Source: Enemella dayhoffiae
Lineage (GTDB): Bacteria > Actinomycetota > Actinomycetes > Propionibacteriales > Propionibacteriaceae
Direction of reading: 5' to 3'
NCBI RefSeq assembly: GCF_002250625.1
Contig: NZ_NMVQ01000047.1
Location: 62,001 to 126,000 of the forward strand
DNA: 64,000 bases
In this document: positions 1-64,000 of the stretch, piece by piece
How positions within the stretch are numbered: position 1 is the first letter of the stretch
How the letters are laid out: every line of letters begins with the position of its first letter
Notes under the pieces: generated by a model
Told to the model about the DNA's origin: nothing
Databases searched by the model: none
The model's input: the letters and a program-made list of their open reading frames with translations, nothing else
Made by a program: the position numbers and the translations under genes

Positions 1-71
1 TCAACGGTGCCGAGCTCCTGGTCGACGGGGGCGGTGAGTTCCCGGCCCGCGACGTGGTGCTGCGTCGCTGA
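1..71 (+). CDS. 3' end of an SDR-family oxidoreductase (partial)
   Basis: Only the last 22 codons lie in the window, ending in TGA at 69-71. The peptide carries NGAELLVDGGGEF, which matches the usual C-terminal end of short-chain dehydrogenases/reductases, where a V-DGG segment closes the substrate pocket. The Rossmann fold and the catalytic Tyr/Lys are outside the window, so the substrate cannot be guessed. It is convergent with the hydrolase that ends at 93. Confidence 0.55.
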   Translation, partial: NGAELLVDGGGEFPARDVVLRR

Positions 72-92
72 GCGGAGCCGGTCGGGTCAGGG

Positions 93-1349
93 TCAGTAGC
101 GCGGTGCCGGTTGCACCCCGTCCAATCGTCCCTGGAGCAGCTCCCAGACCACGCGGGTGAGGAAGTCGACACCGGCGACCAGGTCCTCATCGCGGGTGAA
201 CTCCCGTTCGCAGTGGGAAACCCCGTCCACACTCGGGATGAACAGCATCACCGTCGGCACCACGGTGTTCATCGGCACCGAGTCGTGGCCCGCCATGGTC
301 TGCATCCGGCGTACCTCGACTCCCGCGTCGGCGGCCACCTTCTCGGCCAGCTCGACCCCCTCGTTCGGGTAGTACAGCTTGGGTCGTACGTCGAAGTCGC
401 GGGCGCTCACCTCGACCCCGGTCTCGCGTTGCAGCTCGTCGAATCGTTGCACCAGTCGATCACGGGCGGCCTGCACGATCTCGGGGTCGTTGGACCGCAG
501 GTCGCCGACCATGCGGACGTACCGGTTCACCACGATCGGCGAGTTCGGTTCCACGGTGAAATAGCCGACCGACGACATCAGCGCCTCGGGCTCGAACTCG
601 TCGCAGATGTCGTGCAGCATGGTGATCACCCGCGACGCCACATAGAGCGCGTCGTGCCGGTCGGCCATCAGCGTCGCGCCGGTGTGCGACTGCTCCCCGG
701 TAACCTCGATGTCCAACTTCTGCGTGTACCAGGTGGAGTCCACCACCCCGAATCCGATCCCCTCCCGCTCCAGGATGCGTCCCTGTTCGATGTGGATCTC
801 CGCGTACGCCGCGGGCTGGGGCGGCTCGTCACTGCCCAGCGCGTCGATCGCGGTCAGCGCCTCGCGCACGGAGGTGCCGGCCAGGTCGGTCACCTGCAGC
901 ATCGTGTCGCGGTCCATGATTCCGGCGAACACCGAGCTGCCCATGATCGAGGGCTGGAAGCGGCCGCCCTCCTCGTTGAACCAGTCGACGACGGCGAGGT
1001 TGTACGCCGCCGCCCCCGGCTGTTGCTCCGCGCGGGCCTGCAGCCGCTCGGCGGCGTGCAGCGCGGCGATCACCCCGTACGCCCCGTCGTACTTTCCGCC
1101 GCGTGGCTGGGAATCCAGGTGCGACCCGACGAACACGTAGGGAGCACCCGGGCTGAGCTCGACCAGCGCGTACAGGTTGCCGATGCCGTCGATGCGCGTC
1201 TGCCAGTCGTGCCGCTCGGCGAAGCCGCGGAACCAGGCGCGGAGCTCGCCGTCGGCGTTGGTGGCGGCCTGTCGCTCCACCCCGCCGGCCTCGGTGGCCC
1301 CGATCCGGCTCACCTCGGCGAAGGACTCCAGGAAGTCGGTCTGCATCAT
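93..1349 (-). CDS. Zn-dependent N-carbamoyl-L-amino-acid hydrolase / allantoate amidohydrolase (M20 family)
   Basis: A cytoplasmic amidohydrolase of the M20 dinuclear-zinc family, which removes carbamoyl groups from ureido compounds such as N-carbamoyl amino acids or allantoate. The 418-residue length is normal for the family. Metal ligands are visible in GSHLDS (His77, Asp79), KYDGAYG (Asp88) and NEEGGRF (Glu126/127). A late GHDSVPM motif is the dimer-domain His segment. Start ATG 1349 follows a GAAGGAG ribosome site. The next gene upstream on the same strand is an MHS-type transporter with a 28-nt gap, so they probably form an uptake-plus-hydrolysis pair. The exact substrate (allantoate, ureidopropionate or carbamoyl amino acid) is not decidable. 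Confidence 0.85.
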   Translation of the reverse strand: MMQTDFLESFAEVSRIGATEAGGVERQAATNADGELRAWFRGFAERHDWQTRIDGIGNLYALVELSPGAPYVFVGSHLDSQPRGGKYDGAYGVIAALHAAERLQARAEQQPGAAAYNLAVVDWFNEEGGRFQPSIMGSSVFAGIMDRDTMLQVTDLAGTSVREALTAIDALGSDEPPQPAAYAEIHIEQGRILEREGIGFGVVDSTWYTQKLDIEVTGEQSHTGATLMADRHDALYVASRVITMLHDICDEFEPEALMSSVGYFTVEPNSPIVVNRYVRMVGDLRSNDPEIVQAARDRLVQRFDELQRETGVEVSARDFDVRPKLYYPNEGVELAEKVAADAGVEVRRMQTMAGHDSVPMNTVVPTVMLFIPSVDGVSHCEREFTRDEDLVAGVDFLTRVVWELLQGRLDGVQPAPRY

Positions 1350-1377
1350 TTCTCCTTCCGGTGCAGCGAAACGCTGT

Positions 1378-2739
1378 TCAGTGGATCTGGCCGCGGGTCT
1401 CCCGCACCCGCAGCAGGAAGATCATCGCCAGCACCAGCACCGCGAACCCCATCACATAGAACGCCGGCACATAGGGGATCTTCGTGGCCGACACCAGCGC
1501 TGTTCCGATCAGCGGAGCGGTGCCGCCGAAGATTGCATACCCGAGGTTGTAGCTGAACGCGGCCGAGGTGAAGCGGGTCCTGGTGTCGAAGACCTCAATG
1601 AAGAAGGTGTAGCAGCCACCGCCATAGAGGGTGATCGCCAGCACGAACAGCAACTGTCCGAGCAGGGCCAGCGCCACCTTGCCGCTGGTGACCAGCAGGA
1701 AGGCGGGCAGGGTGAGCACGAGGATCGCCGCGAGCCCGATCAGCAGCATCTTCCGGCGGCCCAGCCGGTCACCGAGCCGGCCCATGAGCGGCAACAGAAT
1801 CGTGTAGGCGGTCATCGCGATCGCGTTCAGGCCAAGGGATTGCGTGCTGCTGAGCTTTCCGGTGGTGGCCACGTAGGTGATGAAATAGCCGGAGAGGAAA
1901 TAGAACCCCATCGCGGTCATCCCCATCACGAAGACGACCTGCAGCATCTTCAACCAGTTCTCCCGGAACGCCTCGCCGACTGATACCGAGGCCGCCTTCT
2001 CGGCGCGCACCTCGGCCTCCATCTCCCGGAAGGCGGGCGATTCGTCGGTCCGCAGCCGGATCCAGAGCCCGAACAGTGCCAGCGGCAGCGCCAACCAGAA
2101 GGGGATCCGCCAACCCCAGCTCAGAAAGGCCGCGGGGCTGAGCGTGCTCTGCAGCAGCAGCACCAGTGCCGATGCGGCCACCGACGGCAGCGCGGTGGCC
2201 GCCAACGCGATGTTGATCCACCAGCCGCGCCGGTCCACCGGTGCGTGCTCGAACACGAACGCCGGGGAGCCGACCGACTCACCCCCGGCGGAAAACCCTT
2301 GGAGCAACCGGAGCAGCACCAGCAGCACGGTGGCCGTCACCCCGAGGGTGTGATAGCTGGGCAGGGACCCGATACCGGCGGTGGCGACACCGATCAGCAG
2401 CAGGGTCGCGAAGAGCACGTTGCGACGACCGATCTTGTCGCCCAGGGCGCCGAAGACCAGGCCGCCAATCGGGCGGATGAAGAACGACACCCCATAGGCC
2501 GCGAAGAGCGACAGCAACGCCGTCGTTTCATTGCCCGGTGGGAAGAACAGTTTGGACAGGGTGATCGCCGAGATGGCATAGAGGGCGAAGTCGTAGAACT
2601 CGATGAACTGTCCGACCGAGGCGCCCGCGAGTACCCTGCGCTGCATCGGGGTGATCACGCCCTGGGTGTGATAGGCGTTCTCCAGCGCGGTGTCGCCGGC
2701 GCCGGCGCCCCTCGTTCCTGTCCCGGTGCTCCCGGTCAT
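1378..2739 (-). CDS. MFS transporter, metabolite:H+ symporter (MHS) family
   Basis: A 453-aa integral membrane proton symporter of the major facilitator superfamily. The family signature in the loop between TM2 and TM3 is clear: RPIGGLVFGALGDKIGRR, with a second copy-like motif GRLGDRLGRRKM in the C-terminal half. About twelve hydrophobic segments are seen. MHS carriers typically import dicarboxylates, proline/betaine or aromatic acids. Start ATG 2739 sits behind a strong AGGAGG. It lies just upstream of the N-carbamoylase on the same strand and may import that enzyme's substrate. Confidence 0.85.
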   Translation of the reverse strand: MTGSTGTGTRGAGAGDTALENAYHTQGVITPMQRRVLAGASVGQFIEFYDFALYAISAITLSKLFFPPGNETTALLSLFAAYGVSFFIRPIGGLVFGALGDKIGRRNVLFATLLLIGVATAGIGSLPSYHTLGVTATVLLVLLRLLQGFSAGGESVGSPAFVFEHAPVDRRGWWINIALAATALPSVAASALVLLLQSTLSPAAFLSWGWRIPFWLALPLALFGLWIRLRTDESPAFREMEAEVRAEKAASVSVGEAFRENWLKMLQVVFVMGMTAMGFYFLSGYFITYVATTGKLSSTQSLGLNAIAMTAYTILLPLMGRLGDRLGRRKMLLIGLAAILVLTLPAFLLVTSGKVALALLGQLLFVLAITLYGGGCYTFFIEVFDTRTRFTSAAFSYNLGYAIFGGTAPLIGTALVSATKIPYVPAFYVMGFAVLVLAMIFLLRVRETRGQIH

Positions 2740-2848
2740 CGGTCCTCCTGTCCGGGCCGACCCGGCCCACCGGAGCAGGATCTCGAGTCGGTGTTGCAGG
2801 GACGCTACCCCGAGATTCCGACTCTGTTAAGGGATCCGGTCGGGCATC

Positions 2849-3607
2849 TCAGAACTCGACGCGCACCACCTCGCGCCACCGTGGCAGGAACTGCTGTGGA
2901 TCTTCCACCGCGTCGCCGCGGTTCCACAGGGCCAGATACAGCTCGACCGCGGGCGCGCTGAGGCGTACGCCGGCCGCCGGGCTGGGCTCGGTGCGGGTGC
3001 GGGTGCCCTCAGGTCCGAGCTCCAACGACCAGGACCGATCGGAGTCGCTGGCGGTGAACTCGACGGTCAGCGGTTCGGGGTTCGTCAGCCCGGTCCGGCG
3101 CCGCGGCACGAAGCCGGTCAACAGTTCATCGATCCCGTCGGCGGCAAGCCGGGGCGTCAGCCACGTCTCCGCCGCCGTCGGCGTACGCCCCAGCCGCGCC
3201 GCGAGCGCGTCGACCGCGTGGATGCTGGTCTCGTGACACTGCCGTCGGGCCCAGCCAACCCGCGGCGAGTCCCCGGTCCGCAGGAAGAACGGGACGTCGA
3301 GCTCCTCCGGGGCGCCGCCCAGGGTGCTGAGCAGTTCGGCCCACCCGTCGTCGAACCAGTCCAGCAGGTCGGTCGCCCGCCGGCCGGCCTCGGTGAGCGC
3401 CGACCCGTCGGACATGCCGCGGCCGAGCAGCACGTCGGTCGCCCAGCGGTGCACCATCCCCTGGTGCACGACCAGGTCGCGGACCGTCCAGTCGGGGCAC
3501 GTCGGCACCGGGGCGTCCAGTCCGGCGCTGGTGGCGTTGGCCCGTAGCACCGTCCCGGCCCGGCCGATCCCGTCCCCGAGCTCTTCCCAGTCGATCAGTG
3601 TCGCCAT
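2849..3607 (-). CDS. Maleylpyruvate isomerase family mycothiol-dependent enzyme (TIGR03083/DinB-like)
   Basis: A 252-aa protein with the mycothiol-dependent DinB-like four-helix fold. PDWTVRDLVVHQG near residue 40 carries the first metal His, and RQCHETSIHAVDA carries the other two (H-E-x-x-x-H). In this family the fold uses mycothiol as cofactor for isomerase or transferase reactions; most paralogues have no known substrate. A longer in-frame start exists at 3634, but ATG 3607 gives the usual N-terminus (MATLIDWEELG). No operon partner is seen. The homologue itself points to a mycothiol-making actinomycete. Confidence 0.75.
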   Translation of the reverse strand: MATLIDWEELGDGIGRAGTVLRANATSAGLDAPVPTCPDWTVRDLVVHQGMVHRWATDVLLGRGMSDGSALTEAGRRATDLLDWFDDGWAELLSTLGGAPEELDVPFFLRTGDSPRVGWARRQCHETSIHAVDALAARLGRTPTAAETWLTPRLAADGIDELLTGFVPRRRTGLTNPEPLTVEFTASDSDRSWSLELGPEGTRTRTEPSPAAGVRLSAPAVELYLALWNRGDAVEDPQQFLPRWREVVRVEF

Positions 3608-3671
3608 GCCCCCAGTCAACCGGCTCACCGCCAACTTTGTCAGTGGTTATGCCCCGGACAACCCAGGGGCC

Positions 3672-3770
3672 GGGGCGTCTGACCTGCAGTCGCCGGATCG
3701 GCCGGCTCCTGAACACAGTCGCACTGGGTTTGATCATGGAGGTTCGCGGAGACTGCAGGTCAGACGCCCC
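3672..3770. repeat. 20-bp perfect inverted repeat spaced by 59 bp
   Basis: Arms at 3672-3691 and 3751-3770 are exact reverse complements (core CGTCTGACCTGCAGTC). The 59 bp between them has no coding potential. The repeat lies in the 350-bp gap between the divergently oriented isomerase gene and the riboswitch-controlled thiamine operon. It could be a regulator site, a long cruciform or a small non-autonomous insertion. No function is assigned. Confidence 0.7.
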
Positions 3771-3805
3771 CGCACCCGGAAACCGGCCGCCCCGGGCGGT
3801 CCCCG

Positions 3806-3811
3806 TATAAT
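3806..3811 (+). promoter_or_regulatory. -10 box of the thiamine-uptake operon
   Basis: A consensus TATAAT about 13-18 nt upstream of the first conserved bases of the TPP riboswitch. No good TTGACA is seen 17 bp upstream, so the -35 element is weak or absent. Confidence 0.6.
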
Positions 3812-3823
3812 GACCGGATCACG

Positions 3824-3906
3824 GGAGTCCGGGGCACCGGGCTGAGAGGAAGGTCAGACCTTCGACCGTCGAACCTGATCTGGGTCATGCCAGCGCAGGG
3901 AGGCCT
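3824..3906 (+). promoter_or_regulatory. TPP (thi-box) riboswitch
   Basis: The conserved thi-box elements are all present in order: GGGGCACC then GGCTGAGAGGAAGG near 3831-3852 (pyrimidine-binding arm), and ACCTGATCTGGGTCATGCC then AGCGCAGGGAGG near 3875-3903 (pyrophosphate-binding arm). It lies directly upstream of ykoE. Downstream, GTGCCC (3933-3938) can pair with GGGCAC (3949-3954), which partly overlaps the purine-rich ribosome site before ATG 3958. Control is therefore likely at translation initiation, with thiamine pyrophosphate shutting off uptake. That last step is inference. Confidence 0.95.
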
Positions 3907-3957
3907 CTGCACCAGTCGAGAACTGGTCACCCGTGCCCAACGAGAAAGGGGCACACC

Positions 3958-4611
3958 ATGCGAAACACCCAACACGTCAACCACGACCACGACGCCGAAC
4001 CCGCCGACGAGACCCGCCCGGCCGCCACCGGCCGGCGATCTTGGCGGGTTGTCGACATCGTGGTCGCCGCCGTCCTCGGCGTCGCCTGCGGACTGATCTT
4101 CGTCGGCTGGAACTCCCTCGGGTACGCCTGGTTCGAGGCGATGAACGCCCTGACTCCGGGCCTCGGCGGCCTGGCCGCCGGCGTCTGGTTCCTCGGCGGA
4201 CCGCTCGGCGGGCTGATCATCCGCAAGCCCGGCGCCGCCCTGTTCGTCGAGTTGGTCGCCGGGTTCGTGTCGATGGCGATCGGCAACCAGTGGGGCTGGA
4301 CCACCATGTATTCGGCCCTGGCCCAGGGGCTCGGCGCCGAGCTGGTGTTCGCGATATTCGCCTATCGCCGCTTCGGCGTCGCCGTGGCGCTCCTGTCCGG
4401 CCTGGTCGCCGGGGTCGGCGCGTGGACGTGCGAGTTCATCCTCGGCAACTTTGCCAAGGACCTCGGCTACAACGTGATCTATCTGGCCTGCGTCGCCGTC
4501 TCCGGCGCCGTCCTGGCCGGCCTGCTCGCCTGGCTGCTGATGAAGGCGCTCGCCCGCGCCGGCGCCCTGGACCGCTTCGCCTCCGGGCGGGAGTCGGGCC
4601 GGTTGGTGTGA
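3958..4611 (+). CDS. ykoE: Thiamine/HMP ECF transporter substrate-binding membrane component (YkoE family)
   Basis: A 217-aa membrane protein. After a hydrophilic, His-rich N-terminus of about 30 residues there are five to six hydrophobic segments. Internal features typical of YkoE are GGPLGGLIIRKPGAALFVE and an aromatic NQWGW segment. In the YkoFEDC system this is the S-component that captures thiamine or its pyrimidine precursor. It is the first gene behind the TPP riboswitch, and the ATPase gene starts 7 nt downstream, so assignment rests on both sequence and context. Confidence 0.9.
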   Translation: MRNTQHVNHDHDAEPADETRPAATGRRSWRVVDIVVAAVLGVACGLIFVGWNSLGYAWFEAMNALTPGLGGLAAGVWFLGGPLGGLIIRKPGAALFVELVAGFVSMAIGNQWGWTTMYSALAQGLGAELVFAIFAYRRFGVAVALLSGLVAGVGAWTCEFILGNFAKDLGYNVIYLACVAVSGAVLAGLLAWLLMKALARAGALDRFASGRESGRLV

Positions 4612-4618
4612 GTACACG

Positions 4619-6085
4619 TTGACACCGCTCGGGGTGCGGGCCGAGGGCTGGGGCTGGCGGCACGCCAGCCGCCGGGCCTGGGCGGTCTCCGGGTTGGACC
4701 TGCGGGTCGAACCCGGGGAACGGGTGCTGCTGCTCGGCGCCTCCGGAGCGGGTAAGAGCACGCTGCTGCACGCTCTGGCCGGCGTCCTCGGCGGCGCCGA
4801 GGAGGGCGCGGAGGCCGGCCGGCTGCTGGTCGACGGGCGGCACCCGACCCGCGCCCGGGGCCGGGTCGGGTTGGTGCTGCAGGACCCGGAATCCCAGGTG
4901 GTGCTGGCCCGGGTGGGTGATGACGTCGCTTTCGGGTTGGAGAACCTCGGCGTCCCGCGCGCCCAGATCTGGCCCCGGGTGACCGACGCCCTGCACTGGG
5001 TCGGCCTGCCGTTGCCGCTGGACCATCCCACCGAGCAGTTGTCCGGTGGGCAGAAGCAGCGCCTGGCGATCGCCGGTGCGGTCGCCATGCGGACGGGACT
5101 GCTGCTGCTCGACGAGCCGACCGCAAACCTCGATCCCGAAGGGATCTGCGAGGTACGCCGCGCGGTGACCAATCTGGTCGCCGACCGGGAGACCACGCTG
5201 ATCGTGGTGGAGCACCGGGTCGACCTGTGGCAGGACCTGATCGACCGGGTGCTCGTGCTGGACGCGGGCGGTGGCCTGCTCGCCGACGGGCCGCCCGAGC
5301 AGATTTTCCAGTCCCAGCAGGAATCCCTGCTGAACGCCGGGGTGTGGGTGCCCGGCGTACCGCTGCCCGAGATCGAGGTGCCGCCCCCGGCGTACCAGCC
5401 GACCGAACTGCTGCGCGGCAGCGACCTGGCGATCGGTCACCACACCGTACTACGCAGCGGCATCGACCTCGGCATCGACGCCGGCGCCTCGACGGTGCTG
5501 ACGGGTCCCAACGGTTCGGGCAAGACCACACTCGCCCTCACCCTGGCCGGGTTGCTGCCGCGGCACGCTGGTGAGCTGGCGGCGGCCGAGGAGCTGCGGC
5601 CGGCTCCCCTGCGACGTGGCAGGCGTACGCCCGACCCCGCGGACCCGGCCGGGTGGCGCTCGGTCGACCTGCTGCGCCGGATCGGTACCGTGTTCCAGCA
5701 GCCGGAACACCAGTTCGTCGCCCCCACCGTGCGCGATGAGCTCGCGATCGGGTTACGCGCACTCAAGCTCCCCACCGCCCAGATCGACCAACGCTGCCAG
5801 GAGTTGTTGGCGCTGCTGCGGCTCACCCCGTTGGCGGCCGCCAACCCGTTCACCCTGTCCGGGGGGCAGAAACGGCGGCTGTCGGTGGGCACCGTGCTCG
5901 CCACCGGCCCGCGGGTGATCTTCCTCGACGAGCCCACCTTCGGCCAGGACCGGAACAGCTGGATCGACCTGGTCCGGCTGGTCGCGGGCATGCTGGCCGA
6001 GGACCGGGCCGTGGTCTCGGTGACCCACGACGACGCGTTCATCGAGCTGCTCGGGCAGCGTCGGGTGCACCTGGCGGGCCGATGA
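4619..6085 (+). CDS. ykoD: Duplicated ECF ABC ATPase (YkoD-like)
   Basis: A 488-aa fusion of two ABC ATPase domains that power the ECF transporter. Domain 1 has Walker A GASGAGKST (about 40-48), signature LSGGQKQRL (about 141) and Walker B LLLLDEPT. Domain 2 has Walker A GPNGSGKTT (about 297), signature LSGGQKRRL (about 414) and Walker B VIFLDEPT. Separate A1 and A2 subunits are usual in many ECF systems; the YkoD type carries both on one chain. TTG at 4619 is the assumed start. Its end overlaps ykoC by 4 nt, which points to coupled translation. Confidence 0.9.
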   Translation: MTPLGVRAEGWGWRHASRRAWAVSGLDLRVEPGERVLLLGASGAGKSTLLHALAGVLGGAEEGAEAGRLLVDGRHPTRARGRVGLVLQDPESQVVLARVGDDVAFGLENLGVPRAQIWPRVTDALHWVGLPLPLDHPTEQLSGGQKQRLAIAGAVAMRTGLLLLDEPTANLDPEGICEVRRAVTNLVADRETTLIVVEHRVDLWQDLIDRVLVLDAGGGLLADGPPEQIFQSQQESLLNAGVWVPGVPLPEIEVPPPAYQPTELLRGSDLAIGHHTVLRSGIDLGIDAGASTVLTGPNGSGKTTLALTLAGLLPRHAGELAAAEELRPAPLRRGRRTPDPADPAGWRSVDLLRRIGTVFQQPEHQFVAPTVRDELAIGLRALKLPTAQIDQRCQELLALLRLTPLAAANPFTLSGGQKRRLSVGTVLATGPRVIFLDEPTFGQDRNSWIDLVRLVAGMLAEDRAVVSVTHDDAFIELLGQRRVHLAGR

Positions 6086-6849
6086 CGCTGCTCGATCGGC
6101 TCAACCCGGTGACCCGGATCGCGATGGCCATGCTGTTGTCGATTCCGCTGATCCTCACCCTGGACTGGCTCAGCGCCGGGGTGGGTCTGGTGCTGGTGAT
6201 CACGGCCGCCCTGCTGGTCGGGTTCCCGCCCGCGATGATCGCCAGACGACTCGCCCTGTTGCTGCTGGTCGCCCTGCTCGCTGCGGTCTCGATGGCCCTC
6301 TATGGCAGACCCGGGGGCCGGGAATGGTTTGCCTGGTTGCTGATCCGGGTGACCGACAACTCGCTGCTGCTGGCCCTTGCGGTGCTGTTGCGGGTGCTGA
6401 CGCTTGGCCTGTCGGCGATCCTGCTGCTCGGTGACATCGACCCGACCGACCTGGCGGACGGGTTGGCTCAGGTCGCGCGGCTGCCCTCCCGGTTCGTGCT
6501 CGGCGCGCTGGCCGGGGTGCGGATGCTGGGGTTGTTCACCGATGACTGGCGCACCCTCGGCCTGGCCCGGCGGGCCCGCGGGCTCGGTGACGCGGGGCGG
6601 GTACGCCGGTGGCTGTCGATGGCGTTCGCCCTGCTGGTGTTGGCAATCCGGCGCGGCAGCCGCTTGGCCACGGCGATGGAGGCCAAGGGGTTCGGCGCCA
6701 CCGGACCCGACGCACCGGTCCGCAGCTGGGCGCGCCCCTCCCGGTTGGGAGCAACAGATGCGGTGGGAGTGTGCGTAACGTTGCTGATGGCGTTGGTGGC
6801 GGTCGGCTCCGCGGTCTGGTTCGGCACCGTGTTCTGGGTTGGTTCGTGA
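6082..6849 (+). CDS. ykoC: ECF transporter T component (YkoC/CbiQ-like)
   Basis: A 255-aa membrane scaffold protein linking the S-component to the ATPase. It starts with ATG overlapping the ykoD stop. Hydrophobic segments run through residues 10-120 and again near the C-terminus. The cytoplasmic coupling helices include RLARRARGLGD and ATAMEAKGFGA, which fit the A-R-G / A-x-R-G coupling motifs of T components (the second as EAKG). The following kinase gene starts inside its stop codon region. Confidence 0.88.
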   Translation: MTLLDRLNPVTRIAMAMLLSIPLILTLDWLSAGVGLVLVITAALLVGFPPAMIARRLALLLLVALLAAVSMALYGRPGGREWFAWLLIRVTDNSLLLALAVLLRVLTLGLSAILLLGDIDPTDLADGLAQVARLPSRFVLGALAGVRMLGLFTDDWRTLGLARRARGLGDAGRVRRWLSMAFALLVLAIRRGSRLATAMEAKGFGATGPDAPVRSWARPSRLGATDAVGVCVTLLMALVAVGSAVWFGTVFWVGS

Positions 6850-7400
6850 TCGGCTCGCAGCAGGCGGTCGAGCTTGCCGCGGCGATGCTGCTGCCGGGGC
6901 TGCGCGACAAGCGCGGGCGGTGGGTCGCCCTGCTCGACGGCGGCTCGGGGGCGGGCAAGACCAGCCTGGCGCACGGGTTGGCCACCGCGCTGGCCGAGGC
7001 GAGCGGGCGGCGGTTGCGGGTGGTCAGCCTGGACGACTGCTATCCCGGCTGGGACGGGCTGGCCGCCGGGTCGGCGATGGTGGCCGAGCAGATCCTCGGC
7101 CCGGCCGGTGGCTACCGCCGCTGGGACTGGACAAACGATCGTCCCGGAGCATGGGTGCCCCTGCCGCCCACAGACGGCCTGCTGGTCGAGGGGTGTGGCG
7201 CGATCACCCCGCAATCGGTGGCGCTGGCGGATGTTGCGGTGTGGGTGGAACTTTCCGAGCCGGTACGCCGAGCCCGCGCCCTGGCGCGGGACGGGGCGGC
7301 GTACGCCCCGCACTGGAACCGCTGGGCCGAGCAGGAGGCCCGCCACTGGCGCGAGCACCGACCCCGCGAGCTGGCCGACGTGGTGCTCGACCTCGGCTGA
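6846..7400 (+). CDS. Small P-loop kinase-like protein in the thiamine operon
   Basis: A 184-aa protein with Walker A GGSGAGKTS near residue 30, a DDCYPGWDGL segment like the substrate loop of uridine-kinase-type enzymes, and LLVEGCGA as a likely Walker B strand. GTG 6846 overlaps the ykoC stop, so it is the fourth gene of the TPP-riboswitch operon. The family fold is kinase-like, but the substrate is unknown. By context it might phosphorylate imported thiamine or hydroxymethylpyrimidine; that is inference. It does not look like ThiD, ThiK or ThiN. Confidence 0.7.
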   Translation: MIGSQQAVELAAAMLLPGLRDKRGRWVALLDGGSGAGKTSLAHGLATALAEASGRRLRVVSLDDCYPGWDGLAAGSAMVAEQILGPAGGYRRWDWTNDRPGAWVPLPPTDGLLVEGCGAITPQSVALADVAVWVELSEPVRRARALARDGAAYAPHWNRWAEQEARHWREHRPRELADVVLDLG

Positions 7401-7508
7401 CCCGTCACAACAACCCCCAGATCGGACCCGTTTTCGCACTGGGCGAATAGGGGGCGATTCTGGTCATGATCATTTTCGATGGTGCACCGGACGGACTGGT
7501 GAACGAAG

Positions 7509-7928
7509 ATGGGTCCCATGGAGAAACCTCGCGCGGATGAACGCGGCATCGACGACTATCTGCAGACCTATCGCGAGCTGATGGGGTTCGTACCCCCTCG
7601 GGTGCAGGCCCGCTTCGACGACCTGCGCGAGACGAACCCGGATCTGCTGCTCGCACAGGAGAAGGTGCGCGCCCTGGTGTCCAACCCGGCCGATCTGGAC
7701 GAGCTCACCGTGCAGCTGATGCTGTTCGCGATCCTCGCCAGCCGGCTCAGCGATGCGGCCAAGCTGCACGGTTGGGCCGCCCGCCGCAAGGGGGCGAGCT
7801 GGGCCCAGCTGCAGCAGACGCTCGACCTGGCGTACCTGTTCGGGGGCCAGTCGGTGGCCAACCGCGCCCCCTCGGTGCTCGCGGAGATCCGTGAGCTCGA
7901 GGCGAAGCACGGGCTGCCGAGCTACTGA
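7509..7928 (+). CDS. Carboxymuconolactone decarboxylase-like (AhpD fold) protein
   Basis: A 139-aa all-helical protein. The central segment AAKLHGWAARRKGAS matches the family's short H-x6-G helix, and the N-terminal segment DYLQTYRELMGFVPPRVQARF is typical of the fold. The redox CxxC pair of AhpD is absent, so a decarboxylase or other lyase role is more likely than peroxidase partner. ATG 7509 or ATG 7518 could be the start. It lies at the edge of the aromatic catabolic cluster and is convergent with the shikimate dehydrogenase-like gene. Confidence 0.65.
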   Translation: MGPMEKPRADERGIDDYLQTYRELMGFVPPRVQARFDDLRETNPDLLLAQEKVRALVSNPADLDELTVQLMLFAILASRLSDAAKLHGWAARRKGASWAQLQQTLDLAYLFGGQSVANRAPSVLAEIRELEAKHGLPSY

Positions 7929-7937
7929 CTCGGCGCA

Positions 7938-8774
7938 TCAGCCGGCGATGGTGGCGTGCTCCCGCAGCTGGGCCGGCGTCGGCACCGGGTCGAACCCGAA
8001 GAACTCCAGATAGGCGGGGATCTGCTCGAACAGCATGTCCGTGCCCACCTGCGTCGCACAGCCCCGCTCCCGGGCCGCCCCAAGGAAGGGGGTGACCCGA
8101 TGGGTCATCACCACCTCACCGACGAAGGACCCCGGGTCGAGCCGGGAAATCTCGACCGGCATCGGATCCCCGGGGTTCATCCCCAGCGGGGTGCCGTTGA
8201 CGACCACCTCGAAGCCGGCCGGATCGTTGCCACCGGTCTCGACCTGCAGCTGCGGATAGTGCCGCCGCAACCGTTCGGCCAATCCCTCCATCGCCTCGAC
8301 CCGGGTGTCATACACCGCGAGCCGGGAAACCCCTGCCGCGGCGAGCGATGCGGCGATCGCCGAACCGACCCCGCCGGAGCCGACCACCAACGCGGAGGCC
8401 CCCTGCGGCATACGCCCGTTGCCCAGCATTCCGCGGACGAACCCTTCACCGTCGAACATGTCGGCGACCAGCCGCCCGTCCGCCTCCACCCGGACCGCGT
8501 TCGCCGCCCCAGCGATGGCGGCGGTCGGGCGCACCTCGTCGACCAGGTCGAGCACGGTGACCTTGTGCGGCATGGTGACCAGCGCCCCGCGCACATTGGT
8601 CGCCTTCATCACGATTTCGAAGCCGGTCCCGAACTCGGTGGACCGCATGCCGAGCGGCACCACCCGGGCGTCGATCCCGGCGTGGTCGAACCACGGGTTG
8701 TAGATCATCGGCGCCTTGAACGAGTGCGTGGGATCGCCCAGGTGCAGCAGCAGGGTGGTGTTTCCGGTGAGCAT
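7938..8774 (-). CDS. Shikimate/quinate dehydrogenase family protein (AroE-like)
   Basis: A 278-aa NAD(P)-dependent dehydrogenase. The substrate loop GDPTHSFKAP differs from the biosynthetic GxPxxHSxSP pattern. TMPHKV supplies the catalytic Lys. VVGSGGVGSAI is the dinucleotide loop, and NGTPLGM and a conserved Gln near VGTDMLFEQIPAYLEFF follow. Altered substrate residues and the location with catabolic genes suggest quinate or shikimate oxidation rather than biosynthesis. It is 10 nt from the Gfo/Idh oxidoreductase upstream on the same strand. Confidence 0.8.
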   Translation of the reverse strand: MLTGNTTLLLHLGDPTHSFKAPMIYNPWFDHAGIDARVVPLGMRSTEFGTGFEIVMKATNVRGALVTMPHKVTVLDLVDEVRPTAAIAGAANAVRVEADGRLVADMFDGEGFVRGMLGNGRMPQGASALVVGSGGVGSAIAASLAAAGVSRLAVYDTRVEAMEGLAERLRRHYPQLQVETGGNDPAGFEVVVNGTPLGMNPGDPMPVEISRLDPGSFVGEVVMTHRVTPFLGAARERGCATQVGTDMLFEQIPAYLEFFGFDPVPTPAQLREHATIAG

Positions 8775-8784
8775 CGGAACCTCC

Positions 8785-9858
8785 TCAAGGGATGTGGACC
8801 GGCACGGTTGAGCCGGTTCTGGAAGCGGTCAGGATGGCTGTCACCACGGCGACGGCGGCCAGTCCGGCCCGCCCGTCACACAGTGGCTTCTCCGCGCCAC
8901 GGATCACCGCGGCGAAGTGGGAGATCTGTGCGGCGAGTGGGTCCCGGGCCGCGACCTGGAGCTGTTCGGTCCGCAGCGGCTCGGTCCAGGACGCCTCGCC
9001 AGGGAAGAACTTCAGCCGCATGGTGGGGATGGCCAGTGAGCCGCGCGTACCCATCACCACATAGGCGTCCTCGTCCTGGTGGCGTTCGTAGCTCAGGTTC
9101 TCCCCGGCGGTCTGCTCCCAGGAGCGGGCCGAGGCGGCGACGTCGGAGAGCAGGAAGGTGCCCAGCGCACCGTTCGCGAAGCGCAGCAGCACCGCGGCGG
9201 TGTCCTCCACCGCAAACCCCCGCGCCGCGTTGGCGACGGACGCCTGGACCTCGGTGATCGGGCCCAGCAGCTGCCGCAGGTTGTCCACGTCATGGATCAG
9301 GTTGAGTTGGATCGGCCCGCCACCAGGTCGGCGCCGCCACCCGTCCCCGACATCGAAATAGGCGTCCGGTTTGTGGAAGCAGGCGTTTCCCTGCACCGCC
9401 ACCAGCCGACCGAGACGACCGGAGGCGATCACCTCGCGAGCCGCCGCCATCACGGCCGAATGGGTGCGATGGTGACCGGTCAGCAGGGCCACCCCGGCCG
9501 CCTCCGCCCGGGTCACCAGGTCGGCCGCTTCGGTGACCGTGACGGCCAGTGGTTTCTCCACCAGGACGGGGATCCCGGCATCGATCACCGCGACCGCGTC
9601 GGCATGGTGACACAGGTTGGGCGTGGCCACCACCACCCCGTCCGGGCGTTGCTCGGCAAGCAGCTCCGGCACCGACCGATGCACCGGTACGCCGAGCGCG
9701 GCCGCCAGGTCGGCAGCTTGCGGGGACGGGTCCGCGATCCCGCAGAGTTCGGTCCCGGCGTACGCCTGGATCTCCTCGATGTGACGCCGCCCGATCAGAC
9801 CGGCCCCGGCGACGGCGATCCGCACCGCCGCCGGGGCCTGATGCGTCGAGACGGACAT
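8785..9858 (-). CDS. Gfo/Idh/MocA-family oxidoreductase (possible LigC-like dehydrogenase)
   Basis: A 357-aa NAD(P)-dependent oxidoreductase. GAGLIGRRHIEEI is the N-terminal Rossmann loop. LVEKPLAVT is the conserved EKP motif with the catalytic-site Lys. GGGPIQLNLIHDVDNLRQL carries the family's D-x-x-H-like segment as HDVD. ATG 9858 overlaps the transporter stop. The family includes inositol dehydrogenases and also LigC, which oxidises the protocatechuate 4,5-cleavage product. With LigA/LigB nearby, a LigC role is attractive but unproven. Confidence 0.75.
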   Translation of the reverse strand: MSVSTHQAPAAVRIAVAGAGLIGRRHIEEIQAYAGTELCGIADPSPQAADLAAALGVPVHRSVPELLAEQRPDGVVVATPNLCHHADAVAVIDAGIPVLVEKPLAVTVTEAADLVTRAEAAGVALLTGHHRTHSAVMAAAREVIASGRLGRLVAVQGNACFHKPDAYFDVGDGWRRRPGGGPIQLNLIHDVDNLRQLLGPITEVQASVANAARGFAVEDTAAVLLRFANGALGTFLLSDVAASARSWEQTAGENLSYERHQDEDAYVVMGTRGSLAIPTMRLKFFPGEASWTEPLRTEQLQVAARDPLAAQISHFAAVIRGAEKPLCDGRAGLAAVAVVTAILTASRTGSTVPVHIP

Positions 9859-11276
9859 CAGCCGCGCTGCGAGTCGCCGGCAGCGGCGCGGATCCGCAGG
9901 TATTCGTCCTTGGGAATCTCCTGCGCGTCCTTCTCGCCCAGGTCGTTCACGTGGATCCGATAGGTCTCCCGGGCCGACCAGGCGGAGAGGGCGCAGACGA
10001 TGGTGATCGCCATCGTGATCGAGCCGATCTTCCACCAGATGCCGGTGCTGCCCGGGGGCGCCACCAGGGTGAAGATGGTGGGCAGGAAGGCCGTCAGCAT
10101 GGTGCCGACGTTCTGCGAGATCGCCATCGAGGTGACCCGGGTGCGGGTCGGGAACAGCTCGGGATAGAACGACGGGAAGATGCCGTTGTAGCCCTGATAG
10201 ACGAGTCCCCACATGGCCAGCGAGAACACGATCGCCAGCGGCACACTGCCCTGCCCGATCGCCCACAGATAGCCGAAGGAGAGGGCGCCGGAGGCCAGGC
10301 AGCCGACGATGATCGGAGGTCGCCGACCGATCCGGTCCGAAAGCGAGCCGACGAACGGGATCACGATGCAGGCGAGGATGTTGCCGAGCACCGGGATCCA
10401 CAGATAGACGTCCTTGTGGAAGCCGACCCCGTACGCCTTCTGGGTGGCGTACGCCGCGCCGAAGACCGTGGTCACGGTGGGGATCACGTTCATCAGCGCC
10501 ATCAGCACCACGCGGCCCATGTTCGGAGCCGTCTCGGCGAACGCGCGGGTGATCGGGTTGACCTGGACCGCGCCCTCCTCGGCCTCCTCCTTGAAGGCGG
10601 GGGTTTCCGGAACCCCGCGGCGGATCAGATAGCCGGCGACCACGACCACCACCGAGAGCACGAACGGCAGGCGCCAGCCCCAGGAGTTGAACGCGGCCTC
10701 GGGCAGCAGTCGGGCCAGCGGGATGAACACCGCGGCCGCCAGGATCTGGCCGAACTGGGTGCCCTGCAGGGTGAACGAGGCGAAGTAGCCGCGTTTGCCG
10801 AACGGGGCGTGCTCGACGATCATCGAGCTGGCGCCGGAGATCTCACCGGCGACCGCGAAACCTTGGATCAGCCGCAGCACCACCAGCAGGATCGGGGCCA
10901 GCGCGCCCACCTGCTGATAGGTCGGCAGGAACGCCACCGCCAGGGTGGACAGACCCATCAGCATCATGCAGAGCACGAGCACGTTCTTGCGTCCGTGGGT
11001 GTCGCCCCAGCGGCCGAGGAAGAAGGCGCCGATCGGGCGGGCCACGTAACCGACGCCGTAGGTCGCCAGCGAGGTGGCGATGGCGACGGTCGGGTCCCCG
11101 GCGGGAAAGAAGATCTGCGGGAAGATCAGCGCCGCGGCCTGGGCATAGATGAAGAAGTCGTAGTACTCCAGTGCCGAGCCGATGAACCCGGAGGCAGCGG
11201 CCTTCCGGGGGCTGTGTTCGCCCTGCGGCTCGTGGTGGTTCGCGTCCAGCTGGGCCCCGCCTGCTGCGTGGGACAT
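9858..11276 (-). CDS. MFS transporter, MHS family (aromatic/hydroaromatic acid uptake?)
   Basis: A 472-aa twelve-TM carrier with RPIGAFFLGRWGDTHGRKN after TM2 and GSLSDRIGRRPPI in the second half, both MHS signatures. It is the first gene of a leftward operon that continues into the Gfo/Idh and AroE-like genes with overlapping ends, and it is divergent from ligA. Shikimate (ShiA) and dicarboxylate carriers belong to this family, so uptake of quinate or shikimate is the likely job. It is a clear paralogue type of the carrier at 1378-2739. Confidence 0.82.
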   Translation of the reverse strand: MSHAAGGAQLDANHHEPQGEHSPRKAAASGFIGSALEYYDFFIYAQAAALIFPQIFFPAGDPTVAIATSLATYGVGYVARPIGAFFLGRWGDTHGRKNVLVLCMMLMGLSTLAVAFLPTYQQVGALAPILLVVLRLIQGFAVAGEISGASSMIVEHAPFGKRGYFASFTLQGTQFGQILAAAVFIPLARLLPEAAFNSWGWRLPFVLSVVVVVAGYLIRRGVPETPAFKEEAEEGAVQVNPITRAFAETAPNMGRVVLMALMNVIPTVTTVFGAAYATQKAYGVGFHKDVYLWIPVLGNILACIVIPFVGSLSDRIGRRPPIIVGCLASGALSFGYLWAIGQGSVPLAIVFSLAMWGLVYQGYNGIFPSFYPELFPTRTRVTSMAISQNVGTMLTAFLPTIFTLVAPPGSTGIWWKIGSITMAITIVCALSAWSARETYRIHVNDLGEKDAQEIPKDEYLRIRAAAGDSQRG

Positions 11277-11343
11277 GGCTGCTCCATTCGTCGTTGGATG
11301 GTCACGGTCCCTGGCCTAGGCAATGAACCGTATGGTACAAACT

Positions 11344-11361
11344 ATGTACGAGGCAGTACAT
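11344..11361. promoter_or_regulatory. Palindromic operator candidate ATGTAC-N6-GTACAT
   Basis: A perfect 6-bp inverted repeat with 6-bp spacer in the 126-bp divergent region between the MFS operon and ligA. A half-site-like GGTACA lies just upstream at 11335-11340, and a GATACT box follows at about 11375. The TetR-type gene at 13575-14225 is the obvious candidate binder. Confidence 0.45.
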
Positions 11362-11402
11362 TAAACCGATGTTGGATACTTTCACAAGGGGGTGAGCGGA
11401 TC

Positions 11403-11702
11403 TTGTCTCGCTATGCACTGCAGAAATGTCTCTTCGACCACCTGCGCCGCCTGGAGGACCCGGGCGACAACAGGGCCGCCGATGACCTGGTCACCGACGG
11501 TTACGACCTCGACCCGGCCGAACTGGCCGCAGCCAGCGGCGGCGATGTCGCCGCGTTCCACGACCTCGGCGTACACCCGGTGTTGATCAACGGCTATTGC
11601 CGCGCCAACGGGTGGAAGCGCGCCGACTACAAGCAGCTGTTCCGGGCCGAACAGGTCCGCGACGCCGAGCAGACGGGAGAGCTCCGATGGCAGAACTCGT
11701 GA
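11403..11702 (+). CDS. ligA: LigA-type alpha subunit of extradiol dioxygenase
   Basis: A 99-aa small helical protein of the protocatechuate 4,5-dioxygenase alpha-chain family. The C-terminal half FHDLGVHPVLINGYCRAN resembles the conserved LigA core that covers the active site of LigB. TTG 11403 is the first usable start, behind an AAGGGGG element at 11385-11391. Its stop overlaps the ligB start by 16 nt, a tight coupling expected for subunits of one enzyme. It is encoded separately, as in LigAB rather than as a fusion. Confidence 0.78.
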   Translation: MSRYALQKCLFDHLRRLEDPGDNRAADDLVTDGYDLDPAELAAASGGDVAAFHDLGVHPVLINGYCRANGWKRADYKQLFRAEQVRDAEQTGELRWQNS

Positions 11703-12535
11703 CCGGCCTCTCCGCCTCACACGCGCCGATGATGTCGGCCGACCCCGGGTCGGCGCCGCCGGAGATGGCCGAACGGTTCTTCGGCGCGATCGACCGGCTC
11801 ACCGCGGCGGTGCGCGACGCCGACGCACAGGCGCTGGTGATGGTGTCCGGCGAGCACTTCAGCAACTTCTTCCTGGACAACCTGCCGCAGATCTCGATCG
11901 GGCTCGGCGAGTCCCACCTGGGGCCGGTGGAGAAGTGGCTGGGGATCGACCGGGTGGAGGTGCCCGGGCAGCCCGCGCTGGCCGAGCACCTGCTGGCCGG
12001 CACCATCGCCCGCGGGCACCTGCCGGGGTTGTCGCACCGACTGGTCGTGGACCACGGGTTCATGACGGTCTATGACCGGCTGTCCCCGGCCAAGGACCTG
12101 CCGCTGGTGCCGATCATCGTCAACTGCACCACTCCCCCGCTGATGACGTTGCGGCACGCATGGAACTTCGGGGTGTCACTGGGCGAGGCGATCCGCGACT
12201 TCGACGGCCTGCAGCGGGTCGCGCTGTGCGGTGCCGGCGGGCTGTCCCACTTCGTCGGCGAGCCGCGGGTGGGTGACATCGAGGAGGACTTCGACCGCTG
12301 GTTCCTGCGGATGCTGGAGGCGGGCTGTCCCGACGAACTGCTCGACCTCGGCAACGAGGAGCTGGCCGAGGCCGGCAACGGCACCGGCGAGGTGCGCGCC
12401 TGGGTGATGGTCGCCGGCGCGATGGCCGGATCCCGCACCACCGCGCTGAACTACGAGCCGATCTATGAGTGGATCAACGGCATGGGTGCGGTGCTGCACG
12501 AGCCGGTCACCGGTTCGACGGGCCAGGAGTCCTGA
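11687..12535 (+). CDS. ligB: LigB-type class III extradiol ring-cleavage dioxygenase (catalytic subunit)
   Basis: A 282-aa non-haem iron dioxygenase of the LigB fold. His residues in SASHAPMM (about 12) and SGEHFSNFF (about 63), with RLVVDHGF and a later acidic residue, fit the metal and catalytic positions of the family. ALCGAGGLSHFVGEP near residue 180 is the C-terminal conserved block. It pairs with LigA and is followed by an amidohydrolase with TGATG overlap. Protocatechuate is the likely substrate from cluster context; gallate or another catechol acid is possible. Confidence 0.8.
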   Translation: MAELVTGLSASHAPMMSADPGSAPPEMAERFFGAIDRLTAAVRDADAQALVMVSGEHFSNFFLDNLPQISIGLGESHLGPVEKWLGIDRVEVPGQPALAEHLLAGTIARGHLPGLSHRLVVDHGFMTVYDRLSPAKDLPLVPIIVNCTTPPLMTLRHAWNFGVSLGEAIRDFDGLQRVALCGAGGLSHFVGEPRVGDIEEDFDRWFLRMLEAGCPDELLDLGNEELAEAGNGTGEVRAWVMVAGAMAGSRTTALNYEPIYEWINGMGAVLHEPVTGSTGQES

Positions 12536-13530
12536 TGGCGCGCACGGTCGTGGACGTGCACGCGCATGCGATGCCGATGTCGCTGCTGCGCTGGCTGGAG
12601 GGTGAGGGACTGGCCGACCTGTCCCGGCTCGAGGACCACATCGTGGTGATCGACCCGCGGGTGTCCGGGGTCGGCGCGGGTGCGCCGCTTCCGTTGCCGG
12701 ACTCGATGTTCGACAATGCCGTACGCCTGGCGGAGATGGCGGCGGACGCGGTCTCGCACCAGGCGATCTCGCTGCCACCCTTCCTGATGGGGTCGACGTG
12801 CACCGACACCGACCTGGTGCTGGAGCTGGTACGCCGGGGCAACGACGCGTTGGCCGAGCTGGTGGCCGACGACGAGTCGCTGATCGGGCTGGTGGGCGTA
12901 CCCGTAGGGCACCCGGGTGCCGAGGCCGAGCTGCGCCGCGGACTGGACGAGCTGGGGCTGGCGGGGGCGGCGATCGGCTCCCGGGGCGCCGGCAAGGACC
13001 TGGACGACCCGGTGAACGCCCCGGTCTGGTCGCTGCTCGCCGAGCGGGAGGTGTTCACCTTCCTGCATCCGTCGGCGATGCCGGATCCGCCGCGGATGAA
13101 GGACTTCTGGTTTCCGCAACTGGTCGGATATCCCATGGAGACGGCGATCGCGACGGCCCGGTTGGCGTTCTCGGGGGTGCTGGAGGCCAACCGGTTCCCG
13201 CTCTGCCTGGCCCACGGCGGCGGTTGTCTGCCGTCGCTGCGCGGCCGGTTGGACATGGGCTGGGACCGCAAGCCGGTGGCGCACACCACCGAGGTGCCGC
13301 CGAGCGAGATCTTCGACCGGCTCTATTACGACACCGCGGTGTTCTCACCGGTGCTGCTGCAGCGGCTGATCGAGGATGTGGGCGCCGAGCACGTGCTGGT
13401 CGGCACCGATTATCCGTTCGACCTGCGCGAGAAGCACCCGGTGGCCGCGGTGGACACCCTCGGTCTGTCGTCGGAGCAGAACCGCGCGGTCCTCGGCGAG
13501 GTCGCCGCCCGGCTGCTGCGGATCAGCTGA
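12535..13530 (+). CDS. Amidohydrolase-family decarboxylase/hydrolase (ACMSD-like)
   Basis: A 331-aa metal-dependent TIM-barrel enzyme. The N-terminal VDVHAHAMP supplies the HxH metal pair, HPSAMP the middle His, LAHGGGCLPSLRGRLD the next His, and GTDYPFDL the final Asp. This arrangement is that of the aminocarboxymuconate semialdehyde decarboxylase group, which also includes LigJ-type hydratases and related resorcylate decarboxylases. ATG overlaps the ligB stop, so it probably acts on the ring-cleavage product or its lactone. The precise reaction is undetermined. Confidence 0.78.
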   Translation: MARTVVDVHAHAMPMSLLRWLEGEGLADLSRLEDHIVVIDPRVSGVGAGAPLPLPDSMFDNAVRLAEMAADAVSHQAISLPPFLMGSTCTDTDLVLELVRRGNDALAELVADDESLIGLVGVPVGHPGAEAELRRGLDELGLAGAAIGSRGAGKDLDDPVNAPVWSLLAEREVFTFLHPSAMPDPPRMKDFWFPQLVGYPMETAIATARLAFSGVLEANRFPLCLAHGGGCLPSLRGRLDMGWDRKPVAHTTEVPPSEIFDRLYYDTAVFSPVLLQRLIEDVGAEHVLVGTDYPFDLREKHPVAAVDTLGLSSEQNRAVLGEVAARLLRIS

Positions 13531-13574
13531 TGCTGGTGTCGGTTCGGGCGCGCGCGCGTCGGTGGGTCGCGGTC

Positions 13575-14225
13575 TCAGGCCTCGTCGGTGCTGCGCAACC
13601 AGCTCAGCACGCTGTCCACCGCCATCTGGCGCAGCCGAGCCCGATTGCCCGGATCTGCCATGTCGTAACCGAAAACGGCCTGGATGGAGTTGCGGTGGTT
13701 CACCGAATACATCGCCTGGGCCATGATCAGCAGGTGCACCTCCATGGCGCTCACGCGGCGGGCGAAGCTGCCGTCGGCGAGGCCGCGCTCCAGCACCTCG
13801 GCGATCAGCGTGATCACCGGGGAGTTCAACGCCATCGCCCGTTCGGAGGCACGCAGGTATTGCGCCTGGTGGATGTTCTCGATCGACACCAGCCGGCACA
13901 GCTCGGGGTGGGCGCCGTGATAGTCGAACGCGAAGCGGACGATCTTGGTCATCGCCTCGACCGGCGGCAGATCCCCGAGTCGCAGGTTTTGTTCCTCGGA
14001 ACGGATTGCGGCGTACACGCCCTCGAGGACGGCGGTGTAGAGACCCTCCTTGCCGCCGAAGTAGTAGTAGATCATCCGCTTGGTGGTGCGGGTCTTGGCG
14101 GCGATCTCGTCGACCCGGGCACCGGAATAGCCGTTGGCGGCGAACTCATCGGTCGCGACGGCCAGGATGTCCGACCGGGTGCGTGCCGCGTCTCGCTGCA
14201 GCTCGACCGGTGCCTGGTTGGTCAT
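13575..14225 (-). CDS. TetR-family transcriptional regulator
   Basis: A 216-aa repressor. The N-terminal HTH is at residues 15-60 with [35 protein letters not shown] and GGKEGLY. The C-terminal ligand domain has a long [15 protein letters not shown] segment typical of AcrR-type regulators of aromatic catabolism. It lies between ligAB-amidohydrolase and aroQ-qsuB and is divergent from the latter, so it probably controls both. The palindrome at 11344-11361 is a candidate site. Confidence 0.85.
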
Positions 14226-14314
14226 CGTGCTCGTCCTTTCCGCAACCCTCGCCGGGTCTGTGCCACCCCCAGTGTTCCACGTTTTCCCGAATCCCCCGAC
14301 CGGAAGGAAGTGTG

Positions 14315-14755
14315 ATGAGTCCGTTCATCGCCGTGCTCAACGGCCCCAATCTGAACCTGCTCGGCCAACGCCAGCCGGAGGTGTACGGCCACGACACCCT
14401 GGCCGACGTCGAGAAACTGTGCGCCGACACCGCCGAGCGGTTCGGGCTGGAGGTGCGTTGTCGGCAGAGCAATCACGAGGGCGAGTTGCTCGACGTGGTG
14501 CACCAGTGGCGCACCGAGGCGGCCGGGTTCGTGGTGAACGCCGGCGCGCTCACCCACACCTCCGTCGCGCTGCGCGACGCGCTGGTCACGATCACCAGCC
14601 CGCTGATGGAGGTGCACATCTCCAACGTGCACGCGCGGGAGTCGTTCCGGCACCACTCCTATCTCTCCGACATCGCCAGCGGGGTGATCGTCGGCTGCGG
14701 GATTCAGGGGTACGCCTTCGCCATCGAACGCCTCGCCGCACTCCGGGAACGCTGA
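14315..14755 (+). CDS. aroQ: Type II 3-dehydroquinate dehydratase
   Basis: A 146-aa enzyme interconverting 3-dehydroquinate and 3-dehydroshikimate. [18 protein letters not shown] carries the catalytic Arg and Tyr. [11 protein letters not shown], the lid partner segment, and [21 protein letters not shown] are intact. The His motif reads [10 protein letters not shown], with Ala in place of the usual Pro of NPG. ATG 14315 follows GGAAGGAAG. It overlaps the next gene by one base (TGATG) and faces a catabolic dehydratase, so it most likely serves quinate breakdown (QsuC role). Confidence 0.9.
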
Positions 14756-16632
14756 TGCGCAAGGGGATTGCGACGGTGTCGGTAGGCGGCACGCTGACCG
14801 AGAAGCTGGACGCCATCTCGGCGGCCCGGTTCGACGGGATCGAGCTGTTCGACGCGGACCTGATCTCCTCCCAGCTGTCGCCGCGAGAGCTCGCGGCGCG
14901 CTGCGCCGACCTGGGGCTGGGGATCGACCTGTTCCAGCCGGTGCGCGACGTCGAGGGTACGCCGCCGGCCCGCTTCGACGCCGTGCTGCACCGAGTGCGG
15001 GCGAAGTTCGACGTGATGGCGCAGCTGGGGGTGGACCGGGTGCTGATCTGCTCGTCGGTGGCGCCGGACGCGATCGTCGACGACCGCGACCTGATGGCCG
15101 AGCAGTTGTCGGCGGTGGGTGACCTGGCCGCGGAGGCGGGGATCCTGGTCGGCTACGAAGCGCTCGCCTGGGGGCGTACCACCAGCCGTTTCACCGAGTC
15201 GTGGGACGTGGTGCAGCGCTGCGGGCACGACCACGTCGGTGTGGTGGTGGACACCTTCCACATGCTCGGCCGCGGTGACGGGCCCGAGGCGCTGGCCGGC
15301 GTACCCGGGGAGAAGATCACCTTCCTGCAGGTGGCCGACGCCCCGCGGATGGGGATGGCGGTGCTCGACTGGTCTCGGCACTTCCGCTGTTTCCCCGGGC
15401 AGGGGAACCTCGACGTCGCCCCGCTGGTGGCCGAGGCGTACGCCCGCGGTTATCGCGGGCCGCTGTCGCTGGAGATCTTCTCCGACGTGGTCCGCGAGGC
15501 CGACCCGCGGGCGACCGCCCTGGACGCCATGCGCTCCCTGCTGCACCTGGAGGAGGAGCTCCGCGATCTCTGGGCCGACGACTCCGAGCAGGATCGCCCG
15601 CACGTCGCGCTGTTCGACCCCCCGCCGCCCCCGGCCCGGGTGGACCCGGCGTTCGTGGAGATCGCGGTGGGTGGCGAGTTCGGTTCGGCCGGGATCCAGC
15701 AAACCCTGTCCGGCTTGGGTTTCAGCCACGTCGGGACGCACCGCGGGCTGCCGGTGCACTGGTGGCGCAACGGCGACGCGCACGTGGTGCTGAACGCGCT
15801 GCCGACGGCGGCCCCGCTGTCGGTGACCGCCGTCGGGGTGGGGGTCGGCGACCCGCTGGACGTGGCCTCCCGCGCCGAGGCGCTGCTGTGGCCGCGCGCC
15901 CGATCGCGGCGCCGTCCCGGTGACGCGCCGCTGCCCGGCCTGGACACCCCCGGTGGCCTGGCCGTGTTCCTCACCGGCGGGGACCACGGCGACGGCTGGC
16001 AGGTCGACTTCCGCGCCCCGGAGCATCCGGCGGCTGCGCCCCTCAACGAAGACGGTGTCGGACTCGGCATCGACCACATCGGCGCCTCGATCGACCCGAA
16101 CCTGCTGCCGGCCGAGCAGTCCTTCTTCCGCACCGTGCTGGGGATGCGGGCGGGCGCGCTGACCGAGTTCATGCAGCCGGGCGGGCGGATGCGCTCGCGT
16201 CCGCTCACCCCGTCCGTCGGTGAGCTGCGGATGATCGTGTCGGTGGACGACGGTACTCGCCCCGACGAGGCCCGGCGCGGACTGAACCAGGTGGCGATCG
16301 CGGTTTCCGACGTGTTCGCAGTGGTGGCCCAGGCCCGGCGGGCCGGGTTGCAGCTGATGCCGGTGCCGGACAACTACTACGTCGACCTGGCCGCCCGGTT
16401 CGCCGAGCTGTCGTCGGAGCAGGTCGAGCGGCTGCGGCAGCACGGCGTGCTCTATGACCGTGACGAGAACGGCGGGGAGCTGTTGCACCTCTACACCCCG
16501 ATCCTGGGCAACGGGTTCTATTTCGAGGTGCTGGAGCGACGGAACGGGTACGCCGGCTTCGGCGCCGCGAACACGAGCATCCGGCTGGCCGCCCACGCCG
16601 AGCAGCGGGAGCGCGACCCGCTGGAGCGCTGA
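14755..16632 (+). CDS. qsuB: 3-Dehydroshikimate dehydratase fused to an HPPD-like domain (QsuB-like)
   Basis: A 625-aa two-domain protein. Residues 1-280 are a sugar-isomerase-type TIM barrel that dehydrates 3-dehydroshikimate to protocatechuate, with ligand segments GYEALAWG, VVDTFHM, ITFLQVAD and LSLEIFSD. Residues about 300-620 resemble 4-hydroxyphenylpyruvate dioxygenase (two VOC modules) with GIDHIGAS, ELLHLYTP and FYFEVLERR. The same fusion is known for QsuB of Corynebacterium. Its start overlaps aroQ, giving consecutive steps in one transcript. Confidence 0.9.
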   Translation: MRKGIATVSVGGTLTEKLDAISAARFDGIELFDADLISSQLSPRELAARCADLGLGIDLFQPVRDVEGTPPARFDAVLHRVRAKFDVMAQLGVDRVLICSSVAPDAIVDDRDLMAEQLSAVGDLAAEAGILVGYEALAWGRTTSRFTESWDVVQRCGHDHVGVVVDTFHMLGRGDGPEALAGVPGEKITFLQVADAPRMGMAVLDWSRHFRCFPGQGNLDVAPLVAEAYARGYRGPLSLEIFSDVVREADPRATALDAMRSLLHLEEELRDLWADDSEQDRPHVALFDPPPPPARVDPAFVEIAVGGEFGSAGIQQTLSGLGFSHVGTHRGLPVHWWRNGDAHVVLNALPTAAPLSVTAVGVGVGDPLDVASRAEALLWPRARSRRRPGDAPLPGLDTPGGLAVFLTGGDHGDGWQVDFRAPEHPAAAPLNEDGVGLGIDHIGASIDPNLLPAEQSFFRTVLGMRAGALTEFMQPGGRMRSRPLTPSVGELRMIVSVDDGTRPDEARRGLNQVAIAVSDVFAVVAQARRAGLQLMPVPDNYYVDLAARFAELSSEQVERLRQHGVLYDRDENGGELLHLYTPILGNGFYFEVLERRNGYAGFGAANTSIRLAAHAEQRERDPLER

Positions 16633-16681
16633 GGCGTACGCCCGCACGCCGGTAGTCCTGCCGTCGGGAGGCCGGACTAGT

Positions 16682-16978
16682 GCCCGTCAACCAGAACTTG
16701 ACATCGTCAGTGTCCAGGAGGTCGGCCTCCGGCAGGCCGACGACCGCGAAGTGCTCGACCGGGCCGCCGGCGCAGGACGCATCTTGGTGACTCACGACGT
16801 CTCGACCATGCTGGGTTTCGCCTACGGACGCGTGGCGGCTGGGCTGTTCATGCCGGGCGTCCTCGAGATCCCCGACCAGACTCCGCGCTCGGTGATCATC
16901 GATGAACTCCTTCTGATCGCCGCGGCCAGCCAGCCGGAGGAGTGGCGCGACACGGTCCGCTACCTCCCGCTCCGCTGA
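16682..16978 (+). pseudogene. Truncated DUF5615/PIN-like toxin-related gene (5' end missing)
   Basis: An open segment encodes about 98 residues matching the C-terminal two thirds of DUF5615 PIN-like proteins: QPELDIVSVQEVGL, REVLDRAAGAGRILVTHDV and a conserved acidic segment. Intact members start with an acidic residue motif about 20 residues earlier (LADENF-like), which is absent. No ATG or GTG is placed to restore it, and no antitoxin gene is adjacent. The acid needed for the PIN active site is therefore lost and it is called a remnant. It fills the gap between qsuB and the LysM/BTAD gene. Confidence 0.6.
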
Positions 16979-16983
16979 CCCGC

Positions 16984-19785
16984 TCACGCGGGGAGGACGC
17001 GGCCGCGGGGTTGACCCTCCATCACCTGCTGCAGCAACTCGACGGTCTCCTCGTCGAGGTCGACGTTGAGCCGGCGGGCGTGCCGGACCATCCGCAGCGC
17101 GAGCCGCTCCACCTCGGTGACGTTGTTGGCGCGGTGCTCGGTGCGGACCCGGGCACAGAGCAACCGTTCGTCCTCGGGGGCGGCAACCAGGGCACGGTTG
17201 GTCGCCCAGCGGGCCAGGTCGAGGTCGCCGCGCTCGAGCGCGCGCTGACTGAGCACCAGTCCGACGTCTCGCACCATGGACGAGATGTCGGAGCGCAGTT
17301 CCTCGGCCCAGTGCCACTGCCCGGGTGCGGCGTCGGCCAGCGGAGCCCCGCGTACCAGTTCCAGCGCCTGCACCAGATGACCGTCCGCGGCCCGGTCGAC
17401 CCCCCCGATGGTGAGCAGTTGCAGCCGGTGCCAATCGGAAGAGACTCCGCCGTGCAGGGAGATCCGGCCGGAGTAGGCGTCCGGCAGGTAGGGCTCCCCG
17501 GTGGGGTCGAGCCCCAGCCAGCCCCTCAAACGGCTCATGTTGGAACGCCGCGTGGTCTCGGCGACGAACAGGGCGTTGGTCATCATCGCCGAGGTCGCGT
17601 TCGGGTTCTCCAGCAGCCAGGCACAGTATTCGATGCACTGCCGACGGGCCCGGTTGGGTGTCTCGCCGACCGCGCCGACCAGCTCGATCGGTCCGACCAG
17701 CAGCACCATTGGCGGTTGGGCCGCCCCCGCTGGGGTGGCTGCATGCAGGACCGGTTCGTGGGCGTCCATGGCAGCGGGCTCCTCGGTGCGTCGATCGGCC
17801 CGCCTCGGGCCCAGGGGTGTCACGTTCGCGAATCGGTCCGGCTCCTCGGCGTACGCCGCGGCCACCGGATCGCGGGGCTCGTCCACCGACCCCGGGGCGG
17901 ACCACCAGGGTGCCGGCCTGGTCTCCGGAGACCGCGTACGCTCCAGCAGCCCGACCAGGCTGTCCCGGGTGCTGCCGAGCAGTCGTTGGGCGATGAAGTC
18001 GATCTGATTGGGCAGGGAGGACAGCTCGGGTGGGGCCACGAGTTCGGCACCGGGGATCTGGTCGTCGGCGACCACGGCCACCACCCGGCCGGAGTCGGTC
18101 AGATCCGCCAGCCGCCTGCGCTGCTGGGGCGTCAGCGTCTGCCCGATCAGCAGCACCCGGGGGCGCCAGGCCTCTGCCAGTTGGGGGCGGCAGCGCAGAT
18201 CGCGCGGGTGGGCGTCCGGCGCGGGGTGTCGCGCTGCCGCGGACAGCACCGTGTCGAGATCGTCGGCGGTTCGCACCTCAGGCTGGTCGATCGCCAGCAC
18301 CAGTTCCGCGTCACCGCCGATGACAGTGACGCTCTGTCCGCTGCCCCACCAGGAGGAGCTCAACTCCAGCAAAAGCGACCCGAACACCCCGGCGACCGTG
18401 TCCGCGTCCCCCGACAGCCCGAGCAACCCGATCGTCTCCAGGTCGTGCAGCAGCAGGGTCCCGTCGGCCAGTTCACCGAGGCAGACGACACTGGGGTAGG
18501 GGCAGGGTTCATCGGCCAGTGCGTCCGCGCCGACCAGCGCGGCTCCGCCGTCGCGGTCGAGCCAGAGGTGGGTGGCGTCGGCGTGGAATCCGGGCGGGAG
18601 CGTCGCCGGCACGCGATCCACCTTCACGCTGATCCGGTCGTCGTCGACCAGCACCGCACCCAACCCCGGAAGGGATTCCCCGGCCTCGCGATAGTGCCGG
18701 CCGAGAGCGCGCAGGGCCAGGTTGAGCACGGTCAGGCTGAGCGGATCCTGGGCCTGCCCCAACGCCGCTTCGAGGTGGCGCTGAGGCGGTGTCAGCGGCA
18801 GCAGTTGGCGCCCCAGCGGGCGCTGGGTCAGCTGGGTCCGCCGACGGGTCGCCACGACCCCGAGCAGGGCGGCGGCGGTGAGCGAGCTGATTCCTGCGAC
18901 GCCGAGCGCGATCCGGGCGGCGGGTGCCAGAGCGGCCTGTTGCTCCTCCAGCGGGTCCGTTGCCGTTGCGGGCCCGCTCACGCCGACCGCGCAGAGCTGC
19001 TCGGCCGGGGCGTACGCCGCAGCGCTGGCGGACTCGTCGGAGGGGGCAGCGGGCGCGGGTTGGCCGGAGGGGACAGCTGCCGGCGGGTCGGAAGCCACGG
19101 CCCCCGGTGCCGGTGGAGGTTCGGCTGGAGCGGGTTTCGCAGGCGGCGCCTTCGGGATGCCCGGCAGGGCCAGCAGCCAGCCGATCTCGATCTCGTCGGG
19201 ATCGTCGATGAGCGACTGGTTGGCGGCGGCGATCTTGGCCCACATCCGCCCGTCGCCGTAGTGCTGTTCGGCGATCGACCACAGGCTCTCGCCCCGTTGC
19301 ACTCGGTGCCGCTGCCACTGATCGGATTGCGGGCTGGACCGTTCGGGCACGGCCGGCGTCGGCGCGGGCGTACGTTGCCCGACGTGGTCCGGGGCCGGGA
19401 CCGACCGGGTGTGTGCGGGGGGTGGCTGCGCGTGCGAGACGGCCGGGGCCGCGATCATCGCCGCGACGCTGAGCACCAGCACCGACATGGCGGCCTGGGG
19501 TCGGCCGAGGCCGGGCAGGGTGATCCGGATCCGCTGCCGGCTGAGCACGCGGACGATCTCACTGAGGACCGAGAGGGTGAAGACGGCCCAGGCCGCCCAA
19601 CCGAGGACGGTCAGCGCGCCCAGCAGGATCGCACCGTTGTCCGGGGTGAGCAGCACCTCGGGGAAGTCGCGCCACAGCCGGGCCAACTGAGAGAGCCGGC
19701 CGACGCGCAGCAGCACCCACGGCACCCCACCGACCAGACCGATCAGCAGCAGCAGCGCGGCCACACCGCGGACGAATCGCATCAT
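16984..19785 (-). CDS. LysM/BTAD-domain membrane protein of the Tad pilus locus
   Basis: A 933-aa protein. Two to three TM segments lie in the first 110 residues. A LysM module near 150-205 contains HRVQRGESLWSIAEQHYGDG, followed by a Pro/Ala-rich linker. A further TM lies near 275 (GVAGISSLTAAALLGVVATR). A long cytoplasmic part ends in a bacterial transcriptional activation (BTAD/TPR) domain with EDERLLCARVRTEHRANN. This architecture is typical beside actinobacterial tad genes. Role unknown; it may sense the cell wall and regulate the pilus. Its start overlaps the TadE-like stop by 4 nt. Confidence 0.82.
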   Translation of the reverse strand: MMRFVRGVAALLLLIGLVGGVPWVLLRVGRLSQLARLWRDFPEVLLTPDNGAILLGALTVLGWAAWAVFTLSVLSEIVRVLSRQRIRITLPGLGRPQAAMSVLVLSVAAMIAAPAVSHAQPPPAHTRSVPAPDHVGQRTPAPTPAVPERSSPQSDQWQRHRVQRGESLWSIAEQHYGDGRMWAKIAAANQSLIDDPDEIEIGWLLALPGIPKAPPAKPAPAEPPPAPGAVASDPPAAVPSGQPAPAAPSDESASAAAYAPAEQLCAVGVSGPATATDPLEEQQAALAPAARIALGVAGISSLTAAALLGVVATRRRTQLTQRPLGRQLLPLTPPQRHLEAALGQAQDPLSLTVLNLALRALGRHYREAGESLPGLGAVLVDDDRISVKVDRVPATLPPGFHADATHLWLDRDGGAALVGADALADEPCPYPSVVCLGELADGTLLLHDLETIGLLGLSGDADTVAGVFGSLLLELSSSWWGSGQSVTVIGGDAELVLAIDQPEVRTADDLDTVLSAAARHPAPDAHPRDLRCRPQLAEAWRPRVLLIGQTLTPQQRRRLADLTDSGRVVAVVADDQIPGAELVAPPELSSLPNQIDFIAQRLLGSTRDSLVGLLERTRSPETRPAPWWSAPGSVDEPRDPVAAAYAEEPDRFANVTPLGPRRADRRTEEPAAMDAHEPVLHAATPAGAAQPPMVLLVGPIELVGAVGETPNRARRQCIEYCAWLLENPNATSAMMTNALFVAETTRRSNMSRLRGWLGLDPTGEPYLPDAYSGRISLHGGVSSDWHRLQLLTIGGVDRAADGHLVQALELVRGAPLADAAPGQWHWAEELRSDISSMVRDVGLVLSQRALERGDLDLARWATNRALVAAPEDERLLCARVRTEHRANNVTEVERLALRMVRHARRLNVDLDEETVELLQQVMEGQPRGRVLPA

Positions 19786-20204
19786 CGTCTCCGATAGGTG
19801 TCCAGGGCCGAGACGGCCCGTCCGGACACCTCCACCGAACCGGGCAGCCCCCAGCCGATCAGGTCGGCCAGCCAGACCCGGCAGGAGACGTGTGCGGTGA
19901 CGTTGGCCGGAGTTCCGGGCGGCGTACCGAAACCCGCCAGGTCCAGCTGCACGGACTGTTCGGAGCAGCGCAGACCCGCCGTCGACAACCCGCTTCGCGC
20001 ACTGGTGTTCGCTTCCCGGCGAGCCGTGTCGACATCGCGGGCCAGCGTGGCCGCCCGGGCGGCGCTGTGCGCGACGTCGTTGACCGCGGCCCGGGCGAAC
20101 CAGACGCGGGCACCGCCGACGAGGACGGCCACGACCAGCACGATGACCGGCGTCAGCACGGCCAGCTCCAGCGCGGCCGCCCCGCGCTCCTGACGGCGGT
20201 TCAT
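19782..20204 (-). CDS. TadE-like pilus assembly/pseudopilin protein
   Basis: A 140-aa protein. The N-terminal segment RQERGAAALELAVLTPVIVL has the TadE pattern, with Gly before a hydrophobic segment and Glu at the fifth position of the mature end. Further on are two Cys residues that may form a disulphide outside the membrane. ATG 20204 overlaps the stop of the preceding TadE-like gene. It is part of a leftward operon with the LysM/BTAD gene. Confidence 0.8.
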   Translation of the reverse strand: MNRRQERGAAALELAVLTPVIVLVVAVLVGGARVWFARAAVNDVAHSAARAATLARDVDTARREANTSARSGLSTAGLRCSEQSVQLDLAGFGTPPGTPANVTAHVSCRVWLADLIGWGLPGSVEVSGRAVSALDTYRRR

Positions 20205-20581
20205 CGGTGCTCCAGGGGTGCGCTGGCCCGCTCGGTGACCGCGGACATGCCCAGGTCGACCAGCAGCGGGACTCGTCCGCTGACGTCCACGTCGACCCGC
20301 CCCGCCCCGCGGCGTACGGTCACGCTGACCTCGCTGAGCCCTCCGGCGTTGGCGACCGCGGTGGCGGCGCTGTGCCCCGCGCCGTGCCCGGCCCCCAAGG
20401 CCGACTCCGCCTCGGCAGCGGCGGCCGCGGCCTGCAGGACGGTGTTTCGACCATGCCACCAGAGACCCGCCTGCAGCCCACCGAGCAGGGTCAGCAGCAG
20501 CACCGGTGTGATTACCGCCCACTGCACCGACTCGCTGAGCCCACGCTCATCCCTGGCCGCATGTGTCGCAGAGACCCGCAT
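20201..20581 (-). CDS. TadE-family protein
   Basis: A 126-aa protein with one N-terminal TM. RDERGLSESVQWAVITPVLL shows the Gly-x4-Glu prepilin-like cleavage pattern of TadE proteins. The remainder is a small extracytoplasmic domain containing an Ala-rich helix (AAAAAEAESALGAG) and a short beta-rich domain. The start is 3 nt after the stop of the interrupted small pilin-like frame at 20585-20683. Tad genes usually continue upstream with pilin and tadC/B/A; here the prophage begins instead. Confidence 0.8.
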   Translation of the reverse strand: MRVSATHAARDERGLSESVQWAVITPVLLLTLLGGLQAGLWWHGRNTVLQAAAAAAEAESALGAGHGAGHSAATAVANAGGLSEVSVTVRRGAGRVDVDVSGRVPLLVDLGMSAVTERASAPLEHR

Positions 20582-20584
20582 GAT

Positions 20585-20683
20585 TCACCGCGGCATTTTT
20601 CCCTGTACGTACACGGTTACCGCAGCGATCACCAAGCCGGCAATGGTCACCGCACCGGCCATAGCCCTATACTCGCGTTCCAT
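20585..20683 (-). pseudogene. 3' remnant of a small Tad pilin-like gene cut by the prophage
   Basis: A 32-codon frame ends 3 nt before the TadE start, as expected for an operon partner. The peptide EYRAMAGAVTIAGLVIAAV followed by TVYVQGKMPR is an E-Y motif plus a single TM helix, resembling the C-terminal part of Flp/DUF4244-type small pilins. The upstream hydrophilic leader is missing, because the reading frame runs into the integrase start codon. I infer that phage integration separated this 3' part from its 5' part. Confidence 0.55.
20668..20673 (+). promoter_or_regulatory. -10 box of the integrase gene
   Basis: TATACT lies 8 nt before the integrase ATG with no ribosome site between, which would give a leaderless transcript. 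The -35 region is poor. It falls within the pilin remnant and therefore near attL. Confidence 0.45.
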
Positions 20684-22061
20684 GACCGAGGCCGTGATCT
20701 ACTGCCGCATCTCCCGGGACGCCGCCGGCCAAGGCCTCGGCGTGACCCGCCAGCGCGATGACGCCACCAGCCTCGCACACGCCCGCGGGTGGACCATCAC
20801 AGAAACCTTGGTGGACAACGATATCTCCGCATCCGGCCGCCGCCACCGCCCCGGCTTCGAACGCCTCATCACCCTCCTCACCGAAGGCCGCACCACCGTC
20901 GTCGTGGCCTGGACCCTCGACCGCCTCACCCGCAACCGCGCCGACACCGTCCGCCTCATCGAGGCCGCCCAAGATGCCCGCGCCACCATCGCCCTCGTCC
21001 GCGGCTCCGACCTCGACATGTCCTCACCCGCCGGCCGCCTCACCGCCGACCTGCTGGCCGCCGTGGCCCGCTCCGAGATCGAGACCAAGGCCGACCGCCA
21101 TCAACGCGCCGCCCAGCAGGCAGCCGAGGCCGGCCGCTGGCACGGAGGTGTACGCCCCTTCGGCTACGAGTCCGACGGCGTCAGCATCCGCGCCGGCGAG
21201 GCCGGTGCAATCGCAGCCGGCGCCCAATGGATCCTCGACGGCGTGCCCCTCGCCGACATAGCTCGGCGCTGGAACGACAACGGCACCCCCACCACCAGCG
21301 GTCACGACTGGGACGGCAAGTCAGTCGCGCAGGTGATGCGCCGAGCCCGCAACGCCGGCCTGCGCCGCCACCAGGGCAACCCGATCGGCCCAGCCGAGTG
21401 GCCAGAGATCATCGACCCCGACACCTGGCACGCCGTCCTCGCCGTCCTCAACGACCCCGGACGCCGCCATCGCCGCCACGACGCCTGGCTCCTCACCGGC
21501 GGCATCGCACTGTGTGGCCGGTGCGGGGCTCCCATGCAGGCCGGCACCTCGAGCGGTACCCGGATCGGCGGGAAGAAGGAGGTGTACCCCACCTACCGCT
21601 GCTCCGCGGCCGCCCATCTCAACCGGCACCGCGGCCGCGTCGACGCAGTCGTCGAGGAAGCCGTGATCACCTACCTGTCCCGCCCCGACATCGGCACCCT
21701 ACTCCCCGCCGACAGCCCCGACCTGTCCGGCATTACCGACGAAATCGACACCCTGCGACAGCGATCGGATCGACTCGCCGATGCCTACGCCGACGGGACC
21801 GTGGACCTGCAGCAACTCACCCGCGCCAACACCCGCATCGCCGCCCGTCTGACCGACCTCGAGCAGCAGCTGGCCGCCGCTGCCCCCACCCTGCAGCGCG
21901 GCCTGTCCATCGTCCACGCCCCCGACCCGCGCGAGGCCTGGCAGGAGTTGACCCTGCAGGCACGCAAGGACGTCATCCGCGCACTCGCCACCGTGTGGGT
22001 CGACCCGATCGGCAAGGGGAAGCGCCGCGAGGTCGGCGTCCGCGTCGAGTGGCTCACCTGA
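20682..22061 (+). CDS. int: Large serine recombinase (phage integrase)
   Basis: A 459-aa site-specific recombinase that inserts and excises the phage. The N-terminal resolvase domain (about 1-140) has VIYCRISRD with the nucleophile Ser11, and WTLDRLTRNRADT with the catalytic Arg. The recombinase domain follows (RPFGYESDG to about 300). A zinc ribbon has CGRCGAP and a later Cys/His pair. A coiled coil lies near 350-420 (DEIDTLRQRSDRLADAY). Excision would need a recombination directionality factor, which I cannot identify. Its end overlaps the convergent DUF3263-like gene by 8 nt. Confidence 0.95.
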   Translation: MTEAVIYCRISRDAAGQGLGVTRQRDDATSLAHARGWTITETLVDNDISASGRRHRPGFERLITLLTEGRTTVVVAWTLDRLTRNRADTVRLIEAAQDARATIALVRGSDLDMSSPAGRLTADLLAAVARSEIETKADRHQRAAQQAAEAGRWHGGVRPFGYESDGVSIRAGEAGAIAAGAQWILDGVPLADIARRWNDNGTPTTSGHDWDGKSVAQVMRRARNAGLRRHQGNPIGPAEWPEIIDPDTWHAVLAVLNDPGRRHRRHDAWLLTGGIALCGRCGAPMQAGTSSGTRIGGKKEVYPTYRCSAAAHLNRHRGRVDAVVEEAVITYLSRPDIGTLLPADSPDLSGITDEIDTLRQRSDRLADAYADGTVDLQQLTRANTRIAARLTDLEQQLAAAAPTLQRGLSIVHAPDPREAWQELTLQARKDVIRALATVWVDPIGKGKRREVGVRVEWLT

Positions 22062-22302
22062 GTCGTCGGCCGGCTGCCTTCTTGGCACGCAGCTGCCGGA
22101 GCATCCGCACGAGGGTGGGCAGCTCGCGCTGGGCGCGTGGGTCGTCCAGCAGCTGCAGTGTGCGCTGGGCCATCCGGGTCGGACTCATGCCCAGCTCGAC
22201 GGCCGCCGCACGGCGGTGCCGCCAGGGCAGAAACGCGGCGTGGATCATCGCCTTCTCCTCGGCGGTGAGGGTGGCCACGGGGGCGATTGTTGCTGACTCC
22301 AT
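22054..22302 (-). CDS. DUF3263-like small protein
   Basis: An 82-aa protein with an acidic start and a helical core: LTAEEKAMIHAAFLPWRHRR, LGMSPTRMAQRTLQLLDDPR and LVRMLRQLRAKK. The spacing resembles DUF3263 proteins, which look like small sigma-region-4/HTH-type DNA binders. ATG 22302 is the best start. It is the last gene of the leftward lysogeny operon. In this position a control protein for integrase or excision is possible, but nothing proves it. Confidence 0.6.
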   Translation of the reverse strand: MESATIAPVATLTAEEKAMIHAAFLPWRHRRAAAVELGMSPTRMAQRTLQLLDDPRAQRELPTLVRMLRQLRAKKAAGRRLR

Positions 22303-22348
22303 ACCGGCACGGTAAGGGTCGGGTCTGACAGTTTCCTCCGGCCCGCCT

Positions 22349-23059
22349 TTACCGCTTCTTGGGAACGCAGGGCACCGACTCGAACCCGCTCGGAAGGACC
22401 GTGGGGGCAACCATCGAATCGATCGGCCCCTGCTGTCCATCGACGACGTGGAGCTCGTAACCCTTCGCACCCCGGTTCGGGGTGGTCTTCATCAGCTCGT
22501 TGCCCAGCTGGATGAACTTGTTGTACAGGGTGGTCACGCCCGGCTTGTTGATGTCCGGCACCGCCTCGCTGCGCCACTTCCCCAACATGTCGCTGACGTC
22601 ATCGGTCTCTCGGGACTCCTGGTTCGCAGTGGCCCATTCGACCTTGTACAGAGCGCCGCTGTTGCTGCTCACGCCATGGGTGGCATCGATCTTGACCATG
22701 ACGTATGACGGCTTGCCGGTGAGCTTGGCCTCCTTGCGCAGGGCCTCGACCTTCTTGATGGCCTCGTGATTCTCGTCCGTGGGAAGACTGAACTCGTAGG
22801 TCACCCCCTGGGGGCCGTTGTCGCAGACGAAGGTGACCGGGCCGTCAGAGGCCTTCCAGCTCGGCATCTCCTCGGGGGGCCCCTCTCCAGCGTTCGGGTC
22901 GTAGGACCCTGACGGTTCCGACCGCGGGGCCGTGGAGGCCGGGCCGGGCTGGGTGGCCCCGCTGGTTGGCCCCGGGGCGGGCTGCGCACCCTGATTGCCG
23001 CCACTGCAGGCCGACATGGCGAGAACGCAGACGCTGGTGATGATCAGGGTCTTGTACAT
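22349..23059 (-). CDS. Prophage-encoded lipoprotein of unknown function
   Basis: A 236-aa secreted protein. The signal peptide MYKTLIITSVCVLAMSAC ends in a lipobox (AMSAC) with Cys18 as lipidation site, followed by a Gly/Pro/Ser/Thr-rich tether to about 75. The folded part has EMPSWKASDGPVTFVCDNG and a Cys near the C-terminus that could form a disulphide. ATG 23059 follows AGGAGG. Phage lipoproteins expressed from lysogeny operons often block superinfection (established for Ltp of phage TP-J34); such a role here is inference. Confidence 0.7.
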   Translation of the reverse strand: MYKTLIITSVCVLAMSACSGGNQGAQPAPGPTSGATQPGPASTAPRSEPSGSYDPNAGEGPPEEMPSWKASDGPVTFVCDNGPQGVTYEFSLPTDENHEAIKKVEALRKEAKLTGKPSYVMVKIDATHGVSSNSGALYKVEWATANQESRETDDVSDMLGKWRSEAVPDINKPGVTTLYNKFIQLGNELMKTTPNRGAKGYELHVVDGQQGPIDSMVAPTVLPSGFESVPCVPKKR

Positions 23060-23148
23060 GAGTCCTGGACCTCCTGGGGGGTGAGTGGGCATCAATCATC
23101 ACCCGCGAGCCGCCGCATGCACCGCCCAGTGACCGAACCGTGACGGAA

Positions 23149-23592
23149 TCACAACTCGTGAGACGGGTCCTCCTCGAGGCGTCGTCGGATGGTGGCCTTC
23201 TCGGCCGGATGGGTGTGCAGCGGATCGAGCCGGGCCTGCACGGTGAGTCGATCCACCCACAGCGCCTCGGCCACGTGCTCCAGATCGCCGCGATGGAAGA
23301 CCACCTCGTCGAGCACCTGGTCGAGGTCGGGCAGTAACCAGCGCGCCGCGTGGTGCCGCACGCGCCGCTCCACGGTGGGTGGCTGGCAGCTGGTGTGACC
23401 GCGGCGGATGTGCTCGAGCTCGTGGGCGAGGGTGGCTCGCCGTTCGCGCTGCAGTAGCCGGCGGTGCATCCAGATCCGGGAGACGCCGTCGGTGAGGCCC
23501 CAGACGCCGCGGGGCAACTCGGCCCAGTGGAGGGTGATGTGGGGGCGCTGGCGGAGTTCGTTCCAGGGGTGCGGGGTGGTAGTGAGCTCCAT
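23149..23592 (-). CDS. ImmA/IrrE-type zinc metallopeptidase
   Basis: A 147-aa protein with the zincin motif HELEH at about residue 57-61 (LAHELEHIRRGH). It lacks an HTH of its own. In ICEBs1 and related elements, ImmA-type proteases cleave the element's repressor to allow induction. Here it lies in the same operon as the HTH repressor at 25157-25894, so that protein is the likely substrate. The surrounding segment RIWMHRRLLQRERRAT is typical of actinophage members. Confidence 0.8.
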   Translation of the reverse strand: MELTTTPHPWNELRQRPHITLHWAELPRGVWGLTDGVSRIWMHRRLLQRERRATLAHELEHIRRGHTSCQPPTVERRVRHHAARWLLPDLDQVLDEVVFHRGDLEHVAEALWVDRLTVQARLDPLHTHPAEKATIRRRLEEDPSHEL

Positions 23593-23623
23593 GCTCCGGA
23601 AGAGTAAGCGTGCCGACTGACGG

Positions 23624-24136
23624 TCAGGGCTTCAGAACGTGGAAGACCCTCTGGAAGTACCCGAGAGCCTGTAGGACCAAGGCGAGCAGGTAGATAGACC
23701 CCCCCACGATCACGGCTGAGGCGACCTTGCCCCAAAATACCGAGAGGACGCCAGCGAAGATCTGGTAGAGCACCGTCACTGCAGCCAGAGTGACGCCGTA
23801 CATCACCGTGAAGACAAGGTGGGTTCTGGTGTTGTCAAGAACTGTGAGTGCGTAACCATCTGTGGCCAGCCCGGCAGTGCTTCGAGCGTCGATGCTCTTG
23901 TTCCAGATTGTCACGGCCATGCTGAAGCAAAGCCCGATCACAATTGCCAGAATGGTGAGTATGCCCGTCACGTTGTCAAGCTTCATGCCCCAACGGAAGG
24001 CGGCCATCCCTATGCCGGCTCCGAACAGAGGCATGAGTACCTGCGACGCACGAAGATGTCGTCGTCGATCAGCCCCCAACTGGAGGAATTGATCCCTAGG
24101 GGTCAGTAGAAGGCTTGGAATCTGTTGGTCTGACAC
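23624..24136 (-). CDS. Four-TM membrane protein of unknown function
   Basis: A 170-aa integral membrane protein from GTG 24136, which follows GGAGGGG; an ATG at 24166 would add 10 residues. Four hydrophobic segments are seen: LMPLFGAGIGMAAFRW, ILTILAIVIGLCFSMAVTIW, LVFTVMYGVTLAAVTVLYQI and ASAVIVGGSIYLLALVLQAL. The 5' end overlaps the 353-aa protein gene by 41 nt in another frame, so the two are probably translated together and work together. GC content is visibly below that of its neighbours. Possible roles are superinfection exclusion or abortive-infection effector; not recognised. Confidence 0.65.
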   Translation of the reverse strand: MSDQQIPSLLLTPRDQFLQLGADRRRHLRASQVLMPLFGAGIGMAAFRWGMKLDNVTGILTILAIVIGLCFSMAVTIWNKSIDARSTAGLATDGYALTVLDNTRTHLVFTVMYGVTLAAVTVLYQIFAGVLSVFWGKVASAVIVGGSIYLLALVLQALGYFQRVFHVLKP

Positions 24137-25157
24137 CCCAGTCCCCTCCAAATCCGTTCTCAACATCCACTGGCTCGCTCGACCAATCGCAGTCGTTTGG
24201 CTCGAGTAGATCTGCGATCCCGGCTGCCTTCATTTCGGTGACCGCCTCCTGGCATGCGGCCTTGAACCCATCTTCCTCCGCTCGCCCAACCACGCCTTCG
24301 GGACCTGCCGGAAACGACAGTGTGATTCCGGCCTGGGTGTCGACATGGAACTGACGGGTTTTCTGATCCTTGCGCAACTCGAGTGCGACGCGCCAGCCCT
24401 CGTCCAAGAGTTGCTGCGCCGCGCGATCGGCATCTTGATAGTCCGCGTGCAGGGGGATTTCGGGCATCAGTGCCGCGATCAGCTTCTTGGCGTCAACCTT
24501 CCCCTCAGGGTCCCGGAATCGGTCCCAGGGCCACCACTTGCGCCGCGGCATCGCCACTCTGAACTCAGGCAGCATGGTGATCGGTGACGATGCGCCCTCA
24601 CGAACCGATGTGCGTTGTAGAACGATCGCCTTGATCTTCGACTGGCTCGCCCAGCGCTGCATAGCATGCTCAGACATCGCTGGTCTGATATCGACACGAA
24701 GCCCTAGGCGTGTGAGGAGTATCTCCTTCACCATGCGGGTCACGAGCGTCGTTAGTCCTCGATTGCCGAATCTCTCCACCAAGAGGAGTCCGATCTTGCC
24801 GGTTCGAGAAAACAGGAAGACATGACGGAGTGGCAGGTCTGTCACGTCGTCAGGGCCGATAGGAACCCTGCCACCAGAGGAGAGGCGGAGGGCGCCAGAC
24901 ATTCCCCTGGTCCCTGACGTGGCTTCGACCAGCAGGCACAGCTCTCCCTGCCTGACGGCCTTGATTGTGATGGTCTGGTCGGAACCCTTCTCATCATGCG
25001 CACGCTCACGGTCCAGCATGAGTGCATACGCCTTTGTCACTGCATCGAGGGCAGACGTTTGTCCGCCGTCGACGTCGCTGAGAGGTCGGAACTCGTCAGA
25101 ACGATTTGGGACACCGAATGTCACGATGTAGGGCACGAGCTGATAGCTGCTCGCCAT
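24096..25157 (-). CDS. Unknown 353-aa protein coupled to the four-TM protein
   Basis: A soluble protein with no family I recognise. The N-terminal half (YQLVPYIVTFGVPN, then a long beta-rich region with RHVFLFSRTGKIGLLLVER) is followed by mixed helices and an acidic C-terminus. No catalytic motif such as HxH, PD-D/ExK or Walker A is evident. ATG 25157 overlaps the repressor stop; GTG 25160 is an alternative. It overlaps the downstream membrane gene by 41 nt. GC is visibly below that of the host genes, as for phage moron genes. Confidence 0.65.
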   Translation of the reverse strand: MASSYQLVPYIVTFGVPNRSDEFRPLSDVDGGQTSALDAVTKAYALMLDRERAHDEKGSDQTITIKAVRQGELCLLVEATSGTRGMSGALRLSSGGRVPIGPDDVTDLPLRHVFLFSRTGKIGLLLVERFGNRGLTTLVTRMVKEILLTRLGLRVDIRPAMSEHAMQRWASQSKIKAIVLQRTSVREGASSPITMLPEFRVAMPRRKWWPWDRFRDPEGKVDAKKLIAALMPEIPLHADYQDADRAAQQLLDEGWRVALELRKDQKTRQFHVDTQAGITLSFPAGPEGVVGRAEEDGFKAACQEAVTEMKAAGIADLLEPNDCDWSSEPVDVENGFGGDWGVRPTDSKPSTDP

Positions 25158-25894
25158 CACTCCTCCTCGTCCTGGTTCTCCTCGCCGGTCTTCTCCTGTC
25201 CCCGCAACTGCTCCTCACGCCCCGACGCGAGCCCTGTCTGGTACGCCGCCAACTGCTGCAGCAGATCCGCCGGCACCTGATCACCGCGGCGGATCTGCAC
25301 GATCACGTCCTTGTCGACGTGGATGATGTCGAAGCGGGCCCGACGGAACTGGTCGATCAGCTCGCCGTGGTCCTCGGCCAGCATCAGCGCATCCAGTCGA
25401 TCGAGGATGCGCTCCAGCTCGGCAGCGTCGCCGGTTGACTCAGCGTCCGCCAGGTCACTCTCGATGGTCCGGATCAGCGGATTGTCGCCGTTGTGGCGCA
25501 GGAAGCGCTCGCGGCGGCTCCGGATCGCCGCCGTGGTCTTCTCAGCCTCAGCTGTGCCTGCATCCTTCTGCCCTCCTCGCTCCAGGCGGTTCCGAAGAAT
25601 GCCCAACAGTGCCTCGTTCGACAGCTGCGCATAGTCCGGTTCCACGACAGTCAACCTGTCCACCGGGACTCCGATCGAGATCGCGGCTTTGGTCAGGAAC
25701 GGCCCCTCGCCTATGTGAGGGAACGCCTTGGCCAGGCCGGCGATCGTTCGCTCCTCCGGCATCCGACCCAGCGTTTCGTTCTTGAGCAGGCTGTGGACGT
25801 GCTGCCGTTGGAGTCCCGACTTGCGCACCAGCTCGGGCTGGGTCATGTGGGAGGCGTCCATCAGCTCCTGGATGAACTTCCCTAGCTCGTGCAC
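25157..25894 (-). CDS. HTH (XRE) prophage repressor
   Basis: A 245-aa DNA-binding protein and likely immunity repressor. The N-terminal HTH at about 6-60 is FIQELMDASHMTQPELVRKS then LQRQHVHSLLKNE. The rest is helical and charged (ESDLADAESTGDAAELERIL), ending in an acidic tail EENQDEEE. It lacks a LexA-like Ser/Lys autoprotease, which fits relief by the neighbouring ImmA protease. GTG 25894 is the start. It faces an array of TTGAC sites and is divergent from the small HTH gene at 26126. Confidence 0.8.
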   Translation of the reverse strand: MHELGKFIQELMDASHMTQPELVRKSGLQRQHVHSLLKNETLGRMPEERTIAGLAKAFPHIGEGPFLTKAAISIGVPVDRLTVVEPDYAQLSNEALLGILRNRLERGGQKDAGTAEAEKTTAAIRSRRERFLRHNGDNPLIRTIESDLADAESTGDAAELERILDRLDALMLAEDHGELIDQFRRARFDIIHVDKDVIVQIRRGDQVPADLLQQLAAYQTGLASGREEQLRGQEKTGEENQDEEE

Positions 25895-25910
25895 AACTCA
25901 ACCTTCCGAC

Positions 25911-26112
25911 TTGACCAGGTCGACCGCCAGCGAGGATCGGCGGCCGTGTCAACCGGGACATGACCGCTTGACGTGTCGATTGTGTCAAGCAGCCTCGGTC
26001 ACCCACAACGGCGCGCCGTGGGGCGACTACGGGAACGACAAGAGTGTGATTACTTGACATTCCGTCAATCGTGGCACGACACTTAGTCGTGTGATACTTG
26101 ACAAGCAGTCAA
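25911..26112. promoter_or_regulatory. Lysogeny switch operator array (TTGAC sites)
   Basis: The 231-bp divergent gap holds two perfect TTGAC-N5-GTCAA palindromes at 26054-26068 and 26098-26112, a CTTGAC-N11-GTCAAG pair at 25967-25989, and further half-sites at 25911-25915 and 25948-25952. The TTGACA hexamers double as -35-like boxes, so repressor binding would block promoters directly. Assignment to the repressor is by position. Confidence 0.7.
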
Positions 26113-26125
26113 CCGAGAGGGGACA

Positions 26126-26428
26126 GTGGTGGAACACCGAAAGCGACGACGCCGAGCGAAGGGGCGCTGGATGCGACTCAATGACCCGAACCTGCTCCGC
26201 AGGTACATGGACGATCGGGACTTCAGTCAAGCCCGCCTGGCTCGCTACGCCGGCTGCTCGCGCCAGTTCATCTGGCAACTGCTGAACGATCCCACCCGGC
26301 GCACCTGCACCCAGGAGGTCGGCCGTCGCATCGAGGAGGCGTTGAACGTGCTCGAGGGCACCCTATTCACGCCCAACAAGTCGCCTGATACGCGACCTTC
26401 CGTCACTCAGAAGACGACGGCCGCCTGA
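26126..26428 (+). CDS. Cro-like HTH protein
   Basis: A 100-aa basic protein. A positively charged N-terminus (EHRKRRRRAKGRW) precedes an HTH: DFSQARLARYAGCSRQFIWQ with a following DPTRRTCTQEVGRRIEEAL. GTG 26126 or the next GTG at 26129 follows GAGAGGGG. It is the first rightward gene after the operators, the usual place for Cro or an excise-type regulator. The mechanism is inferred from position. Confidence 0.75.
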   Translation: MVEHRKRRRRAKGRWMRLNDPNLLRRYMDDRDFSQARLARYAGCSRQFIWQLLNDPTRRTCTQEVGRRIEEALNVLEGTLFTPNKSPDTRPSVTQKTTAA

Positions 26429-26496
26429 CCCCAGTCAAGAAGAAGGCCCCCGCTGGTGGAAGCAGCGAGGGCCAGACAGATCGAAAGGACCGATCC

Positions 26497-26673
26497 GTGA
26501 GTACCAACCCTACCGGCAACGATCGTCGGGCCGATCTCACCGACGAGCAGCGCGCCAAGATTCGCGAGCAGGTCCTGCAGACGGCACCCCTACCGAACGA
26601 GCAGCAGCTCCGCGTCATCCGTGCGGCCTTCCGCTCCGGCCGCCGCAGTACCGACAAAGGGGCTGCAGCGTGA
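26497..26673 (+). CDS. Small phage protein, 58 aa
   Basis: GTG 26497 opens a 58-aa frame behind GAAAGGA. The peptide is hydrophilic and helical (LTDEQRAKIREQVLQTAPLP, RVIRAAFRSGRRST). It overlaps the next small gene by 4 nt (GTGA). No family recognised. Compact overlap and codon choice support it as real. Confidence 0.55.
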   Translation: MSTNPTGNDRRADLTDEQRAKIREQVLQTAPLPNEQQLRVIRAAFRSGRRSTDKGAAA

Positions 26674-26777
26674 CCACCTTCGAGCTCGGCTACGCCATCA
26701 CTGCCGGACTGCTCCTGCTCGTGGTGCTCATCGCTCTCACTGGCAACGGGGACGACACCGGCTGGAGAGCACGTTGA
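26670..26777 (+). CDS. Small membrane protein, 35 aa
   Basis: GTG 26670 lies inside the stop of the previous gene, and its own stop overlaps the TTG start of the resolvase gene. The peptide has one TM helix (ITAGLLLLVVLIALTG) and a short charged tail. Unknown role; the linked starts suggest a real translated gene. Confidence 0.5.
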   Translation: MTTFELGYAITAGLLLLVVLIALTGNGDDTGWRAR

Positions 26778-27313
26778 GCGCCACAGTGATCGGGATCGAT
26801 CCCAGCCTCACCGCCACCGGTATCTGCACCACTGCCGGTGATCTCATCACCCTCCGCTCAACCCCGACCGCCGGCGGTCTCCCCGAGGAGCTCGCCCGCA
26901 TCGAGGCACTCACCGGCCGCATCCTCGCCCACGCCGACGGTGCCGATGTCGCGGTGATCGAGGCGCCCTCGTTCGGCCAGTCACGCCAGGGCGGCGAGCA
27001 CATCCGCGCCGGGCTGTGGTGGATGATCGTCGCCGCCCTCACCCACGCTGACATCAGCACGGTCCGCGTTCCGCCCGCCGCGCTCAAGAAGTTCGCCACG
27101 GGCCGCGGGAACGCGACGAAGCCGGACATGCGGATGGCGCTCTATCAGCGCGCCAGCATCGACTGCCGCGACGACAACCAGGTGGACGCCTTCTGGCTCC
27201 GCCAGATCGGTCTCCACCACCTCGACCACCCCGACGCCATCCGCCTCCCGGCCACCCATCTCGTGGGGCTGGCGAAGGTCGACTGGCCGATTCCGGACGC
27301 CTGTCCGTTCTGA
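26774..27313 (+). CDS. RuvC-like Holliday junction resolvase / RNase H-fold nuclease
   Basis: A 179-aa enzyme. Acidic residues of the fold are seen in VIGIDPSLTATG (Asp), VAVIEAPSFG (Glu) and the C-terminal DDNQVDAFWL (Asp pair). GNATKPDM is a conserved phage RuvC-like segment. It likely resolves branched replication or recombination intermediates before packaging. TTG 26774 overlaps the preceding stop; no better start exists. Confidence 0.8.
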   Translation: MSATVIGIDPSLTATGICTTAGDLITLRSTPTAGGLPEELARIEALTGRILAHADGADVAVIEAPSFGQSRQGGEHIRAGLWWMIVAALTHADISTVRVPPAALKKFATGRGNATKPDMRMALYQRASIDCRDDNQVDAFWLRQIGLHHLDHPDAIRLPATHLVGLAKVDWPIPDACPF

Positions 27314-27316
27314 GCC

Positions 27317-27359
27317 GGCGGTCCCGGAGCGCGCAGGGGAAGGCCGCTCCGGGACCGCC
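27317..27359 (+). terminator. Strong 15-bp hairpin, terminator-like without U-tract
   Basis: GGCGGTCCCGGAGCG at 27317-27331 pairs perfectly with 27345-27359 around a 13-nt loop, just after the resolvase gene. No T-run follows, so intrinsic termination is uncertain; it may act as attenuator or RNA-stability element. Confidence 0.5.
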
Positions 27360-27399
27360 CACCACCCACCGAAAACCCAATCCCGCAAAGGACTCCTCG

Positions 27400-27732
27400 A
27401 TGACCACCACGCACGAGACCCGAGTCGACGAACCGCCGTTCGACCCCGACTACGACACCAGCACCCCGCCCGACCCTCAGGACCCCAAGCCGCCGTTCGA
27501 CCTGGCGCCCCCGGGGCTCGACGAACCGCGCGACCCCGACGACCGGGTGGCCTGTTGCGGAGACCTGACTGTCCGTCACCTCGGCACCAACATCCTCGTC
27601 CGGCCGAAGAGTCGGGAGCCGTTCGCCGGCATGCTGCGCTCGGTTCGCCTCGACGGCGGCCACCTCGTTCTCAACACGGGCAGGTTGCACGCAGTCTCCC
27701 TCGACACCCCCTGCGAGGTCATCGATGCCTGA
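27400..27732 (+). CDS. Unknown phage protein, 110 aa, acidic Pro-rich N-terminus
   Basis: ATG 27400 follows AAAGGA. The first 50 residues are disordered and rich in Pro and Asp. The C-terminal 60 residues look folded and beta-rich (GDLTVRHLGTNILVRPKSRE, LRSVRLDGGHLVLNTG). Not recognised. Its end overlaps the next small membrane gene (ATG 27725). Confidence 0.55.
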   Translation: MTTTHETRVDEPPFDPDYDTSTPPDPQDPKPPFDLAPPGLDEPRDPDDRVACCGDLTVRHLGTNILVRPKSREPFAGMLRSVRLDGGHLVLNTGRLHAVSLDTPCEVIDA

Positions 27733-27832
27733 CCTGTCCTGGCTCAACGGGGCCGTCCTCACCATCGTCGTGCTCCCGGTCGTCGCGTACGCCGCGGGTC
27801 TACTCATCACCGATTGGAGGCGATCGCGGTGA
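27725..27832 (+). CDS. Small membrane protein, 35 aa
   Basis: One TM helix (AVLTIVVLPVVAYAAGLLIT) followed by the basic tail DWRRSR. The start overlaps the previous gene's end and the stop overlaps the next GTG start, the same chained pattern as the 26670-26777 gene. Unknown role. Confidence 0.5.
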   Translation: MPDLSWLNGAVLTIVVLPVVAYAAGLLITDWRRSR

Positions 27833-27984
27833 CCGTCGAGGAAATCCAGCGACTACGGCAACGCGCCATGTTCAACGGCCCGGTCGGCCGCAAGGAGGTC
27901 GCCGAGCTGTGCGACTTCACCCTCGGGTTGATCGCCCGCCGCAACCAGTTCGCCAACCCCAGAAGGGAATCCCGTCATGGCTGA
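27829..27984 (+). CDS. Small basic protein, 51 aa
   Basis: GTG 27829 opens MTVEEIQRLRQRAM, then PVGRKEVAELCDFTLGLIAR. It looks like a small helical, possibly HTH-like peptide. It overlaps the next gene by 8 nt. No family recognised. Confidence 0.5.
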   Translation: MTVEEIQRLRQRAMFNGPVGRKEVAELCDFTLGLIARRNQFANPRRESRHG

Positions 27985-28348
27985 GCGCCGCTACATCAAC
28001 CCTCGCACCGGCGAGGTCAACGATGATCCCGCCATTCGCCCGTTCGATCAGGTGCTCCGCGACCTGTCCGAGGGTGCCACCAATCGCGAGCTGTCCGATC
28101 GTTTCTGGGACCTGCTGCAGGCGGTGCAGGAGACCGCGAAGGCCGGGTCGCTGACCTTCACCCTGTCCATCGGTTTCGACGGCGTGGGCCGCATCGAGAT
28201 CAAGGACGAAATCAAGACCAAGATCCCCGAGCACAACCGCCAGACCACCGCGTTCTTCATCGACCAGTCCGGCAACGCGACTCGCCGCGATCCCAACCAG
28301 CCAGAGATTCCCGGCGTACGCCATCTCCCCACCCAGGAAGCGAACTGA
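27977..28348 (+). CDS. Conserved actinophage protein, 123 aa
   Basis: ATG 27977 after AGAAGGGA. The protein has RYINPRTGEVNDDP, a helical centre (FDQVLRDLSEGATNRELSDR) and a beta-rich part (LTFTLSIGFDGVGRIEIKDE). It sits directly before the DUF2303 gene, a common pair in actinophages. It may support DNA recombination; function not known. Confidence 0.6.
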   Translation: MAERRYINPRTGEVNDDPAIRPFDQVLRDLSEGATNRELSDRFWDLLQAVQETAKAGSLTFTLSIGFDGVGRIEIKDEIKTKIPEHNRQTTAFFIDQSGNATRRDPNQPEIPGVRHLPTQEAN

Positions 28349-28351
28349 CTC

Positions 28352-29248
28352 ATGTCCAACAACACCGACACCATCTACACCCAGACCCCCGTTGACGCCG
28401 AACCGCAGACGGCCATGGTCCTCACGCAGACCGCCCAGCAGGCCGTCCTCCCGCGCCGTCTCGAAGACGGCGGCCTGTACGCCGTGCTCCGCGGCGACCG
28501 GATCGAGCTGATCGAGACTCCCGGCTACGCCGACCGGCACGCCGACGAGCGAGCCGATGCCCCGCGCATGGTGCACCGCCAGGTCACCGTGACGACCGCT
28601 CAGTCCCTGCTCGACCACCTCGCGCGCAATACTGACGACAACCCCGAGAAGGTCGGCGAGGAGTACCTCTTCAACGATGGATCCCTGGAGGTGTGGGCGA
28701 ACCTCGATCGCCGCACCATCACTGCCCATCTCGACGGCGTCAGCGGGTGGCGCAAGCACAGCGCGACGCTGACGCTGAAGCACTCCCGTGAGTGGTCCGA
28801 GTGGAGCGAGGTCGACGGTCAACTGTTGCCGCAGGTGCGGTTCGCGCAGTTCATCGAGGATCACCTGTCCACCATCGGGCAGCCGGACGGCGCCGAGCTG
28901 CTGGACGTCTGCCAGACACTGCAGGCCAACACCAAGGTCGCGTTCAAGAGTCAGCAGATCCTCGCGAACGGCCAGCGCCAGTTCCAGTACGAGGAGACGG
29001 TGGAGGCGAAGGCTGGGCAGAAGGGGGCGCTGAAGATCCCGGGTGAGCTCACCCTCGTGCTGCGGCCGTTCCAGGGCTCCGAGCCGGTCGCCGTGACGGC
29101 CCGGTTCCGGTACCACCTCGAGGAGGGGTTGCTGCGTCTCGGTGTTCGCCTGACTGAGCCGGAGAAGGCGGTCGAGGATGCGTTCGACGGGATCGTCGAG
29201 ACGGTCGCGGCCGGGGTACCCGTGCCGGTGCTGTACGGGGAGGGCTGA
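28352..29248 (+). CDS. DUF2303 family protein (phage recombination-associated)
   Basis: A 298-aa cytoplasmic protein. Conserved blocks are SLLDHLARNTDDNPEKV, SLEVWANLDRRTITAHLDG with a beta-rich centre, VRFAQFIEDHLSTI and GALKIPGELTLVLRPFQGSE. DUF2303 proteins typically accompany phage exonucleases of the RecB/YqaJ type, as here with the nuclease 5 nt downstream. A role in single-strand annealing recombination is suggested by that context only. Confidence 0.75.
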   Translation: MSNNTDTIYTQTPVDAEPQTAMVLTQTAQQAVLPRRLEDGGLYAVLRGDRIELIETPGYADRHADERADAPRMVHRQVTVTTAQSLLDHLARNTDDNPEKVGEEYLFNDGSLEVWANLDRRTITAHLDGVSGWRKHSATLTLKHSREWSEWSEVDGQLLPQVRFAQFIEDHLSTIGQPDGAELLDVCQTLQANTKVAFKSQQILANGQRQFQYEETVEAKAGQKGALKIPGELTLVLRPFQGSEPVAVTARFRYHLEEGLLRLGVRLTEPEKAVEDAFDGIVETVAAGVPVPVLYGEG

Positions 29249-29253
29249 TCTCC

Positions 29254-30468
29254 GTGACCGCCACAGACCCTGTCGAGCAGGTATGGGTGCCCCCGGTGTC
29301 GGAGGTGCCCCGCGATCGCTGGTCGAGGCCGTACATCACCCCGCCCGACGGCGGGAAGCGGACCGCATACCAGCGCATGACCACCTTCATCAAGGTGCTC
29401 GAGGATCGGGCGCAGCTGGAGAAGTGGGGCAAGCGGATGGTGGGAGTCGGCCTCGCCGCACGCCAGCAGGACCTCCTGTTCGGCCTCACCCCCCACATCC
29501 CGGTCCTGACCACCATTCACGGCCCCGGCCAGCCCTCGGCAAGTGGGACCTCACAGTGCGTGTGCGGGTCGCCGTTGAACCGGTACGGGGATTGTGAGGA
29601 GGAGAAGCGTTCCAAGGGCGCGGTCGATGAGTTGGTGCAGGCGGCGATGGATGCCGCGTCGTCATCGGCGAAGGCCACCATCGGCACCACCTGGCATTCC
29701 CTGACCCAGCGGTGCGACGAGGGGAAGGACCTCGGCCCCATGCCCGCCGACCTCGACCAGGCGATGCAGCGCTACATCGCGGCCACCAAGGGTTGGGAGT
29801 GGGTGCACATCGAGCAGCTGATGGTGCTCGACGAGTACCGCGTCGCTGGCACGCCGGACCGGATCGCGCGCATTCCCGGCGTGGACGGGTTGGTGATCGT
29901 GGACCTCAAGACCGGTGCCTCCACGCTCCGATTCGGGATGCGTGAGGTTGCCATGCAACTGGCCGGCTACTCGCGGTCGGTCCTCTACAACCACGAGACC
30001 GGTGTCCGCGCCGCGGTGCCGGATCTGCGGACCGACATCGGTGTGGTCATCGCGCTCAACCCTGTCAGCTTCGAGGTCACGTTGCGGCAGGTGAACCTCG
30101 ACGCCGGCTGGAAGGCGTGCCAGGTCGCGGCGTGGGTGAAGGACTGGCGACAGCAGAAGAACATCGACACCTCGTTCGAAGTGGCGATCGCCGGCCAGGC
30201 CACCCTCGCCGCTGAGGCCGAGGCGTACAACCAGACCCTCAGTCAGGGTGACGTGCTCGACGGCATGGTCGTCGACTACCCCGCCCCCACGCCCGAGGCG
30301 ATCTCACAGGGAATCCGCCATTGCCGCACCCGCGAAGCCCTGATCGGTCTGTGGGAGACCGCCGCGAAGGCGGGCAGCTGGACCGAACGGCACACGGCCG
30401 AGGCCAAGGTCCGCCTCGAGGACATCGCCGGAGACCAGGCGCAACTGGCGCACATCAGAGCTTCCTGA
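29254..30468 (+). CDS. RecB/Cas4-like PD-(D/E)xK exonuclease
   Basis: A 404-aa nuclease. All core motifs are visible: GTTWHSLTQR (His), YRVAGTPDRI (Asp), VIVDLKTGA (DxK) and QLAGYSRSVLYN (QxxxY). A Cys group CVCGSPLNRYGDC near residue 95-110 could bind metal, reminiscent of Fe-S nucleases, though the arrangement is not that of Cas4. GTG 29254. It likely resects phage DNA ends together with the DUF2303 and SSB-like neighbours. Confidence 0.8.
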   Translation: MTATDPVEQVWVPPVSEVPRDRWSRPYITPPDGGKRTAYQRMTTFIKVLEDRAQLEKWGKRMVGVGLAARQQDLLFGLTPHIPVLTTIHGPGQPSASGTSQCVCGSPLNRYGDCEEEKRSKGAVDELVQAAMDAASSSAKATIGTTWHSLTQRCDEGKDLGPMPADLDQAMQRYIAATKGWEWVHIEQLMVLDEYRVAGTPDRIARIPGVDGLVIVDLKTGASTLRFGMREVAMQLAGYSRSVLYNHETGVRAAVPDLRTDIGVVIALNPVSFEVTLRQVNLDAGWKACQVAAWVKDWRQQKNIDTSFEVAIAGQATLAAEAEAYNQTLSQGDVLDGMVVDYPAPTPEAISQGIRHCRTREALIGLWETAAKAGSWTERHTAEAKVRLEDIAGDQAQLAHIRAS

Positions 30469-30496
30469 AACCCAACCCAGAAAGAAGGAACAGAGA

Positions 30497-31045
30497 ATGT
30501 CAGAACCGACTTGGGAAACCATCGAGGTCCCCCGCGGCAGCTTTGTCGGCTGGGGCGACCAGCAGGGACAGCACGTCACCGGTACGGTCATCGAGTACAG
30601 CCCCGCCGGAGGAACCGACTTCAACAACGAGGTCTGCCCCCGACTCACCGTCGAACTCACCGCCCCCGCGGCCTCGTTCGACAAGGCGGGCAACCGCAGC
30701 GACTACCAGGCCGGCGATCTCGTCGTCCTGAACTGCGGCCTCGCGAACCTGAAGCGGGCGGTGAAGTTCGCCAACGTCGAGGCCGGTGACATGGTGAAGA
30801 TCACCCTGGCCGGGTTCGAGAAGGTCGACAAGGGCACGGTGAAGCTGTTCGACATGAAGGTGGCCCGCGGGGCCGGTCGCAGCGCCCAGCAGGCTCCCGC
30901 CCAGGCTCCGCAGCAGCAGTTCCAACAGGCGCCGCCTCAGCAGACGTTCCAGCAGCAGACCCCTGCCCCGCAGCAGCAGTTCCAGCAGGCGCCGGCCCAG
31001 TCCAACCCGTGGGGCGGCAACCAGACCGCCGAACCCCCCTTCTGA
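30497..31045 (+). CDS. SSB-like phage DNA-binding protein
   Basis: A 182-aa protein. The first 120 residues are beta-rich like an OB-fold (GQHVTGTVIEYSPAGG, RLTVELTAPAASF, GDLVVLNCGLANLKRAV). The tail from about 125 is Gln/Pro/Ala-rich with repeated QQQFQQAP units. The end AEPPF resembles the acidic-hydrophobic tip of SSB proteins that recruits partners. ATG 30497 follows AGAAGGAA. By position it serves the phage replication and recombination genes. Confidence 0.65.
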   Translation: MSEPTWETIEVPRGSFVGWGDQQGQHVTGTVIEYSPAGGTDFNNEVCPRLTVELTAPAASFDKAGNRSDYQAGDLVVLNCGLANLKRAVKFANVEAGDMVKITLAGFEKVDKGTVKLFDMKVARGAGRSAQQAPAQAPQQQFQQAPPQQTFQQQTPAPQQQFQQAPAQSNPWGGNQTAEPPF

Positions 31046-31059
31046 GCCGGACCTGAGCC

Positions 31060-31680
31060 ATGACCGCCACGATCGCCAACACCGAGACCCGGATCGTCGA
31101 TGCCATGCGCGCCGACGACTGGGGCACGGTTGATGCGCTCACCGCCGAGCTGGACCGACTGCAACACCTGCAGCCGGTCCAGCCGGTCACCCCCCTCGGC
31201 GCCTCAGCCCTCTGGTATGCCCAGCAAGGCATTCCCGTCTTCCCCTGCTGGCCACCCGGAACCCGCGACCACGCGGGAAATCCCCGCGACAAGCAGCCCA
31301 TGACTCGCAGCGGTTTCAAGCAGGCCACCCTCGACCCCGCCCAGATCACTGACTGGTGGACCCGATGCCCTGACGCCAACGTGGCGCTGGCCACCGGCCA
31401 TCGCATGGATGTGGTCGACCTCGACGGCCCCGAGGCGATCCATGCATGGGGGGAGCTCGCCGACCGGCCCGAGGTGGTGGCGGTGGTGAAGACCCCGCGG
31501 CCGGGTGGCTGGCACCTGTGGGTGCCGGTATCGGGCCGTGGGAATCGGGCGAACATGCTGCCCCACGTCGACTACCGCGGTATCGGCGGTTATGTCCTCG
31601 CTCCGCCCTCGCGCGTCGTCGAGACCGGCTACCAGGGCCGATATCGGTTCACGCGCCCGCCGCTGGGTGGCGCGAGATGA
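31060..31680 (+). CDS. Bifunctional primase/polymerase (prim-pol) N-terminal domain protein
   Basis: A 206-aa protein with the prim-pol fold. ALWYAQQGIPVFPCWPPGTR is the typical N-terminus. GHRMDVVDLDGPEA holds the catalytic acidic pair. TPRPGGWHLWVPVSGRGNRA is the His-containing motif, and YRGIGGYVLAPPS the final conserved block. It stops soon after this domain, so helicase activity comes from the separate ATPase gene at 36827. See the adjacent frame at 31718-31849, which could be a displaced C-terminus. Confidence 0.85.
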   Translation: MTATIANTETRIVDAMRADDWGTVDALTAELDRLQHLQPVQPVTPLGASALWYAQQGIPVFPCWPPGTRDHAGNPRDKQPMTRSGFKQATLDPAQITDWWTRCPDANVALATGHRMDVVDLDGPEAIHAWGELADRPEVVAVVKTPRPGGWHLWVPVSGRGNRANMLPHVDYRGIGGYVLAPPSRVVETGYQGRYRFTRPPLGGAR

Positions 31681-31717
31681 CCACCGTGAGGCGCCCGGCG
31701 GGCGCGGCTGCAGCGAC

Positions 31718-31849
31718 GTGTCGAACTTCCTGACCGGCCGACTCAATCATGCCGAGCTCGCCGCCCCCCCTCAAGTGGGCGCTCGGCGTGATGACGAGCA
31801 CCCCGACACTGCCCGCGCTCCTCTCTACGACAACAGGAGAAATCAATGA
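31718..31849 (+). CDS. Small frame after prim-pol (43 aa), possible displaced C-terminus
   Basis: GTG 31718 starts VSNFLTGRLNHAELAAPPQV and ends at TGA 31849, overlapping the next ATG (31846). The frame is open upstream through the prim-pol stop in the +1 register. So it is either an independent small gene, or the natural C-terminus of the prim-pol separated by a frameshift. Confidence 0.4.
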   Translation: MSNFLTGRLNHAELAAPPQVGARRDDEHPDTARAPLYDNRRNQ

Positions 31850-31974
31850 CCCATCGCATCATCACCGCCGGCGACATCGGCGAGGACCAGCGCGAGATCG
31901 AGTACGAGCCGTTCCCGATCGAAGCGCCCGTCGAGCCCGCACCCGGTCCCCTGCCCGAGGAGGTGCCGGCATGA
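31846..31974 (+). CDS. Small acidic protein, 42 aa
   Basis: ATG 31846 after AACAGGAG opens MTHRIITAGDIGEDQREIEY, with a Pro/Glu-rich tail. The stop overlaps the next gene's ATG 31971. Not recognised. Confidence 0.5.
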   Translation: MTHRIITAGDIGEDQREIEYEPFPIEAPVEPAPGPLPEEVPA

Positions 31975-32639
31975 GTGACCGCCGCTTCTCGGAACGACCG
32001 TTCGCCGCCGGCTCCCTGGTCGGCCTTCGCGCCTTCCGGGTGGACGGGCTCGGCCGTCTGACGGGGGTGCGGTATCAGCGGGTGTGGCACCCGGGTGTCA
32101 ACGAGGCCGAGTGCGTCCCGCGTGACGACAGCCTGGCCATGTTCAACTTAACCACCATCTTTAACCCCCTCGCCTCGATCCGACTGAGCGGAATCACAGG
32201 TTCACCCGCCGAAGAGAAGACCCGCACCGACGACGAAAAGGTGTTGTGGGAGCGACCCGAGCCGGAACTCGACCTGCCAGAGCCCCCGCATCAGCTGGCT
32301 GGCATGGATTGCACGTGCGGCTTCTATGCCTACTTCGACGGGCGCAACGACTACTACAGCGAGGGAATCACCCACGACCTCATGGTGTCGGGAATTATCG
32401 AGGGCTACGGGGTCTGCACTGTCGGCTCCCGGGGATTCCGCGCCTCCAAGGCACGACTCCTCGCCCTCATTGCCGACAATCCCGATGATCTGGCCCGTCA
32501 CGCCGTCGCCTATGCCCGGCTGAGGAAGCTCTACCCCGACGTGCCTTGGTACGACACCGAGGTCGACGCCATCACCGCCCATCCCCTCAGCGACATGCTG
32601 CCCGCCCCGGACAGCCCCGACTTCTGGACGCGCTCATGA
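31971..32639 (+). CDS. Unknown phage protein, 222 aa
   Basis: ATG 31971. The middle has two Cys (MDCTCGFYAYFDG) and DYYSEGITHDLMVSGIIEGYG then VCTVGSRGFRASKARLLALI. This pattern, with a CxC and an aromatic-rich strand, recurs in phage proteins of unknown role. C-terminal residues are acidic and Pro-rich. The stop overlaps the following small membrane gene. Confidence 0.65.
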   Translation: MSDRRFSERPFAAGSLVGLRAFRVDGLGRLTGVRYQRVWHPGVNEAECVPRDDSLAMFNLTTIFNPLASIRLSGITGSPAEEKTRTDDEKVLWERPEPELDLPEPPHQLAGMDCTCGFYAYFDGRNDYYSEGITHDLMVSGIIEGYGVCTVGSRGFRASKARLLALIADNPDDLARHAVAYARLRKLYPDVPWYDTEVDAITAHPLSDMLPAPDSPDFWTRS

Positions 32640-32788
32640 CCACCCTGCATCCGGTTGAACAGGTACGGGGCGGTGCCGTCAGATTTCGCCACATCGTCCT
32701 GGGTGCCGCGGTGGTTGCTGCGGCCTGGAGCACGCCGCTGGCGTGGCTCGCAATCGTCGGAAGTGCTGTCGAGGAAGGAGACCGATGA
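32636..32788 (+). CDS. Small membrane protein, 50 aa
   Basis: ATG 32636 overlaps the previous stop. One or two short hydrophobic stretches (IVLGAAVVAAAWSTPLAWLA) lie between charged ends. The stop overlaps the next ATG. Unknown role. Confidence 0.5.
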   Translation: MTTLHPVEQVRGGAVRFRHIVLGAAVVAAAWSTPLAWLAIVGSAVEEGDR

Positions 32789-32916
32789 TGCCTGACCGAT
32801 TCCCGCAGCGGCCGGACCGCGCTATCCGGGACTGGGTCGCCTATCTCGCGTTCGCGTTCCTGGCCGGCGTGGTGGTGTACGCGGTGCTCGCAGCGTTGGG
32901 ACTGGTGCCGGCATGA
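32785..32916 (+). CDS. Small membrane protein, 43 aa
   Basis: ATG 32785 (or 32788) after GAAGGAG. A basic N-terminus MMPDRFPQRPDRAIRDW is followed by one TM (VAYLAFAFLAGVVVYAVLAA). Unknown role; another member of the chained small membrane genes of this region. Confidence 0.5.
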   Translation: MMPDRFPQRPDRAIRDWVAYLAFAFLAGVVVYAVLAALGLVPA

Positions 32917-32926
32917 GGAGGTCTCG

Positions 32927-33106
32927 ATGATCCCGTACATCTGCTCCGGTTGCGGAGACCGCTGGTGGAGCGAATCGGAATTCGCGACCCACCTGTGCCT
33001 GTGCGCCTGCCAGCACCTGCCCGAGGAGCACGAGGACCGCCCCGGCCATTACCCCGGCGCCTGCCGTGCCTGCACCTGCTCCGCCTACATCGAGGAGGAC
33101 CGATGA
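32927..33106 (+). CDS. Cys-rich small protein (zinc-binding), 59 aa
   Basis: ATG 32927 follows GAGGAGG. The N-terminus has CSGCGDRWW, and nine Cys in total with two later CxC-type groups (LCLCAC, CRACTC) and nearby His. Zinc binding is likely. The stop overlaps the DUF3310 start. Confidence 0.55.
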   Translation: MIPYICSGCGDRWWSESEFATHLCLCACQHLPEEHEDRPGHYPGACRACTCSAYIEEDR

Positions 33107-33510
33107 GCAACAACGTGGACCACCCGCCGCACTACACCGCGCACCCATCCGGGGTCGAGTGCATCCAGATCACCGAACACATGGGCTTCAGCCTGGGTAA
33201 CGCCGTCAAGTACATCTGGCGCGCTGACCTCAAGGGCGACGCCGTCGAGGATCTCCGCAAGGCGCGCTGGTACATCGATCGCGAGCTGCAACGCATCGCT
33301 CCGGGGGAACCGTGGCGTGTGCCGCTCAGTGACGACGAGGAGCGGAAGGTGTCGGCAGTCCGCCGCGACTGCCCCGAGGGATACGTGGTGGTGAAACTGC
33401 CGAGCTGGGCTCCTGCTGAAGCGCGGTGGTGGCGAGAGTGTGGGGCCGTCGCCGAGGAGGAGTTAATCGAGGCCACTGCAAGGGCCCTCGAAGCGCGAGG
33501 GGTAAAGTGA
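33103..33510 (+). CDS. DUF3310 nucleotide-kinase-like protein
   Basis: A 135-aa protein. VDHPPHYTAHPSGVECIQIT and GNAVKYIWRADLKG, then DLRKARWYIDREL, are the family's conserved blocks. DUF3310 proteins are widespread in phages and related to nucleotide metabolism proteins, without a proven reaction. ATG 33103 overlaps the preceding stop. Confidence 0.85.
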   Translation: MSNNVDHPPHYTAHPSGVECIQITEHMGFSLGNAVKYIWRADLKGDAVEDLRKARWYIDRELQRIAPGEPWRVPLSDDEERKVSAVRRDCPEGYVVVKLPSWAPAEARWWRECGAVAEEELIEATARALEARGVK

Positions 33511-34142
33511 TGCTGAGGTACACCGTACGCCCCATCACCGGATGGGACGGCCCCCGCACCGACCACTTCAGCCGACGTTCCCGGCACACCTTCAAGGCGA
33601 CATGGTCGTCCACGCTCGACCTTCTCGAGCGGGAGCTCGGTCAGCTCGACGCGACCGAGGTGGTGCTGCAGGTCGATGTCCGCGATCGCGACATTCGCAA
33701 CGACGGCCAGCTCCGCGCCAACGCCGCCCCCACCGATCCTGGCGTGCGCATGCTGTTCGACTCCAGGCACGGGCCGCTGACCTACCAGTGCGACAGCTGC
33801 TCCTACTGGCAGCACAACGTCCGCTCGATCGCGCTCGGCCTCGAAGCGCTCCGCGCTGTCGACCGGTACGCCATCAACGCCGTGGCCGGCCAGCAGTACA
33901 AGGGCTACCGCGAGATCACCGCGGGCGCGGTTGATGCACCACTTGATCGCCTCGACGCGTACAGCGTCCTGAGCTACTGGTCCGGTGTCGAGGTCACACC
34001 GGGCGAGTCTGCTCAATCACTGATGGCGCGCTGGAAAGAGGCTCGCCGACGATCGCACCCTGACCTGCACAACGGCGACCGGACCGCCTGGGATGCCGTC
34101 GAGCGTGCCGCTCGGGTGCTCGGCCTAGGGGGTGCGCGATGA
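33510..34142 (+). CDS. J-domain-like phage protein
   Basis: A 210-aa protein. The first 100 residues are beta-rich with CDSCSYWQHN, a small Cys pair. The C-terminal 60 residues form a J-domain-like unit, with WKEARRRSHPDLHNGDRTAW carrying the HPD tripeptide that stimulates DnaK. It may recruit host DnaK to the phage replication complex, as known for other J-proteins; this is inference. ATG 33510 overlaps the DUF3310 stop (TGATG). Confidence 0.7.
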   Translation: MLRYTVRPITGWDGPRTDHFSRRSRHTFKATWSSTLDLLERELGQLDATEVVLQVDVRDRDIRNDGQLRANAAPTDPGVRMLFDSRHGPLTYQCDSCSYWQHNVRSIALGLEALRAVDRYAINAVAGQQYKGYREITAGAVDAPLDRLDAYSVLSYWSGVEVTPGESAQSLMARWKEARRRSHPDLHNGDRTAWDAVERAARVLGLGGAR

Positions 34143-34555
34143 GTAACCACGACCCCGTGACTGACCATGCCCGCCACGCGCTGCAGATGCACACCAGCGA
34201 GGACACCGCAGCGCTCATCTACACCGGACTCGCCATCGCCGACGCCATCAACCGCCTCGCCGACGTGCTCACCCAACCCGACGCCGACCCCGAGTCCACA
34301 CCCATCACCTGCTCCGGCGTGCTCGACCTGGACCACAAACTCCGCTGCCCCATGCCCCACCCACTCACCGAAGCCGAACTCAACCAGTGGACCCGGGCCA
34401 TGCCCGACCTCGCCGACCAGAACGGGCACACCTGGCACTACATGGACACCCGGGGCGGCGTCACCGACTGGACCAACGCCCAGGGTGATCGCCTTGACTC
34501 CGACCAGCTCGTCGACCGCCACAGCCCACTCCACGCCCAGCGGGGTGACCGATGA
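34139..34555 (+). CDS. Unknown phage protein, 138 aa
   Basis: ATG 34139 overlaps the previous stop. Helical N-terminus (HARHALQMHTSEDTAALIYT), then a Cys pair (ITCSGVLDLDHKLRC) with His, and aromatic residues (HTWHYMDTRGGVTDW). It overlaps the methyltransferase start by 4 nt. No family recognised. Confidence 0.6.
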   Translation: MSNHDPVTDHARHALQMHTSEDTAALIYTGLAIADAINRLADVLTQPDADPESTPITCSGVLDLDHKLRCPMPHPLTEAELNQWTRAMPDLADQNGHTWHYMDTRGGVTDWTNAQGDRLDSDQLVDRHSPLHAQRGDR

Positions 34556-36174
34556 GCCTCACCCTGACAGACATCTTCGCTGGCGCGGGTGGGTCGAGCA
34601 CCGGGGCGATCGCCGTGCCCGGCGTCGAAGTCGCGCTCGCCGCCAACCACTGGCAACTTGCCGTCGATGTGCACAACTCCAACCACCCGACCACCGACCA
34701 CGCCTGCGTCGACCTGCACATGGAGGATCCGCGCAACTTCCCCCGCACCGACATCCTCTGGGCCAGCCCGGAATGCACCAAGTGGAGCCTGGCCAACAGC
34801 AAAGCCAAGGCCCTGTCACGGGAGATGGGTGGCGACCCGACTCTGTTCGACGACATCCCCACCGACCTCGAAACCGCTGAACAGGAAGAGATCAACCGCT
34901 CCCGCCTGCTCATGTTCGACGTGCTCCGCTTCGTCGAGCACCACCGCTACCGGATGGTCATGGTCGAGAACGTCGTCGACATCGCCACCCAACCGAAGTA
35001 CGCGGCCGCCTGGTCCGCGTGGCGCCGCGGGCTCGACAAGCTCGGGTACGCCTTCCGGGTCGTGTCACTCAACTCGATGCACGCCCAGCTCGGCGGCCTG
35101 CCCGCACCCCAGTCACGCGACCGCCTCTACATCGTCGCGTGGCCCAAGGGGGAGAAGGCGCCCGACATCGACCGGGCACTCCGCCCGCCGGCCTGGTGTA
35201 GCCGCTGTGAGGCTGTGGTGGAATCCCAGCAGGCATGGAAGCCCGGCCGCATTGTCGGCCGCTACCGAGCCCAGTACGTCTACGCCTGCGGCCGATGCGG
35301 CAATGTCGTCGAGCCTGGCTGGCTGCCCGCCTCCCATGCCATCGACTGGAGCCTTCCCGCCGAACGGATCGCGGACCGTGCCAGACCCCTGTCGCCGAAG
35401 ACGATGGCGCGCATCCGCGAAGGGCTCCGTCGCTACGGCGGGCCGGTCCACCTCGAGGCCGGCGGCAATCAGTACGACTCGATGGACCCGAAGCACCGCC
35501 AGCACGGCAGCCCGACCGGCTACCTGCGAGCATGGCCCGTCGGCGAACCGCTACGGACGCTGCACACTGCGCCGACCAAGGGGCTGGCCATTCCCTTCAT
35601 CCTGGATCGGCGCGGTGAGTACCGAGTCCGGGATCTCGAATCGCCATTGAGCACGATCACCGCGAACGAGACCACGAAGGCGCTCCTGATTCCGGTCGAA
35701 GGCCGGGACGGCAAGCGCGCCAGCTCATCCCACGAGCCGATGAGGACGCAGACGACCCGCAGCGAGACCGGCCTGCTCGTGCCGTACTACTCCGCGAGCG
35801 AGACCGCGAAGCCGACCGAGTATCCGATCGGCACCCTGACCACCGTCGACCGGTACGCCCTGGTCATGGACAACAACCACGCCAATCGAGCGCGGCCCGC
35901 GTCCGAGCCGATGCCGACACTGACCACAGCGACGACGAAGGCGGTCATGGACGGTGAGCGCCGCGACGTCCAGGTGGTCACCGACGACGACGTGATGGCG
36001 TGCCGGTTCCGGATGCTGGAGCCGTCCGAGATCGCTGCCGGTATGGCATTCCCCGGCGACTACCAGTGGGCTGGCACCAAGCGGGAGCGTGTGAAGCTCG
36101 CCGGGAACGCGGTCACCCCACCCGCTGCCCGCGACCTGGTGTCTGTGGTCGCTGACGCACTGGGGGCGGCATGA
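34552..36174 (+). CDS. Orphan DNA cytosine-5 methyltransferase
   Basis: A 540-aa enzyme. Motif I is DIFAGAGGSS, motif VI is ENVVD, motif VIII is QSRDRLYIV and motif X is GNAVTPPAARDL. Motif IV reads SPECTKWS rather than the usual PPC, as in some phage types. An inserted zinc-like region has CSRCEAVV and CGRCGNVV. No restriction enzyme gene is adjacent, so it probably modifies phage DNA to escape host restriction. Confidence 0.9.
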   Translation: MSLTLTDIFAGAGGSSTGAIAVPGVEVALAANHWQLAVDVHNSNHPTTDHACVDLHMEDPRNFPRTDILWASPECTKWSLANSKAKALSREMGGDPTLFDDIPTDLETAEQEEINRSRLLMFDVLRFVEHHRYRMVMVENVVDIATQPKYAAAWSAWRRGLDKLGYAFRVVSLNSMHAQLGGLPAPQSRDRLYIVAWPKGEKAPDIDRALRPPAWCSRCEAVVESQQAWKPGRIVGRYRAQYVYACGRCGNVVEPGWLPASHAIDWSLPAERIADRARPLSPKTMARIREGLRRYGGPVHLEAGGNQYDSMDPKHRQHGSPTGYLRAWPVGEPLRTLHTAPTKGLAIPFILDRRGEYRVRDLESPLSTITANETTKALLIPVEGRDGKRASSSHEPMRTQTTRSETGLLVPYYSASETAKPTEYPIGTLTTVDRYALVMDNNHANRARPASEPMPTLTTATTKAVMDGERRDVQVVTDDDVMACRFRMLEPSEIAAGMAFPGDYQWAGTKRERVKLAGNAVTPPAARDLVSVVADALGAA

Positions 36175-36458
36175 GCGAACCGCTACCCGAGTACGTACAC
36201 CAGACACTCCCCATCGCTCGCCTCAAGAAGGCAATCGAGCAGATCGAGATGGCCGAGCGGCAGGACGACCCACAGGTGAAGCTCGAGCTCCTGCGGGCCG
36301 CGGATGACTCGTGCATGTACGCCCGCAGGTCGGCCGAGTCTCTCATGGCGATGTGGCGAGGGCTGAACGAGCGCGCCGAGGAGTTGCGACGACGGCTCGA
36401 CGATGAAGCACGCGCCGGCCGGCCGGGACAGGACTCGCTGTTTGAGGAGGCATCGTGA
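36171..36458 (+). CDS. Unknown helical protein, 95 aa
   Basis: ATG 36171 overlaps the methyltransferase stop. It is almost all helical and charged (LKKAIEQIEMAERQDDP, LNERAEELRRRLDDEARAG) and may form a coiled coil. It overlaps the next gene by 4 nt. No family recognised. Confidence 0.55.
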   Translation: MSEPLPEYVHQTLPIARLKKAIEQIEMAERQDDPQVKLELLRAADDSCMYARRSAESLMAMWRGLNERAEELRRRLDDEARAGRPGQDSLFEEAS

Positions 36459-36778
36459 GCGATCTTTTCGACGGGGCCTACCAGCCGCAATCGCCACCAC
36501 CAGATCCGTACGCCGGACTATCAGCGAGCGCCCGGCAGAACCTCAAGCGCCGCGAGAAGGCCACGCAGCGAATTGCGATCGGGATTCACCCGCTCAGAGA
36601 CCGTGCGTTGGCCGAGCCCGGGGAGACGTGCGGCACATGTGCCCACCGCGTCCAGGTCGGCGGCCACGCCAGGCCGTACCCGAAGTGTGACCTTGTCCCG
36701 ATCACCAGTGGACCGGGCACCGACTGTCGAGCCGGCTGGCCCGCCTGCGCCGACTGGGAAGCGTCAGCAGGCCCCTGA
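36455..36778 (+). CDS. Unknown Cys-containing protein, 107 aa
   Basis: GTG 36455. A helical middle (LKRREKATQRIAIGIHP) is followed by CGTCAHRVQVGG, a later KCDLVPI, then a C-terminal DCRAGWPACADW. Six Cys suggest a zinc site. This pattern is common in actinophages beside the helicase gene. No function known. Confidence 0.6.
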   Translation: MSDLFDGAYQPQSPPPDPYAGLSASARQNLKRREKATQRIAIGIHPLRDRALAEPGETCGTCAHRVQVGGHARPYPKCDLVPITSGPGTDCRAGWPACADWEASAGP

Positions 36779-36826
36779 CGGCAGGCCCCCGATGTCCGCC
36801 TGCCCAAGCCCCACCAAGGAGCCCAC

Positions 36827-38500
36827 GTGACCACCAGCTGGAACGACCTCTGGCAACAACCACCAGCCCGCCGCCCCACCCCAGCTGGCCCACTTCAACC
36901 ACCCGGCGAAGCCACCGCCTACGCCCAGAAGGCCCTCGCCCTCGAATGCGCCGAACTAGCCAGCACCCCTGAAGGGGGGCGCAACCACACGCTCAACATC
37001 GCCGCGTTCAACATCGGCCAACTCATCGCGGCCGGCCACCTCGGCGAGCAGGACGCGCGCACCCACCTCACCAACGCAGCCCGCCAAGCCGGCCTCACCG
37101 ACATCGAGATCCAACGCACCCTCAACTCCGGACTCCGCGGCGGCCATCGCTCCGGACCGCGTCAGGTCGAGCAGCTCCCCGAGGGTTGGACCGTCACCGA
37201 AGTGTCCGCCGAGGAACTGCACGCCGAAGCGGCCGCACCCGCCGCCACCGACCAGGACCCGTTCTGGGACTCCAGACCCGTCCTCCAGCACATCCGTGCG
37301 TTCGCCCACGCCCGCCTCACCAGCCCCTGGTCCATGCTCGGTGTCACCCTCATCCGCACCCTCGCCTGCATCCCACCCCACGTGGTCCTCCCGCCCCTGA
37401 TCGGCGGCCCCGGCAGCCTCAACCTGTTCCTCGCGATCGTGGGGCCCTCCGGTGTCGGCAAGGGCGCCACCGAGGCCGCCGCCACCGACGGCGTACGCCA
37501 ACCCCACGAGGTCTACACCGCCACTGTGGGCTCCGGCGAGGGCATTGCCCACCAGTACGCCAAGCGCGTCCGTGGTGGTGCGCAGGAGACCGTCCGCCAA
37601 TCCGTCGTCTTCTCCGTCCCTGAGATCGACACCCTCGGCGGCCTCAATGCCCGCCAGGGCTCCACCCTCATGCCCCAGCTCCGCTCAGCTTTCTCCGGCG
37701 AAACCCTCGGCTTCGGGTACGCCGACGCCCAGAAACGCCTCATCATCGACCGCCACACCTACCGCCTCGGCCTGATCGTGGGCGTCCAGCCCGGCCGCGC
37801 CCACACTCTGCTCAATGACGCCGACGGCGGCACCCCGCAGCGCTTCATCTGGCTCCCCGCCACCGACCCCACGATCAACCCCGAGCCCGACGAGGCGCCC
37901 CCGCCCTGGAACGTCCGCGGCTGGACCTGGCGCCCCGAGCTCGGCACCACCCGCGACACCGACGGCCGCTACCAACTCACCGTCCCTGACCAGGTCGCCA
38001 CCACCATCCGCGAGGCCCACGTCGCCCGAGCCCGCGGTCAGGGGGACGCCCTCGACGGCCACTCCCTGTTCGCTCGCGAGAAGGTCGCCCAGGCTCTCGC
38101 CCTCCTCGACGACCGGCAGGAGATGAGCCTGGAGGACTGGGAGCTCGCCGGTCACGTCATGGCGATGTCCGACTGGACCCGCGCGAACGTCCAGGCCACC
38201 CTCACGCGCAGCAGTCGTGAGGCCGACCAGCGCCGGGCCGAACGTGACGCCCGCCGCGCCGACGTCATCGACAACACCCGCGCGGAGCTGCAGGTCGACC
38301 GGGCCGCCAAGCAGCTCCTGAGGCGGCTCGACAAGGCCGACGACTGGCTCAGCCAGGGGCGGCTGCAGAACAGTCTGCGGGGCGATCTTCGGCCGCTGTA
38401 TGACGAGGTGCTCGACCGCCTGCGGGATGCGCACGCGATCGAGATCGAGACCCGAAATGCAGGCGGTCAGGAGGTGACCTATGTGCGCAGCCACCGCTGA
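36827..38500 (+). CDS. Phage primase/helicase-type P-loop ATPase
   Basis: A 557-aa replication protein. Residues about 28-110 resemble a primase C-terminal helical domain (ALALECAELASTPEGGRNHTLN and RTLNSGLRGG). An AAA/RecA-like ATPase follows with Walker A GPSGVGKGA at about 207, a VVFSVPEIDTLGG Walker B-like strand and VGVQPGR. The C-terminus is a winged-helix-like region. With the separate prim-pol it would supply priming and unwinding. GTG 36827. It ends 8 nt before the iterons at 38509. Confidence 0.8.
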   Translation: MTTSWNDLWQQPPARRPTPAGPLQPPGEATAYAQKALALECAELASTPEGGRNHTLNIAAFNIGQLIAAGHLGEQDARTHLTNAARQAGLTDIEIQRTLNSGLRGGHRSGPRQVEQLPEGWTVTEVSAEELHAEAAAPAATDQDPFWDSRPVLQHIRAFAHARLTSPWSMLGVTLIRTLACIPPHVVLPPLIGGPGSLNLFLAIVGPSGVGKGATEAAATDGVRQPHEVYTATVGSGEGIAHQYAKRVRGGAQETVRQSVVFSVPEIDTLGGLNARQGSTLMPQLRSAFSGETLGFGYADAQKRLIIDRHTYRLGLIVGVQPGRAHTLLNDADGGTPQRFIWLPATDPTINPEPDEAPPPWNVRGWTWRPELGTTRDTDGRYQLTVPDQVATTIREAHVARARGQGDALDGHSLFAREKVAQALALLDDRQEMSLEDWELAGHVMAMSDWTRANVQATLTRSSREADQRRAERDARRADVIDNTRAELQVDRAAKQLLRRLDKADDWLSQGRLQNSLRGDLRPLYDEVLDRLRDAHAIEIETRNAGGQEVTYVRSHR

Positions 38501-38508
38501 GCCCAAGG

Positions 38509-38695
38509 GGTTAGGACGGGTTAGGACGGTCCTAACCCTCTCAGCACATTCGTCTCTCATCTTTCCTACCGCAAAGATGAGAAACAGCCTCTCACTAGTA
38601 TTTATGAGAAAAATTGTCTTTCCTGTATCCGCGCGAGGCTCACATCTTCGTACGGCCGGTCCTAACCCCCCGATTTGTCCTAACCCGTCCTACCC
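38509..38695. other. Putative phage replication origin (iterons, hairpin, AT-rich core)
   Basis: Five perfect copies of GGTTAGGAC or its complement lie at 38509-38517, 38519-38527, 38529-38537, 38659-38667 and 38677-38685; a one-base variant is at 38687-38695. The second and third form a 21-bp perfect palindrome at 38518-38538. Between the clusters is TCTCATCTTT-N8-AAAGATGAGA (about 38553-38581) and a locally AT-rich stretch to about 38630, unusual in this GC-rich phage. Position right after the helicase gene supports an origin; a regulator site is the alternative. Confidence 0.65.
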
Positions 38696-38713
38696 CCTCA
38701 CGAGGCCCTAGCC

Positions 38714-39097
38714 ATGGACCGCCAACACCACCACCTCCTCACCCACGCACGACCCCGCCCCATGCCCTGGCACGCCCGACCCAACACCTGCCTCAACTGC
38801 GGCTGGACCACCTGGTACGCCCCACCCCTCATCACCGGCTGGAACCCCGCACAGCCCGGCCCGCGCATCCAGGTCGACCCCACCCCCATCAGCGAAGCCA
38901 CCGCCGACCAACTCGACCGACCCACCTACTGGCTCACCCAGGCCATCACCGACCCCACCCGCTACGTCCTCCGCCCACGCCACCAACCACCCCTCACCGG
39001 CCTCACCGACCGCGGTGACCTCCTCCCCGAGCACCGGTGCCACCAACCCGAAGTCACCCCCACCATCCCGTCCCGACTCCCCGAGGAGACCCCATGA
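38714..39097 (+). CDS. His/Cys-rich phage protein, 127 aa
   Basis: ATG 38714 opens a Pro/His-rich protein with NTCLNCGWTTWYAPP, a CxxC knuckle, and DRPTYWLTQAI. It overlaps the next gene by 4 nt. It looks like a small DNA-associated or structural zinc protein; not recognised. Confidence 0.55.
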   Translation: MDRQHHHLLTHARPRPMPWHARPNTCLNCGWTTWYAPPLITGWNPAQPGPRIQVDPTPISEATADQLDRPTYWLTQAITDPTRYVLRPRHQPPLTGLTDRGDLLPEHRCHQPEVTPTIPSRLPEETP

Positions 39098-39963
39098 CCG
39101 ACGAGTCCGAGCTGTGCCGCTGGGAGGACGACGGCGGCTGGTGCGTCGAGCCGCCCGAGCCGTCGAGACAGCGGCCCACCTTCGACTTCGACGAGAGCCC
39201 GGCTCGCACCACCAGGGAGCGGCTCGAGCAGATCCCCGACCTCGTGGCCCAGGTGGTGCTCACCATCGGTGCACCCAATCCGGGCGATGAGGTCGGGCGC
39301 ACCCCGCGGGTCCCTGGATCCCGACCGCCGATCGACCTGGGCGTCCTCGACCTGCTCCGAACCCATGACCACCGCGACGAGGACCACTCGAGCGCTCCCC
39401 TCATCCGCCTGGGTGAGTGCTCACGACTGGTGTGGCAGTCCCTCGATGTCGAGGCTCGCCAGCGCCACCCGCAGCCCTGCGGAGAGCTGGCATGGCGCAC
39501 CGAGGCGTCCTGGCTGGCGAACGTGTGGAGCGAGGCCCAGCTCGTCCTCGATCTGGCCGACATGGACTGGATCGAGTCCGAGGTGCGTGAGATCCATGCG
39601 GCCCTCCGCTCGGCGGCGAGGCTTCGCCGTGAGCCGGCGTACGCCTGCCCGCGGTGCGCCGGGTCGATGGTGCTGACCTGGTCCGGCTCGGTACTCGAGT
39701 GCGTTGACTGCAGGCACACCGAGCGCACCGATCTCGAGTCCCGCTACCGCAGGCGCTCGCCCATGCCGACGTCGCTGATCGTCAGCGAGTTCTCCCACCT
39801 CGGGGTCACCGCGCCTCGGCTGTGGCAGTGGAAGCGGCGCCGCAAGATCACCTGCGCCGAGACGCCGGCTGGATCACGAGAGTCCTGGTTCTGGCCATGG
39901 GATGTGCTCCTGCTCGCATCACCCGACATCGCCGAAGCGGTGGCGCGCCGTGAGTCCGCATGA
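39094..39963 (+). CDS. Zinc-ribbon plus HTH phage protein
   Basis: A 289-aa protein. Helical first half, then a zinc ribbon CPRCAGSM and CVDCRHTE, then a MerR/HTH-like segment LGVTAPRLWQWKRRRKITC with FWPWDVLLLA. Such proteins occur before the HNH/terminase block in actinophages and are likely DNA-binding; a late-gene regulator role is inference. ATG 39094 after CCGAGGAGAC. Confidence 0.65.
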   Translation: MTDESELCRWEDDGGWCVEPPEPSRQRPTFDFDESPARTTRERLEQIPDLVAQVVLTIGAPNPGDEVGRTPRVPGSRPPIDLGVLDLLRTHDHRDEDHSSAPLIRLGECSRLVWQSLDVEARQRHPQPCGELAWRTEASWLANVWSEAQLVLDLADMDWIESEVREIHAALRSAARLRREPAYACPRCAGSMVLTWSGSVLECVDCRHTERTDLESRYRRRSPMPTSLIVSEFSHLGVTAPRLWQWKRRRKITCAETPAGSRESWFWPWDVLLLASPDIAEAVARRESA

Positions 39964-40034
39964 AATCACACCACTGTGATTTCGATCTGCTACCCTGACA
40001 ACCGAGCGCATCGTCATGCCCTGGTCCGAGTGGC

Positions 40035-40181
40035 CTAGCGAAGCATCGACCACACGATCACGCCGACGATGATCGCCACCAGCGCGATCACTCCGTACAA
40101 CGCGAGTTGGCATCCGAACGCAAGCTGCGCTACTCCCGCCGCCCGGTGAGCGCGCCGCAGATTCTTCTGCTGATCGTCCAT
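40035..40181 (-). CDS. Small membrane protein on the opposite strand, 48 aa
   Basis: A leftward frame in the 237-bp gap before the HNH gene: MDDQQKNLRRAHRAAGVAQL, then a TM helix ALVAIIVGVIVWSML. The charged N-terminus plus clean TM looks coding, but no clear ribosome site is seen. The rest of the gap (39964-40034) shows no gene. Confidence 0.4.
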   Translation of the reverse strand: MDDQQKNLRRAHRAAGVAQLAFGCQLALYGVIALVAIIVGVIVWSMLR

Positions 40182-40200
40182 GACGTGAGTCTAGGGGGCC

Positions 40201-40491
40201 ATGATGCCTCGACCCGGGTCCACCACCGACCGCGGTTACGGCAGCACCCATCAGCTGCTCAAGGCCGATTGGCAGCGACGCATCGATGCCGGCACCCGAG
40301 TCCTGTGCCATGCGACCACCTGTCTCCACCCAGGTCAGCCCATCACTGGGCGAGCGTGGGACCTCGGCCATACGCCGGATCGAACCTCGTACACCGGGCC
40401 AGAGCACCAGGACTGCAACCGAGCCGACGGTGGGCGCCGGGCCCACGCGCCACACGTCACGCCGATCTACCGAACCTGGGGGGCACCATGA
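40201..40491 (+). CDS. HNH endonuclease
   Basis: A 96-aa nuclease. CHATTCLHPGQPITG supplies the zinc Cys pair, AWDLGHTPDRT the catalytic His, and GPEHQDCNRADGG the closing H-x-x-C-N of the HNH fold. Such small HNH proteins lie next to terminase genes and can aid DNA cleavage at packaging. ATG 40201 or 40204. The stop overlaps the next gene. Confidence 0.85.
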   Translation: MMPRPGSTTDRGYGSTHQLLKADWQRRIDAGTRVLCHATTCLHPGQPITGRAWDLGHTPDRTSYTGPEHQDCNRADGGRRAHAPHVTPIYRTWGAP

Positions 40492-40832
40492 CCAACCGCT
40501 ACGTCATCGAGGGCATGGTCAACGACGCGATGCGAGGCAGGCGAGTCGCCTACCTCGGACTCATCAAGGAGGCGGAGAACGCCTTCCGCGCCTGCCTCGA
40601 CGCCCTCCCAGACAGCACCGGAGCGAAGCCGATCCGGGTGAACGGTCGGCAGGCCATCGAGTTCCCCAACGGCGGAACGGTGCTCTTCCGGTCGCCGCAG
40701 CGGGAAGGCCTGCGCGGCACGGTCGCCGACGTGGTCTACCTCGACGGCCCCTATCGAGATGACCGAGGAATCCTCGAGGCGATCTGGCCGATGCTCACAT
40801 CGAGGGAGAACGGCGAGCTCGTCCTCCAGTGA
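40488..40832 (+). CDS. Terminase ATPase-like fragment protein, 114 aa
   Basis: The C-terminal half reads IEFPNGGTVLFRSPQREGLR then ADVVYLDGPYRDD. This resembles the region before and at Walker B of large terminases (G-x-x-R-G...hhhDE), with Gly replacing the Glu. No Walker A is seen. ATG 40488 overlaps the HNH stop. It may be a regulatory subunit or an evolved fragment. A similar arrangement occurs in some actinophages; function unknown. Confidence 0.45.
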   Translation: MTNRYVIEGMVNDAMRGRRVAYLGLIKEAENAFRACLDALPDSTGAKPIRVNGRQAIEFPNGGTVLFRSPQREGLRGTVADVVYLDGPYRDDRGILEAIWPMLTSRENGELVLQ

Positions 40833-40951
40833 CGGAGGCCTCGAAAAATCCAGCAACACCCGCGTGTCTCCTTGACCCGCGGCCGTCATTTACCCCCCGA
40901 GGACAACCCATCTAGCGCTTGCAAGGGGGCCGATCATCCTGGGAGGTGCCC

Positions 40952-41374
40952 ATGATGGATCGCGACTGCACCCATTGCGGCAAGTCCTTCCCGGCACAGC
41001 GCCCGACGGCACGCTACTGCTCGAGTTCGTGCCGGTCGAGGGCGTCCGTGGAGCGTAAGCGTGGGCACCAGGTCGCCGAGGTGGTCGCGAAGCTCCCCGA
41101 GCGGCCCGCGTCTGTCAGCGAGGGCCTGCTCGGGGTGACCGCCCGCCAGCTCGAGGCCGCGGGCAAGCTACAGACCTACGCCGGCCAGCAGGCGGTCATC
41201 ATCGCCCGCCGGATGAGCGACTTCTCGCCGATGGAGAACGGCTCGCAACTGGCGGCTCTGTCCCGAGAGTTGGATCGGTTGATGACGAGCCTTCTCGTTG
41301 ACATCGCACCGGAGGCGGACGCGCTGGACGAACTACAGGGCAACGTGGTGCCGATGAGGCAGCGGCGTGCCTGA
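40952..41374 (+). CDS. terS: Small terminase subunit
   Basis: A 140-aa protein. An N-terminal zinc knuckle, CTHCGKSFPAQRPTARYCSS then CRS, is followed by helical segments (VTARQLEAAGKLQTYAGQQAV, LAALSRELDRLM). Position directly before and overlapping the large subunit, plus the DNA-binding look, fit TerS. ATG 40952 after GGGAGGTG. The 119-bp gap upstream (40833-40951) shows no gene and may hold pac or cos sequence. Confidence 0.7.
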   Translation: MMDRDCTHCGKSFPAQRPTARYCSSSCRSRASVERKRGHQVAEVVAKLPERPASVSEGLLGVTARQLEAAGKLQTYAGQQAVIIARRMSDFSPMENGSQLAALSRELDRLMTSLLVDIAPEADALDELQGNVVPMRQRRA

Positions 41375-42938
41375 CGAGTGGGCATTCAAGGCGCCCGCAT
41401 TCAGTGCCATTCCGGACTACGAGCACACCGACGGACCGCAGGTGGCGGCGCTGTGCGAGCAGATCGGCTTCGGTCCCGACCCGGAGCAGCGTCTCATCCT
41501 CGACGCCCTGTTCGCGCTGCGCCCGACAGGACGCACGGACAGCAACGGCGAGACCGTCTGGCAGTCGGCGGCGTTCGAGACGTGCGTGGTCGCCCCACGG
41601 CAGAACCTGAAGACGGGCGTGATGAAGATGGCCCTGCTCGGCTGGCTGTTCATCACGCAAGAGAAGCTCATCACATGGTCGGCGCATGAGTTCGATACCA
41701 CCCGCGAGTCGTTCCGGGACGTGGAGATTCTGCTGACCAACTCGCCGATGCTGCGCAAGCGGCTGGCGGGAGGCCCGTCGAACGGCATCCATGGCGGCCG
41801 GGGTGACGAGCACATCGAACTGGCCGACGGGCGGCGGGTGAAGTTCAAGGCGCGGACGAAGACGGGCGCCCGCGGCCTGACGGGCGACAAGATCATCCTC
41901 GACGAGGCGTTCGCGCTGCAGCCCGAACACACCGGTTCGATCTATCCGACCCTGACGGTCGTTCCGGATCCGCAGTTGCTGATCGGCTCGTCGGCGGGAA
42001 TGGCTCGCTCGAGGATCTTGCGCGACATCCGTGACCGCGGCCGCTCGCCGAAGCCATCCTCACGACTGGCGTACTTCGAATGGTGCGCGGAGCGACGCCC
42101 ATGCCTCGACCGGCACGGCCGGGTGAACCGGCAGTGCCAGCACTTCAAGCCGTCCCACCCATTGCATGAGCCTGGCTGCGCGCTGGACGACCCCGAGCTG
42201 ATGGCGCAGGCGAACACGTTGCTGGGTCGGCATCGCGCAAACGGTACGGGCCTGACCGTCGAAAAGATGCGTGACTTTCGGGAGGCGGAGGATCCTGACG
42301 AGTGGATGCGCGAGCGTCTGGGTTGGTGGGAGGAGGCCGGCGCCGACGAGCTGTTCGGCGAGGGTCGCTGGATCGCATGCCGCGGCGAGGTCCCTACCTC
42401 GGTCGAGCCGATCGCGTTCGCCCTGGCGGTGACGCCGGAGCAGTCCGCCGGCTCCCTGTGCGGAGTGGGGCGGCTCGGTGATCGCTGGGCAATCCTTCCC
42501 GCCGGACACGATGCAGACTTGCGGGCGCTTCAGGCCGCGGCGCCGTCCGGCATCCCGGTCGTCATCGACTCCGGCGGTCCCGCTGCCAATCTGATCGCCC
42601 CCCTACGTCGTCGAGGCGTACGTGTCGTCGAGGCGAACTTGGGTGACTGTGCCGACGCATACGCCGACATGGTCCGCGCCGTCGGCGCCAAGGAGATTGT
42701 CCACGCGGGGTTCCCCGAGCTCGAGGATGCCGTCTCCGTCGCCACCACGAGGGCCGTGGGGGACCGCACCGTTCTCGGCCGGCGCAAGTCATCGGGCGAC
42801 ATCACCATGATCGAGGCCGCTGTTCTGGCGCTCTGGCAGGCCACCCGCCCATCGAAGCCACCGCCGCCACCAGCGACGCCTCCGCAGCAGTTCTCACGCG
42901 CCTCGTCGGGCATTGACGTGGCATCGATCGGATTCTGA
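41367..42938 (+). CDS. terL: Large terminase subunit
   Basis: A 523-aa packaging motor and nuclease. The ATPase centre has VVAPRQNLKTGVMKM as the (deviant) Walker A, and KIILDEAFALQ as Walker B with the catalytic Glu. The C-terminal RNase H-like nuclease holds acidic residues around VVIDSGGPAANL and HAGFPELEDA. GTG 41367. The length and neighbours are typical of siphoviruses. Confidence 0.92.
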   Translation: MPDEWAFKAPAFSAIPDYEHTDGPQVAALCEQIGFGPDPEQRLILDALFALRPTGRTDSNGETVWQSAAFETCVVAPRQNLKTGVMKMALLGWLFITQEKLITWSAHEFDTTRESFRDVEILLTNSPMLRKRLAGGPSNGIHGGRGDEHIELADGRRVKFKARTKTGARGLTGDKIILDEAFALQPEHTGSIYPTLTVVPDPQLLIGSSAGMARSRILRDIRDRGRSPKPSSRLAYFEWCAERRPCLDRHGRVNRQCQHFKPSHPLHEPGCALDDPELMAQANTLLGRHRANGTGLTVEKMRDFREAEDPDEWMRERLGWWEEAGADELFGEGRWIACRGEVPTSVEPIAFALAVTPEQSAGSLCGVGRLGDRWAILPAGHDADLRALQAAAPSGIPVVIDSGGPAANLIAPLRRRGVRVVEANLGDCADAYADMVRAVGAKEIVHAGFPELEDAVSVATTRAVGDRTVLGRRKSSGDITMIEAAVLALWQATRPSKPPPPPATPPQQFSRASSGIDVASIGF

Positions 42939-42955
42939 CCTGAAGGGAGGCGTGC

Positions 42956-44236
42956 ATGACGGCACCGAAGGCCTTGCGTGAGCTCGGTTACCAGCACGCC
43001 TCGAGCGCGTGGTGGGCCGCCCCGGATCCCGAGACGACGCCAGAGCTGCAATGGCCGAAGTCCGTGGCCGTCTACGACACGATGCGTCGCCAGGATGCTC
43101 AGGTCATGTCGGTGCTCCGCGCCGTGTGGCTTCCGGTCCGGCGCACGAACTGGTGGCTGGATCCCGCCGGGGCACGCCCGGATGTGGTCGCCCAGATCGC
43201 CGAAGACCTTGGCCTCCCGATTCGAGGCCAGGACCCTGCCATCGATCCGGAGTTCGTGCGGAGTCGCGACCGGTTTTCGTGGTCCGAGCATTTGCGGCTT
43301 GCGCTGCTGATGCTGCCCTTCGGACATTCGTTCTTCGAGCAGGTGTACCGCTTCGACCCGGGATCGGGCTTCTACCGGCTGCGCAAGCTGGGGTGGCGGC
43401 CACCGCGCACGATCTCCAAGATCGACGTCGCGGCAGACGGCGGGCTGGTTGCGATCGAACAGTCCGGCGGCCTTGCGAAGAAGGACGCGCGGATTCCCGT
43501 CGACCAGCTCGTCGCGTACGTCCACGAGCGAGAGGGCGGGAACTGGCTCGGTCAGTCCCTGCTGCGGCCGGCCTACAAGTTCTGGTTGCTCAAGGATCGC
43601 GCCCTCCGAGTGCAGTCACAGGCGATCGAACGCAACGGAATGGGTATCCCGCTGTACAAGGCGTCACCCATTGCTGAGGGTGTCGACACCGAGGAGGCGC
43701 GCCAACGCGAGACTGAGGAGCTCGAGGCCGGTCGGCAGATGGCATCGGCATGGCGCGTTGGGGATAACTCCGGCGGCGCGGTCCCCAACGGGGCGGACAT
43801 GATTCTGCGGGGCGTCGAAGGCCGGATCCCTGATGCCGATCCGGTGATCCGCTACTACGACGAGCAGATCGCCCGTGCCGTCCTCGCCCACTTTCTCAAC
43901 TTGGGCACCGAGACCGGCTCGTGGGCGCTCGGTTCGACGTTCGCCGACTTCTTCACGCTGTCACTGCAGACACTCGCGCAGGACATCGCCGATGTGGCCA
44001 CCCAGCACATCGTCGAAGACCTCGTCGACATCAACTGGGGGTCCGGTGAGCGCGCGCCCCGCATAGTCCACGACGAGATCGGCGCACGCCACCCGGCCAC
44101 CGCCGAAGCGCTCTATCAGCTCGTCTCCTGCGGCGCTCTGACCGTCGACGACAACACCGAGACGTGGATCCGCAACACCTACGGCCTGCCTGCCCTCACC
44201 GGCACCCGCCCCGACCCGTCCTCGACGGAAGGATGA
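42956..44236 (+). CDS. Portal protein (DUF935-like)
   Basis: A 426-aa protein forming the capsid's portal ring. DTMRRQDAQVMSVLRAVWLP is the classical opening of DUF935/SPP1-type portals. HGxD-like loops and the long central stretch FFEQVYRFDPGSG, then a C-terminal IARAVLAHFLNLGTET, follow. ATG 42956 after GAAGGGAGG. The last bases overlap the protease start (ATGA). Confidence 0.9.
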   Translation: MTAPKALRELGYQHASSAWWAAPDPETTPELQWPKSVAVYDTMRRQDAQVMSVLRAVWLPVRRTNWWLDPAGARPDVVAQIAEDLGLPIRGQDPAIDPEFVRSRDRFSWSEHLRLALLMLPFGHSFFEQVYRFDPGSGFYRLRKLGWRPPRTISKIDVAADGGLVAIEQSGGLAKKDARIPVDQLVAYVHEREGGNWLGQSLLRPAYKFWLLKDRALRVQSQAIERNGMGIPLYKASPIAEGVDTEEARQRETEELEAGRQMASAWRVGDNSGGAVPNGADMILRGVEGRIPDADPVIRYYDEQIARAVLAHFLNLGTETGSWALGSTFADFFTLSLQTLAQDIADVATQHIVEDLVDINWGSGERAPRIVHDEIGARHPATAEALYQLVSCGALTVDDNTETWIRNTYGLPALTGTRPDPSSTEG

Positions 44237-45420
44237 CCATGGATTTCGCGAAGCTCCTGCGCCCGCAGGCGCGCTCCCCCCGATCGCCGATGGCACTGGC
44301 TGAGGGCCGGGCGTCGATCTACCTCTACGACGTCATCGGCGACCCGTGGTTCGGCGTCGACACGACCGCGCTGGTCAAGGAGATTGACGCACTCGACGTC
44401 GCCGACATCGACGTGTACATCAACTCTCCTGGCGGGATCGCGTTCGATGGCATCGCCATCGGCAACGCCCTGCGCCGCAACAGCGCGGCCGTCACCGTGC
44501 ACGTCGACGGGCTGTGTGCCTCCGCAGCGACGATCGTTGCCCTCTCCGGCGACGAGATCATCATGGCCCGTGGCGCCGAGTTCATGATCCATGACGCGTG
44601 GGGCCTGTGCGTGGGTCCGGCCGAGGATATGCACGCGATGGCTGCACAGCTCGACAAGCTGTCCGATGACATGGCGGCCATCTACGCCGAAGCCGCTGGA
44701 GGCAGTGCCGCCGAGTGGCGCGACGTCATGCGGGCCGAGACCTGGTACACCGCCGACGAGGCCGTGGCCGCCGGGCTCGCAACCCGCGTCGACCGCGAGG
44801 TCGACGGCGCCGAGGCCAAGGCCAAGTACGACCTGCGCGCATTCGCGCACGCCGGCCGGGACAACGCGCCCGCGCCCACCTTCACGCGGGCCACGACCCG
44901 CGCCCAAGAACCTCCGGCCGAGCCGGCGGAATCCGCAACCCATCAGGAAGGATCCGACATGTCGGACACCATCACCTCGGGTCTCCGTGAGCGGCTCGGC
45001 ATCAAGGCCGATGTCGACATCGACGAGGCCGGCCTCATGGCCGCTCTCGACGAGGCTCTCGCGGAGCGCGCCGAGACCACCACGCCCGTCCCGGGCACGA
45101 CTGTGATCGACGAGGCCACTCTCGCCGACCTGCAGGCCAAGGCCGCGCAGGGGGAGGCTGCGCGTGCGCAGCAGCTCTCCCAGGAGCGCGAGGCCAACGT
45201 CAATGCGGCCGTCGCCGACGGCCGCATCCCCCCGGCCCGCAAGGACCACTGGGTCGCGCAGCTCACTGCCGACCCCGGCGCGGCCGACGTCCTCGCCAAC
45301 CTGCCCAAGGGCACCATCCCGACCGCCCCGGCCGGGTTCACCGGCGGGGTCGACCAGGCCAGCGACGACGACCAGCTCTACAGCAAGGCCTGGGGTGCCC
45401 CGGCCACGAAGGAGGACTGA
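44233..45420 (+). CDS. ClpP-type head maturation protease with scaffold tail
   Basis: A 395-aa fusion. The first 200 residues are a ClpP-like serine protease: DVYINSPGGIAFDG, DGLCASAATIVALSG with the catalytic Ser, and MIHDAWG with the catalytic His. From about 215 a charged, Ala/Pro/Glu-rich region (TRATTRAQEPPAEPAESAT and a coiled part ADLQAKAAQGEAARAQQLSQ) looks like a scaffold removed after assembly. ATG 44233 overlaps the portal stop. A second internal ATG at 44959 (MSDTITSGLRERLG) could give a separate scaffold. Confidence 0.88.
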   Translation: MTMDFAKLLRPQARSPRSPMALAEGRASIYLYDVIGDPWFGVDTTALVKEIDALDVADIDVYINSPGGIAFDGIAIGNALRRNSAAVTVHVDGLCASAATIVALSGDEIIMARGAEFMIHDAWGLCVGPAEDMHAMAAQLDKLSDDMAAIYAEAAGGSAAEWRDVMRAETWYTADEAVAAGLATRVDREVDGAEAKAKYDLRAFAHAGRDNAPAPTFTRATTRAQEPPAEPAESATHQEGSDMSDTITSGLRERLGIKADVDIDEAGLMAALDEALAERAETTTPVPGTTVIDEATLADLQAKAAQGEAARAQQLSQEREANVNAAVADGRIPPARKDHWVAQLTADPGAADVLANLPKGTIPTAPAGFTGGVDQASDDDQLYSKAWGAPATKED

Positions 45421-45423
45421 CCC

Positions 45424-45777
45424 ATGGGTGACTACCTGCCCCGTTTCAAGCCCGGCGAGGCGGTCTCGTTCAACGCGACCACCGCGCTCACCGGCGGTCA
45501 GCTCGTCGAGCTGACCGGCCCGCGCTCGGTCGGTGTGGCTGCTGCGGCGTCCACCAAGGTCGTCGGCGTGGCGGCCTTCGACTGCAAGGTCGGAGATCGC
45601 GTGCTTGTCCACTCCGGCGGCGTTCAGCGGCCCGTCGCATCCGCCGCCATCGCCGCCGGCGACCAGGTCCAGGCCGCCGCCAACGGCCAGGCCGCCACCG
45701 GCACCACCGCCCCGATCGGTCTCGCCCTGACCGCCGCCACGGCCGGCGCTCGGGTCGAGGTCCAGATGAACCGCTGA
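45424..45777 (+). CDS. Capsid decoration protein (DUF2190-like)
   Basis: A 117-aa beta-rich protein. FKPGEAVSFNATTALTGGQL and KVGDRVLVHSGG resemble DUF2190 proteins that bind the outside of capsids and stabilise them. It lies between protease/scaffold and major capsid as usual. Ends 8 nt before the capsid gene. Confidence 0.8.
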   Translation: MGDYLPRFKPGEAVSFNATTALTGGQLVELTGPRSVGVAAAASTKVVGVAAFDCKVGDRVLVHSGGVQRPVASAAIAAGDQVQAAANGQAATGTTAPIGLALTAATAGARVEVQMNR

Positions 45778-45785
45778 GGAGCAGC

Positions 45786-46703
45786 ATGTACACATATCCG
45801 ACCATCCCGGTCTCTGGCGACCAGCTGACCGCGGAGCAGATCCACCGCCTCATGCAGTCGCCCGCCCTCGTGGCGCGCCGACTCGCCGACATCCTGAGCC
45901 AGAAGTTCATCGCGGACTACCTGCTCGCCGGCCGCTACGTCGCCACCGGCGGCGGAGTCATGTACCCGACCGGCGAGCCGATCTTCGCCGCCGACGACCC
46001 CGAAGCGATCGCCGCGGGCGGCGAGTACCCCATGACCGTCATGACCGGCGGCGAACTGGCTGCAGCCAAGGTCACCAAGTGGGGCCAGGACTCGGAGATC
46101 ACTGACGAGGCCATCGCCCGCTTCCTCATGGATCCGGTGAACCGGGTCCTCGCAGGCCTCGGGAATACCCTGATCCGCCACGTCGACTCGGTCGCACTGT
46201 CGGTGATCGGCTCGAAGGTGACCGACACCTACGACTCCACGGCCACGCCGTGGGCGACGGGGGAGGGCATCGTCGAGGGCGTCCTGCTCGCGAAGGCGAC
46301 GCAGGAGGACAAGTACGAGGACATGGCCTACGACCTCGGCACCGTGGTGCTGAAGCCGATCCAGTTCGCCAAGGTGGCCGCGTACCTGATCAAGTCGCGC
46401 ATGCTGCCGCAGGAGAACAACAACGCGGTCGTGTCCGGCGTCATCCCCGACGTTCTGGGCATGACGTGGACGACGTCGAAGCATGTCCCGTTCACGGATC
46501 CGCTGCTGGTGGACCGCGACCGTCTCGGCGGCATGGCCGACGAGGACATCAAGTCCCCCGGGTACAGCGCCCAGGGGTCCCTCGAGGTGAAGGTCATGCG
46601 CGTCGATGACCGCGACGCCTACCGCCCCCGCGCCCGTCGCGTCACCGTCCCCGTGGTCATGGACGCCGGCGCCGGCGTGCGGATCATCAACACCGGACTC
46701 TGA
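45786..46703 (+). CDS. Major capsid protein (HK97 fold)
   Basis: A 305-aa protein. Conserved capsid features are PTIPVSGDQLTAEQIHRLMQ at the N-terminus, GELAAAKVTKWGQDSEITDE in the E-loop area, and a C-terminal VKVMRVDDRDAYRPRARRVT. Length and position behind a decoration protein fit an HK97-fold capsid. ATG 45786 after GAGGAGCAG. Confidence 0.88.
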   Translation: MYTYPTIPVSGDQLTAEQIHRLMQSPALVARRLADILSQKFIADYLLAGRYVATGGGVMYPTGEPIFAADDPEAIAAGGEYPMTVMTGGELAAAKVTKWGQDSEITDEAIARFLMDPVNRVLAGLGNTLIRHVDSVALSVIGSKVTDTYDSTATPWATGEGIVEGVLLAKATQEDKYEDMAYDLGTVVLKPIQFAKVAAYLIKSRMLPQENNNAVVSGVIPDVLGMTWTTSKHVPFTDPLLVDRDRLGGMADEDIKSPGYSAQGSLEVKVMRVDDRDAYRPRARRVTVPVVMDAGAGVRIINTGL

Positions 46704-46714
46704 GGAGGCTGACC

Positions 46715-46957
46715 ATGGCTGATCAGTACATCGTGAAGGCCGCTGCGGCGGTCGTGCAGCCCAAGGACGGCGGCGAGGTGTACGCCTACCGCGGCGCGCT
46801 TGTCCCGGCCGACGCCCGCAACCTCAAGCACCTCACCTCTACCGGGCTGGTGGAGAAGCTCGAGGTCCTCGAGTCCGAGCCCGCCGACGGCGCTGCGACG
46901 GACTCGGGCAATGCGGCGGGCGGCGAGGCCAAGCCGACTCGTCGTCGCGCGAACTGA
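46715..46957 (+). CDS. Small head protein, 80 aa
   Basis: A small protein with a folded N-terminal part (YRGALVPADARNLKHLTSTG) and a disordered basic end EAKPTRRRAN. It follows the capsid gene after 11 nt. Similar small head-to-tail or head fibre proteins occur at this place; precise role unknown. Confidence 0.6.
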   Translation: MADQYIVKAAAAVVQPKDGGEVYAYRGALVPADARNLKHLTSTGLVEKLEVLESEPADGAATDSGNAAGGEAKPTRRRAN

Positions 46958-46976
46958 GCGGAAAGGGGGGTGACCA

Positions 46977-47369
46977 GTGGACATCATCACCATCGACGAT
47001 CTGTCCAGCGTTCCGGCCGACAGTGCCCAGCGTCTGATTGACGAAGCGATGGCGCGCGCATCACTGGTCGCCCCCTGCCTGCTCGACACCAACCTCACCT
47101 CCCGGCAGGTCGCCCAGTTCCGGGCCATCCTGATTTCCGCGATCGAGCGATGGAACGAGGTCGGCCTGGTGCCGGTCACGTCCGAGACGAAGACCGCCGA
47201 CATCTTCACCCACACCCTGCGCCGCGACGGTGCGGTCAATGGCCGTGGCGAGTTCACCGTGCGCGAGCTCGCTGACCTCCGCTCCATCTGCGGCGGCACC
47301 GCGGCCACCGCCACTATGCCCCGCTACACCATGCCCCCCACGCCGACCTCGCCATGGGGGGCGGCATGA
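46977..47369 (+). CDS. Head-tail connector protein
   Basis: A 130-aa helical protein (Gp6/HK97 gp6-like adaptor). LIDEAMARASLVAPCLLD, FRAILISAIERWNEVG and HTLRRDGAVNG are like connector proteins that sit below the portal. GTG 46977 after GAAAGGGGGG. It ends with an overlap to the next gene (ATGA). Confidence 0.7.
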   Translation: MDIITIDDLSSVPADSAQRLIDEAMARASLVAPCLLDTNLTSRQVAQFRAILISAIERWNEVGLVPVTSETKTADIFTHTLRRDGAVNGRGEFTVRELADLRSICGGTAATATMPRYTMPPTPTSPWGAA

Positions 47370-47701
47370 CCGAACCCCTCCCCGGCTGGTGCACCCCGCA
47401 CAGCGTCACCGTCGAGATGCACGAGGGGGCCGGCGCGTACGGCGACACCTACAGCGCGCCCGTCGCCCTGGCGTGCTGGCGCAAGGAGACTCGTCAGCTC
47501 GTGCGCGACAAGAATGGCGACGAAGTCGTCTCCGAGGCGCAGCTGCGACTACGGCCCGACGAGGAGGGCCGTGACGTCGAGGCGCTGTTCGTCCCGGATT
47601 CGCGCGTCACGCTCGATTCGGGCCGCATCACCTACGTGATTGGCGCTGGCCGACGCGACGGCCTCGGGTTCTGGGACCACGTCGAGGTGACGCTGCAATG
47701 A
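47366..47701 (+). CDS. Head closure protein
   Basis: A 111-aa beta-barrel-type protein. WCTPHSVTVEMHEGAGAYGD, LACWRKETRQLVRDKNG and DSRVTLDSGRITYVIG resemble siphovirus stopper proteins of the HK97 gp7/SPP1 gp16 type. It overlaps the adaptor stop and the next ATG at 47698. Confidence 0.65.
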   Translation: MTEPLPGWCTPHSVTVEMHEGAGAYGDTYSAPVALACWRKETRQLVRDKNGDEVVSEAQLRLRPDEEGRDVEALFVPDSRVTLDSGRITYVIGAGRRDGLGFWDHVEVTLQ

Positions 47702-48021
47702 GCGACCCGATCGAGCATGCTGCCCGCCTGATTCGCCAGGCCGTCGAAGACGGTCTGCATGACGCCGCCGAGGCAGTCCTCGTCGAATCCAATAGCCGTG
47801 TCCCCATCGACCAGGGCAACGAGCTTGAGCGTTCCGGCAAGGTCACCGTCTCCGGCACGAAGGCTGTCGTCTCCTACGACACCCCGTACGCCGTGAAGCA
47901 GCACGAGCGCATGGACTTCCATCACGACCCTGGCCGGTCGGCGAAGTTCCTCGAGCGGGCCGGTCATAGCGCCGACACGGCAGACGTAGTCGCCGATCGC
48001 ATACGCCGCACCACCCGTTGA
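47698..48021 (+). CDS. HK97 gp10-like tail completion protein
   Basis: A 107-aa protein. LIRQAVEDGLHDAAEAVLVE, SNSRVPIDQGNELERSG and VSYDTPYAVKQHERMDFHH are typical of the gp10-like tail-completion family (a conserved YAxxQHE-type segment). Tail terminator follows. Confidence 0.75.
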   Translation: MSDPIEHAARLIRQAVEDGLHDAAEAVLVESNSRVPIDQGNELERSGKVTVSGTKAVVSYDTPYAVKQHERMDFHHDPGRSAKFLERAGHSADTADVVADRIRRTTR

Positions 48022-48031
48022 GGGGGCACCC

Positions 48032-48445
48032 ATGAACGGCCTGCTTGAAGGTATCGCCCAGCATCTCGCCGCTGGCAGTGTTGGGCTTTGGCGTGCGAAC
48101 GGCGTCTACACCGCCACGGAGACCGGCATCGTCATTGATGCGATCCCCCAGTCCCCCGACAACCTGATCACCCTCACCGCCTACCCCGTGGCCGACGAGC
48201 TCGAAGGTGACGCTCTGTCGGGCGTGCAGGTGATCACCAGGGCCGCCGGCGCCGACCCGCGCCCCTCGAATGACCTTGCAGGGCGGGTGTTCGCCGCCTT
48301 GCACGGACTGGAATCCGTTGTCCTGAACGGTATTCCCGTGACGCTGTGCTGGCGCCAGTCCAGCGCATCACTGGGGCAGGACGGCGTGCGCCGCTGGTCC
48401 CGTTCCCAGAACTTCTACATCCGCACCGAGCTAGGAGCAGCATGA
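48032..48445 (+). CDS. Tail terminator protein
   Basis: A 137-aa protein. LEGIAQHLAAGSVGLWRA at the N-terminus, a central GVQVITRAAGADPR and the C-terminal WSRSQNFYIRTE match the minor capsid/tail terminator type. It stops tail growth and joins tail to head. ATG 48032; overlaps the next small gene. Confidence 0.75.
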   Translation: MNGLLEGIAQHLAAGSVGLWRANGVYTATETGIVIDAIPQSPDNLITLTAYPVADELEGDALSGVQVITRAAGADPRPSNDLAGRVFAALHGLESVVLNGIPVTLCWRQSSASLGQDGVRRWSRSQNFYIRTELGAA

Positions 48446-48678
48446 GGACCTTCCAGCACGTGAAGGGCGACGTGATCCACGTGGAGGGTCCCGTCGCCGA
48501 CTACTACGCCGCCCACCCCGAGTGGGCCGAGGTCGACTCGGCCGAGGTTGAGGCCGGAGAGACGAGCTGGGAGGACTTCACTGTCGCCCAGCTCAAGGAG
48601 TACGCCGCCGACAGCGGCATTGATCTTGGTGGAGCCTCCACCAAGGCAGCCATCATCGCCAAGATCGAGGAGAACTGA
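48442..48678 (+). CDS. Small HeH/SAP-like protein, 78 aa
   Basis: ATG 48442 overlaps the preceding stop. The C-terminal TVAQLKEYAADSGIDLGG with STKAAIIAKI looks like a HeH/LEM-type helix-extended-loop-helix unit. The N-terminus has DVIHVEGPVADYYAAHPEW. Such small proteins occur before major tail genes; role unknown. Confidence 0.6.
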   Translation: MRTFQHVKGDVIHVEGPVADYYAAHPEWAEVDSAEVEAGETSWEDFTVAQLKEYAADSGIDLGGASTKAAIIAKIEEN

Positions 48679-48681
48679 CTC

Positions 48682-49194
48682 ATGGCCATCGTGAACCGCA
48701 CCCCGCTGGGACCCTCGGTCCTCAACAAGCGCTGGTATCTCGACGTTGACACCAGCACCACCCCCGGCACCCCCGGCACCCCGGAATGGACCCCGGTCAA
48801 CGGTTTGACCGAGTTCAAGTACAACGTGGAGACCGAGTCGCAGGACGACTCGGACTTCGACTCCGACGGCTGGGGAGGCGAGACCAACACCGCCGCGTCG
48901 TGGTCGATCGAGGCCAAGGCTCGCCGTGCTCCGTCGAAGGACACCCCGGCGTCTTATGACGCCGGCCAGGAGTTCCTGCGGCTCAAGAACGACGTGCTCG
49001 GCCCCGATGCCGTGGCTAAGGTCCGCTGGTACGAGGTCAACGGCACCACCGGGCCGAAGGTCGAGGCCTACGAGGGTCTCGTGTCGGTGTCGTGGACCCT
49101 CGACGGCGGCGACAACAAGGGCCTGGATCGGGCGTCGCTGACCCTCAAGGGCCAGGGCAAGCCGACCAAGATCCCTCATCCTGCCGGCGCCTGA
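48682..49194 (+). CDS. Major tail protein
   Basis: A 170-aa tail tube protein. KRWYLDVDTSTTPGTPGTPE, FKYNVETESQDDSDFDSDGW and AAGAxx-like ends fit the lambda gpV/actinophage tube family. Followed by a strong terminator hairpin (49207-49244), which matches its need for high expression. Confidence 0.85.
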   Translation: MAIVNRTPLGPSVLNKRWYLDVDTSTTPGTPGTPEWTPVNGLTEFKYNVETESQDDSDFDSDGWGGETNTAASWSIEAKARRAPSKDTPASYDAGQEFLRLKNDVLGPDAVAKVRWYEVNGTTGPKVEAYEGLVSVSWTLDGGDNKGLDRASLTLKGQGKPTKIPHPAGA

Positions 49195-49206
49195 CCCCCA
49201 CTGATC

Positions 49207-49244
49207 GCAGCCCCCGGACCTACCTGGCGGTGTCCGGGGGCTGC
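49207..49244 (+). terminator. Terminator/attenuator after the major tail gene
   Basis: GCAGCCCCCGGAC at 49207-49219 pairs perfectly with 49232-49244 around a 12-nt loop, followed by TTCATCC. It probably reduces read-through into the chaperone genes. Confidence 0.75.
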
Positions 49245-49282
49245 TTCATCCCCACCGCCAGGAATCACCGCCAGGAGGAATC

Positions 49283-49753
49283 ATGGCCTTCAGGCCACCC
49301 ACACAGGTATTCCAGGACCACATCGACCTTCCTGTCCCGATCCGCGGGGACGTGAAGACGTACCGCATCGAGTCGGTGTCGATCCGTACCGGCCAGTTCG
49401 TGCAGGAGCTCTCGTCGCTGATGATCGCAGCCCAACAGGGGCAGGAAATCAGCGACGCCGACCGCGAGCGGTTGAAGCTGGACGACGACCAGGAGCAGGA
49501 GTTCAAGAAGGCTCTGCTCGGTGAGGCCTACGACCAGATGGTCGACGACGGCGTGTCGTGGGAGGCGATGAAGATCGTCACCCAGACCGTCATGTACTGG
49601 ACCGTCCACAACCGCGAGGCTGCCGAGGAGTTCTGGGAGGCGGCCATGGTGGAGGCCCCAAAAGCGCCGAACAGGGAGACCCGTCGGCGTTCGGAGAAGT
49701 CGACCCAGAAACAGGGCTCGCCCGCTGGTACGACGAAGACCAGCAAGAAGTAG
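49283..49753 (+). CDS. Tail assembly chaperone G (unshifted product)
   Basis: A 156-aa protein that coats the tape measure during tail assembly. RPPTQVFQDHIDLPVPIRGD opens it. The C-terminus after the slip site (RRSEKSTQKQGSPAG) is basic and disordered. ATG 49283 after AGGAGGA. The reading frame is open across 49657-49663, where ribosomes may slip back into the second frame. Confidence 0.8.
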   Translation: MAFRPPTQVFQDHIDLPVPIRGDVKTYRIESVSIRTGQFVQELSSLMIAAQQGQEISDADRERLKLDDDQEQEFKKALLGEAYDQMVDDGVSWEAMKIVTQTVMYWTVHNREAAEEFWEAAMVEAPKAPNRETRRRSEKSTQKQGSPAGTTKTSKK

Positions 49754-49995
49754 CCGGGTACGACTGGCAGGACATCTTCGGTCACTGGCCGCTCGTCGAA
49801 TCCGACCTGCACGAGTTCTACGGCGTCGACCTTGGGGCGCCCGGGATCCTTGACAACCGCTCGTGGCACTGGCTCCGCACACGCATTGAGGGGCTCCTGT
49901 CCCGCCCGCCGATGGTGGCCGGACACAAACAGGACGGCTCCCCCGTTCTGATCCAGACCACCCGAATCGCACTGCAGCTCAGCCCATCCGCGTAA
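49283..49995 (+). CDS. Tail assembly chaperone GT (-1 frameshift fusion)
   Basis: The product of a predicted -1 shift at 49657-49663. After the shift the chain reads PKSAEQGDPSAFGEVDPETG and a folded T domain (GYDWQDIFGHWPLVESDLHE, LLSRPPMVAGHKQ). The second frame has no proper start of its own near the join. This gpG/gpGT pair before the tape measure is standard in siphoviruses. Predicted length is about 237 residues. Confidence 0.8.
49657..49663 (+). other. Programmed -1 frameshift slippery heptamer
   Basis: CCCAAAA read as C-CCA-AAA in the zero frame is a canonical X-XXY-YYZ heptamer. A GC-rich segment follows, which may form a stimulating structure. Confidence 0.85.
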
Positions 49996-50005
49996 GGAGG
50001 TGATC

Positions 50006-53000
50006 ATGTCTCTCGACCTGGGGACCCTCTCTCTGACGATCGAAGCCGATGATCGCCTCACCGGGAAACTCCGAGGACTCGGCCGCGACGTGGACCGGAT
50101 GCGCGGAGAGATGGACCGCGGCGGCCTGGGGGCTGGGCGGTCCCTGGCCGACGGGTTCTCTGCGGGCGCCCAGGCCATCTTCGGCACCTTCGCGAAGATC
50201 AGTGGGGCTGTCGCAGCACTCGGTCTCGTCCAGATGGGCAAGATGGGCATCGAGGCCGGGATCAAGACGGCCGCCGGTATGGAGCAGGCCGAAATCGCCT
50301 TCACCACCATGCTCGGCTCGGGGCAGAAGGCCCAGGGGTTCCTCAACCAGCTGCAGCAGTTCGCCGCCAAGACCCCGTTCGAGTTCCCCGAGTTGCAGAC
50401 CGCCGCATCGTCGCTGATCTCGATCGGGATCGACGCCAACAAGGTCATCCCGATCATGACCACTCTCGGCAACGTGACCTCCGGCATGGGCACCGGCTCG
50501 GAGGGCGTGAAGCGCGCCACCGTTGCGCTGCAGCAGATGAACGCTGCCGGACGCATCACCGCAGAAGACCTGAACCAGTTGCGCGATGCCGGCATCCCTG
50601 TCTATGACCTGCTCGCAGCCGCCACCGGAAAGAGCAAGCAGGAGGTCGCCGACCTCGCACAGAAGGGCAAGCTCGGGCGCAAGGAGCTTGGGCAGCTGAT
50701 GTCGGCACTCGAATCCGGCAAGGGCATGGAGCGCTTCGCGGGGCTGATGGACAAACAGTCCGCCTCGCTGTCCGGCATGATCTCGACGTTCAAGGACACT
50801 GTGAACGTCGGGATGGCGCAGGCACTCCAGCCGATGATTCCACTGATCAAGCAGTCCCTGGGCTGGCTGTCGGAATCCGTGCTACCCAAGGTCGTTTCTG
50901 GATTCCAGGTCGCTGCGCTCGGGCTCACTCACTTCGTCGCCGGCTGGCAGTCGCAGGAGGCGGGTCTTACCGGAATGGCCCTGTGGGGGCAAAAGGCCGC
51001 CCACTACTTCGACCTGGTCACCTCTGCGGTCCGAGGCGTCATCGGCGTACTGGTGCAGGGTGACTATCAGGGCCAGTTCTGGCAGAAGTTCGGCATCGAG
51101 GAGGACTCCCCTATCATCGGGGTGCTCTTCAATGTGCGCGAGACCGTAATCGGGCTGGTGGGCTCGATTCAGGACAACTGGGCCGAGTTCGTCGACGTGC
51201 TGCAGGGCGGCGAGGGCGACGGGTCGCCGTGGCTGATGTCGATCGCCACTGTCATTCGTGAACTGTGGGTCAGTCTCTCCACTGCCGACTGGGCTGGCAT
51301 CGGCAACACGATCACCACGATGTTCACCAACCTCGGCAATGCCGACATTCAGCTCCCTGATATGTCCGGGGTGCTCGGTGTCGCCACGGCTGGGCTGGAG
51401 CTGCTCGCCAACAACATGGACAAGGTTGTCGCGGCCCTGCCGTGGCTGATCGGGCTGATGGCTGCATGGAAGGGGCTGCAGGCCGCCAACAATCTGCTGG
51501 GCAGGGATTCCGCGATCGGTATGGGGATGCAGCTGGCGGGCAATATCGCTCTGACCGCATCGAACTTCTCACTGGCGGCGTCCATGCGCTCGGTCAGTGC
51601 AGCTCAAGCTACGCAGAACACTGCCGAGTCGGTGGGGCTGCTCACCCGCATCCGCACCACCGCCGCAACTGTGGCGAAGACCGCTGCGGAATGGGCGGCT
51701 GGGGCGGCGACCCGTGCCGCCGCAGCAGGTCAGTGGCTGCTCAACGCAGCGATGACGGCAAACCCGATCGGCATTGTGGTGGTGGCCATCGCCGCCCTGG
51801 TGGCCGGAATCATCTGGGCATACAACAACGTCGGGTGGTTCCGCGACGGCCTGAATGCCGCCTGGAAGGTGATCTCGGCCGGGGCGCTGTGGCTGTGGAA
51901 CAACGGCATCAAGCCTGCATTTGACGGAATCGTTGCGGTTCTGTCCGGAGTGGCCGCCTGGGTGACAGGTGTCTTCGTTGCCGGCTGGGGGCTGCTGCGC
52001 ACCTATCTGATCGACCCGCTCGTGCAGGCTGGGACTGCGATCGCTGCATGGTGGTCCAGCACCTCCGCCTTCTTCGGCGAGTGGGGTGCGTGGATCGCCT
52101 CTGTCTTCGCCGCCGCCTGGGGCGTGCTCTACATCATCCTCATGCTGCCGATCCGGCTGGCGCAGATCGGGATTGACCTGGCGTGGCGGGGCATCGTCTT
52201 CGCGTTCAATGCAGCGAAGGATTTCGTACTGACCACCTTCGCCGTCGCGTGGGCGCTGGTGGAGACCTACCTGCTGGACCCGATGCGCCGAGTCTGGGCT
52301 GGAATCCAGTGGGTCTGGTCCGTGGTCACCGCGTCGTTCGTCGCGTTCTGGGGTTGGATCACCGGCGTCTTCGTGGGCTGGTGGAATCAGATCGAGCCCT
52401 ACATCATGGGACCGCTTCGCCTGGCGAAGGATGGCCTTGAGTGGGTCTGGAATGTCGCCATCGTCGGCTCGTTCACTGCGGCTTGGAACTGGGTGACCAG
52501 CACCTTTATGGGTTGGTGGCGTAGCCTCACTGATCTACTGAAGGGGCCGATCGATACCGCGAAGGGATTCATCGACGGGATCCTGGGCGGAATCAAAGAA
52601 TCCTTCCGGCTGACCGTCGAGGCCATCTCCTCAATCTGGGGTGGAGTCAAGGCCGCGGTCCGCGCCCCGATCGTCATCGCGGTCAAGGTCGGCAACTCGC
52701 TGGTCGACGGATTCAACACCTTGGCGGAGTTTGTGGAGCTCCCGAAGGCCCCGCGCATCGCCGACGTGCCAGAGTTCCAGACCGGCGGTCGGGTGAACCT
52801 GCCTTGGTCGGCTGGCGAGCGCGACCCCTATCTCGGCTTCACCCCGCGGGGCGCTTTCCGCTTCGAGGGTGAGGAATCCATCATCTCTCGGGCCAACACG
52901 AAGCGGATGGATGCCCAATACCCGGGGGCATTGGATCACATCATCGCAACCGGGACGCTTCCCGCGTACGCCGGCGGTGGTCGCGTCCACCCCGTGCCCG

Positions 53001-54208
53001 GCTATCCGGTGAACTGGGGACGCGGCTATCACGGCGTGGATCGCGGCTTGGACATTCCTGCACCGACCGGGACACCGGTGGTGGCGATGCGGGACAGTGC
53101 CGTACTGGCTACCAACCGGTGGGGCTACTCGTACGGTAATCACGTCCGCACGTCCGATGGTGCGGTCTACGCGCACCTGTCACAGATCCTCGTCAGCATC
53201 GGGCAGATGCTGCGTGCCGGGCAGGTCCTCGGCGCTGTCGGTTCCACCGGCAACTCGACCGGACCACACTTGCATGTCACCGCCTACGACGGGGAGTCGG
53301 CGGTCGGGAAGATCATCGGCGCCAATATGGGCGTCGTCCAGCAGGCGGTCAACTACGTGGGGCAACTCAAGGACAAGTTCGCCGGCCCACTGAGGGACCT
53401 TCTTGGCGCCGGCGATCATCCGATGGCGAAGATTGTCCGATCGATCCCGACCCGAGTCGCCGACGGGATGGTCAACATGGTCAAGGGCGCGGCCGATCGG
53501 ATGATGGCCGTCTCCGATAATGTGTCCGCCTCAACCCAGTCCGGTCCGAACCTGCTCGCGCAGATGTTCGGCATCGCGAAGGGTTGGGGGCTGGAGCGGC
53601 GCATTGCGCACATCATGGGCATCACGATGATGCAGGAGGCGTCCGGGCAGCTCGACTTCTCCCCGGATGAGAACAGCGACGTGGGTCCGTTCCAGCAGCG
53701 GACCCCCCGCGACGGTTCGATTCAGGCGCTCAACAACTTGGAGTACGCCATGCGGGTGTTCCTGTACGGCACCACGGCACGTCCGGGCAACGGGGATGGC
53801 GGCGGCTATCACGTGCCCGGACTGTTCGACAAGAACTGGCGCGGCATGGGGCTCGGGCAGGCCGCGCAGGCCGTCCAGGTATCGGCCTACCCGTCGTACT
53901 ACGACAAGTGGATCCCGTTTGTTGACCGGGCGCTGACGGCCAACGGCTATGCCTCCGGCACGTTCTCTGCCGCCCGCGGCTTCAACTGGACCAGCGAGAA
54001 AGCCGCCGAGCTCGTCCTGAACCCGCAGCTCCGTCGCTACGACGGAGGCGAGCGCGTACTGAACGGATCCGACACTGCAGCGCTGCTCGGAAAGCCGAAG
54101 GAGCGAGAGTTCCACTACCACGCCCGTGAGGTTCGCACGGACCCGCGCCGTGACGCCGAGGACGCCGCCTGGATGTGGCTCGACGCTTTCGAGAGGGGCT
54201 ATGCATGA
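50006..54208 (+). CDS. Tape measure protein with M23 peptidase domain
   Basis: A 1,400-aa tail-length protein. The N-terminal 250 residues have the conserved tape-measure block (EIAFTTMLGSGQKAQGFLN, RITAEDLNQLRDAGIPVYDL). A long hydrophobic/Trp-rich middle with about 25 repeats-like segments spans the membrane. Residues about 995-1095 are an M23 zinc endopeptidase: HGVDRGLDIP and GPHLHV. Near 1195-1330 a lysozyme-like region (HIMGITMMQEASGQLDF and DVGPFQQRTPRDGS) follows. ATG 50006 after AAGGAGG. It also marks the tail as about 200 nm by the usual 1.5 A per residue rule (family knowledge). Confidence 0.9.
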   Translation: MSLDLGTLSLTIEADDRLTGKLRGLGRDVDRMRGEMDRGGLGAGRSLADGFSAGAQAIFGTFAKISGAVAALGLVQMGKMGIEAGIKTAAGMEQAEIAFTTMLGSGQKAQGFLNQLQQFAAKTPFEFPELQTAASSLISIGIDANKVIPIMTTLGNVTSGMGTGSEGVKRATVALQQMNAAGRITAEDLNQLRDAGIPVYDLLAAATGKSKQEVADLAQKGKLGRKELGQLMSALESGKGMERFAGLMDKQSASLSGMISTFKDTVNVGMAQALQPMIPLIKQSLGWLSESVLPKVVSGFQVAALGLTHFVAGWQSQEAGLTGMALWGQKAAHYFDLVTSAVRGVIGVLVQGDYQGQFWQKFGIEEDSPIIGVLFNVRETVIGLVGSIQDNWAEFVDVLQGGEGDGSPWLMSIATVIRELWVSLSTADWAGIGNTITTMFTNLGNADIQLPDMSGVLGVATAGLELLANNMDKVVAALPWLIGLMAAWKGLQAANNLLGRDSAIGMGMQLAGNIALTASNFSLAASMRSVSAAQATQNTAESVGLLTRIRTTAATVAKTAAEWAAGAATRAAAAGQWLLNAAMTANPIGIVVVAIAALVAGIIWAYNNVGWFRDGLNAAWKVISAGALWLWNNGIKPAFDGIVAVLSGVAAWVTGVFVAGWGLLRTYLIDPLVQAGTAIAAWWSSTSAFFGEWGAWIASVFAAAWGVLYIILMLPIRLAQIGIDLAWRGIVFAFNAAKDFVLTTFAVAWALVETYLLDPMRRVWAGIQWVWSVVTASFVAFWGWITGVFVGWWNQIEPYIMGPLRLAKDGLEWVWNVAIVGSFTAAWNWVTSTFMGWWRSLTDLLKGPIDTAKGFIDGILGGIKESFRLTVEAISSIWGGVKAAVRAPIVIAVKVGNSLVDGFNTLAEFVELPKAPRIADVPEFQTGGRVNLPWSAGERDPYLGFTPRGAFRFEGEESIISRANTKRMDAQYPGALDHIIATGTLPAYAGGGRVHPVPGYPVNWGRGYHGVDRGLDIPAPTGTPVVAMRDSAVLATNRWGYSYGNHVRTSDGAVYAHLSQILVSIGQMLRAGQVLGAVGSTGNSTGPHLHVTAYDGESAVGKIIGANMGVVQQAVNYVGQLKDKFAGPLRDLLGAGDHPMAKIVRSIPTRVADGMVNMVKGAADRMMAVSDNVSASTQSGPNLLAQMFGIAKGWGLERRIAHIMGITMMQEASGQLDFSPDENSDVGPFQQRTPRDGSIQALNNLEYAMRVFLYGTTARPGNGDGGGYHVPGLFDKNWRGMGLGQAAQAVQVSAYPSYYDKWIPFVDRALTANGYASGTFSAARGFNWTSEKAAELVLNPQLRRYDGGERVLNGSDTAALLGKPKEREFHYHAREVRTDPRRDAEDAAWMWLDAFERGYA

Positions 54209-55089
54209 GGACCCTCACATTCACCGACGGACACGCTCTGCAACTCGCCGCCTCCCGACTGGGCGAGTCTGCCGATCCCAGAGCTCGGGCTCGGGTGACC
54301 AAGTTGGAGGGCTGGGTTGACGGTGCATCGCCGGAAACCGAGTGGGTGAACCGGATCTCCGATGGGCTGTTTCCCGCGGAGACAAGGCACGGCGGGCGCA
54401 AGCTCACGATCGGCGTCCGGGAATGGCTGCCGTCAGCACGGGAGACCATCGCTCGCGCTCGGCAGGTTGGCGGCTCGTTCCCCTCAGGGATGGGCTCCGG
54501 GGTGTTGACTGTGGCTGACGAGTTTGACACCATCTCCGCGGTCTCGCTCGCGCTGGATGGCAACCGCAAGGTTCGCTACTCGGTCGACTCGTGCATGGTC
54601 GAGTGGGAGCTCCCCCTCATCTCTCCCGATCCCTACCTGTATGGGGTTCCGCAGGCGATGCGGATTGTCACCCCCGGCGCGGGGCGGGGTTTGGTGTGGC
54701 CGCTGTTCCGGAACAAGGCCGGCCAGCAGATCGGGCGACTCGACTGGGGCACCCCGGACGAGTCCGACACGGAACCGCTGACGAACACCGGGAACGCGAC
54801 CGCCTATCCGGTGGTGCGGGTTCACGGGAACTTCCCGGCCGGGTTCGAGCTCGTTCTCGCCGCCGGTGGGTGGCATCGGATCGTTTTCAACGCCGACATC
54901 CGGGGGCGGGAGATTGTCGTGGACTTCGCCGGGTCGGTGACAGTCGACGGGGTCGACATGACGTGGGCGTTGAGCGAACGCGGCTGGGCCGGGGTGGAGC
55001 CGGGACAGCAAATGTCTGCCTCGATCCGGTCGCTGTCGGCGGAAGGGTCCGGCACCGCTGATGTGGAACTTCGGGCCACGTATCTCTAA
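54205..55089 (+). CDS. Distal tail protein
   Basis: A 294-aa protein. ADPRARARVTKLEGWVDGAS and the central ESISAVSLALDG-like region (DEFDTISAVSLALDGNRK) plus PLISPDPYLYG match actinophage Dit proteins. The C-terminal galectin-like domain ends FNADIRGREIVVDFAG. ATG 54205 overlaps the tape measure stop. Confidence 0.78.
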   Translation: MRTLTFTDGHALQLAASRLGESADPRARARVTKLEGWVDGASPETEWVNRISDGLFPAETRHGGRKLTIGVREWLPSARETIARARQVGGSFPSGMGSGVLTVADEFDTISAVSLALDGNRKVRYSVDSCMVEWELPLISPDPYLYGVPQAMRIVTPGAGRGLVWPLFRNKAGQQIGRLDWGTPDESDTEPLTNTGNATAYPVVRVHGNFPAGFELVLAAGGWHRIVFNADIRGREIVVDFAGSVTVDGVDMTWALSERGWAGVEPGQQMSASIRSLSAEGSGTADVELRATYL

Positions 55090-55107
55090 GCAGGAAAGGA
55101 TAATCTG

Positions 55108-55956
55108 ATGGGCCAGTTCGGCTTGGATGATGCTCTATCCCCCACGGTCCCCGAGGACATGCAGCGGGTGATTCAGGCAATGTACCCGACCGCCTCAACC
55201 GGGCCGATCATGATCGGTGGCGGTGTTGCGGGCCGCTCCGACATGGCGTATGGCTACACGGCGGGTGCGGGAATCGTCGGCACCGCACACGGTGGTGTGA
55301 TCGTGACTTGGCTGGCCGGTCAGACCGCGCCGGTGCCGCAGCCTGCCACGTCCCGACTGGACATAGTGTATGTGGGTCTCGATGGTGCGGTTCGTGTCGC
55401 AGCCGGCACCGCACCGCCTGCGGGATCGTGCGTGCTGGACAAGATGCGGCTGCAGGCCGGGAGCACCTCCACAGCGTCTGCTACCCGTGAGTGGGACAAG
55501 AACTATGCCATGCCCTACGGCGGATCCGAGGGCTATCTGGACATGGACATTCACCCGTTGACGAATGCGCCGGTCTCCCGCACGTGGCACACGTTCTCCA
55601 CCCTGGATTTCACGGTGCGAACCGATCGGCACATTGACGTGATCGCGAGGCAGGCTGTCACCTCATATCCGCCTGCGAGCCTGCCAGACTCGGATATGCG
55701 AAAGCTCGGGCCGGGCTCGATGCTGTACGCCTTCAACCTCGACGGCGTGCTGATGGAGTCGATGGAGGTGCCGTTCGACCGCAGATGGACAGCGCACTAT
55801 GCCGGCTGCCGGGCGTGGAAGGTCCAAGCGGGCACGCACCAAATCAGGATCGACCGCATGTGTACCTGGGGTGCGGATCCCGTCAGGTTCGGCGGCGGGG
55901 TGGACAAGTTCGTTGGCGAGATGGCGGCGGTGCTGGACGTTGGGGTGGCCGAGTAG
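55108..55956 (+). CDS. Minor tail protein
   Basis: A 282-aa protein. GQFGLDDALSPTVPEDMQRV at the N-terminus, a Gly-rich stretch (IGGGVAGRSDMAYGYTAGAG) and a beta-rich C-terminus (LVWRRxx absent; KVQAGTHQIRIDRMCTWG). It follows Dit as in many actinophages, probably a baseplate or tip protein. ATG 55108 after AGGAAAGGA. Confidence 0.65.
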   Translation: MGQFGLDDALSPTVPEDMQRVIQAMYPTASTGPIMIGGGVAGRSDMAYGYTAGAGIVGTAHGGVIVTWLAGQTAPVPQPATSRLDIVYVGLDGAVRVAAGTAPPAGSCVLDKMRLQAGSTSTASATREWDKNYAMPYGGSEGYLDMDIHPLTNAPVSRTWHTFSTLDFTVRTDRHIDVIARQAVTSYPPASLPDSDMRKLGPGSMLYAFNLDGVLMESMEVPFDRRWTAHYAGCRAWKVQAGTHQIRIDRMCTWGADPVRFGGGVDKFVGEMAAVLDVGVAE

Positions 55957-57273
55957 ATGTACTCGGTCCGGCTGGCCGACACGCTCACCGGGCAGGTTGG
56001 TGCGACTCTTCCGGCTGCCGCAACCGGTTCGTGGGCTGATGCGATCAACGGTCCCACCTCGTGCGAGGTGAAGGTTCCTACGTCGTGGCTGCTGCGACAG
56101 CCTCGGGAGCGGTGGGCGGCGTGGTCGGCGTCGCTGCTGGTGTGCTGGGACGGGCATCCGCTGGTGTGGGGACCGATCCTTGATGATCCCGAGGGCGACG
56201 AGAAGTTCGTGACGTTGAAGGCGGGCGGGCTGTGGTCGCTGCTGGCGCACCGTGTGGTCACTGATCGGGACTACGGCGATGCCGGGGTGACGCGGGCGCA
56301 GATCACCGCGACAGCGATGGGCTGGCTGAAAGACCGCGCCCCCGAAGATGTGGCACGTAAGGCGGTCAACGAACTCTTGGATTCCGGCGCGTATGCGGCG
56401 GGGTCGTGGACGGGTGACAAGTGGTCGGCGCCGGTCCCGGAGGGGGATCCGATCATCTACCATCTGCAGGCGTGGCGCGGCTACCACGGCGCGACTTTGG
56501 GTGAGTCTGTGGTGGCACTCCGTGAGGGGTCGCTGGGTACGATCGCCCGACGTTTGGTGGAGCTCGCGCAGCTCCGGCCGAACGGCTGGTTTCCGATCCG
56601 CTACGCCTCCCCCGAAGAGCTCGGCACCAACCGGGAGCGGACCTATGAGGGGTTCAACCTGGGCAACAACTCCGTGGCGAAGCGTTTGGAGGAGATCTCC
56701 GAGGTGGTCAACGGTCCGGATCTTGCGTTTCGGCCGGAGTGGGTTCCGGGCATGGAGGGTTCGCGGGTGCAGTGGGCGATGTGTCACGGCACCGAGGCGA
56801 TGCCGGAGTTGTGGCAGGAACACTCTCATGTGCTGGATCTCACCGCCAGGAAGGGCAAGGCGGTCGCTAAGAAACTCACCTCCAAGTTCCTCCCGGTGCG
56901 CAGGGTGTATGCGACGGGTGCGGGGCAGGACCAGGGGACGCTGATCCGGGTCGAGACCGAGCCGGAGGTGCAGGGCCTTCCGCATTTGGAGACGGTGATC
57001 GCGGATACGCAGGTCGAGGATTGGGCGCTGCTGTCGGCGCGGGCGCGGGGCGTGTTGGAGCAGGGCCGACAGGTCCAGCTTGCGGCTTCGGTGTCGGCGC
57101 ACGATTTCCCGCCACACACCAACTGGGCGGGCGAGGCGTGGGATGTGCACATGCCGGGCGGGTTTGTGCAGCTCGAAAAGGGCACCTACCGAATGCGGTG
57201 CCTGTCCCGCAGCGGGAAGTTCGACTCGCACGTGGTCGATTTGGAAATGCAGCCGGAGGAGATGATCGCATGA
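55957..57273 (+). CDS. Minor tail protein (Gp37-like tip protein)
   Basis: A 438-aa protein. The opening MYSVRLADTLTGQVGATLPA and RERWAAWSASLLVCWDGHPL fit the siphovirus Gp37-like tail-tip family. The C-terminal half has AKKLTSKFLPVRRVYATGAG. ATG 55957 is directly after the preceding stop. The stop overlaps the next gene (ATGA). Confidence 0.7.
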   Translation: MYSVRLADTLTGQVGATLPAAATGSWADAINGPTSCEVKVPTSWLLRQPRERWAAWSASLLVCWDGHPLVWGPILDDPEGDEKFVTLKAGGLWSLLAHRVVTDRDYGDAGVTRAQITATAMGWLKDRAPEDVARKAVNELLDSGAYAAGSWTGDKWSAPVPEGDPIIYHLQAWRGYHGATLGESVVALREGSLGTIARRLVELAQLRPNGWFPIRYASPEELGTNRERTYEGFNLGNNSVAKRLEEISEVVNGPDLAFRPEWVPGMEGSRVQWAMCHGTEAMPELWQEHSHVLDLTARKGKAVAKKLTSKFLPVRRVYATGAGQDQGTLIRVETEPEVQGLPHLETVIADTQVEDWALLSARARGVLEQGRQVQLAASVSAHDFPPHTNWAGEAWDVHMPGGFVQLEKGTYRMRCLSRSGKFDSHVVDLEMQPEEMIA

Positions 57274-59240
57274 AGCGCACGAATCTGCACGAGGGGCCAG
57301 CCGCCCAGATCGGGCGTTTGGTGGGGGGCGTGAAGCGTCTCGCGGAGGCTGCGCACACCCGTCCCTCAGGGGTGCAGGTGCTTCGGCCTGGGGCGGATGT
57401 GTCATGGGAGGGGTCGAGCGGCACGCCCGTCTCGGTGCGGGAGACGGCTGCGCAGGCCGACCAACTCGCCGAGGAACTGGCGGCTGCCGAGGTCACGCTC
57501 GCGGAAGCTCGGGACCGGCTGGAGCAGGCCGAGGCAGACATTTCCGCTGCTGCCGAACAGGTGGCGGATGCGCTCGCGACCGCGCAGCAGGCACGTGATG
57601 CGGTAGCAACGAAGGCAACCATCCTCACCGGAACAGCGGAACCGACCCCTGCCGATGCGGACGGGCAGGACGAGGGCACCTTGTGGCGGGTGACCGACAC
57701 CTCCGGCACGCGCGAGTGGGTGCTGCGCTCGGGCCAGTGGCAGCCGGTCCTGCCGGTGCTGGACGTGTCCCGGCTGACGGTGACCGACACGGCGCGCATG
57801 GCACAGGTCGCGGCAGAGAAGATCATCGCGGACGCTGGCTATTACGGCTTGGTCACCACCGACCTGCTGGTGGCAGGGCAGGCTGATATCGGCAATGCGA
57901 TTGCGCAGAAGTTCGCGGCCGCGTTGGCCAGCATCATCAAAGCCCGGATCGAGAACCTGGAGGTCACCGAGGGCGCCACGATCAGTGACGCGGTGATCCA
58001 GAAGCTTTCCACGCAGCAGATCAGCTCGCGGGAGTTCAAGGCCATCGCGGCTGACGGGTCGTGGTCCGGGATGATGCCGGAGGGCTTCCTCGCCTACGAC
58101 AAGGATGGCGGCCTCACGCTCCGGCTGAATGGCCGCGACAACATCGTCACGGGCAAGTTCGCGACCGCCCTCACCGGCCCACGGGTCGAGTTGTCCAACG
58201 ACATCTGGGGCGGGAGCTTCTGGTCCGGAATGCGTTTCTGGGGCAACGACACCACGCTGATCCCCGCTGAGGCGAAACTGTTGGGGCAAGGCGCGTGGAC
58301 CAACCAGGGCGTGACGTTCGACCCGGGAACCCTGTTCTTCACCAGTGCCTACACCGATTCGGGGGCAAAGGCGCGGGGCGAGGTCGCGATCGGGCCGAAC
58401 TTCATCGACCTCAACCTCACCAGCGGGGCGGGCTCCTATCAGCCTGCCCGCATCCAGATGCGCAAAGACTCAGTCCTGCTGCGCACCAGCTCAGGGAGGG
58501 TTGAGGTCATCCCGTCCGGGGCGTCCCTGGAGTCCGAGGGCAAGGGTTACCTCCGCGTCGATGCGAGCGGCATCGAGGCATTCGTCGATCACCCCCAGGA
58601 CGCCCTCCTGTTTGGTGCCAGAAACGGCCGCTTCTACGTGGGCCAGCGCGACATCTATGGGGCAATCACGGAACGGTTCGCCATCTACTCGGACGGCACC
58701 GGGGCGAAACTGCTGGGCTCTAATCTGCTGACGGAAGCCAGACTTGCCGGGAACGGCTCGGCCACGACCGTGGCCCGATCTGATCATCTCCACGATGGCC
58801 GCTATGCCTACGCCACACACTCCCACCCGCTTCCCGACATCCAGTGCCTGCGCCGCTCAAACATCGACTACTACATCAACAACGGCGCGGCATCGCGGAT
58901 CAACTTTGACCTCGGCACGCTCGGGTCCGGCATGTCGTGGGACGGCACTAACCGCCAGTTGGTGATCGATACCGCCGGGCTGTACGAAGTCTGCTTTGGA
59001 GTCTCCACCGACACTGCGTCCGGAACCCCTGCCTGGTATCCCCGGCTGCAGTTCAACGGGACCACCCTCTACACCGCGCGTACCGCACCCAACACCGGAG
59101 TGATGGAGACCAAGACACTGCGCTGCCCTGCCGGGTCACGAATCTCGGTGGAGGTCGCCAACTTCACCGGGGTCCAGATGCACGTCATGAGCAACGCCGA
59201 CCTGACGTACCTGTCCGCGATCCTCGTAGGAGTCATCTGA
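57270..59240 (+). CDS. Probable receptor-binding minor tail protein with C1q/TNF-like head
   Basis: A 656-aa protein. Residues about 50-110 form a trimer-like coiled coil (AEELAAAEVTLAEARDRLEQ). The middle is beta-rich and fibre-like. The last 130 residues resemble a C1q/TNF-type jelly roll (NNGAASRINFDLGTLGSGMS, VIDTAGLYEVCFGVST, SRISVEVANFTGVQM). Such heads bind host surface glycans. ATG 57270 overlaps the previous stop. Confidence 0.72.
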   Translation: MKRTNLHEGPAAQIGRLVGGVKRLAEAAHTRPSGVQVLRPGADVSWEGSSGTPVSVRETAAQADQLAEELAAAEVTLAEARDRLEQAEADISAAAEQVADALATAQQARDAVATKATILTGTAEPTPADADGQDEGTLWRVTDTSGTREWVLRSGQWQPVLPVLDVSRLTVTDTARMAQVAAEKIIADAGYYGLVTTDLLVAGQADIGNAIAQKFAAALASIIKARIENLEVTEGATISDAVIQKLSTQQISSREFKAIAADGSWSGMMPEGFLAYDKDGGLTLRLNGRDNIVTGKFATALTGPRVELSNDIWGGSFWSGMRFWGNDTTLIPAEAKLLGQGAWTNQGVTFDPGTLFFTSAYTDSGAKARGEVAIGPNFIDLNLTSGAGSYQPARIQMRKDSVLLRTSSGRVEVIPSGASLESEGKGYLRVDASGIEAFVDHPQDALLFGARNGRFYVGQRDIYGAITERFAIYSDGTGAKLLGSNLLTEARLAGNGSATTVARSDHLHDGRYAYATHSHPLPDIQCLRRSNIDYYINNGAASRINFDLGTLGSGMSWDGTNRQLVIDTAGLYEVCFGVSTDTASGTPAWYPRLQFNGTTLYTARTAPNTGVMETKTLRCPAGSRISVEVANFTGVQMHVMSNADLTYLSAILVGVI

Positions 59241-59584
59241 TGAGCCTCATGTCCATCATTACCGCATCTACCGACCCCCACATCACCCTCCGCGTCCGCG
59301 CAGCCGCTGTGCAGGAAGGCGTCCCGAACGCTGCCTCGTGGGCAGCCGCGAACATGGACCGTATTGTCGCGATCGAGGTCAACGGCGAATCCGTGGCCGG
59401 CAAGTTCACCTCGGCCTCCGACTACCTCCACGCCTATGTCGCACAGAAGTCCGCCGAGATCAATATCCCCGGCGCGCCACCGATCAAGCTGACCCTCGAC
59501 GTGGAGATCGGCGCATTCCCGGCCGCAGTGTCGGATGAGCTGATCATTGCCGCAGTCAACGCGGTCAGGGCAGAGCAGGCCTGA
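59240..59584 (+). CDS. Small tail-associated protein, 114 aa
   Basis: ATG 59240 overlaps the previous stop. DPHITLRVRAAAVQEGVPNA and NMDRIVAIEVNGESVAGKF are conserved among actinophage proteins after the receptor-binding gene. Role unknown, possibly a chaperone or baseplate small subunit. Confidence 0.6.
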   Translation: MSLMSIITASTDPHITLRVRAAAVQEGVPNAASWAAANMDRIVAIEVNGESVAGKFTSASDYLHAYVAQKSAEINIPGAPPIKLTLDVEIGAFPAAVSDELIIAAVNAVRAEQA

Positions 59585-59590
59585 TCCGAA

Positions 59591-60046
59591 GTGGTTGCCT
59601 GGATGGGGCGGATGGAGCAGGCGCTGAGGCGGCACCTGACCATCCTCACAGTGCTCACCGTCGCCCTGGCCGCCGCGCACATCGCGCTGGCCGGGCTCTA
59701 CTTGATCGACCGTGCCGCACCCGCGATCGTCCCGGTCGGCATGCCCGACTGGCTCGAGGTCTTCATCCTGTCCGGCGACGACCACTTCTGGATCGTGCTC
59801 CACGCTACGGCCGCCCTCGCTCTGATCGCGGCCCTGGTCGTCGGGGTGCTCCGCGCCCTCGCGGCGTTCCTGTCGCAGACGGTGTGGGCGGCGTGGTGCG
59901 TGGTGATCTTCCTGTGGTCGCTGTGGACCTCACCCCCGGTCTCGCTCGCCGCGCCAGTCCTGCTGGCCATCCTGACCGTGCCGCTCGGGCGGGTCGTGGC
60001 CAGCACATGGACCGATGAGGAGATGCACTGCCGGCGGAAAGGGTGA
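59591..60046 (+). CDS. Membrane protein, 151 aa, four TM
   Basis: GTG 59591 (ATG 59603 is alternative). Hydrophobic segments run through LTILTVLTVALAAAHIALAG, HATAALALIAALVVGVLRAL, TVWAAWCVVIFLWSLW and LAAPVLLAILTVPLG. By location before the lysis genes it may be a holin or antiholin. No motif confirms it. Confidence 0.6.
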   Translation: MVAWMGRMEQALRRHLTILTVLTVALAAAHIALAGLYLIDRAAPAIVPVGMPDWLEVFILSGDDHFWIVLHATAALALIAALVVGVLRALAAFLSQTVWAAWCVVIFLWSLWTSPPVSLAAPVLLAILTVPLGRVVASTWTDEEMHCRRKG

Positions 60047-60378
60047 CGCGCGTGGATCCCGCACAGATTTCCTCCTTGGTCCTCGGCGCCCTGGTCACCA
60101 TCGGCGCAATCGGGCAGTGGCTGTCGGTGTCCGCTCGCAAGCGCCGCAAGCGCGACTCCACCACCATCGCCCGCCAGGACAAGACCATCTCCGCGATGAC
60201 CGCCTGGGGAGACCTCGCCCAGGACTACATCTACCGCAGCCGCAGTCTGCGCCGTGAGCACGACGCCGACCACCACCCAGACGGCACCGCCGCGATCGGG
60301 GTGATCGACATCCCACCAGACATCGAGGCCGGCATCCGCTCGGTCATCGTGAGAGAGGACGACGACGATGCAGCGTGA
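60043..60378 (+). CDS. One-TM protein, 111 aa (possible holin partner)
   Basis: GTG 60043 overlaps the previous stop. A TM at about 9-28 (SSLVLGALVTIGAIGQWLS) is followed by a basic region (ARKRRKRDSTTIARQD) and an acidic end. Single-TM basic proteins near endolysins often act as holin accessory proteins; this is inferred. Confidence 0.55.
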   Translation: MTRVDPAQISSLVLGALVTIGAIGQWLSVSARKRRKRDSTTIARQDKTISAMTAWGDLAQDYIYRSRSLRREHDADHHPDGTAAIGVIDIPPDIEAGIRSVIVREDDDDAA

Positions 60379-61225
60379 CCCCGTCGCCGAGGACCGCGAC
60401 GACGCCCACCGCGACGCCCGCCGCCGCCAGATCCTGCTGTGGATCGCCGTCGTGATCGCCGGGATCGCGATCCTGCTCATGGGCCGCCAGTGGGGCGTCG
60501 AGCAGGGCAAGGCCCAGCAGGGCCGCGTCACCGCCGAACAGGTCCTCGCGCTGTGCGCGCAGGACTCCGACGAGGCCCGCCGACTCCGCGAGGGCGGCGT
60601 CTGCCAGCAGGCCGAGAAGACCGTCCGCGAGATCCCTGCCGCCGGCAAGGACGGCATTCAGGGCCCCGCCGGCCCGCCCGGCCCCTCCGGTCCCGTGGGC
60701 CGCCCAGGGGAGACCGTTGTGGGCCCTGTCGGCCCCGCCGGCCCGGCCGGCCGCCAGGGAGACTCCGTCACCGGCCCTGCTGGCCAACAGGGCCAAGCAG
60801 GACAGCAGGGCCAGGCGGGGCAGCCCGGCGCCGAGGGGTTGCCCGGGCAGGCGGGGGCCGCGGGACGCGACGGGCAGGATTCGACGATCCCTGGCCCTGC
60901 CGGACCATCTGGCGCCGATTCCACAGTGCCCGGGCCGACGGGACCTGCAGGCCCGCAGGGTCCGGCCGGGGAGTCCGTGGTCGGACCCCAGGGTCCCGTG
61001 GGTCCGGCAGGTCCCGCCGGGCAGGACGGCGCACCCGGCGCCACCGGCCCCGCAGGGCGCGGCATCACCTCACTCACCTGCTCCAGCGGCGACCTGGTCG
61101 CCACCTACACCGACGGCACCAGCCAGACCGTCGCCTCATCCTCGGCCGCCTGCGCCACCGTCCCGGCACCCACAGGCGCGGCCACCCCGCTCGCCAGGCG
61201 AGCAACCGCCAGCCCCAAACGCTGA
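60368..61225 (+). CDS. Membrane-anchored collagen-like protein
   Basis: A 285-aa protein. A basic N-terminus and one TM (LLWIAVVIAGIAILLMG, about 22-40) precede a linker with Cys residues (VLALCAQD, REGGVCQQAE). From about 97 to 233 there are Gly-X-Y repeats (GPAGPPGPSGPVGRPGE and many more), enough for a collagen triple helix. A short C-terminal domain begins GRGITSLTCSSGDLVATYTD. It may be a virion or surface fibre. ATG 60368 overlaps the preceding gene by 11 nt. Confidence 0.82.
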   Translation: MQRDPVAEDRDDAHRDARRRQILLWIAVVIAGIAILLMGRQWGVEQGKAQQGRVTAEQVLALCAQDSDEARRLREGGVCQQAEKTVREIPAAGKDGIQGPAGPPGPSGPVGRPGETVVGPVGPAGPAGRQGDSVTGPAGQQGQAGQQGQAGQPGAEGLPGQAGAAGRDGQDSTIPGPAGPSGADSTVPGPTGPAGPQGPAGESVVGPQGPVGPAGPAGQDGAPGATGPAGRGITSLTCSSGDLVATYTDGTSQTVASSSAACATVPAPTGAATPLARRATASPKR

Positions 61226-61242
61226 ACCCCGCACCAACCTGC

Positions 61243-61270
61243 ACGGCCCGTCGACCGGCGGGCCGTTTCT
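61243..61270 (+). terminator. Rho-independent terminator after the collagen-like gene
   Basis: ACGGCCCG (61243-61250) pairs with CGGGCCGT (61259-61266) around an 8-nt loop, followed by TTCT. The endolysin gene starts 27 nt later, so it may need its own promoter or read-through. Confidence 0.65.
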
Positions 61271-61297
61271 CATGCCCCAGAAAGGGGAATCCCCGCC

Positions 61298-63073
61298 ATG
61301 GCACGCTTCCTCGAGCCGCAGGAGATCGTCGACGCGCTCCGCGGCGCCGGCCTCACCGTGATCGAACCCGACGGCTGGCGGGGCCGCTGCCGCTGCTGCA
61401 CCGGCCCCCACACCAACGCCGGCGGCCATATCCGCGAGTGGGTGACGCTCAACGGCATCACCATCCACCACACCTCGGGCGGGATGCTCCGCGGCGGGGC
61501 CGCCGTGGCGTACGCCTCTCGCGGTGGCTGGCTCACCACCGGTGACGCCAAGACGCCCGGGCCGCTCTGCCTGGCTGGGATTGACGGCGACGGCCGGATC
61601 ATCATGGTCGGCGCAGGCCGCTGCAACCACATCGGCAAGATCAGCTCCAGTGGCCTGGCCGCAATGCGCGCCGCAAACTTCTCCCTCGACGGGTCGCAGA
61701 ACCTGCGCGGCAGTGATCTGGACGGCAACGGCTACACCGTCGGGTTCGAGCTGATGGCCGGTGGCGTACCGAACGACGTCCAGCGCGACGCCGCGATCCG
61801 TGCGGCGGCCGCGCTGTGTCGGCGGCTGGGCTGGACCGGCCAGGAGGTCCACGGTCACGGCGAGGTCGCCGACTCCCGCGATTTCTCAGACCCCGGCTTC
61901 GATATGGGCCGATTCCGCCGCGACGTCATGGCCGCCGTCCGCGGCAACCAGACTCCCCCACCCCGACAGGAGACTCCCGTGACCACCCCTGATATTGGCG
62001 GCCGCATCGGCCAGCGCTGGGCTGAGCTCGGCGGCCCCCGCTCCATTCTCGGCAACCCCGCCGGCGACGAGGTCCGCACCGACACGGGCGCCTATCGGCC
62101 CTTCGAGCGCGGGTTCATGATCTGGTCCACCGACACCGACGCGCACGTATCCCTCGGGCTCATCCGCGAGGCGTACGCCCGGCAAGGATTCGAGCACGGC
62201 CACCTCGGCTACCCGATCAGCGACGAGTTCCCCATCGAAGGCGGCATCGGGCAGCACTACCAGAACGGCAGCATCTACTACCGCCTCGGCGACCCGCAGG
62301 CGTACGCCGTCTACGGCGCCATCCGCACCGTGTGGGCGTCCCTGCGATGGGAGACCGGCCCCCTCGGCTACCCCACCTCCGACGAGTTCGACATCGCCGA
62401 CGGACGAGGCGTCCCCGGCAGGGTGCAGCGATTCCAGGGGGGCGCCGTGTGGCACTCCGAGCGCGGCACCTGGCCGGTGTGGGGTCTCATGCTGGAGCAG
62501 TACGCCGCCCAAGGATGGGAGCGTGGGCCGTGGGGATTCCCCGGCGGCCCCGAGAACAAAGTCGGCGCCGACTACTACCAGGGCTTCGCAGGCGGGGTCT
62601 TCAAGGTGACCGCCGCCCGACCGCCCGCACAGGTCCAGGCAGCACCCGTGGCGCCGAGCAAGTTCGTCCGGCCCATCCGGGACGCGGCCCGCTTCCCCAT
62701 CACCATGGCATACAGGGTGCCCGGCGACTGGGCAGCAGGGTTCCATCCCGGCGTGGACATCGGCTGCCCCATCGGGACTCCGGTGTACGCCACTATCTCC
62801 GGCGACGTCCGCACCGCTGCCCGTGGCGGCTGGGACCCGGCGTACGGCAACCACGTCATCATCTCCGACGACGACCCGGACGGCTCCGACTGGGGCTACT
62901 GCCACCTGTCGCGCGTCGTGGTCCGCGAAGGCCAGCACGTCGAGACCGGCCAGCTCATCGGCTACTCCGGCGACACCGGCCGGACCTTCGGCGCCCACCT
63001 GCACCTCGAACGCCGCAAGCGCGGCACCGGCTATGCCGCCAGCAACTTCCGCAACCCCAACCAGTGGCCCTGA
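61298..63073 (+). CDS. Endolysin: amidase, LGFP repeats and M23 peptidase
   Basis: A 591-aa lysin. Residues about 45-215 are an N-acetylmuramoyl-L-alanine amidase with GITIHHTSGG, FELMAGGVP and VHGHGEVAD with RDFSDPG (zinc ligands His/His and catalytic Glu). Residues about 230-440 hold LGFP wall-binding repeats (RSILGNPAGDE, GHLGYPISDEF, GPLGYPTSDEF, GPWGFPGG). Residues about 470-585 are an M23 endopeptidase (FHPGVDIGCPIG, GAHLHLERRK). Two enzymes on one chain cut both peptide-glycan links. ATG 61298. Confidence 0.93.
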   Translation: MARFLEPQEIVDALRGAGLTVIEPDGWRGRCRCCTGPHTNAGGHIREWVTLNGITIHHTSGGMLRGGAAVAYASRGGWLTTGDAKTPGPLCLAGIDGDGRIIMVGAGRCNHIGKISSSGLAAMRAANFSLDGSQNLRGSDLDGNGYTVGFELMAGGVPNDVQRDAAIRAAAALCRRLGWTGQEVHGHGEVADSRDFSDPGFDMGRFRRDVMAAVRGNQTPPPRQETPVTTPDIGGRIGQRWAELGGPRSILGNPAGDEVRTDTGAYRPFERGFMIWSTDTDAHVSLGLIREAYARQGFEHGHLGYPISDEFPIEGGIGQHYQNGSIYYRLGDPQAYAVYGAIRTVWASLRWETGPLGYPTSDEFDIADGRGVPGRVQRFQGGAVWHSERGTWPVWGLMLEQYAAQGWERGPWGFPGGPENKVGADYYQGFAGGVFKVTAARPPAQVQAAPVAPSKFVRPIRDAARFPITMAYRVPGDWAAGFHPGVDIGCPIGTPVYATISGDVRTAARGGWDPAYGNHVIISDDDPDGSDWGYCHLSRVVVREGQHVETGQLIGYSGDTGRTFGAHLHLERRKRGTGYAASNFRNPNQWP

Positions 63074-63083
63074 GGAGGACCCC

Positions 63084-63587
63084 ATGGATCGCAGCATCGG
63101 CCTCTACGCCAAGGCCATAGTCGGTGCCGTACTCGCCGGCCTGGCCGCCACGGTCACCGCCCTGGACGACGGGACTATCACCGGGCCGGAGTGGCTCACC
63201 ATCACCATCACCGTTCTGGTCGGACTCGGCGCCGTGTGGGCCATCCCCAACGCCCCGCGCTGGGTCGCCGGCTACGGCAAGGCCGCCGCCTCAGGGCTCG
63301 TCGCCGCACTCGGCTCCCTGGCCACAGCCTGGCCCGACGGGATCACCCAGGCCGAGGCCATCACTGCCGCGATCGCGCTCCTGACCAACCTCGGCGTGAC
63401 CTGGGCCGTGCCCAACGCGCCCACCTCCCGCCGGGACCATCTCGCCGGCTACTCGATCACCTACAGCCCCGTCGTCGGAGATCGCCAGCTCAAGGACTTC
63501 ACCTTCCTTCCTGGCCCGAACAAGATCGGCGGGACCGACGACGGAGGGGCCGATGGTGTGGACGACACTCCGCGCCACAGCCTGTAA
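63084..63587 (+). CDS. Holin-like membrane protein
   Basis: A 167-aa protein with four hydrophobic segments (AKAIVGAVLAGLAATVTAL, LTITITVLVGLGAVWAIPN, AASGLVAALGSLATAWP, AITAAIALLTNLGVTWAVPN) and a hydrophilic tail. The two halves end in matching units WAIPNAPRW and WAVPNAPTS, so it may have arisen by duplication. ATG 63084 after GAGGAGG, 10 nt behind the endolysin, fits a holin that releases it. Confidence 0.8.
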   Translation: MDRSIGLYAKAIVGAVLAGLAATVTALDDGTITGPEWLTITITVLVGLGAVWAIPNAPRWVAGYGKAAASGLVAALGSLATAWPDGITQAEAITAAIALLTNLGVTWAVPNAPTSRRDHLAGYSITYSPVVGDRQLKDFTFLPGPNKIGGTDDGGADGVDDTPRHSL

Positions 63588-63639
63588 CCTCGCACTGAGG
63601 CTCGCCCTCTGGTGGGCCCTCATCCGGAGCCTCCGGTGA
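63553..63639 (+). CDS. Small amphipathic/membrane peptide, 28 aa
   Basis: ATG 63553, within the holin end in another frame and behind GGAGGGG, encodes WTTLRATACNLALRLALWWA then LIRSLR. The helix is Trp-rich. Its stop overlaps GTG 63636. Real translation is likely from this coupling, but function is unknown. Confidence 0.4.
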   Translation: MVWTTLRATACNLALRLALWWALIRSLR

Positions 63640-63911
63640 GGATCCCCGGCCAGTGGGCACCCTGCCGCGTCTGTGGCTTCCGCACGCCTTCCCGGGACCG
63701 TGAGGGCCCGATCTGTCACGCATGCGCCCCCCGCTCCGGCGGGGGGCGTTCTGGCGTTTCAGGAGGGCCGCAGTCGATCCGCCCGAACCCACGACTCGAC
63801 CGCCTGACCGCCCTCGCTGGTAACGACCCGCCCCCACCAGCCATCCGCCCGGCGATCCCACTCGAGCAACAGCCCGGGCTCACCGTCGACCCACACATGC
63901 CGCGGCAGTGA
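63636..63911 (+). CDS. Small zinc-ribbon protein (uncertain 3' part)
   Basis: GTG 63636 overlaps the previous stop (GTGA). The first 35 residues form a zinc ribbon: APCRVCGFRTPSRD then ICHACAPRSGGG. The frame runs on to 63911 through a strong hairpin (63725-63748) and antisense to the 69-aa gene on the other strand, so only the ribbon is well supported. Confidence 0.4.
   Translation: MRIPGQWAPCRVCGFRTPSRDREGPICHACAPRSGGGRSGVSGGPQSIRPNPRLDRLTALAGNDPPPPAIRPAIPLEQQPGLTVDPHMPRQ
63725..63748. terminator. Terminator hairpin at the end of the late operon
   Basis: A perfect 10-bp GC stem CGCCCCCCGC / GCGGGGGGCG with a 4-nt loop TCCG, followed by TT on the plus strand. It lies between the rightward lysis genes and the leftward gene at 63759 and could end both transcripts. 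Confidence 0.75.
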
Positions 63912-63968
63912 CGGCCGAGACAGGCCCAGCCGCTCGGTCACGGAGCGATCATCGGGAAGGCCGGGCAT
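63759..63968 (-). CDS. Small protein of unknown function, 69 aa
   Basis: ATG 63968. The peptide RHVWVDGEPGLLLEWDRRAD and GRVVTSEGGQAVESWVRADR looks like a small beta-barrel (SH3-like) protein. It is the only leftward gene on the right side of the prophage. Whether it is phage or host is open, because the right attachment site is not visible. The last 32 bases of the window show no feature. Confidence 0.55.
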   Translation of the reverse strand: MPGLPDDRSVTERLGLSRPSLPRHVWVDGEPGLLLEWDRRADGWWGRVVTSEGGQAVESWVRADRLRPS

Positions 63969-64000
63969 GGCCGCGAGCGTACGGCCGGCAGCAGACAGCC

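Follow-up and report, generated by a model that had tools for sequence, protein, structure and literature searches.

A prophage of 44,171 bp, measured from core to core, interrupts a Tad operon at its pilin gene in the DNA analysed here (the window, 64,000 nucleotides, C47:62001-126000 of a 3.72-Mb genome; the following 20 kb of the contig were read as L004). The two halves of the gene lie at the two junctions, share a 7-bp core and can be rejoined exactly, and the gene is intact in relatives. Integration at this pilin attB is attributable to a large serine integrase whose relatives in Actinobacteria recurrently split genes of the transformation pathway. The site is most likely used because a block of transformation protects the prophage, an explanation that we hold with moderate confidence.

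A Tad pilin gene split by a prophage

The sequence-only reading had proposed that a prophage splits a Tad pilin gene, starting from a 32-codon leftward frame that stops 3 nt before the TadE start, and this proposal holds. The open frame occupies 20585-20683 of the minus strand (translation MEREYRAMAGAVTIAGLVIAAVTVYVQGKMPR, then a stop), and its stop lies 3 nt ahead of the tadE ATG at 20581. Only 20585-20661 are host pilin DNA; positions 20662-20683, which include the start codon, are phage DNA, and it is these 22 bp, read in frame with the C-terminal half of the pilin, that produce the 32-codon frame. Since the C-terminal half recurs within intact pilins adjoining tadC and tadE in relatives, the frame is not due to chance. 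The features of the window and of the right junction are as follows.

16984..19785, minus strand: large LysM protein, conserved downstream operon gene (synteny with relatives)
19782..20204, minus strand: second TadE-domain minor pilin, named tadF here (Pfam PF07811)
20201..20581, minus strand: TadE-like minor pilin, the next gene downstream after the split pilin (Pfam PF07811)
20585..20661, minus strand: Tad pilin 3' (C-terminal) half, host DNA, ending at the crossover core
20655..20661: attL core, CCGGCCA, read as TGGCCGG on the pilin strand; dyad symmetry is best when centred between 20655 and 20656 (CC)
20682..22061, plus strand: large serine integrase, 459 aa, with Resolvase, Recombinase and zinc beta ribbon domains
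26126..26428, plus strand: phage HTH repressor-like gene
41367..42938, plus strand: terminase large subunit
44164-45420: head maturation protease
45786..46703, plus strand: major head protein
50000..54208, plus strand: tail tape measure protein
61298..63073, plus strand: endolysin
63759..64000: last part of the window, prophage to its end, with attR beyond it
Window-equivalent 64826-64832 (C47:126826-126832), outside the window: attR core CCGGCCA

At the right junction, about 0.8 kb past the window end, the minus strand carries the 5' half of the pilin (MERTTRLVHLLTAITLTLLTPRPRDQRGLSQSTENAILLAGAIVR, then a stop), extending to about C47:126947. Upstream of it on the same strand are tadC, tadB and then a TadA-family ATPase gene, the arrangement that the earlier reading had proposed to look for. 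The tadB and tadC products are of T2SSF type; the Pfam match of tadC falls below the cut-off, yet the protein aligns with the TadC of relatives. The heptamer TGGCCGG is common to both junctions, and joining the flanks in silico at this shared core gives a continuous 63-codon frame (MERTTRLVHLLTAITLTLLTPRPRDQRGLSQSTENAILLAGAVTIAGLVIAAVTVYVQGKMPR) like that of the uninterrupted relatives. Both halves are undamaged and rejoin exactly, and excision would be expected to restore the gene. In attP and attB rebuilt from the flanks the best dyad symmetry covers 14 of 25 positions each and is centred on the same CC dinucleotide, which fits the expectation for a serine integrase.

The joined pilin is, as judged by eye from the in-silico join and the intact relatives, a short prepilin with one hydrophobic helix, and it is located between tadC and tadE. 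Its assignment to a Flp/DUF4244 type was not borne out: a Pfam search of the joined pilin matched no family, neither Flp nor DUF4244. The E-Y motif ascribed to it also proved misplaced, since EREYRAM is phage sequence beyond the core and occurs in no member of the pilin family. The real motif (RGLSQSTENAILLAG) is found at the other side of the prophage, and in 5 of 5 members a GLSQSTENA sequence is found instead of the G/XXXXEY processing motif, which is absent. Invariant residues in the five aligned members include GLSQSTENA and LLAGAV, and the crossover site falls in the A-LLAGAV codons. In all four same-genus genomes searched the pilin is intact and present in one copy between tadC and tadE (55-76% identity), while in the host's own genome it is present solely as two halves. 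A pilin profile matches 163 of 198 host-family genomes, and relatives throughout the family keep the order tadB-tadC-pilin-tadE-tadF-LysM.

Packaging, head, tail and lysis genes are all present in the prophage, together with an exonuclease and a RuvC-like resolvase, so that by gene content it is a complete-looking temperate phage. Its late region includes a collagen-like, Gly-Pro-rich repeat stretch (window 60600-61200). Only about 20 bp of phage DNA separate the attL core from the integrase start (window 20662-20681; other end C47 126750-126826), and integration therefore places host DNA upstream of int and may remove its promoter. An HTH_17 protein near attR (C47 126005-126547, minus strand; L004:505-1047) has weak excisionase-like matches and is an unproven candidate for the directionality factor. 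IMG/VR contains a second prophage (2920158810) whose integrase is 94% identical to that of the window. It begins within the same codons of the pilin, and one of 12 host-side bases differs; its right end is trimmed ahead of attR, and the site match refers to one junction. The remainder of this second prophage is a mosaic relative to the first, at 74-96% identity, indicating two distinct phages at one site.

Elsewhere in the host genome, comEA-comEC and dprA-comM are intact. A second Tad cluster is also intact on contig C5 (L233:5938-9739) and comprises genes for CpaF, two TadB/TadC-like proteins, a DUF4244 pilin (PF14029) and a TadE-like protein; the presence of two Tad systems in one host recalls Micrococcus luteus. 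The sequence-only reading had held that an intact pilin gene next to tadC elsewhere would speak against it. The DUF4244 gene on C5 is such a gene, but its cluster is a separate second system and does not substitute for the split gene in its operon.

Targets of related integrases

With the window integrase as sole query, a host-family search found 30 loci, eight of which split transformation genes (pilin 1, tadA 6, comM 1). In six host-family genomes the integrase adjoins a truncated TadA ATPase from an operon of the same type, broken near residue 422; in five of these, 15-50 kb of a single contig separate the two tadA halves, and in the sixth the halves are on separate contigs. The closest integrase to that of the window among the host-family loci (48%, locus G100) adjoins comM/YifB. 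There are no tad genes near this locus, and the gene that it splits is comM. In G100 and G201 comM lacks just its last ~30 residues, and its product may stay functional.

Active lysogeny, in which excision and reintegration toggle expression of the interrupted gene, is known at comK in Listeria and hlb in Staphylococcus aureus. There too a gene is split exactly and rejoined on excision, whereas in the present case the resemblance lies in the rejoinable frame. A comparable switch of the pilus would agree with the exact rejoining of the undamaged pilin halves, with the structural, lysis and repressor genes of the prophage and with the HTH protein of weak excisionase-like similarity near attR. 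However, the split tadA halves of G090 and Tessaracoccus coleopterorum have stops or frame breaks and, unless these are assembly errors, as is possible, restorability is not always maintained. We regard a switch as improbable. In T. coleopterorum HDW20 (L086/L165, C1:1546087) the other part of the split tadA is 24 kb off, in several pieces and with a stop, and the integrase reading also appears broken near its end.

A single-sequence search of the named genome contigs with the window integrase gave no match, but a profile search did. This wide scan used a profile (A2) against named genomes and viral contigs and brought the total set to 167 loci, of which 123 were kept after removal of near-duplicates and of loci without readable upstream sequence. 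The integrase adjoins a truncated transformation gene in 49 of the 123: a tadA/cpaF-type ATPase gene (33), comM (12), comEC (2), comEA (1) or the pilin of the window (1). A closer look added eight ATPase cases (L100, L105, L108, L112, L123, L128, L152 and L164), L112, at a distance of ~200 bp, being a probable one; L105 had been outside the 123, and the denominator becomes 124. About 57 of 124 distinct readable loci of window-integrase relatives in Actinobacteria thus split transformation genes: tadA/cpaF in 41, a share that may be inflated because the seed of A2 consisted of the window integrase and six others that split tadA, comM in 12, comEC in 2, comEA in 1 and this pilin in 1. The comM, comEC and comEA matches were outside the seed. 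For about half of the related integrases the target is either different or unread, and DprA was not found as a direct target among the loci examined. The Streptomyces-type viral contigs L183, L187, L189 and L205, whose upstream sequence was taken as the phage side, were left uncounted.

The ATPase fragments have TIGR03819 as their closest NCBIfam model where tested, below the whole-protein cut-off. L106 (Geodermatophilus) was recognised as a comEA case, and L129 and L210 as comEC cases, by eye from translations, and both comM parts were located in Streptosporangium and Williamsia genomes. An element of only about 4.7 kb with the same integrase type lies between two comM parts in L172 (IMG/VR 3300048852_000049). 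In L090 (Mycobacteroides chelonae S00154) comM parts 20-109 and 446-524 are 14.7 kb apart, the middle of the gene was not found, and the integrase adjoins the C-terminal part.

Break points in CpaF lie near the DLSxPFVDA, Walker A, EVFEL and SGLPG motifs, and those in ComM near residues 83-105, 303, 430 and 480-500. Serine integrases favour conserved coding sequence, and conserved motifs alone could attract them. It is accordingly possible, though rather unlikely, that the attB sequence needed by these enzymes just happens to lie in conserved ATPase, pilin or com codons, with the loss of the gene tolerated and no benefit to the phage. This is the strongest rival explanation because the crossover codons are highly conserved (LLAGAV in the pilin; the SAG, Walker A and PFVDA regions in the ATPase), and attB sites in coding sequence are common among actinobacterial serine integrases. 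On the other hand, both the ATPase and ComM are split at several different positions, and the splits extend across five unrelated protein families of one pathway; moreover, the closest integrases with different targets remain within the transformation pathway.

In a quick maximum-likelihood tree of 123 integrases, that of the window groups with a comM-splitting one (SH-aLRT 100), the comEC-splitting L129 with CpaF splitters (SH-aLRT 100), and the comEA-splitting L106 is nested in another CpaF group (SH-aLRT 95-100). The target labels over the whole tree require 28 changes against a shuffled mean of 44, an approximate count given that the labels precede the eight added cases. Targets therefore switch often, yet the closest switches remain in one pathway.

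This distribution also bears on the idea that the Tad pilus is the receptor for phages or competitors and that its disruption prevents superinfection. Pilus-dependent phages are known, and the pilus motor and pilin are among the targets; ComM, ComEC and ComEA, however, are not pilus receptors, yet they are targets of close relatives, and the idea leaves these unexplained. We consider it very improbable. We lean, if only slightly, towards an actinobacterial large-serine-integrase lineage specialised on the transformation pathway, whose target switches keep landing there (Tad motor, pilin, ComEA, ComEC, ComM) and which would represent the phage side in an arms race with chromosomal curing.

A proposed shield of the prophage against transformation

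In the mechanism that we propose, the integrase inserted the phage at attB within the pilin gene. Codons 1-41 stayed next to tadC/B/A and are now separated from codons 41-63, which are followed by tadE, tadF and the LysM gene. The lysogen would consequently be without this pilin, and the final genes of the operon would be severed from any upstream promoter. An actinobacterial Tad/Flp pilus can serve in DNA uptake, and a block of transformation would shield the prophage from deletion by homologous recombination with imported DNA. Members of the integrase family occupy different parts of this machinery (the Tad/CpaF motor, the pilin, ComEA, ComEC and ComM), which suggests that related phages disable the pathway by which the host could delete them. 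On this reading the pilus would be lost, transformation would decrease, and the decrease would be selected for.

Transformation in M. luteus requires the tad genes and flp (Angelov et al. 2015, PMC4322843); the need for the pilus, demonstrated there, is extended here by analogy, and the host's own Tad pilus may have a DNA-uptake role by comparison with M. luteus only. The pilins also differ, that of the host having GLSQSTEN for G/XXXXEY. Prophages in the pneumococcal competence pilin gene comYC abolish transformation, and this insertion has been explained as guarding the prophage from recombinational removal (PMC4774983, PMC12637031). On the strength of the tad/flp requirement in M. luteus, the intact com genes of the host and the comYC prophages, an anti-transformation 'intragenomic conflict' is favoured over a dedicated on/off switch of the pilus. 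Against an anti-transformation role stand the host's other Tad cluster, intact and equipped with a pilin gene, and the fact that Tad pili serve adhesion too.

Relation to known systems and significance

The comYC prophages of Streptococcus and Lactococcus are likewise temperate phages integrated inside a DNA-uptake pilin gene, and related integrases also occur in other competence genes, with insertions in comM, comFA and comK (Croucher et al. 2016, PMC4774983). The present case differs in that it concerns a Tad/Flp pilus rather than a Com T4P, in Actinobacteria, with a role in DNA uptake assigned by analogy, and in that a single large-serine-integrase family is found in motor, pilin, ComEA, ComEC and ComM. 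The main text of that paper contains no mention of Tad, Micrococcus or Actinobacteri*. Repeated use of one functional target class has likewise been described for an integrase clade of satellites that targets prophage late genes (PMC10111431), although targets and element type differ. Targeting of transformation genes by the present integrase family was not found reported in the part of the literature searched. The sites of serine integrases, with their very short cores, often go unmapped (PMC10654092), which may be why the pattern was missed.

If the anti-transformation reading is true, the sites occupied by prophages would reveal actinobacteria with a present or recent capacity for natural transformation, along with the genes that are key to the process. 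They would mark Tad/CpaF and the pilin as uptake genes in organisms where transformation has never been measured; to our knowledge, natural transformation has barely been studied in this phylum. The idea of intragenomic conflict would be extended from streptococci and proteobacteria to Actinobacteria, and many insertion sites would become available for a statistical test of the theory.

Follow-up and report, generated by a model that had tools for sequence, protein, structure and literature searches.

A candidate replication origin directly downstream of an MCM-like helicase gene in a prophage of Enemella dayhoffiae

The SaPI Rep and SCCmec Cch2 proteins of staphylococcal islands use their C-terminal domain to recognise iterons located directly downstream of their own genes; Cch has been described as MCM-like/DUF927, and the C-terminal domain of Cch2 was shown to bind its repeats (PMC7581432). 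In the plasmid pRN1, the origin was mapped directly after the gene encoding a primpol, a helicase, and a winged helix. It has 21-nt inverted arms and a 58-nt AT-rich loop, and mutations showed that both arms and loop are required (PMC4234260). The alpha protein of phage P4 is a related case, being a primase-helicase whose C-terminal winged helix binds origin repeats (described in PMC4234260). In the PLE satellites, the origin iterons vary in step with the initiator's DNA-binding domain and the modules are exchanged, as demonstrated by swaps (PMC8263062). DUF3987 proteins were previously only predicted to be helicases (PMC5862659), and no published origin was found for the DUF3987-type actinomycete family in the open-licence literature.

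Prophage setting and helicase gene

The window, i.e., the whole 64-kb stretch of DNA that was analysed (positions are counted from its first letter), contains a prophage with genes for a Prim-Pol and a helicase, followed by those for terminase, portal, capsid, and tape measure proteins. The coordinates of an IMG/VR viral contig that carries the same gene place the start of the prophage at approximately 20.6 kb and its other limit beyond the end of the window. The probable initiator helicase gene (36827–38500, + strand) matched DUF3987 (PF13148, E 5.6e-8) and a phage 'DNA polymerase/primase' family (phrog_11515, E 3.7e-73). The Prim-Pol, an archaeo-eukaryotic-type primase-polymerase (31060–31680, + strand; PF09250, E 4e-31), is probably the primase of the same replicon. 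A phage-borne C-5 cytosine DNA methyltransferase gene was observed just upstream of the helicase (34552–36174; PF00145, phrog_116), without an obvious restriction partner among the ORFs inspected.

The repeat element lies between the helicase stop codon (38498–38500) and the next gene (38714–39097, + strand), which follows directly 3' of the element and encodes, by sequence comparison, a small Cys-motif protein. A small Cys-X2-Cys protein directly after the origin was also seen in the otherwise distant relatives L006, L009, L010, L043, and L046.

In the AF2 model, the helicase has an N-terminal helical part, an MCM-like AAA+ ATPase (approximately residues 146–450), a long helix, and a C-terminal winged helix with a helix-turn-helix and a beta-wing (residues 490–557, encoded at 38294–38497, + strand). 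The pLDDT of the ATPase and C-terminus was 84 in a run on ten sequences; a four-sequence run was poor except for the C-terminus. The top PDB matches to the model were all MCM helicases (Foldseek E 4e-7), and comparison with MCM (VIA) gave a Z of 15.3 and an rmsd of 4.7 over 257 residues. A profile search of PDB sequences gave no significant relative. The modelled combination of an MCM-like ATPase with a C-terminal DNA-binding domain is that of the SaPI/SCCmec type. An MCM-like fold alone is no proof of function, and the sensible reading of the predicted protein as a replicative helicase comes from the fold together with the Prim-Pol, which adjoins the helicase or is fused to it (relatives L046 and L051). 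Phage P4, unlike the window, has a TOPRIM primase, an SF3 helicase, and ori and crr as separate sites.

The repeat element and its relatives

Iteron-type origins repeat a short initiator word several times next to an AT-rich putative unwinding element, and they have a linked initiator whose DNA-binding domain is matched to the word. The window contains five exact copies of GGTTAGGAC, all of them within the element (approximately 38506–38698): two on the + strand (38509 and 38519) and three on the − strand (38529, 38659, and 38677). A copy with one mismatch, GGGTAGGAC, is located at 38687 (− strand). When one mismatch was allowed, GGTTAGGAC occurred 12 times in the whole window against a shuffle mean of 6.9, a count that was reached in 5 of 100 shuffles and is by itself not extreme. 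The clustering of the five exact copies within 177 bp (38509–38685), in an ordered inverted layout, is not due to chance.

The copies form a left iteron array (38506–38538), which includes a 21-bp palindrome (38518–38538), and a right iteron array (38659–38698) that includes the variant copy. The outer arms of the two arrays (38506–38527 and 38677–38698) are inverted 22-nt copies with 95% complementarity, and their score of 19 compares with a maximum of 10 in 40 dinucleotide shuffles. The word pair is absent from the rest of the 3.72-Mb genome, in which the element is single-copy.

The AT-rich core (38529–38629), a putative DNA unwinding element, is the AT maximum of the window: the 100 bases from 38529 have an AT content of 59%, against 32% in the window overall. 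The core contains a hairpin (38552–38585) with a perfect 10-bp stem (38555–38564/38573–38582), and the surrounding 81 nt have a more stable fold than almost all of their shuffled versions (z −3.05 for the + strand and −4.82 for the − strand, DNA parameters). In the closest relative, L005 (IMGVR_UViG_2920158810_000002), the core is nearly the same and the stem pairing is preserved by a two-sided change from C-G to A-T; the hairpin is common to the window and L005 only and is not a family feature. When 33 cores from a range of lineages were searched for motifs, a conserved core motif emerged with a consensus of approximately CTCTGACYWGS-N3-TTA. It occurs in both orientations and scored 337, with a shuffle maximum of 288. 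In the window, the motif is CTCTCACTAGTATTTA (38589–38604, + strand). It could be a primer start site or a melting site, which is a guess. GC skew across the window had no clean switch marking an origin.

An earlier note on this DNA had described five perfect copies and one variant in two clusters of opposite orientation, a 21-bp palindrome, a 10-bp stem hairpin, and a rare AT-rich core, all immediately after a primase/helicase gene, and each of these was recovered at the coordinates given above. Its extent for the element, 38509–38695, was right in location and slightly narrow in its limits.

The layout was compared among 56 usable helicase homologues from phages, prophages, plasmids, and genomes. 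Inverted arrays were present in the 400 nt that follow the stop codon in 37 of the 56 relatives and in 12 of 468 control tiles, which were drawn from the relatives' own loci and judged by the same threshold (Fisher p 3e-32). The loop between the inverted arrays was usually AT-richer. The comparison showed that this layout after the helicase gene spans distant actinomycete phages, prophages, and one plasmid, and in the window and the 37 relatives the candidate origin is located directly downstream of the helicase gene, as in the SaPI/SCCmec type. The iteron words are lineage-specific: GGGTTGGAC in L005 and, in others, GTGGACA, CCTGGAAA, GGTACC, TTTGCTGG, GTCGGCC, TAGGCCAGG, and further words. 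In four more relatives (L068, L069, L071, and L078), the helicase gene has a 3' coding extension that contains both the arrays and the core motif. This indicates that the arrays follow the winged helix and not the stop codon. No array was detectable near the gene in approximately a quarter of the relatives (e.g., L012, L016, L051, L073, L083, and L084). Scans with other helicases gave nothing in viral contigs and one distant locus in genome contigs.

Host DnaA may also be used by some members: unlike the window, L013 and L015 have a perfect DnaA-box-like TTATCCACA in or beside the origin region downstream of the helicase. L001, a short viral contig from a metagenome that was found via the word pair, has 10-bp repeats (CCTAACCTGT/CCTAACCTGC) in tandem at approximately 1078–1138; it has the word in common with the window but lacks the two-sided layout.

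Covariation and exchange of winged helix and iteron word

The decisive result of the sequence comparison is the covariation of the winged helix with the iteron word. Where the ATPases were near-identical and the words differed, the difference between the proteins was confined to the C-terminal 60–70 residues. The ATPases of L045 and L049, for example, are 100% identical and their winged helices 33%; between the Gordonia phages L046, L047, and L057 on one side and L048 and L058 on the other, the values are 95–99% and 65–68%, and between the window and L005 they are 92% and 56%. In pairs sharing the same word, the C-terminus is 94–100% identical. Sixteen near-identical homologues from mycobacterial prophages have four winged-helix alleles that correspond one to one to four iteron words, and word sharing followed winged-helix identity (rho 0.83) rather than ATPase identity (rho 0.06). 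One relative, L095, shares its winged helix and word with L086, yet its ATPase is only 86–87% identical. The pairs share ancestry and are not independent, and therefore the p-value of the correlation is not taken at face value; the argument rests on the one-to-one matching and on the reassortment. On this comparison, the helicase would be the linked initiator with a word-matched DNA-binding domain.

Nucleotide profiles of L046/L058 and L044/L045 showed the winged helix and the element as one diverged block between flanks of approximately 95% identity. The edges of the block in both pairs are approximately 190–250 nt before the stop codon and approximately 240 nt after it, and in the clearest pairs the cassette of winged helix and element measures approximately 0.5 kb. 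No fall of identity over the winged helix and element was observed in L046/L057, which have the same word. In L045/L049, the downstream side stays diverged, which points to a larger exchange there. By this comparison, the winged helix and the element have been exchanged between phages together, as one cassette.

The closest relative retains what appears to be a trace of such an exchange. L005 has its own element, and directly after it (approximately 7860–8070) there is a displaced second winged-helix coding stretch without a detached gene of its own. This stretch is nearer to the winged helix of the window (alignment score 121, shuffled maximum 39) than to that of L005 itself, and it is followed by a homologue of the 38714–39097 gene, so that this gene shows where the exchanged block ends on its downstream side. 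Most simply, a new winged helix and origin would have been inserted before the old winged helix, and the old origin would have been lost.

Probable origin function and comparison with described systems

The element is very probably the replication origin of the prophage, read by the upstream helicase. The family layout and the covariation of word and winged helix strongly support the earlier note in regarding it as an origin with initiator sites and an unwinding element. They also reach beyond that note: the likely initiator is the helicase itself, the winged helix and origin move as one cassette, and the core holds a conserved motif.

Dimeric regulators typically bind inverted repeats and palindromes such as the 21-bp one, and a gene of the same direction starts 16 bp past the element, so a phage transcription regulator could use the repeats as operators, with the element as a promoter/operator for the downstream genes. 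We consider this quite unlikely: in the phage, the word pair is confined to the element, and the layout persists in relatives, where it surrounds an AT-rich core that has a constant motif. The word, moreover, does not go with a regulator gene of its own but covaries with a winged helix fused to a replicative ATPase. Autoregulation by the initiator in addition to the origin role is possible. The symmetric arrays and the AT-rich core with its conserved motif also fit initiation better than a role in plasmid-like partition or incompatibility, as a centromere or for copy-number control, in which the winged helix of the helicase would bind the element. Plasmid iterons do serve copy control as well, and parS with direct repeats is found near repA in mycobacteriophages (PMC7157519); the binder here would still be the helicase and not a ParB-type protein, and this function is highly improbable.

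It is barely credible that the element is a packaging (cos/pac) site or a mobile insertion, or that its repeats cluster by chance. The gene for the terminase large subunit is approximately 3 kb downstream of the element, and the inverted ends resemble those of a small insertion element, but the element is present once in the genome, distant relatives have the same layout in the same place with different words, and the covariation is with the helicase and not with the terminase. A mobile element or MITE was rejected on the single copy and on the lack of a close DNA relative in phage or plasmid collections.

For an origin read by the upstream helicase, the following course is proposed. We infer that the helicase binds the GGTTAGGAC iterons via its C-terminal winged helix. 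The arrays flank the AT-rich core in opposite directions, and for this reason two helicase rings would probably load on them in opposite orientation and melt the core between them. The melted core would be exposed to the phage Prim-Pol, which would prime DNA synthesis there, and a host polymerase would then extend. The inverted symmetry, and the analogy to MCM double hexamers, suggest that the two opposed helicases would give bidirectional replication.

An origin of this kind is already known from the SaPI/SCCmec, pRN1, and PLE precedents. As in SaPI Rep-ori and SCCmec Cch/Cch2, the initiator is predicted to be a helicase that loads itself and has its DNA-binding domain at the C-terminus, and the iterons are non-coding and located downstream. 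The window differs from them in its DUF3987-like ATPase (the Pfam assignment is DUF3987, not DUF927), its occurrence in actinomycete phages, its Prim-Pol partner, and its pair of inverted arrays, which have palindromic units and enclose a conserved core motif. RepA of the Vibrio phage satellite PLE is, unlike the window helicase, of the RepA_N type without a helicase domain, and its origin is located separately. In the open literature searched, there appears to be no description of the origins of the DUF3987-type family, of their two-sided layout around a constant core motif, or of specificity exchange on such a scale.

More tentatively, and with less than even confidence, the relatives could form an undescribed replicon class that is widespread among actinomycete phages and plasmids. 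In this class, an MCM-like helicase would be loaded head-to-head on two inverted iteron arrays, and the winged helix and origin would be a specificity cassette of approximately 0.5 kb. Phages would exchange the cassette to escape replicon incompatibility or an origin-directed attack, comparable to the escape of PLE satellites from the nuclease Odn. For many actinomycete phages annotated only with a 'DNA primase/polymerase', the comparison provides a candidate origin and initiator that can be tested. The natural allele series, with near-identical ATPases and differing winged helices and words, is a ready test of how a loader-free MCM-like helicase finds and opens an origin, and it bears on the reason why phages switch origin specificity. 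Matched pairs of winged helix and origin could supply compatible replicons for actinomycete vectors.

With ORF904 of the Sulfolobus plasmid pRN1, the window shares the Prim-Pol (an AEP primase), helicase, and winged helix, followed directly downstream by an origin with inverted arms, which are 22 nt long in the window. ORF904 is, in contrast, a single polypeptide with an SF3 helicase; the window helicase has its best fold matches among MCM helicases, and its Pfam family is DUF3987. The pRN1 authors describe a stem-loop without iterons. In the Bordetella phage BIP-1, their pRN1-like case (PMC4234260), only a short 9-nt stem was present in the region placed. When the arms were recomputed in pRN1 (5083–5182), each arm of the stem-loop (TTATGTCCATAGTGTCCAACT) had two GTCC words 10 bp apart, a spacing that also occurs in the window. 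The published stem-loop may therefore be a pair of inverted iteron pairs, and the pRN1 origin may share the logic of the window element.
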